From NCBI GenBank assembly GCA_028753945.1, contig JAPNXP010000010.1, positions 5,707,042 to 5,771,041 of the forward strand: a stretch of 64,000 nt of DNA, written 5' to 3'. Position numbers and translations under genes: made by a program. The DNA is from Hexactinellida sp. DTS-2022. Its lineage: Eukaryota > Porifera > Hexactinellida. Every line of letters starts with the position of its first letter. The stretch's first letter is position 1. The notes beneath the pieces are model-generated. The model was not told the DNA's origin and did not search any database. It worked only from the letters and a program-made list of their open reading frames with translations. Shown here in pieces: positions 1-64,000 of this stretch.

Positions 1-836
1 AATGGAGCGATCGGAGTAAATATCTCCGATAATCCTAAAGTATAAAAGAAGAGTGCAATCGCTACCAAAGTGGTTGCAACCTGGAAATGTACTCGGAGAT
101 ATTTGCTGTCGAGATAGGCCTTCTTGTCGTAGTAAAACAATCGGATTTCTTTTTCACGGCTTTTCAGATGCAAATAGAACTTTCGGGACAAATAAAGAAA
201 TTGTATATAGTCAAAAATAAAGATGAATATTCTCAACATTTCGAAGAGACTTACCAAGATCCATTGGTAATCGCTTGAGAAAATGGGATTATCATTAATA
301 ATAATTGTTAGAACCAGTAACAACAGAGTCCTTACTATTATGTAAACTGTCCACCGAATTAAAGTATATTTATAATCGTATTTCCTGTAGGCGAGCCATA
401 AGAACGTCATCAGAAAAGAAAGCACAGGGACAACTGCAAATCTTATAGTGAATACTAACCAACCAATTTTACTTGTGAGCGCAGATATGAAAGGGAAAAT
501 GGTTTGGTTTTCCGGATCAAATACCAATACCCAGTTAGGAAGAAGGTATATGACTAAATTCATATTTTGTATAAATTCTAAAACTAGAATTGCAATTATG
601 AAATTATTGACGACGCATTTTATTTTAAGATTTTTATCATGATTCTTATAAGATTGCAGTATTAGCATTTCCAGTGGAACCCTCTTAATCTCCTGATACA
701 GTTTGTACCTTCTCCGTACGTAGTACACCAATGCAAATAGAGTCAGTAGACAGAATGGGATAGGGACTAAGGAGTACAAGAGGATTTCTACCTTCCCAAT
801 GGTCGATATGATATTTTCAGATTTGTACATGGACAT
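1..836 (-). CDS. Multi-pass membrane protein, tandem copy 1 (3' part outside window)
   Basis: This is the first of five homologous genes on the minus strand. Reading starts at the ATG at 836 (MSMYK...) and stays open to the window edge, so roughly the last 80 residues are missing. The visible part contains the shared core: SLVPIPFC at the first membrane segment, then YYVRRRYKLYQEIKR, WLAYRKYDYKYTLIRWTVY and FYLHLKSREKEIRLFYYD. Hydrophobic stretches alternate with basic loops, as in a 7-8 pass membrane protein. It differs from the next copy at many residues and has one extra codon before IFSSDY. I do not recognise the family; a receptor or transporter-like role is only a guess. A TATA-like box lies about 55 bases upstream of the ATG, as in the other copies. 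Confidence 0.72.
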   Translation of the reverse strand, partial: MSMYKSENIISTIGKVEILLYSLVPIPFCLLTLFALVYYVRRRYKLYQEIKRVPLEMLILQSYKNHDKNLKIKCVVNNFIIAILVLEFIQNMNLVIYLLPNWVLVFDPENQTIFPFISALTSKIGWLVFTIRFAVVPVLSFLMTFLWLAYRKYDYKYTLIRWTVYIIVRTLLLLVLTIIINDNPIFSSDYQWILVSLFEMLRIFIFIFDYIQFLYLSRKFYLHLKSREKEIRLFYYDKKAYLDSKYLRVHFQVATTLVAIALFFYTLGLSEIFTPIAP

Positions 837-890
837 GATGATAATGTGATCGTTTAATATGCTGGTATAAATATATTGAGAGATCCAACA

Positions 891-898
891 TTTATATA
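891..898 (-). promoter_or_regulatory. TATA-like box of membrane-gene copy 1
   Basis: The minus-strand octamer TATATAAA is about 55 bases before the ATG at 836. The same element and its flank (GAGTATATAAATGTTGGATC) recur before the other copies, so it is probably the core promoter of this gene family. Confidence 0.5.
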
Positions 899-1620
899 CT
901 CTAGGAACATCACCTGATTACAAGCGTGGTTTCTATTTAATATTCTTATGGAGAAACTATTATGTGCCAAGAATAATTATATTACCTACTTAATAAGCAG
1001 AAAAAATGCATATCTACATATTTATTTTATTTAATCTACATGCGACATAACCTTACTATATGTTGGATAACAAATTAATTGGAAAAATACCTAATACGTA
1101 TACCTACGATGGCAGGTATATGTGTAATGCGGACAAATCATTGTGTGCCAAAATAATTAGATTACTTACACAATAACCAGAAACGTAACCAACTTTTGCA
1201 TTATAAGCATTTTAATAGAATATTGGAATCCCAACTTGAAACTATACCTAAAGCAGTTTACACAAATCATAATGCAAATCATCCTTCTTAGGAGAGGATG
1301 TTATCAAGTAAGCATACCACAAATTAATTCAAACAACAACCACTTGTTACAGACAATTCGAATTGTCTAACTTACCACGATTCATATGGGGAAAACAAAA
1401 TTAATGCGCCTGGGAATAATCAATAGAGTAAATTCAAACTACGAATCTTTAACATATGTGGATGATAAACATGGGTGGCTCCAAAAATAGATAAATGCAA
1501 ATAAAATTATTCACTAATCTAATACATAAATCAGATTTAAATATAAACTCCGATTTTTATATAATTGAGAAAAAATATTTTAGTTTTAATTAATTAACCC
1601 AGCAAGGAACTTTAGAACCG

Positions 1621-1753
1621 TTAAACCTAAGTGTATAAACCTACGTTTTATAATAGTAAAACCTAAGTTGCATAATTATATAAACCTAGGTTGTATAATA
1701 GTAAAAACCTAAGTTGCATAATTATATAAATCTAGGTTGTATAATTGTATAAA
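1621..1753. repeat. AT-rich minisatellite, spacer 1
   Basis: Degenerate tandem repeats of about 20-25 bases built on AACCTAAGTTGTATAATTG. Homologous arrays occupy the same place in each of the other spacers, with different copy numbers. Confidence 0.8.
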
Positions 1754-2272
1754 GGAGAGAGGCAATAATATATTTAGCCAAGTTTATATTGTATGTCCGA
1801 ATAAAGTTATTCAGAACGCTGCAATTATTTTATGCCCATGACTGGAAGTCCATAATTAGTCGTTCAGAATTTACTCTGGAATATCTATGGTATATTCTTG
1901 TCAGGATAAATCAAATGTCCCACAATCTAACTCAACTGGGGTCAAAAATGGCCATCACCTATAAGTACCTCAAATTCATTCATATTCCTCACAAAATTTG
2001 GATTTATACCTATTAGAATGACTCTCAGCAGTTGAGAAACTAAAATTCACAATTTTGCGAATTTTAATTTTTTTGATGACGCAGCAATTATTTATCCACG
2101 AATGAGAAGTCGTGGCGACTAGCTTTAACCATGTAACGATTTCTATTTATAAAGAACAATTCAATGGGAAACAAACTGGGACTACATATCTGAAGGTTTA
2201 CGATTTATTATTTTTCCAACCCTTAGTCTGGTCATAACCGAATATGTTAGCTAGAATAGCAGGGAAAGCCGA

Positions 2273-2317
2273 ATCCTATCACAAGACACTATCTGAAATA
2301 GTGTCTTGTGATAGGAT
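2273..2317. repeat. Perfect 20-base palindrome
   Basis: Two perfectly complementary 20-base arms (2273-2292 and 2298-2317) flank a 5-base loop CTGAA. The right arm is ordinary spacer sequence shared with the other units; the left arm is an inverted copy present only in this unit. Confidence 0.85.
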
Positions 2318-2793
2318 CTGATGTATGTTGTGGTTGGGAGAGGTAGTAGTTGCATTAGAGAACATTTGATATACTAGCTTATGTTGTAATACCGACAATT
2401 CTATGAGAAAAATGTTATTTATTCATGTATAGAAATGTCGGTATACGGTTTATACTACAGTCGAAACAGGTTTTTTCTACTAACTATTATTCTAAATGTG
2501 AAAGAAATTCCAATTTTGTTTTATTTTCAATCGGTATATTCTACCTATCAGGTTTCTCTTACTTTATTTCCATGCAAAGAATTGGTTGGGAAAAAACTGT
2601 TTCGACTGTATTGTTATATGCAGTAACTTGTAACAGAATATGTGGAGAAGTTGAAATTGTGATGGATAAATATTAAAAGATGTATATTCAAAGTTTTACA
2701 AATCAAAGAATCGATTAGGATGACATTGGATGGGTTTGTTAAATATATTCAAACTATGAACTTATGATTCAAGAAACAAATATTTATTCAGTT

Positions 2794-2818
2794 AACAACA
2801 ACAACAACAACAACAGCA
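2794..2818. repeat. CAA microsatellite downstream of copy 2
   Basis: Short (ACA)n tract lying just 3' of the membrane gene. Equivalent tracts follow the other copies at 5597-5626, 8341-8363 and 11252-11283 with different lengths. Confidence 0.9.
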
Positions 2819-2847
2819 CAACATTTTAATAATTAAGTACAATTAGT

Positions 2848-3927
2848 TTAATATCTGTAATAAACACTTTCATGGTACTGTGTCATGATGGGCTTGATGT
2901 AGCTGTTTATATTTTCCAACTTTTGCTTGTCTCTGTATGACTTGTAAACAACAACAACAAATATATACAAATAGTTAACAGCAAACAATACTTTACTGAG
3001 GATTATTGAAGGCAGGAATACATACACTATCATGGATTGTGTGAACAAATATATTACATTCTTAATATGGAGAGGAATTGGCAAAGGATACAAAAATGAA
3101 GCGATCGGAGTAATTATCTCCGTTAATCCTAAAGTATAAAAGAAGAGTGCAATCGCTACCAAAGTGGTTGCAACCTGGAAATGTACTCGGAGATATTTGC
3201 TGTCGAGATAGGCCTTCTGGTCGAAGTAAAACAATCGAATTTCTTTTTCACGGCTTTTCAGATGCAAATAGAACTTTCGAGACAAATAAAGAAATTGTAT
3301 ATAGTCAAAAATTAAGAAGAATGTACCCAACATTTCGAAGAGACTTAGCAAGATCCATAGGTAATCGCTTGAGAAAATGTGATCATTAATAATAATTGTT
3401 AGAACCAGAATCAACAAAGTCCTTACTATTATGTAAACTGTCCACCGAATTAAAGTATATTTATAATCGTATTTCCTGTAGGCGAGCCATAAGAACGTCA
3501 TCAGAAAAGAAAGCATAGGGACAACCGTATATCTGAGAGTGAATACTAACCAACCAGTTTTATTTCTGAGCGTAGATAAGAAAGTGACAATGGTTTGGTT
3601 TTCCGCATGAAATACCAAAACCCAGTCAGGAAGATAGTATATGACTACACTCACATTTTGCACTAATTCTAAACCTAGAATTACAATTATGAAATTATTG
3701 ACGACGCTTTTTATTTGAAGATTTTTAACATGATTCTTATAAGATTGTTTTATTAGCATTTCCAGTGGAACCCTCTTAATCTCCTGATACAGTTTGTACC
3801 TTCTCCGTACGTAGTACACCAATGCAAATAGAGTCAGTACACAGAATGGGATAGGGACTAAGGAGTACACGAGCCTTTCTACATTCATAATGTTGAATAG
3901 GGTATCTTGATATTTGTACATGGACAT
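2848..3927 (-). CDS. Multi-pass membrane protein, tandem copy 2
   Basis: An intact 359-aa frame starting MSMYKYQD. Hydrophobic segments lie around residues 19-40, 73-100, 128-155, 162-183, 190-214, 250-275, 285-310 and 315-335, so 7 or 8 membrane passes are likely. Conserved loops are basic (YYVRRRYKLYQEIKRVP; WLAYRKYDYKYTLIRW; FYLHLKSREKEIR). The C-terminus ends in QYHESVYYRY. No signal peptide, GPCR DRY motif or known transporter motif was seen. It is practically identical to copy 3, differing at one residue near the end (V/I). The start is set by conservation among copies and by the TATA-like box about 57-64 bases upstream. Chemoreceptor-like or transporter-like roles are possible; the function is unknown to me. 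Confidence 0.8.
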   Translation of the reverse strand: MSMYKYQDTLFNIMNVERLVYSLVPIPFCVLTLFALVYYVRRRYKLYQEIKRVPLEMLIKQSYKNHVKNLQIKSVVNNFIIVILGLELVQNVSVVIYYLPDWVLVFHAENQTIVTFLSTLRNKTGWLVFTLRYTVVPMLSFLMTFLWLAYRKYDYKYTLIRWTVYIIVRTLLILVLTIIINDHIFSSDYLWILLSLFEMLGTFFLIFDYIQFLYLSRKFYLHLKSREKEIRLFYFDQKAYLDSKYLRVHFQVATTLVAIALFFYTLGLTEIITPIASFLYPLPIPLHIKNVIYLFTQSMIVYVFLPSIILSKVLFAVNYLYIFVVVVYKSYRDKQKLENINSYIKPIMTQYHESVYYRY

Positions 3928-3983
3928 GATGATAATGCAATTGTTTGATATGCTGGTTTAAATATATTGAGAGAGATCCAACA

Positions 3984-3991
3984 TATATATA
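3984..3991 (-). promoter_or_regulatory. TATA-like box of membrane-gene copy 2
   Basis: TATATATA about 57-64 bases before the ATG at 3927, in the same position as in the other copies. Confidence 0.45.
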
Positions 3992-4565
3992 CTCTCATGC
4001 CGCATAACCTACCATATGTTTGGATAACAAGTTAGTTGGCAAAATACCTAATACGTATACCTACGATTTCAGGTTTGTGTAATGCAGACAAATCATTGTG
4101 TGCCAAAAAAATTAGATTACTTACCTAACAACCAGAACCTTAACACACTTTTGCATTATTTGCATTTTAATAGTAAATTGGAATCCCAAATTGAAACAAT
4201 ACCTAAGCAGTTTACACAAATCATAATGCAAATCATCCTTCTTAGGAGAGGATGTCATAAAGTAAGCATACCACAAATTAATTCAAACAACAATCACTTG
4301 TTACAGACAATTCGAATTGTATAGCTTACCTCGATTCATATGGGAAAATAAAATAAATGCGCCTGGCAATAATCAATAGAGTAAATTCAAGCTACGAATC
4401 TTTAACATATGTGGATAACTAGAATGGGTGGCTCCAAAAATAGGGAAATGCATATAAAATTATTCACTAATCTAATACATAAATCAGATTTAAATAAAAA
4501 ACTCCGATTTTTATTTATTTGAAAAAAAAAATATTTTATTAACCCAGCAAGGAACTTAGAACCTT

Positions 4566-4679
4566 TAAACCTAAGTATAATTGTATAAACATAAGTTGTA
4601 TAATTGTATAAACCTAAGTTGTATAATAGTAAAACCTAAGTTGTATAATTGTATAAACCTAGGTTGTATAATTGTATAA
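4566..4679. repeat. AT-rich minisatellite, spacer 2
   Basis: Same AACCTAAGTTGTATAATTG-type repeat as in spacer 1, identical to the array at 7356-7469. Confidence 0.8.
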
Positions 4680-4901
4680 AGGAGAGAGGCAATAATATTT
4701 AGCCAAGTCTCGGTTGTATGTCCGAATAAAGTTATTCAGAACGCTGCAATTTTTTTATGCCCAGGACTGGAAGTCCATAATTAGTCGTTCAGAATTTACT
4801 CTGGAATATTCTATGGTATATTCTTGTCAGGATAAATCAAATGTCCCACAATCTAACTCAACTGGGGTCAAAAATGGCCATCACCTATAAGTACCTCAAA
4901 T

Positions 4902-5153
4902 TCATTCATATTCCTCACAAAATTTGGATTTATACCTATTAGAATTACTCTCAGCAGTTGAGAAACTAAAATTCACAATTTGGAAAGCTGAATGTTGTTC
5001 CCGTAAGGCAGCTTGTAAGAAGAATTTAGTTAGAGACTCGATTCTATCTGAAATAGTGTCTTGTGATAGGATCTGATGTATGTTGTGGTTGGGTGAGGTA
5101 GTAGTTGCATTAGAGAACATTTGATATACTGGCTTATGTTGTAATACCGACAA
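4902..5153 (-). other. Conserved 83-aa open frame in array spacer
   Basis: An open frame of 83 codons (starting MSVLQHKPVYQMF, ending CEEYE) that recurs at 7695-7946 with only one conservative residue change (I/V), recurs partly at 10457-10723, and is destroyed in spacer 1. It could be a small gene, an exon or a transposon relic that came along with the duplications. No family is recognised and the copies are too young to show selection. Confidence 0.3.
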
Positions 5154-5263
5154 TTCTATGATTGAAAAATGTTATTTATTAATGTATAGAAATGTCGGTA
5201 TACGGTATATACTACAGTCGAAACAGGTTTTTTCTGACTAACTATTTATTTTAAATGTGAAAG

Positions 5264-5311
5264 ATGCGTAGCACCGATCCGTTGCAAAGCGACCTGCGAC
5301 CGAAGGGCTCG
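5264..5311. mobile_element. 48-base GC-rich insertion with 8-base target duplication
   Basis: A GC-rich 48-base block (begins ATGCGTAGCACC, ends GGGCTCG) is flanked on both sides by TGTGAAAG (5256-5263 and 5312-5319). Spacers 1 and 3 carry the same site empty, with a single TGTGAAAG. An 8-base duplication is typical of hAT elements; no terminal inverted repeats were seen. Confidence 0.65.
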
Positions 5312-5596
5312 TGTGAAAGAAATTCCAATTTTGTTTTATTTTCAATCGATTTAACGTTTCTTACTTTATTTCCATGCAAAGAATTGGTTGGGAAAAAAAC
5401 GGTTTCTACTGTATTGTTATATGCAGTAACTTGCAACAGAAGGAGTCGAATTTGTGATGGATAAATATCAAAGATGTACATTCAAAGTTTTACAAATCAA
5501 AGAATCGATTAGGATGGCATTGGATGGGTTTGTTAATATTATATTCAAGCTATGAACATGAACTTGTGAAGCAAGATAACAAATATTTATTCAGTT

Positions 5597-5626
5597 AACA
5601 ACAACAACAACAACAACAACAACAAT
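5597..5626. repeat. CAA microsatellite downstream of copy 3
   Basis: (ACA)n tract 3' of the gene, longer than the one after copy 2. Confidence 0.9.
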
Positions 5627-5637
5627 TAAGCACAAGT

Positions 5638-6717
5638 TTAATATCTGTAATAAATACTTTCATGGTACTGTGTCATGATGGGCTTGATGTAGCTGTTTAT
5701 ATTTTCCAACTTTTGCTTGTCTCTGTATGACTTGTAAACAACAACAACAAATATATACAAATAGTTAACAGCAAACAATACTTTACTGAGGATTATTGAA
5801 GGCAGGAATACATACACTATCATGGATTGTGTGAACAAATATATTACATTCTTAATATGGAGAGGAATTGGCAAAGGATACAAAAATGAAGCGATCGGAG
5901 TAATTATCTCCGTTAATCCTAAAGTATAAAAGAAGAGTGCAATCGCTACCAAAGTGGTTGCAACCTGGAAATGTACTCGGAGATATTTGCTGTCGAGATA
6001 GGCCTTCTGGTCGAAGTAAAACAATCGAATTTCTTTTTCACGGCTTTTCAGATGCAAATAGAACTTTCGAGACAAATAAAGAAATTGTATATAGTCAAAA
6101 ATTAAGAAGAATGTACCCAACATTTCGAAGAGACTTAGCAAGATCCATAGGTAATCGCTTGAGAAAATGTGATCATTAATAATAATTGTTAGAACCAGAA
6201 TCAACAAAGTCCTTACTATTATGTAAACTGTCCACCGAATTAAAGTATATTTATAATCGTATTTCCTGTAGGCGAGCCATAAGAACGTCATCAGAAAAGA
6301 AAGCATAGGGACAACCGTATATCTGAGAGTGAATACTAACCAACCAGTTTTATTTCTGAGCGTAGATAAGAAAGTGACAATGGTTTGGTTTTCCGCATGA
6401 AATACCAAAACCCAGTCAGGAAGATAGTATATGACTACACTCACATTTTGCACTAATTCTAAACCTAGAATTACAATTATGAAATTATTGACGACGCTTT
6501 TTATTTGAAGATTTTTAACATGATTCTTATAAGATTGTTTTATTAGCATTTCCAGTGGAACCCTCTTAATCTCCTGATACAGTTTGTACCTTCTCCGTAC
6601 GTAGTACACCAATGCAAATAGAGTCAGTACACAGAATGGGATAGGGACTAAGGAGTACACGAGCCTTTCTACATTCATAATGTTGAATAGGGTATCTTGA
6701 TATTTGTACATGGACAT
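5638..6717 (-). CDS. Multi-pass membrane protein, tandem copy 3
   Basis: An intact 359-aa frame that differs from copy 2 at one residue only (QYHESIYYRY instead of QYHESVYYRY). The same 7-8 hydrophobic segments and basic loops are present. The gene and 5' flank were duplicated or converted very recently, because non-coding flanks are equally alike. The TATA-like box is at 6774-6781. The function is not recognised. Confidence 0.8.
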   Translation of the reverse strand: MSMYKYQDTLFNIMNVERLVYSLVPIPFCVLTLFALVYYVRRRYKLYQEIKRVPLEMLIKQSYKNHVKNLQIKSVVNNFIIVILGLELVQNVSVVIYYLPDWVLVFHAENQTIVTFLSTLRNKTGWLVFTLRYTVVPMLSFLMTFLWLAYRKYDYKYTLIRWTVYIIVRTLLILVLTIIINDHIFSSDYLWILLSLFEMLGTFFLIFDYIQFLYLSRKFYLHLKSREKEIRLFYFDQKAYLDSKYLRVHFQVATTLVAIALFFYTLGLTEIITPIASFLYPLPIPLHIKNVIYLFTQSMIVYVFLPSIILSKVLFAVNYLYIFVVVVYKSYRDKQKLENINSYIKPIMTQYHESIYYRY

Positions 6718-7355
6718 GATGATAATGCAATTGTTTGATATGCTGGTTTAAATATATTGAGAGAGATCCAACATATATATACTCTCATGCCGCATAACCT
6801 ACCATATGTTTGGATAACAAGTTAGTTGGCAAAATACCTAATACGTATACCTACGATTTCAGGTTTGTGTAATGCAGACAAATCATTGTGTGCCAAAAAA
6901 ATTAGATTACTTACCTAACAACCAGAACCTTAACACACTTTTGCATTATTTGCATTTTAATAGTAAATTGGAATCCCAAATTGAAACAATACCTAAGCAG
7001 TTTACACAAATCATAATGCAAATCATCCTTCTTAGGAGAGGATGTCATAAAGTAAGCATACCACAAATTAATTCAAACAACAATCACTTGTTACAGACAA
7101 TTCGAATTGTATAGCTTACCTCGATTCATATGGGAAAATAAAATAAATGCGCCTGGCAATAATCAATAGAGTAAATTCAAGCTACGAATCTTTAACATAT
7201 GTGGATAACTAGAATGGGTGGCTCCAAAAATAGGGAAATGCATATAAAATTATTCACTAATCTAATACATAAATCAGATTTAAATAAAAAACTCCGATTT
7301 TTATTTATTTGAAAAAAAAAATATTTTATTAACCCAGCAAGGAACTTAGAACCTT

Positions 7356-7469
7356 TAAACCTAAGTATAATTGTATAAACATAAGTTGTATAATTGTATA
7401 AACCTAAGTTGTATAATAGTAAAACCTAAGTTGTATAATTGTATAAACCTAGGTTGTATAATTGTATAA
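7356..7469. repeat. AT-rich minisatellite, spacer 3
   Basis: Same array as 4566-4679. Confidence 0.8.
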
Positions 7470-7694
7470 AGGAGAGAGGCAATAATATATTTAGCCAAGT
7501 TTATATTGTATATCCGAATAAAGTTATTCAGAACGCTGCAATTTTTTTATGCCCAGGACTGGAAGTCCATAATTAGTCGTTCAGAATTTACTCTGGAATA
7601 TTCTATGGTATATTCTTGTCAGGATAAATCAAATGTCCCACAATCTAACTCAACTGGGGTCAAAAATGAGCCATCAGCTATAAGTACCTCAAAT

Positions 7695-7946
7695 TCATTC
7701 ATATTCCTCACAAAATTTGGATTTATACCTATTAGAATTACTCTCAGCAGTTGAGAAACTAAAATTCACAATTTGGAAAGCTGAATGTTGTTCCCGTAAG
7801 GCAGCTTGTAAGAAGAATTTAGTTAAAGACTCGATTCTATCTGAAATAGTGTCTTGTGATAGGATCTGATGTACGTTGTGGTTGGGTGAGGTAGTAGTTG
7901 CATTAGAGAACATTTGATATACTGGCTTATGTTGTAATACCGACAA
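7695..7946 (-). other. Conserved 83-aa open frame in array spacer, second copy
   Basis: Second intact copy of the spacer frame at 4902-5153, with one conservative change (NHNVHQ for NHNIHQ). Status as a gene is unproven. Confidence 0.3.
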
Positions 7947-8378
7947 TTCTATGAGGAAAATGTTATTTATTCATGTATAGAAATGTCGGTATACGGTTTA
8001 TACTACAGTCGAAACAGGTTTTTTCTAACTAACTATTTATTCTAAATGTGAAAGAAATTCCAATTTTGTTTTATTTTCAATCGTTTTATTCTACCTATCA
8101 GATTTTTCTTACTTTATTTCCATGCAAAGAATTGTTAGAAAAAACTGTTTCGACTGTATTGTTATATGCAGTAACTTGTAACAGAATATGTGGAGAAGTC
8201 GAAATTGTGATGGATAAATATCAAAAGATTAATATTCAAAGTTTTATCAATCAAAGAATCGATTAGGATGACATTGGATGGGTTTGTTAATATATTTAAA
8301 CTATGAACTTATGATTCAAGAAACAAATATTTATTCAGTTAACAACAACAACAACAACAACAAAAATTAAGCACAAAT

Positions 8379-9458
8379 TTAATATCTGTAATAAACACTT
8401 TCATGGTACTGTGTCATGATGGGCTTGATGTAGCTGTTTATATTTTCCATCTTTTGCTTGTCTCTGTATGACTTGTAAACAACAACAACAAATATATACA
8501 AATAGTTAACAGTAAACAATACAATACAGAGGATCATTGAAGGCAGCAATACATACACTTCCATGGATGATGTGAACAAAAATATTCCATTCTTAATATG
8601 GAGAGGAATTGGTAAATTATACAAAAGTAAAGCGATCGGATTAAATATCTCCGTTAATCCTAAAGTATAAAAGAAGAGTGCAATCGCTACCAAAGTGGTT
8701 GCAACCTGGAAATGTACTCGGAGATATTTGCTGTCGAGATAGGCCTTCTTGTCGTAGTAAAATAATCGGATTTCTTTTTCACGGCTTTTCAGATGCAAAT
8801 AGAACTTTCTGGACAAACAAAGAAATTGTATATAGTCAAAAATATAGATGAATGGTTTCAACATTTCGATGAGACTTATCAAGAGCCATTGGTAATCGCT
8901 TGAGAAAATGGGACCATTATTAATAATATTCAGAACAAGTAACAACAAGGTCCTTACTATTATGTAAACTGTCCACCGAATTAAAGTATATTTATAATCG
9001 TATTTCCTGTAGGCGAGCCATAAGAACGTCATCAGAAAAGAAAGCACAGGGACAACTGCAAATCTTATAGTGAATAGTAACCAACCAATTTTACTTGTGA
9101 GCGCAGATATGAAAGGGAAAATGGTTTGGTTTTCCGGATCAAATTCCAAAACCCAGTCAGGAAGAAGGTATATGACTAAACTCATATTTTGTATAAATTC
9201 TAAAACTAGAATTACAATTATGAAATTATTTACGACGCATTTTATTTTAAGATTTTTAACATGATTCTTATAAGATTGTTTTATTAGCATTTCCTGTGGA
9301 ACCCTCTTAATCTCCTGATACAGTTTGTACCTTCTCCGTACGTAGTACACCAATGCAAATAGAGTCAGTACACAGAATGGGATAGGGACTAAGGATAACA
9401 CGAGGCCTTCTATATTCACAATGTTGAATAGGGTATTTTCATATTTGTGCATGGACAT
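8379..9458 (-). CDS. Multi-pass membrane protein, tandem copy 4
   Basis: A 359-aa frame starting MSMHKYENTLFNIVN. The frame is open further to 9515, but that upstream ATG coincides with the TATA-like box (9515-9522), and the conserved ATG at 9458 is where all other copies start, so 9458 is preferred. The same hydrophobic segments and basic loops as in the other copies are present. The protein is clearly diverged from copies 2 and 3 in the second to fourth extracellular or cytosolic loops (for example IINNGPIFSSDYQWLLISL) while the FYLHLKSREKEIR and C-terminal KPIMTQYHE regions are unchanged. That pattern suggests gene conversion of parts of the gene. Function unknown. Confidence 0.78.
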   Translation of the reverse strand: MSMHKYENTLFNIVNIEGLVLSLVPIPFCVLTLFALVYYVRRRYKLYQEIKRVPQEMLIKQSYKNHVKNLKIKCVVNNFIIVILVLEFIQNMSLVIYLLPDWVLEFDPENQTIFPFISALTSKIGWLLFTIRFAVVPVLSFLMTFLWLAYRKYDYKYTLIRWTVYIIVRTLLLLVLNIINNGPIFSSDYQWLLISLIEMLKPFIYIFDYIQFLCLSRKFYLHLKSREKEIRLFYYDKKAYLDSKYLRVHFQVATTLVAIALFFYTLGLTEIFNPIALLLYNLPIPLHIKNGIFLFTSSMEVYVLLPSMILCIVLFTVNYLYIFVVVVYKSYRDKQKMENINSYIKPIMTQYHESVYYRY

Positions 9459-9514
9459 GATGATAATCCGATCGTTTAATATGTTGGTATAAATATATTG
9501 AGAGAGATCCAACA

Positions 9515-9522
9515 TTTATATA
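9515..9522 (-). promoter_or_regulatory. TATA-like box of membrane-gene copy 4 (decides the start)
   Basis: TATATAAA on the minus strand, 57 bases before the ATG at 9458. Because it overlaps the alternative ATG at 9515, that longer start would lie upstream of transcription. Confidence 0.5.
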
Positions 9523-10096
9523 CTCTCATGCCGCATAACCTACCATATGTTGGATAACAAGTTAGTTGGCAAAATACCTGATACGTATACCTACGATTTC
9601 AGGTTTGTGTGTAATGCGGACAAATCATTATGTGCCAAAATAATTAGATTACTTACTTATTAACCAGAACCTTAACACACTTTTGCATTATTTGCATTTT
9701 AATAGTAAATTGGAATCCCAAATTGAAACAATACCTAAAGCAGTTTACACAAATCATAATGCAAATCATCCTTCTTAGGAGAGGATGTCATCAAGTAAGC
9801 ATACCACAAATTAATTCAAACAACAATCACTTGTTACAGACAATTCGAATTGTATAGCTTACCTCGATTCATATGGGAAAATAAAATTAATGCGCCTGGC
9901 AATAATCAATAGAGTAAATTCAAGCTACGAATCTTTAACATATGTGGATGATAAACATGGGTGGCTCCAAAAATAGAGAAATTCATATAAAATTATTCAC
10001 TAATCTAATACATAAATCAGATTTAAATAAAAAACTCCGATTTTTATTTATTTGAAAAAAAAAAAAATTTATTAACCCAGCAAGGAACTTAGAACC

Positions 10097-10234
10097 TTTA
10101 AACCTAAGTATAATTGTATAAACATAAGTTGTATAATTGTATAAACATAAGTTGTATAATTGTATAAACCTAAGTTGTATAATAGTAAAACCTAAGTTGT
10201 ATAATAGTAAAACCTAGGTTGTATAATTGTATAA
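10097..10234. repeat. AT-rich minisatellite, spacer 4
   Basis: Same repeat type as in the other spacers with at least one additional unit. Confidence 0.8.
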
Positions 10235-10683
10235 AGGAGAGAGGCAATAATATTTAGCCAAGTCTCGGTTGTATGTCCGAATAAAGTTATTCAGAACGCT
10301 GCAATTTTTTTATGCCCATGACTGGAAGTCCATAATTAGTCGTTCAGAATTTACTCTGGAATATCTATGGTATATTCTTGTCAGGATAAATCAAATGTCC
10401 CACAATCTAACTCAACTGGGGTCAAAAATGAGCCATCACCTATAAGTACCTCAAATTCATTCATATTCCTCACAAAATTTGGATTTAGACCTATTAAAAT
10501 AACTCTCAGCGGTTGAGAAACTAAAATTCACAATTTGGAAAGCTGAATGTTGTTCCCGTAAGGCAGCTTGTAAGAAGAATTTAGTTAGAGACTCGATTCT
10601 ATCTGAAATAGTGTCTTGTGATAGGATCTGATGTATGTTGTGGTTGGGAGAGGTAGTAGTTGCATTAGAGAACATTTGATATA

Positions 10684-10783
10684 CAGGTAAACCTACCAAA
10701 GCGGCACCTCCGAGTAGCGGCAACCTCCGAGAAGCGGCACAAAATCATTCTCCCGATGGGTGCCGCTTTGGGAGTTTTACCTG
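10684..10783. mobile_element. Small inverted-repeat element (family G) at a TA site
   Basis: The element starts CAGGTAAACCTACCAAAGCG and ends with the near-complement TTTGGGAGTTTTACCTG. The same site in spacers 1-3 is empty (GATATACTGGCTT/GATATACTAGCTT), so the element inserted at TA and duplicated it. One arm has an internal tandem duplication of CCTCCGAGAAGCGGCA. A second copy is at 62056-62123. Confidence 0.9.
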
Positions 10784-10918
10784 TACTAGCTTATGTTGTA
10801 ATACCGACAATTCTATGAGAAAAATGTTATTTATTCATGTATAGAAATGTCGGTATACGGTATATACTACAGTCGAAACAGGTTTTTTCTGACTAACTAT
10901 TTATTTTAAATGTGAAAG

Positions 10919-10966
10919 ATGCGTAGCACCGATCCGTTGCAAAGCGACCTGCGACCGAAGGGCTCG
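10919..10966. mobile_element. 48-base GC-rich insertion, second copy
   Basis: Identical to the insertion at 5264-5311 with the same flanking TGTGAAAG duplications (10911-10918, 10967-10974). It probably spread between spacers by array recombination rather than by a second insertion. Confidence 0.65.
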
Positions 10967-11251
10967 TGTGAAAGAAATTCCAATTTTGTTTTATTTTCAA
11001 TCGATTTAACGTTTCTTACTTTATTTCCATGCAAAGAATTGGTTGGGAAAAAAACGGTTTCGACTGTATTGTTATATGCAGTAACTTGCAACAGAAGGAG
11101 TCGAATTTGTGATGGATAAATATCAAAGATGTACATTCAAAGTTTTACAAATCAAAGAATCGATTAGGATGGCATTGGATGGGTTTGTTAATATTATATT
11201 CAAGCTATGAACATGAACTTGTGAAGCAAGATAACAAATATTTATTCAGTT

Positions 11252-11284
<33 letters not shown>

Positions 11285-11295
11285 TAAGCACAAGT

Positions 11296-12375
11296 TTAAT
11301 ATCTGTAATAAATACTTTCATGGTACTGTGTCATGATGGGCTTGATGTAACTGTTTATATTTTCCATCTTTTGCTTGTCTCTGTATGACTTGTAAACAAC
11401 AACAACAAATATATACAAATAGTTAACAGTAAACAATACTTTACTGAGGATCATTGAAGGCAGGAATACATAAGCTTCCATGGATTGTATGAACAAATAT
11501 ATTCCATGCTTAATATGGAGAGGAATTGGTAAATGATACAAAAATGAAACGATCAGAGCAAATATATCCGATATTCCTAAAGTATAAAAGAAGAGTGCAA
11601 TCGCTACCAAAGTGGTTGCAACCTGGAAATGTACTCGGAGATATTTGCTGTCGAGATAGGCCTTCTTGTCGTAGTAAAACAATCGGATTTCTTTTTCACG
11701 GCTTTTCAGATGCAAATAGAACTTTCGGGACAAATAAAGAAATTGTATATAGTCAAAAATAAAGATGAATGTACTCAACATTGCGAAGAGAATTTCAAAG
11801 TCCGATTGGTAATCGCTTGAGAAAAATTGACTGTCAACAATAATATTTAGAACCGGAATCAACAAAGTCCTTACTATTATGTAAACTGTCCACCGAATTA
11901 AAGTATATTTATAATCGTATTTCCTGTAGGCGAGCCATAAGAAAGTCATCAGAAAAGAAAGCACAGGGACAATCGTATATCTGAGAGAGTATACTAACCA
12001 ACCAATTTTACTTGTGAGCGCAGATATGAAAGGGAGAATGGTTTGGTTTTCCGTATCAAATAGCAAAACCCAATAAGGAAGAAAGAATATGACTACACTC
12101 ATATTTTGCACAAATTCTAAAACGAGAATTACAATTATGAAATTATTGACGACGCATTTTATTTTAAGATTTTTAACATGATTCTTATAAGTTTGTTTTA
12201 TTAGCATTTCCTGTGGAACCCTCTTAATCTCCTGATACAGTTTGTACCTTCTCCGTACGTAGTACACCAATGCAAATAGAGTCAGTACACAGAATGGGAT
12301 AGGGACTAAGGAGTACAAGAGGAATTCTATATTAGAAAAGGTGAATAGGATAGTTTCATATTTGTGCATTGACAT
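11296..12375 (-). CDS. Multi-pass membrane protein, tandem copy 5
   Basis: An intact 359-aa frame starting MSMHKYETILFTFSN, the most upstream gene of the array in transcription order. It keeps the invariant blocks SLVPIPFCVLTLFALVYYV, WLAYRKYDYKYTLIRW and FYLHLKSREKEIRLFYYD and the end QYHESIYYRY, but has its own loop sequences (IIVDSQFFSSDYQSDFEIL). There are 7-8 predicted membrane segments. A TATA-like box is at 12443-12450, and a CAA tract (11252-11283) follows the stop. Function unknown. Confidence 0.8.
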   Translation of the reverse strand: MSMHKYETILFTFSNIEFLLYSLVPIPFCVLTLFALVYYVRRRYKLYQEIKRVPQEMLIKQTYKNHVKNLKIKCVVNNFIIVILVLEFVQNMSVVIFFLPYWVLLFDTENQTILPFISALTSKIGWLVYSLRYTIVPVLSFLMTFLWLAYRKYDYKYTLIRWTVYIIVRTLLIPVLNIIVDSQFFSSDYQSDFEILFAMLSTFIFIFDYIQFLYLSRKFYLHLKSREKEIRLFYYDKKAYLDSKYLRVHFQVATTLVAIALFFYTLGISDIFALIVSFLYHLPIPLHIKHGIYLFIQSMEAYVFLPSMILSKVLFTVNYLYIFVVVVYKSYRDKQKMENINSYIKPIMTQYHESIYYRY

Positions 12376-12442
12376 GATGATAATCCGATTGTTTGATATG
12401 CTATGTATGCTGGACTATAAATATATTGAGAGAGATCCAACA

Positions 12443-12450
12443 TTTATATA
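12443..12450 (-). promoter_or_regulatory. TATA-like box of membrane-gene copy 5
   Basis: TATATAAA about 68 bases before the ATG at 12375, in the same sequence context as in the other copies. Confidence 0.45.
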
Positions 12451-12459
12451 CTCTCATGC

Positions 12460-12785
12460 CGCATAACCCTACCATATGTTGGATTACAAGTTAGTTGGCA
12501 AAATACCTGATACGTATACCTACGATTTCAGGTTTATGTGTAATGCGGACAAATCATTGTGTGCCAAAAAAATTAGATTACTTACCGAATAACCAGAAAC
12601 TTAACCAACTTTTGCATTATTTGCATTTTAATAGAATATTGGAATCCCACCTGGAAACTATACCTAAAGCAGTTTACACACATCATAATGCAAATTATCC
12701 TTATAACGAAAGGATGTTATCAATCACACGATGATAATCCGATTGTCTGATATGCTGGTTGAATATATTTAGAGATCCAACATTT
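12460..12785. repeat. Right edge of the tandem array
   Basis: Spacer-type sequence (TGCCGCATAACC... through the TTTGCATTATTTGCAT segment) like that upstream of the other copies, after which similarity to the array ends with a second partial copy of the promoter flank (about 12727-12790). Confidence 0.6.
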
Positions 12786-13109
12786 ATATGCTCGGAAGTC
12801 GGAACATCAACTGATTACGTACTGAAAGTTGTTTACATACATAATCTTCATAGAAATTCGTTCAAAAGTATGAAGTAAATGGATGATCTAAGTGGAAAAT
12901 TAAAGTCTACTATATCAGCTCTGTTGATGCTTGAAGTATTAATTACGAATTAGCTAATTGACTAATCAAGTTAACCAAAACCTATTATATTTAGCCCTGA
13001 CAAATACGAACTAATATTCAGTATTAGACGATATTTCTAGTTAGATAGATGATAAGATGTCCAGAGTATCAAAGTGTTGTCAATTAAGATATATCTAAAA
13101 TCGATAAAT

Positions 13110-13219
13110 CTAAAATTATAGCTGTGCCGACCACACATGTTATTCTTAATGGAGGTATTATTTCTACACACATAGTGCCTCCATTAATTAGGAACAACAC
13201 ATGTAGCACGGCTGTAGTT
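13110..13219. mobile_element. Palindromic element, family H, copy 1
   Basis: Inverted repeat with ends TCTAAAATTATAGCTGTGCC and its near-complement; the inner arm contains GGAGGCACTA-type sequence. Related copies are at 17640-17760 and 34776-34900. The rest of 12790-13470 shows nothing recognisable. Confidence 0.7.
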
Positions 13220-13471
13220 AATGATCAATCGAGATCGAAAAATTTTAGATAATCGCTAAATACAAAATATTTAACATCCCTAGACATAATACAAAATTAT
13301 TATTTTCAGACATTAAGGATATTAGGTGTCTCAATCTAGCCCTGAAAGAAACATTAAAGTAATTATATTATTAGTCCCACATAATATATTAAATATACTC
13401 TATTTCAATTAATCCATATCAACAATATAACTTATTATGTAACTGTGAAAATACAATTGTAACAAGAATAA

Positions 13472-15211
13472 TCAAAATGGATCCCAATCTTCCCATGCAT
13501 TCTCTGCTTGCATTATTGGAGAATCTAAGTCTATAGAATCATCTGTATCAACTAGTTTGCTTTTAGGATTTGTATTGATCTGACTCAGTTCGAGAAGAGT
13601 TGGTTTGTGAATTTTGACGTCATCTTCTGTTTCCAATGCAAATTCTGTGTCTGTTAATTCAGATTCAGTTAAGCTATTCTCTGTGTGGCCTAAGTACAGT
13701 CTAGGTTTTTTAATTTCAGAAAATAATTTAGTTTCATTAACAGTTTTCGTATGAAAATATTCCATAGCAGGTTCTGGTTTTGTTTCATTCTGAAAAAAAT
13801 CCATTGAATCGTTCTCAGTTGAAATTTGGTTGTTATATCCATTTTGTTGAGGTTCCTCTATTGGTTCAGCATTTATGTTAGATTTATCATCTACTTTATC
13901 AAGCGGTATAGGTAACTGGTAATCTCTAGGTTGTGTGTCAGTGAATATAACTGTGGCTTCTTTGCCTGTTACCCCTCTAACTCCTATATAGCTAGTGAGT
14001 TCACCCAACGCGAAAAATGTCAGCTTAGCAAGTTCTTCCCTTGAATCTCGCAACCCTAGCAATACTTCCGAATTTATTTGTGTTTGTTGTTGGTAAGAAA
14101 ATAAATATATATAGTATTTGAAGAATTCTAGGAGTGTCAGTCTTAAATGTAACTCTTTTTTAGCGAATAATCGCATTAACAGAGGAATTATGAACAGTTT
14201 GAATGTATCTTCAGAAATCAACGCATTCTGTGCAAATAACTGGTATTTGAAGTGTTCTTTTGCAAACTTTTTAGACTTTGGAATCAAAAGATAAGGAATA
14301 ACATTATGTTTTACGAACGCTTCCATGTACAGACGTGATGTGAAAATGAGAGGTGCGATTCTGAATGCTAAAACACACTCATCAAGCTTTGATAATCGAG
14401 ATGGTAACGATTCAATAAACAATAATTTTGCTTGATGATCCAATAATGAAATGTTAGTGAGTGTTTCTACAGTATCTGTAGTTATACTATTCAACACATC
14501 ATGACCTAATATTCCATCAAAACTCAACTCAAACCAGTTTGTTTCTAACCAATCCAATAATTCTTCAAGAGGAGAATGGAACTTAGTTGCCTCAATGACG
14601 TCATTAACAAATTGCTTATATAACCATACATCTATGGTAACAGCATCAGTCAGCTCAATTTCATTCTCATTTAACTCAACTTTCAATAAACTGAATTTCT
14701 CCATGGATAACAGTTCATTAATTATTATGGTGCCTATTTTACGAGTTAAGCCGAATCCTCCTAACATCCAACATCCGTTAAATGTGTCAATAAACACCTC
14801 TCCAACACTCAATCCAAAATGACAAGCTTTGACAGATGTATGCAAGAAATTAACTGCAGTAGCAATTTCACGAAGACCCTGTATTAAATGCTGTTTCGAA
14901 CATTGAGGGATAAACTGAACGAGTGAAACGATAGGTGAAGTTCTTAATTCAAGTTTTTCACTGTGCAAGCAATTCGATCCTGTGTATTTAATGATATTAG
15001 GATGTCGGATAGTTTGTATATAATTAATGTAATTAAGAGTTTCCTGCCATGTTTGAGTTGAGTTAAAATTGTGTGAAAATACTGTCTCGGGTTTATTAGT
15101 TAATTCCGATTTAGTTTGTGTGTAGGATTCCCAAGTAGACCCAGATAGTAGTGTAGGTTCTATTGGCTGATTAGTTATAGGCTTTTTGTGAACGGAGTTC
15201 TCTTGGCCCAT
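13472..15211 (-). CDS. SCYL3: SCY1-like pseudokinase, SCYL3 (PACE-1) type
   Basis: A 579-aa intronless gene. Residues about 25-260 are a degenerate protein-kinase fold: RHPNIIKYTGS and HLIQGLREIATAVNFLHTS resemble the SCYL family, while the HRD and DFG motifs are replaced (KACHFGLSVGEVFI and LGGFGLTRK), so catalysis is unlikely. Residues about 270-430 match the HEAT-like region, including LPSRLSKLDECVLAFRIAPL and VLLGLRDSREELAKLTFFAL. The acidic tail ends in WEDWDPF. The N-terminus MGQENSV fits an N-myristoylation signal (Gly2, Ser6) and resembles vertebrate SCYL3, which begins MGSENS. Family members bind ezrin and act at Golgi or lamellipodia. SCYL1 or SCYL2 identity is less likely because of the myristoylation site. 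Confidence 0.82.
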   Translation of the reverse strand: MGQENSVHKKPITNQPIEPTLLSGSTWESYTQTKSELTNKPETVFSHNFNSTQTWQETLNYINYIQTIRHPNIIKYTGSNCLHSEKLELRTSPIVSLVQFIPQCSKQHLIQGLREIATAVNFLHTSVKACHFGLSVGEVFIDTFNGCWMLGGFGLTRKIGTIIINELLSMEKFSLLKVELNENEIELTDAVTIDVWLYKQFVNDVIEATKFHSPLEELLDWLETNWFELSFDGILGHDVLNSITTDTVETLTNISLLDHQAKLLFIESLPSRLSKLDECVLAFRIAPLIFTSRLYMEAFVKHNVIPYLLIPKSKKFAKEHFKYQLFAQNALISEDTFKLFIIPLLMRLFAKKELHLRLTLLEFFKYYIYLFSYQQQTQINSEVLLGLRDSREELAKLTFFALGELTSYIGVRGVTGKEATVIFTDTQPRDYQLPIPLDKVDDKSNINAEPIEEPQQNGYNNQISTENDSMDFFQNETKPEPAMEYFHTKTVNETKLFSEIKKPRLYLGHTENSLTESELTDTEFALETEDDVKIHKPTLLELSQINTNPKSKLVDTDDSIDLDSPIMQAENAWEDWDPF

Positions 15212-15885
15212 GTAATATAATAATTTAACACCTAATTTAAAAATAGTATTTTAAACCCAAATGTAAATAATACCCATGTAAGGAAGAAATTTGGAATTCA
15301 TGTCTCTTGTTTACAATTAATTAAACTATTTTGTAACTATTTTGAGCTTTTTGTACTGTTTGATAAGATCTTTTTCCGTATATCGTTACATTTATAAGCA
15401 TTTAAGCTCAACATACACGATATAACTTTTCTGCTTTGTTTGTGCAGTATGTAGTATGAAACTAAAACTGTTCAATTTCCATTTTTCATGCAAAAAGTTT
15501 ACTTTCAACAAAGTTGTGTATCGTGTATGATGGGCTTTAGCTTTTAGGCTTTTGGCTTCCAACATATTAATAAGATACAAATTCTTTTGAATACTAAGAA
15601 GAGATATAATATTTATAACTCACCTAACGAAGATATTATTAATACGAAATAACAACATACTCTGAGAGTTATTCTATAAGATATTATGTATTAAGCTCCT
15701 ATTCAAATTGGAATCAGTATACTATACACTAACCATATAAACTCTAAACTAACATACAAATTAATTACAAATACTATTGAGTCTGTAGGGGTACAGTATA
15801 AACTTCAAAGATAGACTCATTTAATCCTCTTTGTGATTGTATCAAAATACTTTGTGATGTAAAGATTTGTCCTATATAAAAAGTT
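15212..15885. other. Intergenic, no feature recognised
   Basis: AT-rich sequence between the SCYL3-like gene and the end of the UEV gene. No conserved frame or repeat was identified. Confidence 0.5.
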
Positions 15886-16002
15886 CTAGAAAGTTTTTGG
15901 TATAACTTTTCGAGCCGAAGCTGGCACATTGCGAGGTGAGGAAGCATTTGGTGAATCTGTGTTGGGTGAAATCGGTGATGTTAGAATCCCGTTTTGTGGG
16001 TC

Positions 16003-16066
<64 letters not shown>

Positions 16067-17268
16067 ATAGGTGACGAAGTACTGATGATATTTGGTGTTA
16101 TTGGTGAATGCTGTAGTTGTTGTTGTTGTTGGTTGGGAGGAGATAATTGCTGAGGCAAAATTGAGTATTGTGGTGGCCTACTGTTAGGGATCGATTGTGG
16201 GTAATTATGTTGGGAAACTGGGCCAATTATACTTACGTATGAAGGAGCCAAATCTTGGCTTGATGTCTGACGCATTACAGGGTACATACTTTGGGGAAAA
16301 GGAGGAATATTGTGAGGGTAACGCATTTCGTTCATTGGAATGGATGGGTTTTGAGGCAACATTGGGCGAGATGGTATAATCTGTTGGCTGGAATTAGACG
16401 CCAAATGAGGGTTATTATGAATAGGATTAGGCGGGATTTGGGGATTTCGGATAAAATTAGGCGGCATTTGAGGGTTTCGAATTACATTAGAAGCCATTAT
16501 TGGATTTTGAACAGGAATTGTCGCCATTATGGGATTTTGTATAGAATTATGTGGCATTTGAGGATTTTGAATAGGAATTTGTGGCATTTGAAGATTTTGT
16601 ATAGGATTAGGTGGAATTTGAGGATTTTGGACAAAATTAGGTGGCATTTGATTAGCATTCAAGTATATCGGTCTAGCACCAATAGGCGTAGTATCCAGTG
16701 TATTACTGTGGGATTTAGCTATTGGCAAAGGTTGCGTTTGGAAGCCAGTGGGCAGAGAAAGTCTCGGGGGAATCGAGAAATTAGGATCCTCTTGATCCCT
16801 AGCAGATAGAATCCAGCCTAAACATACCTGTCTTAAGTGTATGGTTATAGAGCCTATCAAATCTAATAGAGTAGAATGTGTATCAGCCCATTTATAGAAA
16901 GGCGAGTATAAGACTGTGCCTAGTTTAGTGTCTAGAAATGGTTCGAAATAAATTTCTGGGAAATTAGTTTGAGTGAAATTTACAATAGGTGCTTGTGATG
17001 GGAAGTTTTTTTCAATCCAAACAGTTAAAGCGCCTGTTATACATAACTGATCAGTGATGGGTGTAATTGTAACTTTTCCATGCAATTTTATAAGTTCATC
17101 TGTTTTGCCTCTGCGTTCAATTACAGCTAATGAGAGTTCTAATGAGTTATATGACGTCATTAATTGGATAGCGTGTTCTACTACAGTATCAGGATTTGTG
17201 TAGTTTAGTTCTTTCAGTTTCTTTTGACAGGAATTAACTGCTGACTCTTCGTTACTCTTAACGCTCAT
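15886..17268 (-). CDS. TSG101-type UEV-domain protein with Pro/Gln repeats
   Basis: A 460-aa intronless gene. Residues about 10-145 match a ubiquitin E2 variant (UEV) domain: GKVTITPITDQLCITGALTV, then FPSQAPIVNF and LYSPFYKWADTHSTLLDLIG correspond to the TSG101 segments around its PxxP and HEW motifs. No catalytic cysteine of E2 enzymes stands in that region. Residues about 205-285 are eight or so decapeptide repeats of the type NPQMPPNFIR, followed by a Pro/Ser/Gln-rich stretch and a run of 22 glutamines (402-423). TSG101 normally continues into a coiled coil and steadiness box; neither is present here. It may still bind ubiquitin or PTAP-like late-domain motifs in ESCRT-I traffic, but the missing core-assembly region argues for a separate, diverged role. 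Confidence 0.72.
15999..16065 (-). repeat. CAA/CAG trinucleotide tract encoding polyglutamine
   Basis: Nearly pure CAA run encoding 22 glutamines near the C-terminus of the UEV protein; likely length-polymorphic. Confidence 0.95.
16414..16656 (-). repeat. 30-base coding repeats (decapeptides)
   Basis: About eight in-frame 30-base units in the UEV gene encoding variants of NPQMPPNFIR/NPQIPPNPIQ. Confidence 0.85.
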
Positions 17269-17639
17269 CCTAATTATATTAATGGTACTTTCTAAGCTGC
17301 TAAAATGTGATATGTATAAATATTCATAGTGTTTTGTAGAAAATATTGGTGTTTGCCTAATAGCAATATGGTATATTGTTTATTAGCAAGTTATTTCAGT
17401 CTTAAATAAAATATAATTAAGGAATTTGTTTGGGTTAACTAAATTCACTGTGGATAATATTGACAAAATAAATATTTTTAAAATGCTTAATTGATAATTT
17501 ATACATATTAAATAAATGATATTAATTTCAAAGATGTTTCAAAATAAAGCAAAACTACAAATTGATCGATCGTTTGCTCGTTACAACTAGGCAAATGGGT
17601 ATTGAGACCTTGAGGCGTTGATGACATGTTGAAAAAAAT

Positions 17640-17760
17640 AAAAAATTTCAACTGTGCCGAAAGTATTTCCCTTTGGAGGCACTACAGTTACCCACCAAAT
17701 GTAGTGCCTCCAAAGGGAAATACTTTCGGCACAGGCTGCAATTTTGGATTTTTTTATTAG
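17640..17760. mobile_element. Palindromic element, family H, copy 2
   Basis: Long hairpin: the arm AACTGTGCCGAAAGTATTTC continuing into CCTTTGGAGGCACTAC is repeated in inverse on the other side of a short loop. It lies in the 17269-18197 intergenic region, which otherwise shows nothing. Confidence 0.85.
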
Positions 17761-18197
17761 CAAGTTATTTTCAGTCCCAAAGCGATGCGACTTGCTATTA
17801 CCCGAATATAAATGTAGCCATTGTATAGGATGTTTGGAAAATACTACATACATTAATATTGTAAACCCTTTCACTTTGCACAATTTAACAGTTCCTAAGT
17901 ATTAGTATAGCAATAATAACATACTATAGTGTTCCCCTTATATTTCACAACATTGTAGTAACTTGGTTGTTGGAATAATCTGTCATATACATACACATAT
18001 CAAACATAATACAATATATATTGTTAGAATCTAATTATCTTCACAAGGGGGATATGAACTAAATACTATGGCTGACTATGGGTAACTTATATAAATATAT
18101 ATTAACTAATTCTATTATCAATTCCTAAAGGTATCTGACAGAATATTACATCTCGTTATTAGCTGATTAAGCCCAGAACATTTTCCCAGGGGCAATT

Positions 18198-21100
18198 TTA
18201 GCTTCCACCTCTCTTTCGATAAAAGTCCCAATCCATTTTCATTCTATCTTTGTTAACAATAACTTTCCTGTTATGCCTATAAGCATCAAAGTACTTATGA
18301 TACCTGTACGCTATAAGATCAGCGTAATACACTGGTGGTGGAATTGACACGGATTTTGTACACCTTGAGAAGCAATAACAAAGTTGGTTGGTTATAGTGT
18401 ACAATTGGTTTGGTGTGTATTGGATTTCATCTTGTAACACATGGTAGTGAGTTGCCCTAGCAGTGCCTTTAAGAGCCGCGTGGCTGCAAAGATAAAAGTC
18501 GTATTCATAAGGATGAGTAATAACCCTATCAAGATATGTCCCAGGATTTACATTATATTTTTGTTTATCGTTTGTTATTTGAAACATCCTCATATGATGT
18601 CTCTTTTGACAACAAACAAAGGTAATTTTGGGGTTAAAATCTTTGTGTATTCTATGACAAGCGCGTTTCAATGCTGCTAGCTCTTGGTTAAGTGCGTATT
18701 GAAATTGTGACTCTGATACACCATCTCGATAGAACAGAATCCTTTCAGGTTTGGTGCGATTAACATGAATGTATTGGTTTAAGAGATCACCACACATGCT
18801 CTCAAACTCTATTATTATCTCCTGTCTATGTTTGGGATCTACTCTATTAACCTGGAACCGACAAGTGCTGTAATACTGTGTGACATGTTTATCCAGTGCC
18901 ACACAAGCCACGGCAATAGAAGGGTACTCTAGCATATTAGGGCCTGGCTTAGAATGGTTAACATCAGCTCCCATCACCATTGTTCCATTCAAAAGTTCGA
19001 CTGTTTCTTCTACTGTTGCGAAATGGTTTATGCCACCAAGTTTCGCGTTGATTTTCAAACAAATACCACCAATAGTGGAGCCTTTAACATTTGATGCATT
19101 TTTCTGATCAATGCATTGGGTTAATATGTTCAGTTCTGAATCTCCTATCAACTTTATTTGGTTATAAATATCATCACTGTTAATATTACCGACTTTCAAA
19201 TCACGATCTATGATACAGAGTATCATTTGTAGTCCACTAAATGTTTCATAAATTGAATAAATCAAGTCACGTATATCACCGATCCCTCCTCTTATATTAC
19301 TCCAGTTATTTTGTGTATCTCTTTCGTTAATCGGTCTATTCATTTGTATGCCTTTCAACTTTGCTTGTTTCTGTAATTCAGTAATAAGATAGTCGTATCG
19401 TACCTCATTACCATACCTGCTTATATGTGCTATGGCCCAATGGTCAAATGGAATAGCAGTAATAAGATGACAACCTGTAATCTGCCATTTTCCCGATTGA
19501 TCTTTGATAGTTTCATTCCTATATTGTATATTAGGTGGATTTAATTGTCCACATACCGCTTCAGTCATTTGGTTGCTAGTTTTAATATTATAATAGTCGC
19601 GTAGCGGGTCATTTGAAGGCAAAACAGCGTATGCAACATCTTCTATCATTTCGCATCTTTTGTTCGGCCAAAGTGCGGTCGCTTCAATCATATTTTGTTT
19701 CTGAAACTTATTCAATTCATCGTGTTTGACCTGACCACGTTTAATGACACAGACTTCCAATGGCATAGCTATAACCTTATCTCCTCTACCAACATTAATG
19801 CACAGGAGATTTGGGTATTCTAAAATATAATCGTATGCAGTTTCAAAATATTTCTGTACAGTTATTTTCTTGTCTTCATATAAAAAAGATTCTACGTTTG
19901 CTGGCCTTAAAAACACATCGGATGATCTAAGCTTTATCTTATATTTCCGATTGTAACTTATGTGGTTAGGAAATATTTCTAAACCGGATATTTCCTTTGC
20001 TGCCTTTTCTTGAACATCAAATTGTAATAATCTACGAGTAAGTTCACTCCTATTTCTGAGTCTCAGAAATTGGGATAAATAATCAACTAAGTTAATAGGC
20101 TTAAAGAAGGGCCGATATGACAAATCAACATTCAAATAAACCTGTTTGTATCCCGGTCGAGCTGACTGAAAGAATCCGTCCCATAACTCGATTCCTGGAT
20201 CTAAGTCGGAAATATTAGACCGACAAAACCCTCTACCAACACTGGTGTAATTGAATGCAGCGAATTGTCTGAAAATCGTATCTAGCGCATTCATGGCAGC
20301 TTGATATTCATATATGAATTTATCGTGTTGTGATTTAGAATCAAACTTCTCTTCACGTAAAGTTATTTCTGTTATGAGTGAAAGGTCAACACTTGCTGTA
20401 CGTTTCAATACAACAAAATGCGAGCGTTTTATATCAGATACGCCGCTATCCTTTTCAAACCAATCTACCTTGTATTTCCCTTCTATTTGTTCCTTGCAAT
20501 ACATAATGGCTCTACCATCATAAGCGGGAAACGCATTATTTAGTTGTTGCTTACACAATGCACTGAATACCATCTTACACACGTATTTATTCGTTACGTC
20601 ATTATCACTGATATCTCCATTAAGGTTAATGGGGAATATTTTAACGTCAAATTGGTGAATACAAATGTTAGGGATTTGGATTGGGAAGAAGTTAACAAGA
20701 ACTTTAATTGTTTTTCCTAATGACCCATAACCGGGTCTGTTCGGAGGAATATAGCTGGGAGAAATGTGGAGTTGAATTTGTTTTGTTTCTTTTGGAGAAT
20801 CTTGTTTTGTTTGTTTTGGAGATTGTTGTTGTTTTGTTTGTTTTGTAGCTCCACCTTGAGACGTCGCTTCACTTTCCTTGACAACCACAGGTGGAGGTTG
20901 GAATGCTGATGGAATTTTATCTTTAGGATTTTGTTTTTGTTTAGGAGTTTGTTGTTGTTTAGGAGATTGTTGTTGTTTTGTTGTAAACTCGTATTTAGTA
21001 GCTCCACCTTCACTTTCCTTGTCAACCAGAGGTGGAATTTGGAATTCTTCAATTTGTTGCGGAATAAATTCAGCTCCTTTCTCTTTCAAAGTAGTTTTAG

Positions 21101-21203
21101 AAATTTGTTCTGAGAGTTTGGTTTCTATTACTTCCTTAGGAACAGTTCCTTTGCTTTGGAATGAATTTTTCTTGCCTTTCTTTGCGCCCCGACCTGAACT
21201 CAT
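18198..21203 (-). CDS. Argonaute (AGO clade), intronless
   Basis: A 1001-aa uninterrupted frame. Order: Lys/Gln/Pro-rich N-terminus (1-150), N and linker region (about 155-375), PAZ (about 375-495, with PLEVCVIKRGQ after the fold), MID and PIWI (about 600-980). The slicer tetrad is present: Asp747 in MGADVNH, Glu795 in HRQEIIIEF, Asp827 in FYRDGVSESQF and a His of ATHYHVL (919 or 921). QKRHHMRMF, YLCSHAALKGTARATHYH and SVSIPPPVYYADLIAYR are AGO-clade rather than PIWI-clade signatures. It should bind a small guide RNA and cleave complementary RNA. Unusual points are the long low-complexity N-terminus and a basic tail (RKRGGS) instead of the common YFA end. Its 5' flank and first 39 codons are duplicated several times in the next 10 kb. 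Confidence 0.96.
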   Translation of the reverse strand: MSSGRGAKKGKKNSFQSKGTVPKEVIETKLSEQISKTTLKEKGAEFIPQQIEEFQIPPLVDKESEGGATKYEFTTKQQQSPKQQQTPKQKQNPKDKIPSAFQPPPVVVKESEATSQGGATKQTKQQQSPKQTKQDSPKETKQIQLHISPSYIPPNRPGYGSLGKTIKVLVNFFPIQIPNICIHQFDVKIFPINLNGDISDNDVTNKYVCKMVFSALCKQQLNNAFPAYDGRAIMYCKEQIEGKYKVDWFEKDSGVSDIKRSHFVVLKRTASVDLSLITEITLREEKFDSKSQHDKFIYEYQAAMNALDTIFRQFAAFNYTSVGRGFCRSNISDLDPGIELWDGFFQSARPGYKQVYLNVDLSYRPFFKPINLVDYLSQFLRLRNRSELTRRLLQFDVQEKAAKEISGLEIFPNHISYNRKYKIKLRSSDVFLRPANVESFLYEDKKITVQKYFETAYDYILEYPNLLCINVGRGDKVIAMPLEVCVIKRGQVKHDELNKFQKQNMIEATALWPNKRCEMIEDVAYAVLPSNDPLRDYYNIKTSNQMTEAVCGQLNPPNIQYRNETIKDQSGKWQITGCHLITAIPFDHWAIAHISRYGNEVRYDYLITELQKQAKLKGIQMNRPINERDTQNNWSNIRGGIGDIRDLIYSIYETFSGLQMILCIIDRDLKVGNINSDDIYNQIKLIGDSELNILTQCIDQKNASNVKGSTIGGICLKINAKLGGINHFATVEETVELLNGTMVMGADVNHSKPGPNMLEYPSIAVACVALDKHVTQYYSTCRFQVNRVDPKHRQEIIIEFESMCGDLLNQYIHVNRTKPERILFYRDGVSESQFQYALNQELAALKRACHRIHKDFNPKITFVCCQKRHHMRMFQITNDKQKYNVNPGTYLDRVITHPYEYDFYLCSHAALKGTARATHYHVLQDEIQYTPNQLYTITNQLCYCFSRCTKSVSIPPPVYYADLIAYRYHKYFDAYRHNRKVIVNKDRMKMDWDFYRKRGGS

Positions 21204-21297
21204 AATTTTAACTAAAATCTAATTTCTATAAACTAATATTATAATCAGCATATACATTTTCCTTGAATAATAGCCGGTACGATTAATAATTTTGATT

Positions 21298-21400
21298 ATT
21301 AACCGGAGTAATACCCATTGAATAGCCATTTGTGGAACTGTTTGTTCGTCTTAACCGTGTTCGTACTAAATAGGTTCGACTGTAGCTAGTATCTCTCGGG
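21298..21400. mobile_element. Family A element remnant in the Argonaute 5' flank
   Basis: Internally deleted copy of the CAGTAGAACCTCGTTAGTAC family lying about 100-200 bases upstream of the Argonaute ATG; absent from the duplicated Argonaute 5' ends. Confidence 0.6.
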
Positions 21401-21596
21401 AGTGTCATTCGAAATAATTTAATGCAGTTTTTCTAATTAATTTAATAAATAAAGAACTGAACAAGTAAAATACAGATTACTTAAGCTCAGTTACTGTAAC
21501 TGAACTGCCATATAAGGAATGTTTCAATTCTAAAAGACCCATAAGCTCAGAAATAAATTCAGACATAAATAAAAAGCTACTTCAGTTATAATTTTG

Positions 21597-21711
21597 TAAT
21601 TCAAATTACCTGCTAACATTGAAATTTGTTGGTAAACTTATTGAACTTACTTTGAGAAATGCACACTAATTCCCTCAAATGACGCCGCAGTTCTTTCACT
21701 GTAGTAAGCAT
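21597..21711 (-). pseudogene. Small-gene copy s1 (exon 2 deleted)
   Basis: Exon 1 is intact (ATG at 21711, protein MLTTVKELRRHLRELVCISQ, donor GTAAGT after 21651). The second exon is reduced to its last few bases before the GTAATT donor, so the WHSPHCPERWPK part is lost. The following intron and 3' flank (about 21410-21597) resemble the other copies and abut the Argonaute upstream region. Confidence 0.7.
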
Positions 21712-21885
21712 GGTTTGACTTTTACTGATTGATCTGCTGTAGTATGATTGGTTTGACTTTTACTGATTGATCTGCTAGTATGATTGGTTTGACTTTTACT
21801 GATTGATCTGCTGTAGTATGATTGGTTTGACTTTTACTGATTTATCTGCTGTATAGTATGATTGATTTGACTTTTACTCGTCAAT
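21706..21885. repeat. Minisatellite of about 40 bases
   Basis: Four to five tandem units containing GGTTTGACTTTTACTGATTG and ATCTGCTGTAGTATG. They appear to be an expansion of the region between the promoter and exon 1 of small-gene copy s1. Confidence 0.85.
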
Positions 21886-21893
21886 CGTTGGTC

Positions 21894-22080
21894 AAAAAGT
21901 AGTTTTAGAAATTTGTTCTGAGAGTTTGGATTCTATTACCTCCTTAGGAACAGTTCCTTTGCTTTGGAATTTTTTTTTTTTGCCTTTCTTTCCGCCCCGA
22001 CTTGAACTCATAGTTTTAACTAAAATCTAATTTCTAAATAAACTAATAATATAATCAGCATGTACATTTTCCTTTATCAT
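21894..22080 (-). pseudogene. Argonaute 5'-end fragment 1
   Basis: Copy of the Argonaute 5' flank and first 39 codons (ATG at 22011, MSSSRGGKKGK...). The frame stops just beyond the junction, at ACTACTTTTTGA. The junction leads into small-gene promoter sequence (TCAATCGTTGGTC on plus). An A-run has replaced the normal GAAAAATTC region. Confidence 0.85.
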
Positions 22081-22300
22081 AACTGTATTACCTTTTGACT
22101 AGAGGCCTTTATGCACTTTTTGCTTAGTAATTAGTATAGTTCTAGTATTACAACAGCATAATAGTTTTGTTGTAAAATTCGAAAAATTTCTCGATATTGT
22201 TTGCGGCCTGAGGAAATTTTGTTAAGATTTTGTGGCCTGATATAAATGAAAGTTTGTGGAACCCTGTATTAAGCTGTGTTGACTATATTTCAGTATAACT
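22074..22300. repeat. hAT-like repeat P, copy 1
   Basis: Contains GCGGCCTGAGGAAA and GTGGCCTGATATAAATG and a terminal GTGGAACCCTG. Homologous stretches are at 25860-26130 (inverted), 27145-27470 and 62856-62945. The motif CAGGGTTCC..CAAACT resembles hAT termini. Confidence 0.6.
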
Positions 22301-22383
22301 AATAGAGAACTATAAATTGATTATCTTGCCGTGCTTTTGGACCATATATGAATTTAGGTATATAAGTGTACTCGATAATACAT

Positions 22384-22562
22384 ACAGTATAGCCTCGTTT
22401 GTACGAATACCAACGGACGGTAAAATTTTATCCGGAGTTCGTATTAACCGGAGTAATACCCATTGAATAGCCATTGTAAGGACCTGATTTTGTGGAACTG
22501 TTTGTTCGTCTTATCCGGAAATTCGTATTAACCGTGTTCGTAACTAACGAGGTTCTACTGTA
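22384..22562. mobile_element. Family A inverted-repeat element
   Basis: Starts ACAGTATAGCCTCGTTTGTA and ends TAACGAGGTTCTACTGTA, i.e. CAGT...ACTG next to TA as in pogo/Tigger-type elements. No transposase is present. Confidence 0.8.
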
Positions 22563-22667
22563 GCTATCTCTCGGGAGTGTCATACGAAATAATTTAATGC
22601 AGTTTTTCTAATTAATTTAATAAATAAAGAACTGTACAAGTAAAATAATATAAATACGTGTATTGAA

Positions 22668-23160
22668 TTAAATTATTTGTTCCATTACTGTAAATTGAAT
22701 CTTTGGAGCTAGAAGATAAAAGAAATTAATGTTAACTTGACGAGACGAAGTATCACAAATAGGAAATAATTTTTTGTGGTTAAAATTGTTATACGAATTA
22801 CCTGCTATCATTGATGCAATAACCTTTATCAATTGACACTTTTTCAATTTGTTTGGATCTATAAATTCGACGTCCTTTGGCCATCTCTCTGGACATTGGG
22901 GGGAGTGCCAAACTCATTTCCCCACATTTGATCCTGCTAAATATATTATATAATCCTCAAATAGAATTTGGAATAAATGCCTGGGTATTTAATTCTAATA
23001 ATATGGGCATATTTAGTTTATCAGTCAAAAATTAATTAAGTAGTTTTAATTGAATTATTAAGAATTGATGAATTAAATTCATGAACTTACTTTGAGAAAT
23101 GCAGACAAGTTCCCTCAAATAACGCCGCAGTTCTTTCACTGTAGTATGATAGGTTTGACT
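22668..23160 (-). pseudogene. Small-gene copy s2 (start lost, stop in exon 2)
   Basis: Exon 1 region ends at 23091, exon 2 is 22936-22802 and exon 3 is 22708-22668. The usual ATG codon is missing before TTVKELRRYLRELVCISQ, and the codon for the first Cys of exon 2 is TGA. Exon 3 would encode PKIQFTVMEQII and a stop after a CTTCTAG acceptor. It is the left arm partner of intact copy s3 in an inverted repeat. Confidence 0.7.
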
Positions 23161-23445
23161 TACACTCACGTCCTATTTATAGTTTTCTTGAAGGTAACTT
23201 GTCAATCGTTCGTTTGGTATAAATAGAGGCTCTGCTTTAACAGTTTAGAAATCTAGCTTTGTCTTTGCAATACTACGAGTACTAGTGCAGTATTGAGGTA
23301 TTGCAAAGGCTAACTATGTGGGAAATGCCGCTGTATTGCAATTGCTAATGTGATGCATTGTCAATGCAGCTGTACTGAGAATGTTGCTATATCGCAGATA
23401 CTTTGTGTGCAAATGCTGCCTTATTGCAATGTTGTTCTTTTTGTT
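23160..23445. repeat. Inverted repeat, left arm
   Basis: Reverse complement of 24611-24900 with only a handful of differences. The arm includes the divergent promoter pair and a 220-base stretch (GGCTCTGCTTTAACAG... to ...GCCTTATTGCAATG) with no convincing frame. The spacer (23446-24610) is not repeated in the window and no gene was recognised in it. Confidence 0.92.
23174..23225. promoter_or_regulatory. Divergent pair of TATA boxes (left arm)
   Basis: TATAAATA reads leftwards at 23181-23174 toward small-gene copy s2 and rightwards at 23218-23225 toward the repeat interior, only 36 bases apart. The core CAATCGTTCGTTTGG lies between them. This looks like a bidirectional promoter. Confidence 0.6.
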
Positions 23446-24610
23446 TATTGTTTCTTGTTGTTATATTTTCTTGTTACTCAACAATTTTCAATTGATTCTG
23501 AATTTTAGAAATGTAACTGTAGCTATTTTAATCAAACTCCCCTCAAGTGCTTATGTGTGTTGTAGGAATCAGTAGGATAATTTGTTCCCGGATTTCCTAG
23601 TTACCAACTAGATGTAAGTATATTTGACGTTTTGACGTTTATTCGAGTTATTTGTTTTAAACCTTTAAGAGGGGCGTAATATTCGAGTAAACACGGATTA
23701 TTTATGTAGGTCATTTGACTCATTTCTTAGTTGACTAATTCATTGAATTATATGGATGGTTGATAAACTTGTAATGTTATAATTTATTATTGCAATTGAG
23801 ATTATTGATAGATAATGGCAGATATTCTAAGACATAATTTCAAGATACGTAACTTTACATATTAAACGAGTAAGGGCCGCAGGCCCGAATGCAAGTTGTA
23901 AGAACGCGCGTACGCGGACAAGCAGCTTGTATTTTATAATGTGACTTAATTTTGTAACGACTGAATCAAAATTGTGAGAGCTCATTCCAAATTAGTTCCT
24001 ATGTGACGCCATAAACCCATAAATAGGTCGCGTGTTTCATTTCATGAAGTCTTGCCGTCTAAAATTGTCGGCGAATCGGATACAAACTGAGAGTTATTCC
24101 CAATATACGTATGCCTTTATGAGCTCATAATCCCGTTATTTCGTTTAGAAAACAATCAGAACGTTGTCAGCGTGTAAAATTATCCCCGCTTGCAAATTTT
24201 CAGATTTCTAGAGCATATGGTATTTCCTATTAATTCAGGACAAACAAACAGACAACAATTGTGCTCTTAATTAATATACATATAGAGATAAATATACAAT
24301 CGAAACTTTGCAGAATAATATACATGCACTAAATTATCTGCTCCATTACTGTTCGAATCTTTCAGCTAGATGTCACAAATTAGTGTTAACTTGACTCCAC
24401 AGCACTTTCCCTTACTGTAGACAACCAAATATATTGCATAAAAGTACGTATAAATATAACAATTATATTTGAAAAATTCTAGCAAAAATCCTTATTTTCA
24501 GTACTATTATTGTGCCAACTTAGATTACTGAATTGAGTTGGTGCCTTGGTGGTAACATGTATTTCCTATTAATATTAACTTGATTTCAACAAGAAAAAAT
24601 AAACTAAGAA
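23446..24610. other. Spacer of the inverted repeat
   Basis: Non-repeated AT-rich sequence with a small GC-rich hairpin (GGGCCGCAGGCCC near 23875) and, near 24330-24370, a remnant resembling small-gene exon 3. No coding gene is supported. Confidence 0.5.
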
Positions 24611-24900
24611 CGAACATTGCAATAAGGCAGCATTTGCACACAAAGTATCTGCGATATAGCAACATTCTCAGTACGGCTGCATTGACAATGCATCACATTA
24701 GCAATTGCAATACAGCGGCATTTCCACATAGTTAGCCTTTGCAATACCTCAATACTGCACTAGTATTCGTAGTATTGCAAAGACAAAGCTAGATTTCTAA
24801 AACTGTTAAAGCAGAGCCTCTATTTATACCAAACGAACGATTGACAAGTTACCTTCAAGAAAACTATAAATAGGACGAGAGTGTAAGTCAAATCATTCAA
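24611..24900. repeat. Inverted repeat, right arm
   Basis: Partner of 23160-23445. It ends at the TATA box and leader of intact small-gene copy s3. Confidence 0.92.
24821..24872. promoter_or_regulatory. Divergent pair of TATA boxes (right arm)
   Basis: Rightward TATAAATA at 24865-24872 stands about 75-140 bases before the candidate ATGs of copy s3; the leftward box is at 24828-24821. The rightward core, AACTATAAATAGGACGAGAG, is also found before copies s4, s6 and s7. Confidence 0.6.
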
Positions 24901-25007
24901 ACTACAGCAAAGATCAGTAAAGTCAAATCTATCAAACTACAACAGTGTCGTCAAATCTATCATACTCAGCAAATCAGATGTCGTATCATATCAGCCAAAG
25001 TGAAATA

Positions 25008-25486
25008 ATGTTTACTACAGTAAAAGATCTCAGGAGACATCTTAGGGAACTAGTCTCCATTTCTCAAAGTAAGTTCATTAATTTAATTCATCAATTCTTA
25101 ATAATTCAATTAAAACTACTTAATTAATTTTTGAATGATAAACTAAATATGCCCATATTATTAGAATTTAATACCCAGGCATTTATTCCAAATTCTATTT
25201 GATGATTATATAATATATTCAGCAGGATCAAGTAAGGGGATATGCGTTTGGCATTCCCCTCAACGTCCAGAGAGATGGCCGAAAGAAATTTCATTCCAGG
25301 ACCCCAACAAACTAAAGAAGGGGGAACTGATTAAAGTGATAGGATCAATGCTATCAGGTAATTTGCATTACAAATTTAACCACAACAACCATTTCCTATT
25401 TGAAATACTTAGTCTCGTCAGTTAACATTATTTTCTTTTATCTTCTAGATCCAGATATTATTATTATAAAAGAAGAAATAATTTAA
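25008..25486 (+). CDS. Small-gene copy s3, intact, three exons (77 aa, unknown function)
   Basis: Exons 25008-25068, 25223-25357 and 25449-25486 join in phase (GTAAGT/TTCAG and GTAATT/TTCTAG introns). The product starts MFTTVKDLRRHLRELVSISQ, continues through GICVWHSPQRPERWPK and DPNKLKKGELIKVIGSML and ends DPDIIIIKEEII. An upstream in-frame ATG at 24945 would add 21 residues. It is a small, basic, Trp/Pro-containing protein with a likely helix at each end. I recognise no domain. Six other copies lie in the same 11 kb, most of them broken, so this is one of two candidates to be functional. The TATA box is at 24865. Confidence 0.55.
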
Positions 25487-25601
25487 TTAATAATAGATGT
25501 ATGTATATTATTTTACTTGTTTGTGTTTCAGTTCTTTATTTATTAAATTAATTAGAAAAACTGCTTTAAATTATTTCGTATGACACTCCCGAGAGATAGC
25601 T

Positions 25602-25787
25602 ACAGTAGAACCTATTTAGTTACGAACACGGTTAATAGGAATTTCCGGATAAGACAAACAAACAGTTCCACAAAATCAGGCTATTCAATGGGTATTCAAT
25701 GGGTATTACTCCGGTTAATACGAACTCCGGATATAGCGAACAAATTTTTACCGTTCGTTGGTATTCGTACAAACGAGGTTATACTGT
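25602..25787. mobile_element. Family A inverted-repeat element
   Basis: Starts ACAGTAGAACCTATTTAGTT and ends AAACGAGGTTATACTGTA. It is the inverted counterpart of the element at 22384-22562 in the mirrored half of the cluster. Confidence 0.8.
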
Positions 25788-25859
25788 ATGTATTATCGAG
25801 TACACTTATATACCTAAATTCATATATGGTCCAAAAGCACGGCAAGATAATCAATTTAT

Positions 25860-26130
25860 AGTTCTCTATTATTATACTGAAATATAGTCGACACCGCTTA
25901 ATACAGGGTTACGAAAACTTTCATTTATATCAGGCCACAAAATCTTAACATAATTTTCCTCAGGCCGCAAACAATATCGAGAAATTTTTCGAAACTATTA
26001 TGTTGTTGTAATACTAGAACTATAATAATTACTAAGCATAAAGTACATAAAGGCCTCTAGTCAAAAGGTAATACAGTTATGATAAAAGTAATGACAATAA
26101 TATTTAGTGAGAAGGGTGGATTTGTCATTG
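25860..26130. repeat. hAT-like repeat P, copy 2 (inverted)
   Basis: Reverse complement of the sequence at about 22074-22300 and 27236-27470, so the mirror symmetry of the cluster extends beyond the arms described above. Confidence 0.6.
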
Positions 26131-26349
26131 TCTGCACAGCTGTAATTTTAGATTTTATTTATATACTGACAAACCTTTTAACAAATCCTTCAATTGACTA
26201 TGTTCAATAGATGCGAACCCTTCTCAATTGCTTTAGAAGCTAACTATATATACTGACTCCTTGTAATATTCCTCGTGGGTTCTTTCTTTTTGTTATAATG
26301 CTCCTATGAAAAAAGTATAAAACTGTTCCCTTAAATATTTAAAACGAAT

Positions 26350-26415
26350 TTCAGGCTAATACGAACATATTTAGACGGTCCCCTGGTGTTCGTACTAACG
26401 AGGTTCTACTATACG
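26350..26415. mobile_element. Family A element, one end only
   Basis: Right end of family A (GGTCCCCTGGTGTTCGTACT ... AACGAGGTTCTACTATAC). Confidence 0.6.
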
Positions 26416-26627
26416 TATGTTGATAACTTTTATGTTTATTTTTTATGATACTAACTAGAGCAGATTCCATAACATATAATAATAATTGTCAATTTACTGG
26501 TAATTACTAAATAATAAATTTCAGATAGATACGTAGATTGATTCAATTCTAAAAGACCCATAAGCTCAGAAATGAAATTTACACATAAATAAAAACCTAC
26601 TTCAGTTAAAATTTGTAATACAATTAC

Positions 26628-26946
26628 CTGATAACATGGCTGATATTACTTTAATAAGTATAGCCTTTTTCAGTTTATTTGGGTCCTGAAATTTGACTTC
26701 TCTGGGCCATCTCTCTGGACATAGGGATATCCAAATGCATTTCCCCACTCTTGATCCTGCTGGATATATTATATAATCCTCAAATAGAATTTGGAATAAA
26801 TGCCTGGGTATTTAATTCTAATAATACGGGCATAAAAAATTAATGAATTATTAAAGAATTGATGAATTAAATTAATTAACTTACTTTGAGAGATGCACAC
26901 AAGTTCCCTTCAAATGTTTCCTGAGATCTTTCACTGTAGAATACAT
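26628..26946 (-). pseudogene. Small-gene copy s5 (frameshift in exon 1)
   Basis: Exon 1 (ATG at 26946) has one extra base (CATTTGAAGGGAACT against CATTTGAGGGAACT), which shifts the frame. Exon 2 (about 26759-26628) stays open (GKCIWISLCPERWPREVKFQ). A family B element sits directly upstream of the ATG. Confidence 0.7.
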
Positions 26947-26956
26947 AATTTGATAA

Positions 26957-27085
26957 TACAGTGGATGCGGGTAAGAAGGACATCGTCGGGAACTGCACTT
27001 AATGTGCTTATAACCGACATAAATTATATAGGGTATATGGCAACCGTTATCCAACATAGTGTTCTTATAACCGGTGTGCTTATAT
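26957..27085. mobile_element. Family B element upstream of copy s5
   Basis: Starts ACAGTGGATGCGGGTAAGAAGG and carries repeated TTATAACCG motifs; the right end is incomplete. The insertion point matches that in copies s4, s6 and s7. Confidence 0.7.
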
Positions 27086-27144
27086 TATAAAGTTTTACGA
27101 GTTTTGACCCGATTAAGCGGAGAAATCTATTAACCGTATTAAGC

Positions 27145-27470
27145 CAGGGTTCCACAAACTAGGTTTTTCAGGCCGCATGCCCCTAAACAACCTTATGTGT
27201 GGCCTGATAGCCCAATTGCTATCATGCCACACATAAGGACAAATTCACCCTTCTCACTAAATATTATTGTCATTACTTTTATCATAACTGTATTACCTTT
27301 TGACTAGAGTCCTTTATGCACTTTTTGCTTAGTAATTATTATAGTTCTAGTATTACAACAACATAATAGTTTCGAAAAATTTCTCGATATTGTTTGCGGC
27401 CTGAGGAAAATTATGTTAAGATTTTGTGGCCTGATAAAAATGAAAGTTTGCGGATGTGGAACCTGTATTA
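27145..27470. repeat. hAT-like repeat P, copy 3
   Basis: Includes CAGGGTTCCACAAACTAGG, two copies of ATGTGTGGCCTGATAGC-type sequence in opposite sense, and the GCGGCCTGAGGAAA segment shared with copies 1 and 2. Confidence 0.6.
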
Positions 27471-27501
27471 AGTGGTGTTGACTATATTTCAGTATAACTA
27501 A

Positions 27502-27663
27502 TACAGTGGATGCCGGTTATAAGCACATCGTTGGGAACTGCACTTAATGTGCTTATAACCGACATAAATTATACAGGGTTTATGGCAACCGTTTTCCAAC
27601 ATAGTGTGCTTATATCCGATATGTTCTTATAACCGGTGTGCTTATATCCGACATCTACTGTAT
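27502..27663. mobile_element. Family B inverted-repeat element
   Basis: ACAGTGGATGCCGGTTATAA at the left and ATATCCGACATCTACTGTA at the right, with TTATAACCG/TTATATCCG repeats inside. Confidence 0.85.
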
Positions 27664-27795
27664 AACTATAAATTGATTATCTTGCTGTACTTTTGGACCA
27701 TATATGAATTTAGGTATATAAGTGTATTCGATAATACAACGTACCTGGTATCTATCGGGAGTGTCATTCGAAATAATTTAATGCAGTTTTTCTAA

Positions 27796-28307
27796 TTAAT
27801 TTAATAAATAAAGAACTGAACAAGTAAAATACAGATTACTTATATGGAGCTCAGTTACTGTAACTGAACTGTCATATAAGGAATGTTTCAATTCTAAAAG
27901 ACCCATAAGCTCAGAAATAAATTCAGACATAAATAAAAACCTACTTCAGTTAAAATTTTGTAATTCAAATTACCTGCTAACATTGATCCTATCACTTTTA
28001 TTAATTCCGCCTTTTTCAATTTATTCGGGTCTTGAAATGTCACTTCCTTCGGCCATCTCTCAGGACAGTGAGGGGAATGCCAAATGCATTTCCCCACATT
28101 TGATCCTGCTGAATATATTATATAATCCTCAAATAGAATTTGGGATAAATGCCGGGTATTTAATTCTAATAATATGGGTATAATAAATTAATTAATAGTT
28201 TTAATTGAATTATTAAAGAATTGATGAATTAAATTAATGAACTTACTTTGAGAGATGGACACAAGTTCCCTCAGATGTCTCCTGAGATCTTTCACTGTAG
28301 AATACAT
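27796..28307 (-). CDS. Small-gene copy s6, intact exons 1 and 2
   Basis: Exon 1 28307-28247 (MYSTVKDLRRHLRELVSISQ) and exon 2 28108-27974 (GKCIWHSPHCPERWPK, DPNKLKKAELIKVIGSML) are open and join in phase. A third exon from 27893 to 27796 after TCTTTTAG would give a different 32-residue tail starting ELKHSLYDSS; without that splice the frame continues into the intron to a stop. Total about 98 aa. The family B element at 28319-28598 separates the ATG from the conserved TATA promoter, so the element would be part of the leader. Function unknown. Confidence 0.45.
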
Positions 28308-28318
28308 AATTTGATAAT

Positions 28319-28598
28319 ACAGTGGATGCCGGTTATAACTTATTACTTATAAGGACATCGTCGGGAACTGCACTTAATGTGCTTATAACTGTTCTTACAC
28401 GGGCGTCGCACGGCTCTAAAAACTGTACGGTCAAACAGTTAAAGTGGTCCGGACCGCGTGCTACGCCTATGTCTTATAAACGACATAAATTATACAGGGT
28501 ATATGGCAACCGTTATCCAACATAGTATTCTTATAACCGGTGTGTTTATATCCGATATGTGCTTATAACCGGTGTGTTGATATCCGATATCTACTGTA
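28319..28598. mobile_element. Family B element in the leader of copy s6
   Basis: Full-length element from ACAGTGGATGCCGGTTATAA to ATATCCGATATCTACTGTA. It is itself interrupted by a GC-rich block (28390-28472). Confidence 0.85.
28390..28472. mobile_element. GC-rich insertion nested in the family B element
   Basis: An 83-base block absent from other family B copies, flanked by CTTATAAC (28382-28389) and CTTATAAA (28473-28480), an 8-base near-repeat. Near its ends GGGCGTCGCACG and the complement of CGTGCTACGCCT form imperfect inverted repeats; hAT-like insertion is likely. Confidence 0.6.
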
Positions 28599-28604
28599 TT
28601 TGAC

Positions 28605-28665
28605 TTACACTCTCGTCCTATTTATAGTGTTCTTGAAAGTAACTCGTCAATCGTTCGTTTGGTCA
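28605..28665 (-). promoter_or_regulatory. TATA promoter of copy s6
   Basis: Conserved core with ACTATAAATAGGACGAGAGT, directly joined upstream to an Argonaute 5'-end fragment. Confidence 0.5.
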
Positions 28666-28671
28666 AAGTAG

Positions 28672-28860
28672 TTTTAGAAATTTGTTCTGAGAGTTTGGAT
28701 TCTATTACTTCCTTAGGAACAGTTCCTTTGCTTTGGAATTAATTTTTCTTGCCTTTCTTTCCGCCCCGACCTGAACTCATAGTTTAAACTAAATCTAATT
28801 TCTAAATAAACTAATAATATTATCAGCTTATACGGTACGATTAATAATTTTGATTATTTA
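28672..28860 (-). pseudogene. Argonaute 5'-end fragment 2
   Basis: Copy of Argonaute 5' flank and first 39 codons (ATG at 28780), but with a TAA in place of the codon after GKKN, so it encodes only about 13 residues. The junction with the small-gene promoter is the same as in the other fragments. Confidence 0.85.
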
Positions 28861-28871
28861 ATCTATGATGT

Positions 28872-29052
28872 AGAGTAGTAGACTCTCGTTAATAGGAACA
28901 CGGATAAGGGGGAATATCGGTTAAGGAGCACAAAGTTTAATTCCCTAGCCTATTAGTATACATATGCATGCAAGTGACTCGGTTAATACGAATTTCAGGA
29001 TAATACCAACATATTTAGACGGTCCCCTGGTGTTCCTATTAACGAGTCTCTA
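28872..29052. mobile_element. Family F inverted-repeat element
   Basis: GTAGACTCTCGTTAATAGGA at the left and TTCCTATTAACGAGTCTCTAC at the right. Confidence 0.75.
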
Positions 29053-29058
29053 CTTATA

Positions 29059-29237
29059 TAGTAGAACCTCGTTAGTACGAACACGGTTAATACGAATTTC
29101 CTGTTAGTATAAACACAATTTGTGAACCCTTCAAAAGATTTCCAATTCAAATTACACCGGTTTATAATACAAATTTCAGGCTAATACGAACATATTTAGA
29201 CGGTCCCTTGGTGTTCGTACTAACGAAGTTCTACTAT
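29059..29237. mobile_element. Family A inverted-repeat element
   Basis: TAGTAGAACCTCGTTAGTAC to CGTACTAACGAAGTTCTACTA. The F-A pair is duplicated at 30213-30576 together with the neighbouring Argonaute fragment. Confidence 0.8.
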
Positions 29238-29450
29238 ACGTATATTGATAACTTTTATGTTTATTTTTTATGTTACTAACTAGAGCAGATTTTATATCAG
29301 ATAATAATAATTGTCAATTCACTGGTAATTACTAAATAATAACTTCTAGATAGATACGTAGATAGATTCAATTCTAAAAGACCCATAAGCTCAGAAATAA
29401 ATTCAGACATAAATAAAAACCTACTTCAGTTAAAATTTGTAATGCAAATT

Positions 29451-29783
29451 ACCTGCTACATTGATGCAATAACCTTTATCAAATCAGCCTTTTTCAATTT
29501 GTTTGGATCCTTGAATTCGACGTCCTTAGGCCATCTCTCTGGACAGTGAGGGGAATTCCATACGCATTTCCCTCACTTGATCCTGCTGGATATATTATAT
29601 AATCCTCAAATAGAATTTGGAATAAATGCCTGGGGGTATTTAATTCTAATAATATGGGCATAAAAAATTAATTGAATTATTAAAGAATTGATTGGGATCT
29701 TGAATTAAATTAATGAACTTACTTTGAGAGATGCACCCAAGTTCCCTTAGATGTCTCCTGAGCTCTTTCACTGTAGTAAACAT
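29451..29783 (-). pseudogene. Small-gene copy s7 (frameshifts in exon 2)
   Basis: Exon 1 29783-29723 is intact (MFTTVKELRRHLRELGCISQ). Exon 2 lacks one base in the GTGTGGGGAAATGC region and another near the end, so the frame is broken. Confidence 0.7.
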
Positions 29784-29793
29784 AATTTGATAA

Positions 29794-29929
29794 TACAATG
29801 GATGCCGGTTATAAGGACATCGTCGGGAACTGAACTTAATGTTCTTATAAGTTATAACCGACATAAATTATATAGGGTATATGGCAACCGTTATCCAACA
29901 TAGTGTGCTTATATCCGATATCTACTGTA
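29794..29929. mobile_element. Family B element in the leader of copy s7
   Basis: ACAATGGATGCCGGTTATAA to ATATCCGATATCTACTGTA, at the same place as in s4 and s6. Confidence 0.8.
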
Positions 29930-29952
29930 TTTGACTTACACTCTCGTCCTAT

Positions 29953-30200
29953 TTATAGTGTTCTTGAAGGTAACTTGTCAATCGTTCGTTTGGTCAAAGT
30001 AGTTTCACAAATTTGTTCTGAGAGTTTGGTTTCTATTACTTCCTTAGGAACAGTTCCTTTGCTTTGGAATGAATTTTTCTTGCCTTTCTTTGCGCCCCGA
30101 CCTGAACTCATAATTTTAACTAAAATCTAATTTCTAAATAAACTAATAATATTATGATTATCAGCATATACGGTACGATTAATAATTTTGATTATTTAAT
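29953..30200 (-). pseudogene. Argonaute 5'-end fragment 3 with intact 52-aa frame
   Basis: ATG at 30111; the first 39 codons match Argonaute closely (MSSGRGAKKGKKN...KLSEQICETTL), then TKRTIDKLPSRTL read from the small-gene promoter, with the stop TAA at 29955-29953 lying inside the CTATAAATA box. About 90 bases of upstream sequence also match the Argonaute flank. It could be translated as a short Argonaute-N-terminal peptide or serve only as promoter/leader. Confidence 0.85.
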
Positions 30201-30212
30201 CTATGATGTAGA

Positions 30213-30391
30213 GTAGTAGACTCTCGTTAGTAAGAACACGGATAAGGGGGAATATCGGTTAAGGAGCACAAAGTTTAATTCCCTAGCCTATTAGTATACA
30301 TATGCATGCAAGTGACTCGGTTAATACAAATTTCAGGCTAATACCAACATATTTAGACGGTCCCCTGGTGTTCCTATTAACGAGTCTCTAC
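30213..30391. mobile_element. Family F inverted-repeat element, duplicate
   Basis: Copy of the element at 28872-29052 in the duplicated block. Confidence 0.75.
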
Positions 30392-30398
30392 TTATATA

Positions 30399-30576
30399 GT
30401 AGAACCTCGTTAGTACGAACACGGTTAATACGAATTTCCTGTTAGTATAAACACAATTTGTGAACCCTTCAAAAGATTTCCAATACAAATTACACCGGTT
30501 TATAATACAAATTTCAGGCTAATACGAACATATTTAGACGGTCCCTTGGTGTTCGTACTAACGAGGTTCTACTATA
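30399..30576. mobile_element. Family A inverted-repeat element, duplicate
   Basis: Copy of the element at 29059-29237 in the duplicated block. Confidence 0.8.
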
Positions 30577-30795
30577 CATATATTGAAAATAACTTTTATG
30601 TTTATTTTTATGTTACTAACTAGAGCAGATTCCATATCAGATAATAATAATTGTCAATTTACTGGTAATTACTAAATAATAACTTTCAGATAGATACGTA
30701 GATTCACTAATCGAGCAATTCCTAAATTATCAAAAATCAACAAGTTATGAAGTTTGAACAGAGTGAGTAAAGAAGGAGGAAAATACGTAGATTTT

Positions 30796-33247
30796 CTAAA
30801 CTTGGCAGATAACTTTCGGTTTTCCTTCCTTAGAGGAATCTGCGTGAGAGAAAAACTGGAAAAGTACAAAGTTAGAAAGACCAGCATGTTTCTGCAGACT
30901 ATTTTTAAGAATTTTCCCAATCCTATCTTGTCTAGCTTTATTCAAATCCCGTGTCCATAGAGCCAATCTATCATTTTTCTGTTTTATTTCAATAACAGCT
31001 CCACATATATCATTAGAAAGAGGCTCTTCATCTTTTGGCGATTGTTCGTCTATAAATCCCTCTCCGATTAGTAGCATTAGAGTCTCGAACCAATGTGTAG
31101 TGGACCCCTTGCTACCTCCGTCTTTGGAACGGTTTATTGTTATCAGCCAACGTCCGCCGTTCTTGTTAGAAGGATCCTCCCACATTGGACGGATATCCTT
31201 TTTGAAAACAGAATAGTTGCAATTGAATGGGAGGCGATCAGGAGGCTTGATGTACCTGCGAAATATAATTTATAATACAGTCGAAACGGTTATAAGCACA
31301 TCGTCGGGAACTGCACTTAATGTTCTTAAAACCGCTGTGCTTATATCCGACATATACTGTACAGTGGAAACCGGTTTTTTTCTAACTACAGTCGACTCCG
31401 CTTAATAGAGTCACCTCGGAACCAGGTTACCTTGACCCCATTAAGCAGAGAAATCTATTAACCGAAAATATTTTAAGCCAAACTGTCATTCCGTCCTATA
31501 AATCCTGTGAAATTTTGATCCCATTAATAGTTTATTTAGAAATTAGATTTTAGTTAAAATTATGAGTTCAGGTCGGGGCGTTAAGAGAGGCAAGAAAAAT
31601 AAATTCCAAAGCAAAGGAACTTTTCCTAAGGAAGTAATAGAAACCAAACTCTCAGAACAAATTTCTAAAACTACTTTGACCAAACGAACGATTTACAAGT
31701 TACCTTCAAGAACACTATAAATAAGACGAGAGTGTAAGTCAAATACAGTAAATGTCGGATATAAGCACACCGGTTATAAGAACATATCGGATATAAGAAC
31801 ACTATGTTGGAAAACGGTTGCCATATACCCTGTATAATTTATGTCGGTTATAAGCACATTAAGTGCAGTTCCCGACGATGTCCTTATAACCGGCATCCAC
31901 TGCACTGTATTATCAAATTATGTATTATACAGTGAAAGAGCTCAGGCGACATCTGAGGGAACTTGTGTGCATCTCTCAAAGTAAGCTCATGAATTTAATT
32001 CATCAATTCTTTAATAATTCAATTAAAACTAATTTATTAATTTTTTATGCCCATATTATTAGAAATACCCAGGCATTTATACCAAATTCTATTTGAGGAT
32101 TATATAATATATCCAGCAGGATCAAGTGTGGGGAAATGTGTTTGGCATTCCCCTCACTGTCCAGAGAGATGGCCAAAAGACATCGGATTTATAGATCCCA
32201 ACAAATTGAAAAAGGCCGAATTGATTAAAGTGATATATCAATGTTAGCAGGTAATTCGTAAATTACAAAATTTTAACTGAAGTAGGTTTTTATTTATGTC
32301 TGAATTTATTTCTGAGCTTATGGGTCTTTTAGAATTGAAACATTCCTTATATGGCAGTTCAATTACAGTAACTGTGCTCCATATAATTAATCTGTATTTT
32401 ACTTGTTCAGTTCTTTATTTATTAAATTAATTAGAAAAACTGCATTAAATTATTTCGTATGACACTCCCGAGAGATACCAGCTACAGTAGAACCTCGTTA
32501 GTTACGAACACGGTTAAGCGAATTCGACTGTGTATATTATAAAGTGTAAGAAATTCCAATTTTGTTTTATTTTCAATCGGTTTATTCTAACTATCGGATT
32601 TTCTTACTTTATATCTGCATAGAATTGGATAAAAAACCCGATTTCGACTGTACAGTAGAACCTCGTTAGTACGAACAACAAGGGAACGTCAAAATGCGTT
32701 CGCCTTATCCGGAATTAAGACAGTAGAACTCGGTTAAAACGTACTCTCGGGAAAATAAATTATGTACGTACTACCGAGTTTACCCAACATAGAATACTGT
32801 TCTACAAACTTAAAATAAACTAGTACGTACTAAGCCAGGTTATAGCCGAGTTTTACTTACTACAAATTACAGTAGTGTTCGCGTAATAGTAAGTCGCATT
32901 TGGCACGAAATTTGCTTGCTATTAGAGGAACATAATTAACTTGCTTCCAAGGAGCTCAAAATAATTTGCTAATAGAGCAATTGCTATTAGGCGAACACCA
33001 CTGTACTAACTAACCTAAAGCAAGACCAGAATCCTTCAATAGAATTGAATGAAATAATTTCTTGAAAACAGTCACTCCATTCCTTAGTAGAATCTTGTTT
33101 GAAGAACCACAGAGTCCAAGTATTCTGTAGCGGATGAGTCGCAATAGGATTATTATCTGCTGACTCGGTTGCATCAGCTGATGGAACAGCTGGTGCTAAT
33201 TCCTCAACGGATTCCTTACATATCGGATCTGCCACTTGTGTTGCCAT
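30796..33247 (-). CDS. EIF4E: Translation initiation factor eIF4E (two exons)
   Basis: Exon 1 is 33247-33015 (donor AG|GTTAGT) and exon 2 is 31255-30796 (acceptor TTTCGCAG). The join is in phase and gives 230 aa. The cap-binding residues of eIF4E are recognisable: Trp57 (TKEW), Trp103-Glu104 (PMWED), Trp178 (ALWTR), with HPLQNTWTLWFFK, GGRWLITINR and FFSHADSSKEG. It binds the mRNA cap and recruits eIF4G. There is a short acidic insertion (EQSPKDEEPLS) after the GEGF segment compared with vertebrate eIF4E, and a 2-residue-short C-terminal loop. The 1.76-kb intron contains, on the opposite strand, Argonaute fragment 4 and small-gene copy s4, plus several inverted-repeat elements. Confidence 0.96.
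31277..31360. mobile_element. Family B element, short, in eIF4E intron
   Basis: ACAGTCGAAACGGTTATAAG to ATATCCGACATATACTGTA, internally deleted. Confidence 0.7.
31390..31470. mobile_element. Family E element end in eIF4E intron
   Basis: Left end ACAGTCGACTCCGCTTAATA; the right end is not present. Confidence 0.6.
31530..31720 (+). pseudogene. Argonaute 5'-end fragment 4 with intact 52-aa frame
   Basis: ATG at 31562; the first 39 codons resemble Argonaute (MSSGRGVKRGKKNKFQSKGT...), followed by TKRTIYKLPSRTL and TAA at 31718-31720 within the TATA region. It lies antisense inside the eIF4E intron and leads into copy s4. Confidence 0.85.
31744..31909. mobile_element. Family B element in the leader of copy s4
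   Basis: ACAGTAAATGTCGGATATAA at the left and TTATAACCGGCATCCACTG at the right, inverted relative to those at s6 and s7 as expected for the opposite gene orientation. Confidence 0.8.
31920..32250 (+). pseudogene. Small-gene copy s4 (frameshift in exon 2)
   Basis: Exon 1 31920-31980 is intact (MYYTVKELRRHLRELVCISQ). Exon 2 32117-32250 keeps GKCVWHSPHCPERWPK but lacks one base in the GTGATAGGATCAATG region, leading to a stop (KVIYQC). It is located antisense in the eIF4E intron. Confidence 0.7.
32720..32862. mobile_element. Inverted-repeat element, family M
   Basis: ACAGTAGAACTCGGTTAAAA at the left; the right end AGCCGAGTTTTACTTAC is its near-complement. It lies in the eIF4E intron. Confidence 0.65.
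32869..33004. mobile_element. Family D element next to the eIF4E 5' splice site
   Basis: ACAGTAGTGTTCGCGTAATA to ATTAGGCGAACACCACTGTA. Its right end lies about 10 bases from the donor of eIF4E exon 1. Confidence 0.8.
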
Positions 33248-33293
33248 GACAACTAGTACGGTATAAACAGGAATTCGAATTAATTAAGAAAAT

Positions 33294-33431
33294 ACAGTAA
33301 ACTCTCGGTATAGCAAAGTGCTCTGGGACCTGTAAATTCCAGGATAATTAATTAAGAAGTTTAGTGCTCTGGGGAAAATCTCCATTTCGTAATTTCGTAA
33401 TATCCGACTTCGTTATAACGGGAGTTCACTG
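33294..33431. mobile_element. Family C element upstream of eIF4E
   Basis: ACAGTAAACTCTCGGTATAG to TTCGTTATAACGGGAGTTCACTG, about 50 bases before the eIF4E ATG, so it may lie in the promoter or leader. Confidence 0.7.
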
Positions 33432-33475
33432 CGGTCTGATCCATACATGGATTTGCCAAACCGCTGCATCTCTGG

Positions 33476-33603
33476 TACAATGGATGCCGTTTATAAGAAC
33501 ATCGTCGGGAACTGCACTTGATGTGCTTATAACCGACATAAAGTATATAGGGTATATGGCAACCGTTTTCCAACATAGTGTTCTTATATCTGACATCTAC
33601 TGT
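33476..33603. mobile_element. Family B inverted-repeat element
   Basis: ACAATGGATGCCGTTTATAA to ATATCTGACATCTACTGTA; a further partial copy follows at 33687-33800. Confidence 0.75.
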
Positions 33604-34289
33604 ACTTATATAAAAAGCTCAGTTTTTACTGTGCCGACTATACTATAATATAGTTGCCCAGTTTAATCTTACTGTGACGACTAGTAGTGGATGTCGGTTA
33701 TAAGAACATCGTCGGCAACTGCATATAATGTTTTTATAACCGGCATAAATTATCTAAGGTATATGGCACCGTTTTCCAGTAAAATGTTCTCATACGTTAG
33801 AAAGTCTTTGGACAACATTTTCGTACACTTTTGAAGAATTTTTAGGAAAATAAGGAGACTTGAGAAATTGAGTTCAGTTGACTAAATTATGAGTCAAAAA
33901 TTGGCTATGCATTATTACGTTGAAGTGATTGCCAGTTAGTTTGAGGCTTGTCAAATGAAGTTACGGACATTGAACGAACTTTAACAAAATAGAAAGTGCA
34001 ATACGTATCATAAAAGTTATAAAATACTTTTATTATATAATAAGGCATCGGATAGACACCAAGGCATAGAGCCAACTTACCTGTAGTTTTAGTTTTTGAA
34101 AAGTTGTAAAGTTTTAAGTAAAGCAAAGTAAAACTAACCAAGCTACTCCTTATATCAGTAAACTCATATTATGTTATGGTTCTATTTTAATGTTTCAAAA
34201 AATCTATTCATCTACAACCATAATGATAGTTGATAAGCCTTTGTTTCAGACAAGTTTAATAACAAAACAAGGTTCTTAGTAGTAAATTG

Positions 34290-34352
34290 TGTGACGGGTC
34301 AATGGGTCACAAATACGATGGGTCAGGTGGGTCATGGGTCATGGATCACAAA
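34290..34352. repeat. GGGTCA tandem motif cluster
   Basis: Seven or so GGGTCA/GGATCA hexamers in about 60 bases (GACGGGTCAATGGGTCAC and so on). The rest of 33800-34775 shows no gene. Confidence 0.6.
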
Positions 34353-34775
34353 TTATTTTATTTATTATTATTTTTACTGAGCAAAAATAATATTGGATGT
34401 GATGCAAATAATACCCAAAGTTGATGGGAGTAAAAGTGAAGGAAAATGAAGGGGATTGGTTGGTGTCAAATTATTATAAAACTTAATAATTAAAGATACT
34501 AATTAGTGAAATATCATTAGAAACAAATTCCAATTTCAGGAATCGTCCTTATAGCGCGTGACACCTTGAGTTGATGATGACATCGTCAAAAAATGTGTTC
34601 TACAATTTTATGAATTCGAGATTTCGATTGCGTTGGTTAGCGTTGGGTCAATACACAACCTGCACAGGAAAAATGCTAACTCATCACCTATTATATTGAT
34701 ACTGAAACTAGAGTATCTCTGAAATGAAGTGACCTAAAAGGAAACTTTCCAACACGCTATGGGTCGTTATCGTCC

Positions 34776-34900
34776 GAAAAATCTAAAATTACAGCTGTGC
34801 AGACAGCATGTTCATTTGGAGGCACTATCAATCAAACCACCAAAATATAGGTAGTGCCTTCAAGGAACATGCTATCAGCACAGCTGTAATTTTAGATTTT
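34776..34900. mobile_element. Palindromic element, family H, copy 3
   Basis: Ends AATCTAAAATTACAGCTGTG and its complement; inner arm with AACATG and GGAGGCACTA. Same structure as copies 1 and 2. The following 34900-35317 stretch holds no recognised feature. Confidence 0.85.
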
Positions 34901-35317
34901 CCGTATTATCTGAGTGTACGTACTAACCGAGTTTACTATACTTGCTTAAGAAAATGAGTGTAAAATGAGCACGTATCATTACAAACGAGTTTTATTGAAT
35001 CTAAATACTACTAGTGTCTAAAAAATCGATGAGACAGGATTACTATAAAATAAATAAATCAAAAAAGTATTGGTCCAATGACCACAATAAGCTAATATCA
35101 TTATTTAAACACTTGTGTTCATAAACAATGTACAAATGTAAACGTATTTTAAAATATATTAAATAAAACTGTCGACTACACCAGTAAATAACAGCAAAAT
35201 ACTAGATTAGTTCACAATCACAATCTAACCATAATTGTTTGAAAAATACACCAGTTTCTAGCATCAACAAAATAGTTATTATTTAAAGAAAGTTTGTAAT
35301 TAATTAATTTCAGTGAG

Positions 35318-36349
35318 TTAATCTGGAAGTAGAATATCCTTGTATGGTACAATGGCTACATCATGTGTGTCTCTCAATTGATTGTTATTATGTAGCGATT
35401 CCCTGTCTTCATTTGGCGTAGATGTAGAATAAGAAATGTTAACTAAATCTTGAAATATTGGACAGAATTTAATTAGACCCTCAAAAAATGAAGTTCGAAG
35501 GCCGAACCATAATGGGTTACTTCTATTGACAATGAGTGACGAAAGAGTTAATAGGAATAAGAATAAATAAAGAGGAATAAACACGATTGTATAGTGTATA
35601 GCTTTTGCTGTCTCGAGTTTAATGACGAGAATAATTAAGAATATTGCGGTTAGAAGATGGAAAATTGGAAATAAAATGGTGAAAGACCAAAATTGTACTT
35701 TTGTTCGTGTTTTAGCCATGTTTTCACCTTTCTTACTAATATGAATCTTATAAATAATCGCTACAATCACTATGTATAGAAACACATCGAGAATAATCAG
35801 TATCCAAGATGGTACAAAGGTATTCGCCCAATGCCAGTTGATGAGAGAATCGATTCGCAAACCTATAAATAGGACCTGCAACCAACTGAACACTATATGC
35901 ACGTCATAATACACAACAAATAAGCGTTTTATTCCCAACGTGCAGAAAATTGAGAGAATTGAAAACATAGAAATCATGAAAAGAGGGAAAAAAGTAACAA
36001 CAAAGTAGATAGGCAAGGTGAGTGAGAGATTTATACAGATTAATAGTTCAGCGGTGATTAGTAAGAGTATGGTAAACATTTGTGGTACTATGCTATGGAA
36101 ATAATGTCTGTCTGTATCATCATTACAACGTGTATGGTACTTTGAATGCCAGAATATTAGAGTTAATATCATGCCCGTAAGACTCACTATATCCCAAATC
36201 CATAACGGTATAAACACCACCCAAATACTTGTAGAAATGAATCCGTCTAAATACAATGCGAGTAGAATAGAGAATGCGAGAAAACTGAGCGCAAATGTAG
36301 CGTGTGGGACATTGAAATACTTACAAATGTCTTTCAATGTAAACCTCAT
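35318..36349 (-). CDS. TMEM185-family multi-pass membrane protein
   Basis: A 343-aa intronless gene. It begins MRFTLKDICKYFNVP and has about eight hydrophobic segments spread over residues 15-290. The family resemblance is clearest in SILLALYLDGFISTSIWVVF (compare the ALRLDG segment of TMEM185A/B), FIGLRIDSLINWHWANTFVP and the C-terminal NPLWFGLRTSFFEGLIKFCPIFQDLVNISY, which corresponds to the WWFGIRKDF...FP...NISYD block of vertebrate TMEM185. The tail is soluble and acidic-polar. The molecular function of this family is not established; vertebrate members localise to endomembranes or dendrites. Confidence 0.85.
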   Translation of the reverse strand: MRFTLKDICKYFNVPHATFALSFLAFSILLALYLDGFISTSIWVVFIPLWIWDIVSLTGMILTLIFWHSKYHTRCNDDTDRHYFHSIVPQMFTILLLITAELLICINLSLTLPIYFVVTFFPLFMISMFSILSIFCTLGIKRLFVVYYDVHIVFSWLQVLFIGLRIDSLINWHWANTFVPSWILIILDVFLYIVIVAIIYKIHISKKGENMAKTRTKVQFWSFTILFPIFHLLTAIFLIILVIKLETAKAIHYTIVFIPLYLFLFLLTLSSLIVNRSNPLWFGLRTSFFEGLIKFCPIFQDLVNISYSTSTPNEDRESLHNNNQLRDTHDVAIVPYKDILLPD

Positions 36350-36426
36350 ACTAATTGGTAAATATACTTCAAAAATTAAGGTTAATATAATTGACTTCTA
36401 ACTTGGATATATTATAATGGGCAGAC

Positions 36427-36563
36427 TTATATATATCGGCCAACACCTTTTCAATATGAAACCCGGTTTCGCAAAGGTGAATTTATAGAATTTTAGATGT
36501 TTAAAATAACCTTGCCAGTGCCTGAAAATTGCATTAGAAAAGGTGTTGACTTGATATATACGT
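36427..36563. mobile_element. Inverted-repeat element, family J
   Basis: TATATATCGGCCAACACC at one end and AAAAGGTGTTGACTTGATATATA at the other. Copies are at 54446-54559 and (one end) 51540-51608. It lies in the intergenic region 36350-36987, just upstream of the TMEM185-like gene. Confidence 0.7.
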
Positions 36564-36987
36564 GATTCCATTTATAATACAGTACAAACCTTTGTCATAG
36601 ATGCAATCATTATGGCTTTTCTTAATTTCAATATTTGGGTTCGGATTAGATAGGGTATATATACTATCTACCCCAAATATATTCGAATACAAAATTATTA
36701 GAGTTTAACAGTCTACATTACAAGGTGTTAGCAAGGAATTTGTTGGGTATAATGCATAATTAGCGGAACTGTAAATGAATGTACAATTAGTTTATTTAAC
36801 ATTGATGCAAAGGCATTATATTAATCATTACATTTTCAACTTTTTAACAAAATAGCCAAGGAAAAGTACAAATCAAAATACATCTAGACACAAATAAACA
36901 AACCAGTAAAGGGATTTATAAAAATGTTGAATATAAATAAAATATTCGCCATTTCAATGGTTAATAACTGGCATTAATATTGAGTTT

Positions 36988-37974
36988 TCATATATCAGAA
37001 GTCGCCAATGATTCAGGTTGTGATTGGTTGTTAGATTGTGCGTACAAGTTTATTTTCTCGCCTATAGACGAATAACTCCCGTTCCTTATATTATAATTGA
37101 ATGTTGGAGCAGCTACATGTACTATTACATCAGGATCACAGGTTACCTTCATAGCAATGCAATCTGGTATTCTATCACAATCTCTATCTCGTTCTAAAGT
37201 GCTTATTTGTCGGCGAATTGAACGTGAAGGCATGAATTTCTGGTATTTTGGATGAGCTGGTGTGAAAAATGTTAAATATAAGTTACAACAAAATCCTTTA
37301 TTGTAAGGACTAGGTTCTTCAGATTTGATTTGTTCGAACGTAGTTTTACCGATTATCATTAGGTATACGTGGAAAATAGCAAGAATGCAGATAGGAATCA
37401 ATGCTATTGGCAAACCAACGCATAAAACAAATTCGACAATAAGTTCAAGGAGTGTATCTATCTTCAATACAATAACAGCAATAGTAGAACCTAGACCAAT
37501 CAAAATGTACAGAATTAGGGATGAGATGAATAACACGAAATATCGATAATTCTTCATTCCAATACAATTGTCTACCCATGGACAATGATGGTCAAAATGT
37601 TCGACGCACATTTCACACACAGTACAATGATGGCTTCTGGGTGGCCTATAATGTTTACATTCGTCACACCAGCGCATTGTGAATGTGGCCCCTCCACTTA
37701 CGGTGATACTCTTATTCACTCCGTGATGAATTACCTCATATTCATCATTATTTGTGTTTATCGGATAAAAACCCGGGTCAATAAAGGAAGTAACTAGAAA
37801 GTTTATTAGCGAGAATATGAATAGTATAGCTGTGATTACTGTTACTGTTATGCCAGCTATTAAGTGGATTTCTATGAGATGTCTAGCAGTGAATGTGAAG
37901 TATAATACTGATAGTATTATCAGTAAGCCAATACTGAATATAAAGGGTAGTTGTCGCTTGCCTAATAACATCAA
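36988..37974 (-). CDS. DHHC palmitoyltransferase, ZDHHC5/8-like
   Basis: A 328-aa intronless gene with four predicted membrane segments (about 10-28, 38-62, 143-168, 178-207). The cysteine-rich domain lies between the second and third: CDECKHYRPPRSHHC through HFDHHCPWVDNCIGMKNYRYF, with the catalytic DHHC at 128-131. DPG is at 66-68 and TTxE (TTFE) at 211-214, both family signatures. The GKTTFEQIKSEEPSPYNKG and GFCCN context resembles ZDHHC5/8/14-type enzymes. It transfers palmitate to protein cysteines at internal or plasma membranes. The C-terminal tail is shorter than in ZDHHC5/8. Confidence 0.93.
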   Translation of the reverse strand: MMLLGKRQLPFIFSIGLLIILSVLYFTFTARHLIEIHLIAGITVTVITAILFIFSLINFLVTSFIDPGFYPINTNNDEYEVIHHGVNKSITVSGGATFTMRWCDECKHYRPPRSHHCTVCEMCVEHFDHHCPWVDNCIGMKNYRYFVLFISSLILYILIGLGSTIAVIVLKIDTLLELIVEFVLCVGLPIALIPICILAIFHVYLMIIGKTTFEQIKSEEPSPYNKGFCCNLYLTFFTPAHPKYQKFMPSRSIRRQISTLERDRDCDRIPDCIAMKVTCDPDVIVHVAAPTFNYNIRNGSYSSIGEKINLYAQSNNQSQPESLATSDI

Positions 37975-38414
37975 AACTAATTCGTTATAATAATAGTAAT
38001 AAACTTATCTTATTCAATTTATAAATAATAATAATAATTGTATATACCTAAACTAATGAATTGTGGGCAATATTATGGTCATTATATGTATTGTTCAATA
38101 ATTAACCACTTTGTAATCTGATGATGTATAAAGTTGTAGGCGCATGGTGTCTGGTGATAATTGTGCAATACACTTTGGGTCACAGAATTAGAATAATACG
38201 TATTGAGAGATATGATTATTGCAATTTATTCAGAATCTGTTGAATGATTCTGAATAGATCACACGTATCACTCCGAAATTGATTTTAATTAAGAGTAATA
38301 CATCCTAGTAGGTTGAATTACGGAGGTTTTTGTTATTAGCAAAAAAATTAATATATTTTCGTCAGTTTACACTTTTTTGTTGACTAAAGTAATTTGGCTG
38401 AGTAGAGACTTAGA

Positions 38415-38670
38415 GCAAGGCTTCAAACAGGCGTGCGTTTTAAAGAAACATTTAAAGGAAACTTTTTTAGGCGAGCGTTTTAAAGGAACTTTTGAAAGAA
38501 CTTTTGAAAGAACTTTTCTAGGCGCGCGTTTTAAAGGAAACTTTTATAGCCGCGAGAAAATCGAGAGATACTCCCATAGACGTAGTACAAATTTTTATTT
38601 TAGGCGCGTGTGAGCGAGCTTTAACTTAATCTAGGCGCGCAGAAATTTTTGCCTGGATGAAAGCCTGTTT
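38415..38670. mobile_element. CpG-rich inverted-repeat element, family K
   Basis: Left end AAGGCTTCAAACAGGCGTGCG, right end GCGCGCAGAAATTTTTGCCTGG followed by ATGAAAGCCTGTTT; several GGCGCGCG motifs inside. A related element is at 62576-62769. It lies in the 37975-39024 intergenic region. Confidence 0.55.
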
Positions 38671-39024
38671 TAGAGTAACGATTAATTAACGATTGTATAC
38701 GATTGTATACGATTATCAACCGATCATAAAAAATTAATTGGAATAAAGTGCGATATTTTGAAAATTCCTAAAAATTTGGTCCAAAAATGTCGGAAAATAC
38801 TAATCGCCTAGTATTCTAATAAGTACGGTATCTTGACAGGTCAATAGTCGGTTGACAAACTGGTATATAAGGTATTATCTTCCCTGTCATTTATCTATGT
38901 CTCTAAAACTAATTTGGATAAGTGTACATAAGATGTTTTATTCAGAGATGCGCCCAAAATACTTTTGTGCCTAATTTTTATAGTAGAGCAAACCATGATT
39001 ACAAATAATTAATTACAGAATAAA

Positions 39025-40203
39025 TTACAAAGGGGTTGTCATGAATTTATTGAATTCGATTATTTGTAGTCTCATTTTCATGTTGGAAGAGACGACTGCG
39101 AATTTTGATTCAGAAATAACCGCAACGCCTGTTGGGAAGAAGAAATAGCCTTCTCCGTGATGTCTTTTCTCACTTGCATTTTCATTTTGTTCAATTTTAG
39201 GGAACCGCTTCAATGCTTTTTCATTATTCTTGTATTCTTCTAGTTTTAAAATTACGATTTGATGCGATCTAAAGTCACTGAAAAGCACATTCTCACCAAA
39301 TATCGAAAAGAAGAAGGCATTCACATGAAACTGTCTGAAAATAACTGTCAAATATTTACTTCCCGATTCTCTCTTTATAATATGCACTCCTCTACCTTTC
39401 ACCCAACACAAAATGTATAAAGTATCCTCAAAGATATTTAAATCAACTGGACAGAATAACTCGTTTAATTTATCCTGGATAATTTCAACTTTGTATTTGG
39501 GATGGATTATCACAATTCGGTTATTGTTACTGTCAGCTACATATAGTGTATCATTACTGCCAATTGCTAAGCCACGAGGTGAGTTAAACTTAAATGAAAT
39601 GTCTTTCATATTCAATTTGGAAGTTATTTCGCAAAGGGATTTATCTGCCATTGTTACATAATCTTTTTTCAATTCGAGTTTGTGAATTGTATGATGGACA
39701 TTATCCGTTAAGTAAATATTCCTGCATTTAACTGCTATGCCGCAAGGAGCAATATCTGTGTTGAGATTAATCTTTGAAATGTATGTAGCTTCTTTTGAGT
39801 AGATATGAATACTCTTTCCACTCCAATCTGCTACGTAAATGTAGTTTGTTATTTGATGGTAAGCTATTCCGTGTGGGACTTTGATTCTTTGTTTTTCTTC
39901 GTTTCCAGAAGTAAAATAAACAGTTTTATCTGAATTCTCGCAATGTAGCTTGCGTTCACCGGCAACAACTATTTTCCCAAATGCTGAAATTTTTTGTTTA
40001 ATTTCACCAAAGTTTATTGGATCAAATCGATATAATCGACGGTTGTTATTCTTATTTGATAATTCGTTATTCGAAGGAAATTCCGAATTTTCATTTGGAC
40101 ATTCATCAAGTTGGTTTATTAACAAAATTTTTCTATCCTTTAGCGAATTGATTAATTCATCAATGTGCCAAATTATTGATGATTTAATTTCACTTGTATC
40201 CAT
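39025..40203 (-). CDS. NHL-repeat beta-propeller protein
   Basis: An intronless gene of 392 aa from the ATG at 40203 (MDTSEIKSS); an in-frame ATG at 40230 would add nine hydrophobic residues. Residues about 1-30 look like a short coiled coil (IIWHIDELINSLKDRKILL). From about residue 75 on, NHL-type blades recur: VPHGIAYHQITNYIYVADWSGKSIHIY, PCGIAVKCRNIYLTDNVHHTIHKL, SPRGLAIGSNDTLYVADSNNNRIVII, then PVDLNIFEDTLYIL and FPTGVAVISESKFAVVSS. Such proteins often belong to TRIM-NHL type ubiquitin ligases; no RING or B-box is seen here. It probably acts through protein or RNA binding; the partner is unknown. It is related in type to the gene at 46820-48481. Confidence 0.78.
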   Translation of the reverse strand: MDTSEIKSSIIWHIDELINSLKDRKILLINQLDECPNENSEFPSNNELSNKNNNRRLYRFDPINFGEIKQKISAFGKIVVAGERKLHCENSDKTVYFTSGNEEKQRIKVPHGIAYHQITNYIYVADWSGKSIHIYSKEATYISKINLNTDIAPCGIAVKCRNIYLTDNVHHTIHKLELKKDYVTMADKSLCEITSKLNMKDISFKFNSPRGLAIGSNDTLYVADSNNNRIVIIHPKYKVEIIQDKLNELFCPVDLNIFEDTLYILCWVKGRGVHIIKRESGSKYLTVIFRQFHVNAFFFSIFGENVLFSDFRSHQIVILKLEEYKNNEKALKRFPKIEQNENASEKRHHGEGYFFFPTGVAVISESKFAVVSSNMKMRLQIIEFNKFMTTPL

Positions 40204-40538
40204 TTGACATAAAAATTTATACAAAAACACATTACAACGCTTTATAAATGAAAATTAGAGTGAATACAATTCGCTAACTAACCGCAAGTCAGTAAGCTAT
40301 TGTTGCCTACAAGGTATCACAATAGTATTCATAGAAATCTACATAATTGTAGTTCAATTAGTTGAATAAATGACGATTTGTAAATAAGGCATTTTAACTT
40401 GAAATATCAGAGCACTTGTCTCAGTCGTACAAACCCATCAATCATCCTTGGCTCTATTTTCAATGTTAATTTCTGGTTTGTTAGAAATTTGCTAATTTGC
40501 TATAAAAAAATAGATTAAAAAGATCCATATAACATACA

Positions 40539-40610
40539 GTATAACCTCGTTAATACGAACACAAACGGAAGGTAAAAAGTAGTTCAAGTATGAATTACTC
40601 TAGTCCTCAA
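40539..40610. mobile_element. Family A element, left end
   Basis: ACAGTATAACCTCGTTAATACG; the rest is degraded. No other feature was seen in 40231-40806. Confidence 0.55.
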
Positions 40611-40806
40611 TTAATATACATAATTTTCTTGCATTTGTCAATTGAAATAAGAAAGTTTTTGACAAAAATACTTTTGTTGCAAAAATTCCTTGGCAAGTCG
40701 GATTTAAGGGACATCATAAAATTAGTTTAATAAAGTTATCATCATTTAACTTTCGCTGAATACAATAACCATAAAAAGGCTCTACGTACAACAAAAACTA
40801 AGGTAT

Positions 40807-41049
40807 TTACTCTTCCTTGCCTTTCTCTATTAACTGTCTCAATCTATACTTCCGTATCACACTTGCTTCATAACTCACATTTCTCCTCACATTATACTCT
40901 TTCGTCAAACAAGCATCTAAAGATATCTTCAAATCATTGCAAATACCGAAGTATTTCCAGAATTTGTTCTCTCGATGACATTTGCTGAGCGCTTCGATTA
41001 TTTTCAGACATTGTGTTGAGTGCATGTGTTTGTGCAGGGGTTCATGCAT
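40807..41049 (-). CDS. CMC2: CMC2-like mitochondrial twin CX9C protein
   Basis: An 80-aa protein from the ATG at 41049 (MHEPLHKHMHSTQC); an ATG at 41064 would add five residues, but the MH-rich start resembles vertebrate CMC2 (MHPDLSPHLH). Two CX9C pairs are present: C-LKIIEALSK-C and C-NDLKISLDA-C, the helical-hairpin motif of intermembrane-space proteins imported by MIA40. The spacing and the basic tail agree with CMC2, which takes part in cytochrome c oxidase assembly. CMC1 or another CHCH protein is less likely. Confidence 0.86.
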   Translation of the reverse strand: MHEPLHKHMHSTQCLKIIEALSKCHRENKFWKYFGICNDLKISLDACLTKEYNVRRNVSYEASVIRKYRLRQLIEKGKEE

Positions 41050-41120
41050 GTTTGCGCTAAGCAATAATGAATTTTATAAGAGTAAACAAATAGAAATTAA
41101 ATTGGATATTTTGTGAGCAT

Positions 41121-41273
41121 CCTTATATGTAGACGGTCTATTTCCAGACGGTCTATAAAAGCCCATACAAATAAGCCAAAAATTTGTAGACCAAAAGCCT
41201 TGCCGTCTATGGGTAATACTAATGTATATGTAAGAAAACCTGGTCTAGAAATAGACGGTCTACATATATAAGG
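41121..41273. mobile_element. Inverted-repeat element, family I
   Basis: Arms CCTTATATGTAGACGGTCTA and its complement (ATAGACGGTCTACATATATAAGG) about 110 bases apart; the inner part has further AGACGGTCTA motifs. Confidence 0.75.
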
Positions 41274-41450
41274 TTATTTCATATTTTGTAATCTAGATGT
41301 CAATTTGTCTACATTATAGACAGTTCGTATTTTAATGGATTTTAAAACTTTATACTATAAATGGCCAATTATAGGGAACTGCAATGTATCATACACTTAC
41401 GTACACAAAATGATTCTAATTGAAATCTTGAGATAATTTGTTTGGGAATT

Positions 41451-41593
41451 ACAGTAGACTCTCGTTAATACGAACATGGATAATTTCCCTAGCCTATACA
41501 AATGTTTGCAATTTACTCCGGTTAATACGAATGTCGAACAAATTTCAACGGTCCCCTGGTGTTATTATTCCTATTAACGAGAGTCTACTGTAC
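41451..41593. mobile_element. Family F inverted-repeat element
   Basis: ACAGTAGACTCTCGTTAATA to TATTAACGAGAGTCTACTGTA. Confidence 0.85.
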
Positions 41594-41836
41594 TTATATT
41601 AACTTTATTATTAATATTTTGTTGATAATTGAAATATCCACGAAAATTTCCTGCTTTTTAAAGAAAAACATAAACAATACAGTTGTAACGTTACCAATAA
41701 AATGGTGCCAGTGTATAGTACAAGTTAAAATAACAACTAAGAAGTAACCTCATTAGTAGATTCTATTCGACCTAACTTGAGAAAATAGGTTTGGCATTAA
41801 TGACACTTAAGTGAGTTTATCTGATTTTTAGAATAA

Positions 41837-44800
41837 TTATTTTTCCCCTTTTTTAGATTTCTGAGTTCTTTTACCAGTTTTACTAGTTCCCTTAGTTACA
41901 CCAGTAGACTTCTTTCCTTGCTTAGCCGGGATTACGTTTTTAACTTGTATCATTTGGTTCTGAGAAATATCGTCTGTCTCGAGAGATAATACAACATCTT
42001 CGCCATCTTCAAACTCATCATCTTGTTTAACTTTTAATTTTCTAAAACTTTGATCTATTTTGTAATGCAAGCTTCCCCTCTCTTTGTTAGTGGCTCGAGT
42101 TAATTGTGCTTTCACCTTAGGTGCTATTTGGCTCATGACGTCATGATGTCCAGTGTACAACCCCAGTTCGGAAATGGAATCCCAATCTTCCTTTAACAAT
42201 TCGTATTCACAGAGAAATCCCGCTGCCTCCTGAATCTCTTCTGAGGCAATAGCACGTGTTACCTTCTGATACCAACTTGGTATATAATCCATGGTTATAT
42301 CAGCAGCTGAACCTGAAGTATGGAGGCGAGTGTGTGTACACAACTCTCCTACTATTCTCTGGTATTTGTTACATTTGGAATTATTACCAAACCATTTTGG
42401 AAATTCAATTCTACCACTGAAGGTGCCTTGTAATATTTCCCCAGGGTAAACTGTTGAGAAGAATCCTTGCATAGGCAAAAGTTTCCAGCTCTGTGTTGAG
42501 CGAATGCGTTTGCTAATTATGTCACCTGTCGAAATGCTGTCAGCTGTAATTGCCATTAACTCTAGGCTACGCAATAAATCCCCTTTAGCCCCTATCGGAC
42601 GAATTAATGGATAATTCTCCTGAACGAATAATGGCCCAATTGAGTAATCTTGGAAGAATAAATCCATCTTTTCATCAATGGGATTAGATTTAGGATTTGG
42701 TCTCGCGAATACATTTTTAATGACATCGAATGGTCCCATTGCACTCTCTTTTCTTGCGTTTTGTGCGTTCTCTTTCGCTTCTTCGTAAGATAGGCTCTTC
42801 TTGTTGGCTGTCCACATAGATATGTTATGAATCACCTGGAGACATGTAGCCATTAGTTACTTATTAATAACCCACAAAATATTCAAAGCCTTTGAATGCT
42901 CTATGCTACTCGCTACATTATGATGCGTCTAATAGCAAGTTACATTTTTGCACAAAGTATGTAAATAATGGCCGTTCAAACGTTACGTAACGCAAATTCA
43001 TAAAAATTAGACACCCCCCCCCCCCCCCCCCCAATTTCACGTTTTTTAACCATTTCGTTTTACAAAGAGTATGATCTGTCACAAATTAGTTTATTACCCT
43101 CCCTTTGGAAGTAAGCTTGCTAATAGGCGAACTGAACAAGACATTGAGTTATCCTGGGACCTAAACTTATTTGGCTAACCGAAGTACATAAATACAGTGA
43201 ACTCCCGTTATAACGAAGTCGGATTTAACGAAATAATCGCTTATAACGAATCGAAATTATCTCCCCAGAGCTCTAAATGCATTATTATTATCCGCTTATA
43301 ACAAATATCCGGATATAAAGAAGGAAATTACAGGTCCCAAGCACTTCGTTATAACGAGAGTTCACTGTATACTCAAATTCCAAAAGTCATCGTTTATACT
43401 TTATATCATAAGGCACACTAAGTTATTGTATATTTGCAGCAAAACTGTTTACAAACCTGTCTAACATCATGCCCTGAAGCTATTATCATTTCCTCCAAAG
43501 CATTAGGTGGTATACTGAGTCCCTCCCTACAGGTTATTCTAAGCATAGCGGCCTTAATCTGATCAGTGGTCGGTCGTGGAACTGGTAGATCGTAGCAATA
43601 GTGTATTAGACTTCGCATCTTCTGATGTTGTTTGTCGTTACAAATGCAGATTATAGGAATCATAGTGCTTTTGATAAGTAATATCAGCTCCTAAATGTAT
43701 AGAATGTATAGAAATGTTAGAAAAATTTACAACTAGATGAATAGAAAGAAACACACTTTCATTATTCTCGGAAAATTTACAAGTATACTTGTCATAACCA
43801 CTTAACTATTGTTTAACTACATGCTGACTAATACTAGCTATTAACTATTGTTTTAACTACAGTAGAACCTCGTTAATACGAATACCAACTGACGGCAAAA
43901 ATGGGTTCGCTTTATCCAGAGTTCGTGTTAACCGGTGTAATACCCATTGAATAGCCATTGTAGGGACCTGATTTCGTGGAACTCTTTGTTCGTCTTATCC
44001 GGAAATTCGTATTAACCGTGTTCGTACTAACGAGGTTCTACTGTACATGCTGACTAATACTAGCTAAGAGTGGAAACTATGAAAGCAATGATCCCTACAC
44101 TAGACTAATTTTAATAATGCAAATTCGAATTGAATTAATTATAAAGCATGAATAACAAAACAATAGGAACACATCTAAACTAACCACATGCTGTTTATCA
44201 TTGAATAATTTATTATAACTAATTAACTGCGGCGACTACAGTAGTTTTAATAGCAATTGTTCTATTTTTCTGTTCCCAGCATTTAGTGTTAATTTTATTC
44301 CTCCAAAAAGCAAGTTCGCCTATTAGCAAGCAATTTCGTGCAAAATGCGAATTGCTATTAGGCGAACACCACTGTACTATATAGTGGGCCAGTTTATTAA
44401 TAGATCTTAGCAGTTAAATCTCTCATTAGATGACCAATATAGAGTTGGATGCTATACACACAAACCTTACAGGGAAAACTGATGATGTCTCATGCCACAC
44501 ATTGAAGATCTTATCTCAGAATATGTGGGGGGTATACCTAGGTAATTACGGTCCTAATTTCAAGTCTCGTCTGTCTAGACTAGCGAGAGTATCCAGGGAA
44601 TATGACGTCATAATGATACAGGAGTTTGTACTCTTTAAGCTATTCGGTATAACACTGGGTGTAATGTATATGGAGAATTTCTATCAGGAAATATTAGAAT
44701 ATTTGCCTTACACTACAATGAATAATGTAACGGATTCCCTACCGTATTTATTTGGTGGTAACTCAGGTTTGATAATATTCAGTAGATATCCTATTATTTC

Positions 44801-47800
44801 TACAAAAGAGACAATGTTCACACAATATCCATGGTTTGAAGGGAGTAACAAAGGTTTCCAGCATGCACGTATACAAATACAACGGAAACGGCCGGTATTA
44901 CTGCATGTCATAAATACTCATCTTTATTCGCATTGGAGACCTTGGGTTCGACCGGCACAGTTAAGAGAAATAGCCGACTACAAGAAAAATATTTGTGAAA
45001 AGGAAATTATTTTGATTGCAGGCGACTTCAATATATGTCCACGGACGCACCTTAATGGTGAGACAGAATTCAGAACAATGTGCGACGAAATGAAACCAAT
45101 GGAGCTAAAAAGCAATCCAAAGGAAGTTACTTATCCAAATGAAGGTGCTACTTATGACCATTGTTTTATTGGTGGCGATAATGTATTGAATGTGGAGGCA
45201 ATTCCAGTAGAAATTATGTATAAAGTTGGAGAAGGAAACGAAATCCCAATTTCGGATCATAAAGGCTTATCAATACGACTTACCATCAACGATCCACAAT
45301 GAATTAACCTAATTAGTATATAGAGTAGATAGTATACGTATTAGTAATTATATTGTAACTTTATTATGCAACAAGTACTAATAAAATAAAATTAGCTGGA
45401 CAAACATGTCGTCAATAAGTTAAATTATAAATTCCCCATTTTAAAGAATCCAACATTATATTTGCCAAAATAAGAATAAAATGACCCCAAAGAATCAGTT
45501 ATGCAAATAAACAAATTCCTAACATTGTTTACGGAATTTAAATTATTTGGCCCGGGGCAAGCACGAAATATTTTGTATAAAATCATTCTTTGAAATATGG
45601 TTGCAAACTTGCACTATTGTGTCCAACAATCTACATCAAAAGAATAAATTAAGGTATTCCTGTATTGCTATTTGGGCAAATATGGTGAATCTCAGAATTG
45701 CACAATTTACTACTAGGAATACTCTAGATGATGTAGAGATTGACTTCTATGATTTTTTTTCTTCTTAATTTTCAGTAAATGATGGTGTTTTTTAATAAAA
45801 TATGACGTAATCTCCCAAATATGGAAATTTTTCAAAATTGTTGAATCTTTTTGAAATTTTCAACATATTATTAGAAGACTATTTCTTCACAGTAATAGTC
45901 TTTATTTTAATTATTTTGCAGAAGAAACGATCCTATTACGTCATTTCTAAATTCGAAATTTTTTCCAAAAAGACACTTTGGGCAGAAAAATCTAAAAAAT
46001 TCAATTTTTATCCTAGAAAGTCAAACCTTTTTTTAAAATGCTCAGTATATGTTGGCGCATGTTTTCAATCGCGGTTGTAAGGGCATTATAATACAAAAAA
46101 ATTGAATTATTAAACTTTTAATGCAAAAATGTGGGGTTTTTTTGACCAATTTCACAAAAATGACAATAACATAGAGTAGATGAAAGAAAAAGCACATTTA
46201 GGTCTGATTGAAAACATTGAGTATTGACTCAGGTATAATTTATAATTGACATGTTTCGGGCTAAAAACTAAAATAAAAATTTTATGTAATTCCTTGGCTA
46301 GTATGGATTAGGCCTATATTGACATTGTCTAGTTCATAACTAAGGATATATACATAGTAGAACTCTAATATTTTCAGGGATATCTTAGATATATTAGTAC
46401 TATCCAAAAACGCAATAAAAACATTAGGTCGTCGGGTGTCAAAATATCAGTACAGAGTACCCTTAAATAATATCTAGAAAATATGTTCCACGTTCTTTTT
46501 GAGAAGAAAACGATTTAATAATCTATTTGAAAGAAATGGCCAATTTTGAATTTAGGACTCCGATTTAATTGGGGCCTTAGAGGTGGCACCAAAAAGTTGA
46601 TAATTAAAAATTTTTTTAATATTTTCCAGAGAAATTGTTATGGATGCCTGAAAAAAGCTATTGTATGCAAATATGCAATACAACGAATCGTAGGATAATT
46701 AGTTAATACGAGAAATTAAGAAACAAATTAGAACCCTAAATATGCCACTAATTGCTTTCTTACAAAGTACAGATCAAGTAGGAATACATATATTCAACAC
46801 AATATCCAGCATAAATACATTAAAATATCTGAACCCTATGATTACCACTGTCTATAACAATTAAATTCCCCTTGCTATCAATAACTAACCCCCTTGGGTC
46901 TTTAAACTGTCCCATACCTTTCCCACTACACCCAATCTTTCCCAATTGTTTCCCTTCCCTACTGAAAACTCGAACTGAATGTCCGAGAGTTCCATAATCC
47001 GGTGACCCATCTGATACCAAAACCTGACCGTCATCACTCACACAAATACACCAAGGGTGTTTCAGTTCAGAATGCCGCAAAGCAAATTCCTTCACCAGAT
47101 CCCCGGTAAAGCTAAATATCCGAACACACTTAGTGCTTATTTTGCCTCGTTCCAAAACATACACAAATTCTCCATCAACCGACACTGAAAGACTACCAAT
47201 CAATTCTATTTGCCCTTTCCCTATTTGTGAGACATAATGTGATCCAGCATTGTAAATAACTATTCTCTTATTACCGTTATCTGCTACGAACAACATGCTT
47301 TTACAAACGTTATACACTATAGGACCTGGTTTGTTAAGCCTGTGTGTAGCATGCGATGAATTACCGATTGTATTCTTAAGTTCAACTCCATTAGGCAGCG
47401 AATCTGTAACATTAGTGTATGTTAATGCTAAGACGTGTATAATGTCGTGTGATGTGTTCGTGACGTATAGTTTATAACTGTCTAGAGCTAGCGAGGTTAA
47501 TTCCAATATGAGAGATCTTTTAACTGGGAAAGAAGAGAATTGGAATAAATAGGATCCTCTATTATCGAATGCTTTGATTTGGTTTATGTCTACTACGAAG
47601 ATACATGAGTCATCTGGTGAAATACAAACTGCTTTTATACCGCGAAATTCCACACTACCACTGCCGTATTTCCCGAAACAGAAAGTTGGCTCTCTGCATG
47701 TAGCATAGTTTCTAGTGTATCTCGATTTAGGTTTAGGTTTTGAAGGAGGATTGTCTTTTGTTATGAGTGGTAATGATTGTGTTGCTTGTAATTGTTTGTC

Positions 47801-50800
47801 TTCGTTGACAACAGTAACAGGATCATTAGGTTCTGTCCCAAAGGATTTCAAGCTGAGAGAAGCAATTTTATGTCGCGGTATAGGAGGGTCTAATATTCCT
47901 TTGTAAAACTTGTAATCAGAATCCGTTAATCTGTCTGCACATATTTGTAGGAATTGTTTCCGCTGTATCACTTTTGAAAGTGTTTTGTTAACACTCACTA
48001 CTTGTTTGGATAAACTGTCCTGAATCGAATGTGTATTCTTTTCTAAGTCATTTATTTGGGTTTCTCTCTCTTGATTCAGGATTTTAAGTTTACGTTCAAA
48101 TTCTAAATTTATATCTTCAAGTTTTGATTGGTACACATTTTCAGTTGATTGTTGTTGATTTTCTAAAAATGATTTGTCTGATTCCTTGTTGACAATGTCC
48201 TCACCAAGTTTGGCAATGTTTTTCTCAAGAGAGGGGATTCTAACTCTTGAAATTTGAGGTATTTCTTCTTTGCAAATTATAGAAGCAAGATTTTTCAAAC
48301 TCTCTTTAATAGGGAGGCTTGTAATTTGTGAACAAGATACACAGGATATTAAAAATTGTTTTCCTTTCTTCTTGAATTGGCATTCTTGACAAATAACGTG
48401 AAAACATTCCAGTATATTGATTGGCGGATTAAAAAGTTTGCATTCTATGCATACTAAAGGGTTCAATTCACAACCAGCCATTTTTCAATGAAATAACATA
48501 CATTGAAATTTATCCAAAGAACGAAGAATAGTTTTGAATTAACCACCTCGCTTTATGCATAATGAATGCAGCACGTGTGCCATGTATTGTAATGTATTAC
48601 AACGTATTGTAACATGATACGTGTCGAATGAACATTTGTATGGACTCTATTATAATAGTAATTTCAACTGTTACTGGCTTGTAGTAAACTAAGTTATGGG
48701 AGCCATTTTTGATGATGATGATGACGATACAGTTTAATAGCTCTTTTAAATGAAATGCTTGCTAAGTCCGCTCGTTATATGAACACCAAGGGACCGTCTA
48801 AATTTGTTCATATTATCTGGAAATTTGTATTATTTTCAATCCAAATGAATAGAAGAAGAAATAAATTGACAATATGTGAATGATAACGCCGATTAAAGTA
48901 CCTTATTTGGTGTCTGTATATAAATTTTCACATTTCAAGTCTCACAACAACTAAGGAACATAGGTATTATTCATGTAAAACAATAGTTTACCTGTACCCC
49001 CCCTCTGTCCTCATTTCCTGCCATCCCATCAACCTCATCCATTATAAGCACATGTCTACCTCTATCTATATCTCTAGCACCAAACAATGTGTAATTAGTC
49101 AGCAGATCCGATACGCTCTCCTGTAGACTGTTCTTGCTGCGAGTAGAGCTAGCGTTTAGTTCTACGTAACTCAAGCCGAGCTCCTTGCACACTAGAGTAG
49201 CAGTGGTGGTCTTGCCTATGCCAGGAGGGCCGGATAGAAGCACGGATTTGAATATAGACGGGTCTTTGTTGAAATACCCTACACACATATAATAGTGCTA
49301 TTATGATCCCTTCGGTATTAGTTACTTTGCGACAAATCGGTGTTAGTCTTACTCCTCACTTAACCATACACTAGTTAATTAAAATTATTAAATACAGTAA
49401 ATTCTCAATAATTTTCTTGATTTTCTTTGATTTTTCAAAATTTCCATGAACTTTCAGCAATATTCAGGATTTTCCATTTTTTTGTGATTTTAATTATTGT
49501 AATTCGTTTAAAAAAATTACATATGGTTTTTCATGAATTTTAATAATACATGATTTTTTCGTCTTATCCATGTTCGTATTAAGAGAGCATACTTCAAAGT
49601 CTTAACAAAATATGTAAATTACAACAAGTGTTTACCTTTATCACCTGGTTTACTTGCTTTAATAACACCAGTAGCTCTATGCGTCGTAAACCATCCATTC
49701 AGCCATCGAATAAGCTTGTTTGCGACAGACGCATCTCTACCATACCCTATTATCTCCTTAACACAGGTTGGCCTGTACTTATCCACTAGCAGAATAGGAG
49801 GCTCTATGTGTGTATCCATTGTAACATTATTGTTGGAGTGAGTTGGCTTTGGTTGGCATAAGTCTATACTTTCTAGTTTCGGGATTGGTTTATCGGGTAT
49901 AATCTTCTTTTCTAAATAATTAATACAGTAAAGTCTTCTAACAAGTAAATTTAAAAACTTATGTGATAGAGATACACATCAGAACATCAGCTTGGACAAA
50001 AACTTCCAGAAATATGAAATTATTTAAGTTCGCTTTATAGCATTTAAACTTGCCATATATGTTGAATTTTCTTGTAGTGTAATATAATCCGAAGTACCTT
50101 TGACATATTAACCCTGTTTTCTATATTAAATTAATCAGTATATCCAAAGTCCATCAAATGATAAAAACTGACTTACTCACCAATTGGTTTAGCTTTCTTC
50201 TTTGCACTAGCACTAATAGCAGGTTTATTCTCCACAAAAGAAGTTCTATTTCTTATCATTTCCAACAACCCATCCTCGTTAATTTCCTGCACATTAAGTT
50301 GCCTCGCTTTATCTAGCTTAGACTCACCAGCTTCTAAACCAACCACAATATGCGTAACCTTCTTACTCAAAGAACCAACAACACGACCACCGTATTTAAC
50401 AATCAATTCCTTCGCATCATCTCTCTCCAATGATTCTAGCACACCTGTCAATACGAATGTCAGATTACCCAGACAGTTGTCTAGCCCCTTAGGAATGCAT
50501 TTCCCCCCTGGGTTAGAGGGACCTGCTCTGTTCATATAAGCGAAGTAGCCAGCAGCATTAGAACTGGGAGTTCTAACCAAAGTGGGTTTTGATGGCCCAG
50601 TTGGAGTCTCACCTTAATTGGAATAAATAAATACAATAATTATTATCATTGGAATATGGTATAATAACAAGATTGTTATACACTAGTGTTCGCCTAATAG
50701 TAATTGCTCTAATAGCAATATGTTGCTCTATTAGCTGTTATTTGAGTCCCCAAGCGAGCCTTTAATGTTAATTTTGTTCCCCTAATAGCAAATTCGCCTA

Positions 50801-53388
50801 TTAGCAAAGAAATTCGTGCAAAATGCGACTTGCTATTAAGCGAACACTACTGTACACGTATTTCCTAGTTAGTTTATTATAGCATGGAAATATTATTGAG
50901 TTAAAAATTGGGGGCCATTCAAAAGTTAACCAATGTGTGACAGACCATCCTTTTGTATTACAAAATGGTCAAAAAGCATGACATATGAGGGGTCTAATTT
51001 TCGGGAATTCTGAAAACCGTTTGAACGGTTATTTTTGATTCAAAACTCGTTTGCCAAAAGAACAATCTTACTAATAACTATTTAACAGTTGTAATATTCA
51101 ATACATTTAACCGTCGAAGAGATAAAGCTATGATCAGCAGACTGATTTCCCTTAATTATCATTGGAGAGGTGGGCATAATCAGCTCAATATCGAGATCTC
51201 CTATTTCCTGAATTAGATTCTGTGTTCCCTGACTGTATTCCTGACTGCCAGATCCCGTGCGTAGCTTCTTAGCAGGGGGAACTGAATCGGAATAGTTTGG
51301 TGAGCATTTTAGCTCTGCAACGGTAGAATCTGCTTCCTCCACACTTATAGATTTATTCAAATGAGTTTCCTTTGAATACAGAAAACCTGTCATTAATCGT
51401 AAATTTTAGGCGGTCCCTCATCGCATGTTGATAAGTATTGTAATACAGTGGAACATAGATTATCCGAACTCGTTGGGACCAGTAAAACATGTGCTTTTTG
51501 TACAGTATGCTTTTTAAAAGCATGATGCAAAAACTTTTGATGTTTAAAGATAAAATGATCATTCCTGTGCCTGAAAATTACATTAGAAAAAGTGTTGACC
51601 GATATATAAATAATAATTGTATAATAATTGTTTTAATAAGGATGTTGCCCAAGTTTTAATGGCACAAGTGATAGTGTCAATTAATCTAATCTTCCTAGTC
51701 TAATATCCTAGATTGGGTAATTAAGTCGATTCGCCAAAGTACAAAGTTAAACTGTACTTTGGCGAATCGACAAATTTAGCAAAGTCGCTATAACAGAAAC
51801 ATGAATCAATGATATTATTGGAAATTGGAAAAAAATAATGGAATTAATATTTACTAAGCATGAAAGCAGATACAATATTAGATACAGAGTAATTCATATT
51901 CAGACTTTAAAAGTGTAATGTATCATAATATTTCTAATATTTCTAATAATGTTATACTCAATAAACACTGGTAGAATGTGTCAAAGTACACAGGTTAAGT
52001 AAAAATAAACAACAAATTATAGAATAAAAGGCTGTAAAGTACAAAATAACTTTCCCTGCGCAAAATAAATTTCAGGTTTTGAGAGGATGTCTTACACCCA
52101 AATATTTATGTTACAAAAGTACCTAAAAAATACAAACCATATCGTGTTGTTGTTAGAGCCATTTATGTAATACATACATGGGTTATTTACCATTTGGAAA
52201 ATTTTATCTTACTTTCATAAAAATATACAAATTATTAGGTAATATATAAATGTGTTTATGGTGTAGAAATGTGATTAAGAACAGAATAGTAAGATTTACT
52301 AATTTCTGTTTGGTAAGATTAATTGTCAATTTCTACTTTATAAGTATGCATGTTACCTTAACATTTGTAATATCATCAACAGAATCTTTCTTAAAATAAT
52401 TCATTGGAGTTGTTTTAACTCTGCCACAATCTGCAAGGCTAGAAACAACCTTGTTATTCGTCCTAAACAAAGTCACATAAATAAACAATACATAATGGAT
52501 ATAGTGATAATGGTGGGACATGGGATTTTTGGCCAAATTGTCACTATATCCAATATATCAGTATATGCAATATATTACTACAGTAGATGTCGGATATAAG
52601 CACACCGGTTATAAGAACATATCGGATATAAGAACACTATGTTGGAAAACGGTTGCCATATACCCTATATAATTTATGTCGGTTATAACTTATAAGCACA
52701 TTAAGTGCAGTTTCCGATGATGTGCTTATAACCGGCAACCACTGTATATCCAATATATCACTATATCCAATATGTACTGTACTATCCATAACTAGCCAAA
52801 TTATAATATCTTACATACGTTTTAGTTGGAGTTGGATAAACAACACAGTCATCCTCGGAATCTACAAACCATACAAATAATTACAAAATACAGTGGACTC
52901 CCCTTATAACCAAGTCGGATATAACGAAATAACTGCTTATAACGAAATGGAGAATTTCCCCAAAGCACTAAATGCATTAATTATTATCCGCTTATAACGA
53001 ATATCCGGATATAACGATTGCCCACTATACTTAACACAAATACTCTGTAGGATTCTTACCACTGCTTATAACGTTCCTAGTTCTCTTCTTAGCGAACTTT
53101 CGGCTTTCTTTACTAGCCGCCTAAATAGAGTATAATTATAGCACATAAATTAATAGAATAGTTTAGAATAAATTGCATTGTAATATCGAGATAAAATTAC
53201 CACTCATATCTCATTGATTAAAATTCCAACAAATGGATCAAAATTATTCCAATCATATCTGAAAGAATTATAAAGCTGGCGGGTTTAACATAGTTATGCT
53301 ATATACGTCATAATAATTTAACCTTGGTATGTGGTATGAGGGTTATAACATAATATCTTACCTGTTGGAATAGCGTTCTAATATCTTC
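41837..53388 (-). CDS. RFC1: Replication factor C subunit 1 (RFC1), ten exons found
   Basis: Exons: 53388-53362, 53120-53060, 52861-52819, 52462-52357, 51369-51112, 50607-50181, 49911-49636, 49278-48992, 43690-43457, 42835-41837. All joins keep phase; the product is about 905 aa plus a missing first exon with the ATG. Exon 1 seen here gives EDIRTLFQQ, like the PCNA-binding N-terminus of RFC1; then a KKR...DSEDD stretch, a BRCT domain (LGNLTFVLTGVLESLERDDA), the RFC1 DKYRPT segment, Walker A GPPGIGKTTT, Walker B LIMDEVDGMAG, IPIICICND and the RFC1 C-terminal domain (QDYSIGPLFVQENYPL). It is the large clamp-loader subunit that opens PCNA. The start of the sixth exon (50607 rather than 50612) is chosen by phase. 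The 5.3-kb intron 48991-43691 hosts two other genes. Confidence 0.95.
43014..43032. repeat. Run of 19 cytosines
   Basis: Homopolymer inside an RFC1 intron, within a repeat whose other copy (about 50900-51045, inverted) has only GACCCCTCAT at this point. Confidence 0.9.
43194..43369. mobile_element. Family C inverted-repeat element
   Basis: ACAGTGAACTCCCGTTATAA to TTCGTTATAACGAGAGTTCACTGTA, with inner TTATAACGAA repeats; in the last RFC1 intron. Confidence 0.88.
43858..44044. mobile_element. Family A inverted-repeat element
   Basis: ACAGTAGAACCTCGTTAATA to TACTAACGAGGTTCTACTGTA. Confidence 0.88.
44238..44376. mobile_element. Family D inverted-repeat element
   Basis: ACAGTAGTTTTAATAGCAAT to ATTAGGCGAACACCACTGTA, directly upstream of the nSMase-like gene. 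Confidence 0.75.
44430..45302 (+). CDS. nSMase-like endonuclease/exonuclease/phosphatase-fold protein
   Basis: A 290-aa intronless gene nested in an RFC1 intron on the opposite strand. The DNase I/neutral sphingomyelinase fold is visible in order: SQNMWG (metal-ligand Asn region), IMIQEF (catalytic Glu), GNSGLIIFSRYPI, INTHLYS (His), AGDFNICP (Asp/Asn pair), TYDHCF and ISDHKGL (catalytic Asp-His). The order and spacing fit soluble sphingomyelin phosphodiesterase-like enzymes, but the C-terminal membrane segments of vertebrate SMPD2 are missing. It probably hydrolyses a phosphodiester or phosphomonoester; the substrate cannot be fixed from sequence. No signal peptide is apparent. Confidence 0.8.
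   Translation: MTNIELDAIHTNLTGKTDDVSCHTLKILSQNMWGVYLGNYGPNFKSRLSRLARVSREYDVIMIQEFVLFKLFGITLGVMYMENFYQEILEYLPYTTMNNVTDSLPYLFGGNSGLIIFSRYPIISTKETMFTQYPWFEGSNKGFQHARIQIQRKRPVLLHVINTHLYSHWRPWVRPAQLREIADYKKNICEKEIILIAGDFNICPRTHLNGETEFRTMCDEMKPMELKSNPKEVTYPNEGATYDHCFIGGDNVLNVEAIPVEIMYKVGEGNEIPISDHKGLSIRLTINDPQ
45303..46819. other. RFC1 intron stretch without recognised feature
   Basis: AT-rich sequence between the two nested genes. No element ends or conserved frames were found. Confidence 0.5.
46820..48481 (-). CDS. RING / coiled-coil / NHL protein (TRIM-NHL type)
   Basis: A 553-aa intronless gene nested in an RFC1 intron, same strand. A C3HC4 RING finger is formed by Cys11, Cys14, Cys26, His28, Cys31, Cys34, Cys47 and Cys50. 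A charged coiled coil covers about 75-180. From about residue 265 an NHL propeller follows, with blades such as KAVCISPDDSCIFVVDINQIKAF, MLFVADNGNKRIVIYN, PWCICVSDDGQVLVSDG and PRGLVIDSKGNLIVIDSGNHRVQIF at the very end. No B-box was found, so it is an atypical TRIM. It is probably an E3 ubiquitin ligase with a protein- or RNA-binding propeller. Confidence 0.85.
   Translation of the reverse strand: MAGCELNPLVCIECKLFNPPINILECFHVICQECQFKKKGKQFLISCVSCSQITSLPIKESLKNLASIICKEEIPQISRVRIPSLEKNIAKLGEDIVNKESDKSFLENQQQSTENVYQSKLEDINLEFERKLKILNQERETQINDLEKNTHSIQDSLSKQVVSVNKTLSKVIQRKQFLQICADRLTDSDYKFYKGILDPPIPRHKIASLSLKSFGTEPNDPVTVVNEDKQLQATQSLPLITKDNPPSKPKPKSRYTRNYATCREPTFCFGKYGSGSVEFRGIKAVCISPDDSCIFVVDINQIKAFDNRGSYLFQFSSFPVKRSLILELTSLALDSYKLYVTNTSHDIIHVLALTYTNVTDSLPNGVELKNTIGNSSHATHRLNKPGPIVYNVCKSMLFVADNGNKRIVIYNAGSHYVSQIGKGQIELIGSLSVSVDGEFVYVLERGKISTKCVRIFSFTGDLVKEFALRHSELKHPWCICVSDDGQVLVSDGSPDYGTLGHSVRVFSREGKQLGKIGCSGKGMGQFKDPRGLVIDSKGNLIVIDSGNHRVQIF
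48992..49278 (-). other. RFC1: RFC1 exon with Walker A and Walker B
   Basis: Exon encoding GYFNKDPSIFKSVLLSGPPG, the P-loop GKTTT and LIMDEVDGMAGNEDRGG, ending VQ; the next exon resumes ELILLIKSTMIPIICICND. The splice donor is CAG|GTAAAC. Confidence 0.9.
50690..50853. mobile_element. Family D element in RFC1 intron
   Basis: ACTAGTGTTCGCCTAATAGT to TTAAGCGAACACTACTGTA. Confidence 0.8.
52581..52745. mobile_element. Family B element in RFC1 intron
   Basis: ACAGTAGATGTCGGATATAA to TTATAACCGGCAACCACTGTA. Confidence 0.82.
52891..53029. mobile_element. Family C element in RFC1 intron
   Basis: ACAGTGGACTCCCCTTATAA at the left; the right end is degraded (ATAACGATTGCCCACTATA). Confidence 0.75.
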
Positions 53389-53430
53389 CTATAGAGAGAA
53401 ATATATAGAACTTTTTAGTCATTAGATGTA

Positions 53431-53574
53431 CAGTGAACTCCCATTATAACGAAAGAAATAATCGCTTATAACAAAATGGATATTGTTTTAGCACTAAATG
53501 CATTAATTATTATCCGCTTATAACGAAGGAATTTACAGGTCCCAAGCACTTCGTTATAGCGAGAGTTCACTATA
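53431..53574. mobile_element. Family C element upstream of RFC1 exon
   Basis: ACAGTGAACTCCCATTATAA to TTCGTTATAGCGAGAGTTCACTATA. Confidence 0.8.
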
Positions 53575-54445
53575 AGTAGAAATGGTAAACTACAATTATA
53601 CTAAACAAACCATAATTTAGTAAAGGGAGTACACAAGTAGAAGCTATTTTGTAACTAATTAATAATATTAAATAAATTTAAAAATAAGACACATTTTTTA
53701 CACCACACGAAGCCTCATGATAAATAGAATTAATTAGCTAAATAAGTAGATTTATCGTCACAAATTAATGCGTGGACCTAAATTATAGGAGTATGATGAG
53801 TATCAAAATTAGTAAGTTTACTGTGACGACTAGAAACTAGAGTGAATTTAAGTAATTAACTTCTTTGTTTATAATCAAGTTAGATGTGCAAATTATATTT
53901 AATGAAAGTATACTTTCATTAAATATACTTAGCACATTCGCCCAACAGGAAAGTTAGTAAGTTTAAGTGGTTAGCTATAATTAATTACATCTTGTAGTCA
54001 AATAAATTCAAAGTTATATATTTACTTTAAATGGTTTTTAATCAAATTGAATTTACTTATAATAGATTTAATATTTATGCCAAATAATATTGAAAACTAG
54101 AGTAAACATGCGAGCAATTCCTCAAATCCGAATTGAGTTATAGCTTACTTAGCATTTAATACAACAACAATCATACTAAGTGTATGTCACAATTTAATAC
54201 AAAGCGTATATTATTATAACATGGGCCTGTAACACATGTTGACACTAAACCATTATTACGTGTGACCTGTGGCAAAAGTAATTATATATTAATGATCGCA
54301 ACAATGTTGCACAAGTTTCTAAATCATGCTAGCATGCTAAAAACGACACCAAGTGTACAAAATTCCTAAAAAAACACCTAAAAAGAACGTATAATGATGT
54401 GTGTTCATGTAAGTGGTTTACTGCAGTTCTATTATGAATTATTTG
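53575..54445. other. Region expected to contain the RFC1 start
   Basis: The first RFC1 coding exon with the ATG should lie here or further right, but it must be very short and could not be fixed. Nothing else was recognised. Confidence 0.4.
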
Positions 54446-54559
54446 TATATCGACAAACACCTTTTATTGTAATTTTCAGGCACTGGCAAGGTCATTTAAG
54501 TCAATATTCGCTTTATGAAGTCGGGTTACTAAATTGAAAAGGTGTTGACCGATATATAA
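54446..54559. mobile_element. Inverted-repeat element, family J, copy 2
   Basis: TATATCGACAAACACCTTTT and AAAAGGTGTTGACCGATATATA as ends; just 3' of the APC-like gene. Confidence 0.7.
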
Positions 54560-54798
54560 ATAAGCCTTCTTATAAAGTGCGGAATAAATATCTACGAAAC
54601 AGATATAATATAAAGATATCATCAGAAATAATTCGACCAAGATATAACTAAATAAAAACACTACTGAAGTAAAACACTAAAGTTAAAGCTATTCCTTAGT
54701 GTTATGAAGTCAGGCGTTGAAGTGTTGTAACATAAAAATGCAAAGTGTATATTTTCATTCTAAAGTACGTTGAAAGTTCGATACGATTAATCGTGTAG

Positions 54799-57700
54799 TT
54801 ATAAGTCAGTGACGAGGTCACCTTGGCTATCCGTATACGAACGAGATTTCGAGTGTTTATCAAGACGGGCCTTCATAATGGCTGCATCATGTCGTGAAAT
54901 CTGGTTTATTTGTGGATTCGAGCTCATACGGTATGACTGTGTGTATTGTGAGTTCAGAGGTTGGTTCAAGTGATTGGGTAGCATAGGAGGGGGGGTCGAT
55001 GAATGGGTAGGTTTGTACGGGGAATTGTGTGCTGAATACGCCCCGTGATGCGGGTATTTGGGGTGTATAAAGTGTGGAGCGATATACCCGATATGAGGGC
55101 CATGTAGAATAGGACGGGAAGGGTATATTGGCCCGGTTTGTGGAGGCATATCTAGCAAGTGATGGGGGTAAGGGTAGGAAGAAGCGTAAGGGTATTGAGG
55201 GTATATTTCATCCGGACGTAACATTGATATTAGGTCATGATGTGTTTGTGCGTAGTGTTTATGTGGATAGTGTTGTATTCGTGGTGAGTTCTGTGGTGTG
55301 GAGTATTCCTGGGTTGGTACTAATGTTTTGACGCTACATTGACTGCCCGTGGGTAATTCATTGTTTATTTCTGGGCGATTTGGTGAAGTGTCGACTTTGA
55401 AATGTGAAGGAGATTGTTGGTTGTTGTTTTTGTCGATTTCTGTTGTTTGTTCTGAATCTTCTTTGCGGAAAGAAAGTTTTTTTATGAAACTTGGGATTTT
55501 ATTCTGTTTGCTTTTCTTCCGTATTTTCTCGCCAGGCCGCGACACCTCATCCTCGCGGATAATATCACTTTTCGCGGTTTCGATATCTTTAACTCTAACA
55601 CGGTAAGTATCAAGATTCCGAAGAGATGCAATATCGGTATTTTCTTCAGAAGGAATCGTTTCATTTGAATCCAAATATTCCGGATCACCAATTGACTCAC
55701 CAGTTACTACCTCTTCTTCATTTCTTGAAATTATAAGTTGCTTCAATACATTCTCTGCTCGCTCTACTATTGTTTTATTTCTGTTTGTTTTGAGTTTGTC
55801 TAATAACTGGGGAGCTCTTAGGTCCCATAAAGTAGCGATATTCTCGTTACTCGACGCACAAAGGTTATTCAAAATACCGCAAACATGAGTTAGCACGAAG
55901 TCATTATCACTCGACAACAAAGTAACCAGTTTCCCTAAGGCGTTCAGTTTACGGACTATCTGCATATGGTCTGGCATGCTTGCGATGTGTTGACTCACGT
56001 TACAGAACATACCAGTTATATTCTCAATTACCTAAATAGACGGGAACACAATTAATATTGGAATAGTAGATCTAGTATACTCCGCTTAATAGAGCCACCG
56101 GTTAATAGAATTATCTGCATAATTTGGTGAAACTACCCTCGGACCCTATTAAGCGGAGTCGACTGTAAAGTCAAAATCATTTCCCTATTTTGTTGTAGCA
56201 CAAATAAATTCCAAATTTTCAGAAATTTTATGTAAACTCAGTATAATATACAGTAGAACCTCGTTAGTACGAACACAGTTAATACAAAATTCCGGTTAAT
56301 ACGAACACTATTTCAATCCCCTTCAAATGCTTTTTAATACAAATGATATTGGTTAAATACGAACTCCGGATAAGGCATTCTATGGCCCCCTGGTGTTCTA
56401 CTAACGAGATACTATATACTAGTATTTCTTAAAACGATAAATATTCAAATTGGAAAAATTTGTTCTAGTCAGGTTAGTTTTATTCTTCCTGGCCTGAAAT
56501 TACAGAATATAACTAACTAAGTATAAGTGTTACATTGGATCTATATTGTATAACCGGAGACATATTACGTACCATACTATTTCCATCTGAACTCTTGTAA
56601 GAAAGGAATTTTATCATGTATTGAATAGCTCCAGGGGCGGCACAAAACATGATTTTATTTTCCGGAGAGTGATTAGTAAGGTTAACCAAACCGTTAGTAA
56701 CATTAACTAATATGTTGTCTTGTCTGATGTTCTTCTGAGTAAGCGCACGAACCAAACCTACCGTGGCGTTACACTTCGTAAGCGAAACCTAGGAGAGGAA
56801 TAAGGAATAAGAAATATACAATAATAAGCAAATACAGTAGAACCTCGTTAGTTCTCACACGGTTAAATACGGCTACTATTTCAGTGCCCAACTAAGTTAT
56901 TTCAATATAAATTACATTGGTTAATACGAATTACGGATAAGGCGAACGTATTTTGACGGTCCCCTGGTGTTCTTACTAACGAGGTTCTACTGTAGTATGA
57001 TAAGTAATTAAACTCGTAAATATATTTAAGAAAACACTACATTGCATCAGAAATGGGGATTTTTTTACAAATTAGGTGATTACACAACAGTTAAGTAAGA
57101 ATTGAAATGCGTCATATTTTCGTGGACAGTTTTAAATTCTTAAATTAAGAAAAATGATACAAATCTATTTAGTTCATAGAAGTATTTAAATTCAAATTAT
57201 GGCACAATTCGGAATTATTATATGCTATGTAACGAAACTAAGATATTGAGCATTTTAAGGTAAATTTGTATAAATTAATATACGTATTTATATACAGTCA
57301 ACTCCGCTTAATAGAGCCACCGGTTTATAGATTTCAATGCTTAATCGGGTCAAAATTTCGCAGGATTTATAGGACGGAATTACATTTTGGCTTAAAATAT
57401 TTTCGGTTAATAGATTTCTCCGTTTAATCGGGTCAAAGCAACCTGGTCCCGAGGTGACTCTATTAAGCGGAGTCGACTGTATTTTTATAGTTAGTTTGTA
57501 CCTTACTAACGTCTTCGGCTTTCCAGGCTAAGTTTCTTAGAAGCGAAGCAGTTGAATTCAATAAATCTTCATTTTCTGAGTCTAACTGACTCACAATACT
57601 AAGCATAACTTCAGAAAGAAGACAAATAGACACTTTATTTTTCGGATCCCTGAAAGTTAGATTCCGTAGCGTAGCGCATATAAGCCGTTTGATATAAATC

Positions 57701-60700
57701 AGCTTTCTAGGCTCACTAGTTTCCTCGGAAGTTCTTCCTTCCCCTCTCAGTCTCTCCATTAGTCTGGAGTCTATAACGAGATACTCGCCGAACGCATACA
57801 GCACTCCTAGCTGTGTCATGTACCCGATGGCCTCAGGCTTGTGTGAATAGGTGCTGAGCTGAATGAAGGGACCCGTCGAGATCTTCTCACGGATTGTAAA
57901 CAGCTGTAGTGAGATAGTAGGGATAAAGGGAATACTTATGTATTGTTAACACCGTTCTAATGCAAATTTTTTCAAGCACTGGAATAGTCATTTCTAACAT
58001 CAAAAAAGAATTTTTGGGGAAGCAAATACAAAATATAGCAATATATATATTTAAATTGATTTAAATTGAAATGGTATAGTGATGTTCGCTTAATAGCAAT
58101 TGCTCTAATATCTATATTGCTCTATTAGCAAGTTATTTTCAGTCCCTAGTGAGCATTTAATGTTAATTGTGTTCCTCTAATAGCAAGTTCGCCATTAGCA
58201 AGGAAATTTCGTGCAAAATGTGACTTGCTATTAGGCGATCACCACTGTGACCCAATATATAATCTTATTAGTTATGTGAATTCGAAAGAATAGGTTGGTA
58301 AACATAATCTATCAAAATGTGAGTCACTAAATAAGCTGTTGGTTTAACGTATAACCATCAAAATTACAGTCAGGTCTGCTTATTGTAAACAGTTTTTCGT
58401 CTGCTTAATATGAAGAACTTTTTATTATTAACAAGCCCTATGGTCCCGATTTAACAACTTACATAGGGTTTGTATTAAGTTGGGTTCGCTTATTATGAAG
58501 TCTCTCTATTATGAACACAATTTTTGGTCCCTTGAATGTTCATAATAAATGATGATAAATGCCCTTATTCATTTTATTCCTTATTCACTTATTCAATTGT
58601 TCTAATATCAATATTGCTCTATTAGAACTGTACATATGTCCCTATTGTGATTGCCTGACTGTATATTTACGGGCATTATATAGCAAGTTAGGACTAGATA
58701 TTATTAGCTAATACTCACATCATTGTGTAGTGTGTTCTTCTCCCCAGTCAGGTTGGCTAGTATTCTCTCGCACTGATCTCTGACCATTCTAACATTAGCG
58801 TATATTTGCAGAGCCAGCTTGTCACTGCGGTATATGCAGCGCACAATGTTATACAGCGCTTCGCCCATTCTCTCTCGAATATCACTGTTGTATACGAACC
58901 TCCAATTCTCATCAATTCCATGCAATAAGCGGAGCGATTTTTCTACAACTCCCTTTTTGAAGAGAGCCTTTACGTGTCTCGGGCTACGAGTAACGGCTTG
59001 TAAAGTACAGGCGAAAGATTCGTGATCATCCTCTTCAAATTTGGAAAGAAGAGATTGAACGAACTCTGTACGTTCCTGATTGCTATCAGAATGCTCGTTG
59101 CTAATTTGCCCCGGGCTATAAGGGCCCGAGGATGCTCTGTCATCTGTAAAGTCAGAAATACCTGGAAAATAGAAACAGTAGACTCTGTTAATAGGGACTC
59201 GTTAATCGGTTAAGGAGTATAAGGTTTATTGACCTAGCCTATACAAACGCATGCAAGTGACTCCGGTTAATATGAATCCCGGATAATACGAACAAATTTC
59301 GACGGTCCCCTGGTGTTCTTATTATTAGCAAGATTATATTGTAGGTAATTTACATACTTATTTAGATAAATAATAATACGGTGTATAAAATACTTGAATG
59401 TGTCAACCAATACAAATGAAATTTTGCAAGCAAAGGAGCTAATTTAAGAGTAAACTAAAAGTACCTAAGCAATAAAACTAACCATTTAAGTTGAATTACT
59501 AGAAAGTAGTGCAATCATATAATTATTATTGCAAATCTAATTGCATCAAATTAAATAAGCAATTTTAGAATCTAAATGTATAAAGCCAAGCGTATGAACT
59601 AACATAACTAAAGCAGATTATAATAACCAGTTCGTTTTGCGAACTTCTTCAAGGAATTACGTTAAATAAGTTAAGCAAATAGCCAGAAATAGTAAATAAT
59701 ATGATAACTGGAATTTCAAATTAACAAACAAATGTTAGAGAATTTACAGATCTAAATAAAGTACGGTCAAATGATTAAACTCAATGCCACCTAATATATT
59801 AAAATTATTCTGAATAAAGCACGTTTGTGTAAAGTAATTGGAATCATATGGAGTTTAATTACTATCAGATTACGGTATATTACAGTCAAAGGAATTATCC
59901 AGGAGTTTAATTTAATTAGGAGCGAGAAAATTTGGAAACTTCTCCTATACCACAACAATAATTATAGATTTAGGCGTATGAAATTGGATCAGACCAGGAT
60001 TAGGAGCGTTTTTACAAATAGTTGTACAATAGATGCCGGTTATAAGAACATCGTCGGGAACTGATATAATGTCATTATAACCGACATAATTATATAGGAG
60101 TATATGGCAACCGTTTTCCAGTAGATGTTCTTATATCCGGCATGTTCTTATAACCGGTGTTCTTATATCCGGCATGTTCTTATAACCTGTGTTCTTATAA
60201 CCTGTGTTCTTATAACCTGCGTTCTTATAACCTGTGTTCTTATAACCTGCGTTCTTATAACCTGCGTTCTTATAACCTGCGTTCTTATAACCTGTGTTCT
60301 TATAACCGGTGTTCTTATAACCGGTGTTCTTATAACCAGTGTTATTATAACCAGTGTTCTTATAACCTGTGTTCTTATAACCAGTGTTCTTATATCCGAC
60401 ATGTTCTTATATCCGGTATTCTTATAACCAGTATTCATATATCCGGTGTTCTTATATCCGACATGTTCTTATAACCGGTGTTCTTATATCCGACATGTTC
60501 TTATAACCGGTGTTCTTATATCCGACATGTTCTTATAACCGGTGTTCTTATATCCGACATGTTATATAACCAGTGTTCATATAACCTGTGTCTTATAACC
60601 GGTATCCACTGTATAATATCACTCACCAGATACTAATGAGTTGTGTCTAATATCGGAGTTAACAGAAGACCTCGCTTTCTCTATGCTATTGCTGAGTCTC

Positions 60701-63700
60701 TCTCCAATGCTGTCTCTGGCACCGGCAGCGCGTTCGGGAGCTGTGAAGGATTTGGATCGAGTCGGACATAACGGGACAGGTTTCTGGGGGCGCAGGACAC
60801 AAGGGGAACTGTCGGTATCAGTTTTGCTGACGGAAGAAGATCGCTTGTGATGATTAACGCGGAATTTAGCAGGTATTGGAACCGTGGCACTAGGCAACAG
60901 ATTATTCTGCATTTTCTTGAACTGTTCTTGGAATACCTCACTGCTCCTCCTGAAAACAAATAACGTATTTAATCGTATTATAGCCCGGACTATTAATAAG
61001 TTATCTCTTAGTTGCCAATTGAAAGTGAAAATGAAAGTTGGGTTTTTCTATTTATACCTTGGACCCCAGGGCATCTATGTCATTATACATGATATATATT
61101 ATGTAAGTTATGATAAGTTATAAGTTATGACAAGTTATTAATTTAATTAATTAATAAGTTATAAGTTATAATATGTATGATATGATATTATTAAGTTAAG
61201 CTTCTTATTAATCTTCTTACTTCTTCTTATAACGGGATAACATAATGTAATACAGTGATCTCCCGTTATAACGAAGTCGGATATAACGAATTTCCCCCAG
61301 AGCACTAAATGCATTAATTATAATTATAATTAATGCACTTAGTGTAAAATCCTTCGTTATATCCGGATATAACGAAGGAATTTACAGGTTCCAAGCACTT
61401 CGTTATAACGAGTTCACTGTATTATTGTTTGAGTTGAGCTATTTAGTAGAACCTCGTTAGTACGAACACCAGGGGACCGTTAAAATGCGTTCGCCTTATC
61501 CAGAATTCATATTAACCAATATCAGTTATATTTAAAATACTTTGTAGAGGAGACTCAAATAGTGTTCGTATTAACCGTGTTTGTATTAACCGTGTTTGTA
61601 TTAACGAGGTTTTACTGTATTTACTATTTGAGGAAATACGTTACATACCAATTCACCAATTTAACCCCCTCATTGTTTGGTGTTTGTATGATAATTAATT
61701 TATTCGCATTTTCCTATTAGGGGCAGTCATATGTTGGATCTACCAGGAAATATGGTATTTGTATAGTCACTGTTTACACATTGAGATATTGTGTAACATA
61801 GCTATCACAACAAGATCAGTATTCAAACAATGCTGTTATATTTAAGTCGACATACCACACATTCTGATGCTATTTGTCACATGGGTTAAAGAATGTATAA
61901 AAGAATTCAATGAGTAAGAAATCAATGTCGTAATAAATTTTATATCCTCTTCTAAATACTTGAAAAATTACGTGAAGCCAAATGGACAATGTAACATAAA
62001 CAAACACCAGTAAATATATGTAAACAGTAAAGACAAACTTGGGAAAACAGGAATACAGGTAAACCTCCGAGAAGCGGCACAAAATCATTCTCCCGATGGG
62101 CGCCGCTTTGGGAGGTTTACCTGTATAGTATTTTCTTGAACAAGCGCTGGGTCAATATAATGACATTTGTATGAAAAAATCATAAAATAAATACCAATTA
62201 ATAGATAATTGATGTGTAATTAAAGGAATCCATGCAATGTTGGTATGTTTATTGTTTAGTGAGAACCATTTATAATCCACCTAAATACTATTTCTGGATT
62301 TTTCAACAAAAATTGAGGCTAAATTTGGCCACGAAAAACCACAAATGCTTACTTTGGAAATATCAACAGTGTCGGAATTTTGTGTAAAATCAGAGCTAAT
62401 TTTTCCAATCAACTAGAACGACCAAAGTAATTATAATTATTAATATAATTATTAATATAATTATTAATATATGCAAGGTCAGTTCTACTCTATTGTCCTA
62501 GCATGATAAAATTTGTGTTCAAATAATGAGCTCATTATTAATTAACGAATGCATACCATTACACACAAGGGGAGATCCAGTCATCCAGGCAAATTTTCTG
62601 CGCGCCTAGATTTAGTTTGAGCTCGCTCACACGCGGAAAAATAATCAATTTGCATACTTGTATGGGAGCATCTCTCGATTTTCGCGCACCCCCTAACTAT
62701 TCTTGAGATTGGACTCAAAGACTGTCACAATTCACAGATAGCTATTACGCGCCTGGATGAAGCCCTGGTAGCTATATACTAAACCTTTCTATCAATCAAT
62801 TAATGAACTTATTATTAACGAATGCATACACTATACACAGGGAGACTTAATAGATCAGGGTTCCGCGAATTCCGCAGACTAGGGTTTGCAGGCCACATGT
62901 GGCCTGAAAGAACCTTATGTGTGGCCTGATAGCCCAATGGTAATTTGTATTATGCAGTTGAGTTAAAGAATGTATACCATTATACACAGGAGAGTTTCAA
63001 TAGGTAGCTAATACTAGCTATATACAAACCCTTTTATGCAGTTGAGTTAACTAATGCATACGGGGTTTCAATAGGTAGCTATATACAAACCCTTTTATGC
63101 AGTTGAGTCTGGGGAGAGAGGAGTTGGAGCTGAATTGACTCAGAGGGAGACTGACGACGCTGGCGGGATGGTCCCCTAGCCAGGGCCGGAAGCTGGAGTG
63201 GGAGACAGAGGAGGAGGAGAGAGAGGGACTGTTGTCCCGTGTCCACTGTTTGTCGGGCGTATTCTCCGGGCTGTCCGGGGTATTGTCAGACTCCGCATTA
63301 GGCACACCTGTGTCCTATATATATAGGGTGTATAGTGGATGCAGGTTATAAGAACATCGTCGGGAACTGTATATAAAGGCCTTATAACAGGTGTCTTATA
63401 TCCGGCATCTATTGTACAGGATATACAGTCGTGTTTGCATAATAGCAATTACTCTATTAGCAAGTTATATTCAGTATATAAGGGAGTATTTAATGTTAAT
63501 TCTGTTCGTCTATTAGCAAACAAGCAAAAAACCTCGTTAGTACAACACGGTTAATACGAAATTCCGGTTAGTACGAACACAATTTCAGTTCCCTTCAAAG
63601 CCTTTTCAATGTAATTTATATTGGTAAACGAATTCCGGATAAGTAAACACATTTTGATGGTCCCCTGGTGTTCGTACTAACGAGGTTCCACTGTAGTATA

Positions 63701-63999
63701 ATGGTACAAACTAATACTAACGAGGTTTTACTGTATATTGGTACAAACTAATAGTACTAATTAGTATTACCGAGGTTCTACTGTATATTGTTATAACTAA
63801 TACTAACGAGTACTAAGGAGTTTGTATAGTTAATATTATTCTAGTTATGAACCTTGTTATCATCCGCATTAGACCTGAGAGAGGCCAGCTGAGAAGCTAT
63901 GTTGTCGATGCGAACAGCTCTGAGCTTCCGCTTCAGCATTTGCTCTGCCCTGGTACCCAGGTTAGTGAACCTCTCGTCAGATATACGATCCAGTTCCTC
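54799..63999 (-). CDS. APC: APC homologue (5' end outside window)
   Basis: Exons (all joins in phase): beyond 64000-63853, 63314-63091, 60949-60627, 59161-58719, 57903-57502, 56788-56573, 56031-54799; 995 aa visible. The first exon is coiled-coil (RAVRIDNIASQLASLR), followed by Ser-rich linkers and then APC armadillo repeats: ATLRNLTFRDPKNK, ASLLRNLAWKAED, LVNLTNHSPENKIMFCAAPG, VIENITGMFCNVSQHIA, ILNNLCASSNENIATLWDL. These follow vertebrate APC repeat by repeat. The roughly 300-residue tail is Pro/Tyr/His-rich and shows no 15-aa, 20-aa or SAMP motifs, no basic domain and no EB1-binding site, but ends DLVTDL, a class I PDZ ligand like LVTSV of human APC. It should act in cytoskeletal or polarity complexes; canonical beta-catenin scaffolding is doubtful. 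Confidence 0.9.
56072..56166. mobile_element. Family E inverted-repeat element
   Basis: AGTATACTCCGCTTAATAGA to CTATTAAGCGGAGTCGACTGTA. Confidence 0.8.
56251..56416. mobile_element. Family A element in APC intron
   Basis: ACAGTAGAACCTCGTTAGTA to GTTCTACTAACGAGATACTATA. Confidence 0.8.
56835..56994. mobile_element. Family A element in APC intron
   Basis: ACAGTAGAACCTCGTTAGTT to TTACTAACGAGGTTCTACTGTA. Confidence 0.85.
57293..57481. mobile_element. Family E element abutting an APC exon
   Basis: ACAGTCAACTCCGCTTAATA to TATTAAGCGGAGTCGACTGTA; its right end is about 20 bases from the splice donor of the exon 57903-57502. Confidence 0.88.
58075..58249. mobile_element. Family D element in APC intron
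   Basis: ATAGTGATGTTCGCTTAATA to ATTAGGCGATCACCACTGTG. Confidence 0.8.
58366..58662. mobile_element. Inverted-repeat element, family L
   Basis: ACAGTCAGGTCTGCTTATTG at the left and ATTGCCTGACTGTA at the right, with inner CTTATTATGAA repeats and a piece of a family D element near the right end. Confidence 0.65.
59175..59325. mobile_element. Family F element in APC intron
   Basis: ACAGTAGACTCTGTTAATAG at the left; the right part (GGTCCCCTGGTGTTCTTATT) is degraded. It begins within about 15 bases of the acceptor of exon 59161-58719. No feature was seen in 59340-60020. Confidence 0.65.
60025..60613. mobile_element. Family B element with internal minisatellite
   Basis: Starts ACAATAGATGCCGGTTATAA and ends TTATAACCGGTATCCACTGTA. 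It is several times longer than other copies because of the array at 60127-60605. Confidence 0.85.
60127..60605. repeat. 15-base minisatellite derived from element subterminal repeat
   Basis: About 30 tandem units of GTTCTTATAACCTGT and variants (ACCGGT, ACCAGT, ATCCGACAT). All frames through it are artefactual (for example SYNLC repeats). Confidence 0.95.
61253..61421. mobile_element. Family C element in APC intron
   Basis: ACAGTGATCTCCCGTTATAA to TTCGTTATAACGAGTTCACTGTA. Confidence 0.85.
61445..61619. mobile_element. Family A element in APC intron
   Basis: TAGTAGAACCTCGTTAGTAC to TATTAACGAGGTTTTACTGTA. Confidence 0.82.
62056..62123. mobile_element. Family G element, copy 2
   Basis: CAGGTAAACCTCCGAGAAGC to GCTTTGGGAGGTTTACCTG between TA dinucleotides; a shorter and cleaner relative of the copy at 10684-10783. 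Confidence 0.88.
62576..62769. mobile_element. CpG-rich inverted-repeat element, family K, copy 2
   Basis: TCATCCAGGCAAATTTTCTG at the left and ACGCGCCTGGATGAAGCCCTGG at the right, with GAGCTCGCTCACACGCGG inside; related to 38415-38670. Confidence 0.55.
62856..62945. repeat. hAT-like repeat P, partial
   Basis: CAGGGTTCCGCGAATTCCGC followed by the ATGTGTGGCCTGATAGCCCA segment seen at 27145-27230. Confidence 0.55.
63330..63416. mobile_element. Family B element, short, in APC intron
   Basis: TAGTGGATGCAGGTTATAAG to ATATCCGGCATCTATTGTA, ending about 15 bases before the APC exon acceptor. Confidence 0.75.
63426..63520. mobile_element. Family D element, partial
   Basis: ACAGTCGTGTTTGCATAATAGC at the left; the right end is missing where a family A element follows. 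Confidence 0.6.
63525..63695. mobile_element. Family A element in APC intron
   Basis: ACCTCGTTAGTACAACACGG at the left, CGTACTAACGAGGTTCCACTGTA at the right; two further short right ends follow up to about 63790. Confidence 0.75.
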
Positions 64000-64000
64000 G

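Follow-up and report, generated by a model that had tools for sequence, protein, structure and literature searches.

Results

Copies of an Argonaute 5′ end beside the parent gene

The window analysed here is a stretch of 64,000 nucleotides on contig JAPNXP010000010.1 of Hexactinellida sp. DTS-2022, in which an Argonaute gene, seven copies of a small gene (SG) and an eIF4E gene lie close together (Table 1). A blastn comparison of the Argonaute 5′ region with the window revealed four extra copies besides the parent (f1 to f4). The Argonaute portion common to them consisted of the 5′ flank and 39 codons plus one base, followed by SG sequence. The 17-mer that spans this junction, ACTACTTTGACCAAACG, was exact in three of the four fragments (0.00 expected by chance in shuffles), while f1 changed at the same point as f2 to f4 with small indels (CTTTTTGACCAACG) and lacked the TATA stretch. 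At the junction the Argonaute gene reads CTACTTTGA and the native SG CTATTTATA, and CC comes next in both the fused and the native SG sequences. The 52-aa frame of f3 and f4 ends at a stop codon within TATAAATA; the f1 frame is open for all 39 codons and ends with a stop at codon 40. The earlier note on this DNA had described four fragments of 39 codons near the parent with the same switch, two of them with an open 52-aa frame ending in the TATA box, and this description held, with the small indels of f1 added.

Table 1. Features of the locus, with positions in the window
Feature	Position	Strand	Remarks
Parent Argonaute gene	18198..21203	-	Single ORF, 1001 aa; ArgoN, ArgoL1, PAZ and Piwi domains
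Source segment	21086..21300	-	97 bp of Argonaute 5′ flank, 39 codons and one base
SG1	21345..21711	-	Exon-2 region deleted; behind f1
f1	21894..22074	-	blastn match 21896-22074, 92.7%; small indels at junction; followed by SG1
Palindrome, 4 kb	22073..26086	.	Holds SG2 and SG3; identity between arm pieces 87% and 96%
SG2	22565..23147	-	Native upstream; stop in exon 2; palindrome arm
SG3	25003..25598	+	Native upstream; frame open (three-exon model); other palindrome arm
SG4	26536..26951	-	Exon 1 broken; no fragment; right end of 5′ MITE kept
SG5	27741..28312	-	Open in exons 1 and 2; exon 3 uncertain; behind f2
Unit copy A (f2 and flanks)	28572..29363	-	95.6% identical to unit copy B
SG core promoter equivalent	28590..28662	-	
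f2	28663..28858	-	blastn match 28663-28858, 85.7%; stop at codon 14; followed by SG5
SG6	29367..29790	-	Exon 2 frameshifted; behind f3
Unit copy B (f3 and flanks)	29903..30703	-	Ends at eIF4E 3′ region
SG core promoter stretch	29921..29993	-	Contains TATAAATA; joined to f3
f3	29994..30196	-	blastn match 29994-30196, 88.0%; 52-aa frame open; followed by SG6
eIF4E coding exon 2	30796..31255	-	Includes stop
eIF4E intron	31256..33014	-	Contains f4 and SG7 in reverse
f4	31525..31679	+	blastn match 31525-31679, 94.2%; 52-aa frame open; followed by SG7; reversed within eIF4E intron
SG core promoter equivalent	31680..31752	+	
SG7	31915..32524	+	Frameshift late in exon 2; behind f4
eIF4E coding exon 1	33015..33247	-	Modelled from splice signals and a domain match

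Base changes in the 39 codons, summed over f1 to f4, comprised 17 nonsynonymous and 3 synonymous ones, and a recount in which changes shared by fragments were counted once gave 12 and 3 (nonsynonymous expectation for this comparison, 0.73-0.78). Coding constraint on the 39 codons was tested in the four fragments and none was found; selection on the 52-aa peptide was likewise tested and not found. An identical run between the parent and f3 measured 138 bp, a length reached in at most 1 in 10000 shuffles. Gene conversion between the two was considered and dropped: 10 of the 12 differences fall in one 22-bp stretch that probably reflects an indel aligned wrongly, and with the parent under constraint drift can account for such a run.

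The small gene and its copies

The seven SG copies, four of them preceded by an Argonaute fragment, had not been recorded in the earlier note, nor had the position of f4 inside an eIF4E intron or a further partial copy on contig 17. Among the SGs behind fragments three were broken (SG1, SG6 and SG7) and SG5 alone kept exons 1 and 2 open; SG3, which has no fragment, was also open. SG5, SG6 and SG7 carried a MITE at the same site between the TATA box and the start codon, its right end was present in SG4, and a repeat in intron 2 was common to SG1, SG4, SG5, SG6 and SG7 and missing from SG2 and SG3. The unfused partner of the chimera also exists, as the native SG upstream sequence is found in SG2 and SG3 and aligns in repeats on other contigs.

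Inverted SG pairs related to the SG2/SG3 palindrome were located on contigs 1 (two loci), 3, 5 and 11, and SG is therefore repeat-borne. The pairs at these five other loci sit in larger repeats with common flanking sequence. A third SG copy on each of contigs 1 and 5 carried the intron-2 repeat of the fused lineage with no detected Argonaute fragment, which counts against the reading of a local duplication cluster; either the fragment was lost there or the repeat preceded the fusion. Pfam returned PF11001 alone for SG, below the cut-off (E 2.9e-4 and 1.1e-5), and the two PDB matches were designed proteins (E 0.05-0.06).

SG exon 2 was constrained in the past, as judged from dN/dS values of 0.15-0.33 among the ten pairs formed by five copies. 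This constraint and the 52-aa frame kept in f3 and f4 are what would be expected if the Argonaute promoter drove SG or a chimeric peptide were made, but such an outcome appears extremely unlikely: the peptide changes are unconstrained, SG1, SG6 and SG7 are broken, in SG5, SG6 and SG7 the start codon is separated from the TATA box by the MITE, and f1 has no TATA stretch. The suggestion that the fragments serve as promoters for the small gene found no support, as only SG5 among the four attached copies has exons 1 and 2 open.

Duplicated units and genome-wide distribution

The f2 and f3 units were 95.6% alike over 802 bp, and the f3 and f4 units formed an inverted repeat of 840 aligned columns with 84.9% identity. 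The likeness of SG5 to SG6 (84%, against 95.6% for the units) and three f2 variants that are common to f1 and missing from f3 stand against one simple tandem duplication. A single tandem duplication of SG promoter, SG and Argonaute 5′ end would account for the order of f1, SG1 and the parent but not for f3; we do not claim this model because the eIF4E 3′ region, and not an SG, precedes f3.

A search of the whole genome (112 Mb) placed the Argonaute 5′ end at six sites, namely the parent, f1 to f4 and a short piece on contig 17, so that the cluster holds five of the six. The piece on contig 17, a partial copy with the same junction as the window copies, was the one further junction that the genome-wide search proposed in the earlier note brought to light, and marks at least one departure from the cluster, which counts against a purely local process. 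As controls, two other 5′ ends were searched. That of the next gene (positions 17150-17400) matched 11 places, comprising itself, one long copy (90%) on contig 6 and nine short stretches measuring 47-94 bases, and that of eIF4E matched itself and 39 short stretches of 47-74 bases (best 40 of 448 candidates). A search with the sequence from f3 to the eIF4E stop gave mostly dispersed MITE matches (best 40 of 3652 candidates). Contig 6 carries an Argonaute body lacking its 5′ end together with the 5′ end of the next gene; the Argonaute neighbourhood is thus also duplicated elsewhere.

These distributions bear on whether a mobile SG repeat captured the 5′ end of Argonaute, possibly as a means of countering silencing. 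The larger repeats with shared flanks around the five other SG pairs would suit such a capture, as would the minisatellite that adjoins the contig 17 chimeric piece and recurs at other SG-pair loci. The whole-genome search, however, detected the Argonaute fragment at none of those five loci (contigs 1 twice, 3, 5 and 11); no terminal repeats bracketing the fragments were seen, with repeat ends delimited by alignment only, and inspection by eye of frames of at least 90 aa in two translated repeat loci showed none resembling a transposase. Capture of the Pack-TIR or Helitron type would leave dispersed fragment-bearing copies, and the whole-genome search found one partial copy outside the cluster, which falls short of that pattern, its surroundings being a candidate element at most. 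We consider capture highly improbable, and gave it low odds as the source of the multiplication because the search detected no fragment at the other SG-pair loci. Fragments spread genome-wide as parts of an ordinary transposon, which the earlier note had named among the findings that would make them a passive repeat, were not what the search showed, as one partial copy lies outside the cluster.

An antisense copy within the eIF4E intron

One eIF4E gene was detected, and f4 and SG7 lie in reverse inside its intron; about 155 nt of its pre-mRNA should accordingly be antisense to the 5′ end of Argonaute. Such a transcript, or a hairpin produced by read-through of f3 and f4, could be processed into small RNAs with a damping effect on Argonaute mRNA. 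What dsRNA formation requires of the sequence is present in the inverted f3 and f4 units, where inverted copies of the target lie close together as at inverted-repeat siRNA loci; 114 of 183 21-mers of f3 and 61 of 135 of f4 match the Argonaute gene perfectly, and the genome contains 15 Piwi-domain matches, grouped by us into about nine loci, one of them broken. Against this, an Rfam search of positions 15000-36000 gave no match, the coding changes of the fragments look neutral and the attached units decay, and we regard a regulatory RNA source as very unlikely. Its narrower form, in which eIF4E transcription would yield antisense or small RNAs from f4 that restrain the neighbouring Argonaute gene, a linkage created by one inverted duplication, is extremely unlikely. 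The location of f4 nonetheless leaves room for a regulatory role and merits examination at the RNA level. Were the intronic copy active, a by-product of eIF4E transcription would be damping the adjacent Argonaute gene, which would offer a way to test how the RNA-silencing machinery can come to regulate itself.

Discussion

We consider it likely that the fragments were carried along in a local duplication cluster, in which the product of one fusion was copied and is now decaying. The copies share a breakpoint (with small indels in f1), are clustered and were duplicated together with their flanks. There was probably a single fusion, at one shared base, whose product spread through duplications in tandem and inverted arrangement, a reading supported by the insertions common to the copies; the earlier note had also proposed one fusion followed by multiplication, and the same junction in the window and on contig 17, the common MITE and the intron-2 repeat agree with it. 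A repeat-borne SG would have lain or landed near the Argonaute gene, and one event may have joined a duplicate of 39 Argonaute codons and their 5′ flank to the SG core promoter at one shared base, a junction of the kind left by end-joining or replication template switching. The MITE would have inserted between the TATA box and the SG start codon after the fusion. Copying of the chimeric unit may then have given a tandem pair (the units of f2 and f3), an inverted copy in the intron of the adjacent eIF4E gene (f4) and a short piece on contig 17, and the copies now appear to be decaying. A function of the fragments looks unlikely: no constraint is seen on the 39 codons, f2 carries a stop, three of the four attached SGs are broken and f1 has no TATA stretch. 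The locus offers a clear worked example of a repeat cluster in which the beginning of a silencing gene is duplicated and becomes joined to the promoter of a different gene.

This arrangement was not described in the titles and abstract openings covered by our literature search, and we make no claim of its absence from print. Worm Argonautes are regulated by another route (PMC12401492). In rice, miR820 encoded in CACTA transposons acts against OsDRM2 (PMC3459959), and both cases involve repeat-associated DNA that matches a silencing gene. Mobile copies carrying complementary sequence would be expected of a miR820-type system, but here none of the five other SG-pair loci had the fragment, the dispersed repeats were not found with matching sequence and there was no evidence of a microRNA precursor. 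At the soybean I locus, CHS inverted repeats give siRNAs (PMC6710647), and the two loci are alike in their nearby, duplicated and inverted copies with potential dsRNA against related mRNAs; unlike the soybean locus, ours repeats only about 155-200 bp of the target and has an eIF4E exon between the arms, and any siRNAs from it are putative. Pack-TIR duplication in animals (PMC8277862) resembles it in the copying of host gene fragments and the DNA-transposon-rich setting, but no terminal inverted repeats were seen round the Argonaute pieces, and the fragment was not found at other SG-pair loci. Chimeric segmental duplication by replication-based repair (PMC2518615) is alike in the one-base junction, the tandem and inverted copies and the joining of gene pieces regardless of exons; here, in contrast, the seven copies of SG and the four Argonaute pieces imply several rounds of a mechanism that we infer.

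The Argonaute gene and copies of its 5′ end

The window (C2:5707042-5771041, in a 112.4-Mb genome of 18 contigs) encodes DHHC, NHL-repeat, RFC1, eIF4E and Argonaute proteins, which mark the genome as eukaryotic and, by our reading, as that of an animal. The parent Argonaute carried ArgoN, ArgoL1, PAZ and Piwi domains, all above the Pfam cut-offs, and its top solved-structure matches were Argonaute-3 and Argonaute-2 chains. Across the whole genome there were 15 Piwi-domain matches, which we grouped into about 9 loci. Elsewhere in the window, 2848-12375 holds a tandem series of four related open frames (359-378 aa), the first two almost identical, which by eye appeared hydrophobic and membrane-protein-like; the single frame tested had no Pfam match.

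Positions of the Argonaute gene, its 5′-end copies and the eIF4E intron in the window
Feature	Position	Strand	Description
Parent Argonaute	18198-21203	minus	one 1001-aa open frame
f1	21894-22074	minus	Argonaute 5′-end copy
f2	28663-28858	minus	Argonaute 5′-end copy
f3	29994-30196	minus	Argonaute 5′-end copy
f4	31525-31679	plus	Argonaute 5′-end copy
eIF4E intron	31256-33014	minus	holds f4 and SG7 in reverse orientation

The earlier note had described four Argonaute 5′ copies fused at one and the same junction to the promoter of a small gene (SG). All four were confirmed, each consisting of the 5′ flank, 39 codons and one base before the SG promoter. The junction 17-mer was exact in three copies; in f1 it was altered by small indels. 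The two open 52-aa frames that had been reported proved to be those of f3 and f4, the f2 and f1 frames having stops at codons 14 and 40, respectively. Coding differences from the parent, per 118, numbered 10 in f1, 3 in f2, 2 in f3 and 6 in f4.

A probable single fusion followed by copying

The Argonaute gene at the switch (CTACTTTGAAAGAG) and the native SG upstream sequence (CTATTTATACCAAACG) have one base in common at the switch point, where the fused form reads CTACTTTGACCAAACG. SG5, SG6 and SG7, which lie behind f2, f3 and f4, carry a MITE at an identical position between the TATA box and the start codon, and SG4 retains its right end. An intron-2 dispersed repeat of ~124 bp is present in SG1, SG4, SG5, SG6 and SG7 and absent from SG2 and SG3. 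The one-base switch and these common insertions support the earlier proposal that the fusion probably occurred once and was then multiplied. The f2 and f3 units were 95.6% identical over 802 bp, and their upstream flanks differed at 12 of 504 positions. Since SG5 and SG6 were only 84% identical, and three variants common to f2 and f1 were missing from f3, the copying history is best read as a mosaic.

A DNA search of the genome with f3, in which very common words can be missed, returned six places (all six candidates scored): the parent, f1-f4 and C17:4190091-4190196. Scanned for the junction pattern, as the earlier note had suggested, the genome had 12 places with no more than two mismatches. 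Of these, four were exact, three in the window and one on C17; the other eight had two mismatches each and were attributed to chance, since 28 places matched the reversed control pattern. The C17 piece comprised 97 bp of Argonaute and 40 bp of promoter, was 96-97% identical to the window copies and contained two f4 variants. It adjoins minisatellites and ends ~180 bp from a uricase frame; 16-bp and 20/21-bp minisatellites lie flush against it (2155-4200 of the fetched stretch). The f3 search found no Argonaute fragment at the dispersed SG pairs, which speaks against mobile counter-defence.

C6:4384779-4391716 is a partial segmental copy of the window. Its Argonaute body, 92-95% identical, contains stops and lacks the first ~170 codons; the next gene (at 17268) is represented there by its 5′ end, at 90% identity. 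This partial copy suggests that the Argonaute neighbourhood duplicates readily.

The small gene family

Among the seven SG copies in the window, SG3 had an open frame when modelled with three exons, SG5 was open through exons 1 and 2, SG1 was without the exon-2 region, SG2 contained a stop, SG4 was broken in exon 1, and SG6 and SG7 had frameshifts. SG2 and SG3 form, as two divergent genes, the arms of a 4-kb palindrome (22073-26086). Further inverted pairs were found on C1 (9.21 and 9.72 Mb), C3, C5 and C11. They sit inside longer repeats that also have a recurrent sequence of ~128 bp, and each of the five fetched loci contains a 21-bp minisatellite. A third SG copy, broken and carrying the intron-2 repeat, adjoins the pair on C1 and C5. 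By our reading, seven of 18 extracted exon-2 sequences kept the conserved frame throughout, and another four had no stops but were nine bases shorter with altered residues. Five of the seven (the two with peptides identical to others being omitted) gave dN/dS of 0.15-0.33 at dS of 0.53-0.83, which suggests that SG was once a constrained gene. Divergence among SG copies was much greater than among the Argonaute fragments. Distant relatives were found on C5 (51%) and at five places on C17 (38-41%), the latter exon-2 relatives being clustered at C17:3814932-3841268.

The eIF4E intron and constraint on the fragments

The genome-wide eIF4E search (three candidates scored) gave two matches, both in the window, which are two exons of one minus-strand gene; spliced by the gene model, it encodes a 230-aa protein with an IF4E domain. 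The only eIF4E gene detected has the repeat unit, Argonaute 5′ fragment plus SG7, within its intron; downstream, past the 3′ end of the gene, comes f3. Provided that this gene model holds, the reversed position of f4 means that the eIF4E pre-mRNA would include a stretch in antisense to the 5′ end of Argonaute; 61 of 135 21-mers of f4 matched the Argonaute gene perfectly. A putative antisense role for this intron is a bold alternative to passive duplication, and we regard it as very improbable. Base changes summed over f1-f4 were 17 nonsynonymous and 3 synonymous with common changes counted in each, or 12 and 3 with these counted once; against an expected nonsynonymous share of 73-78%, no constraint on the fragment peptide was seen. 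Three of the four SG copies behind the fragments are broken. Passive duplication is, in our judgement, the likely origin of the Argonaute fragments.
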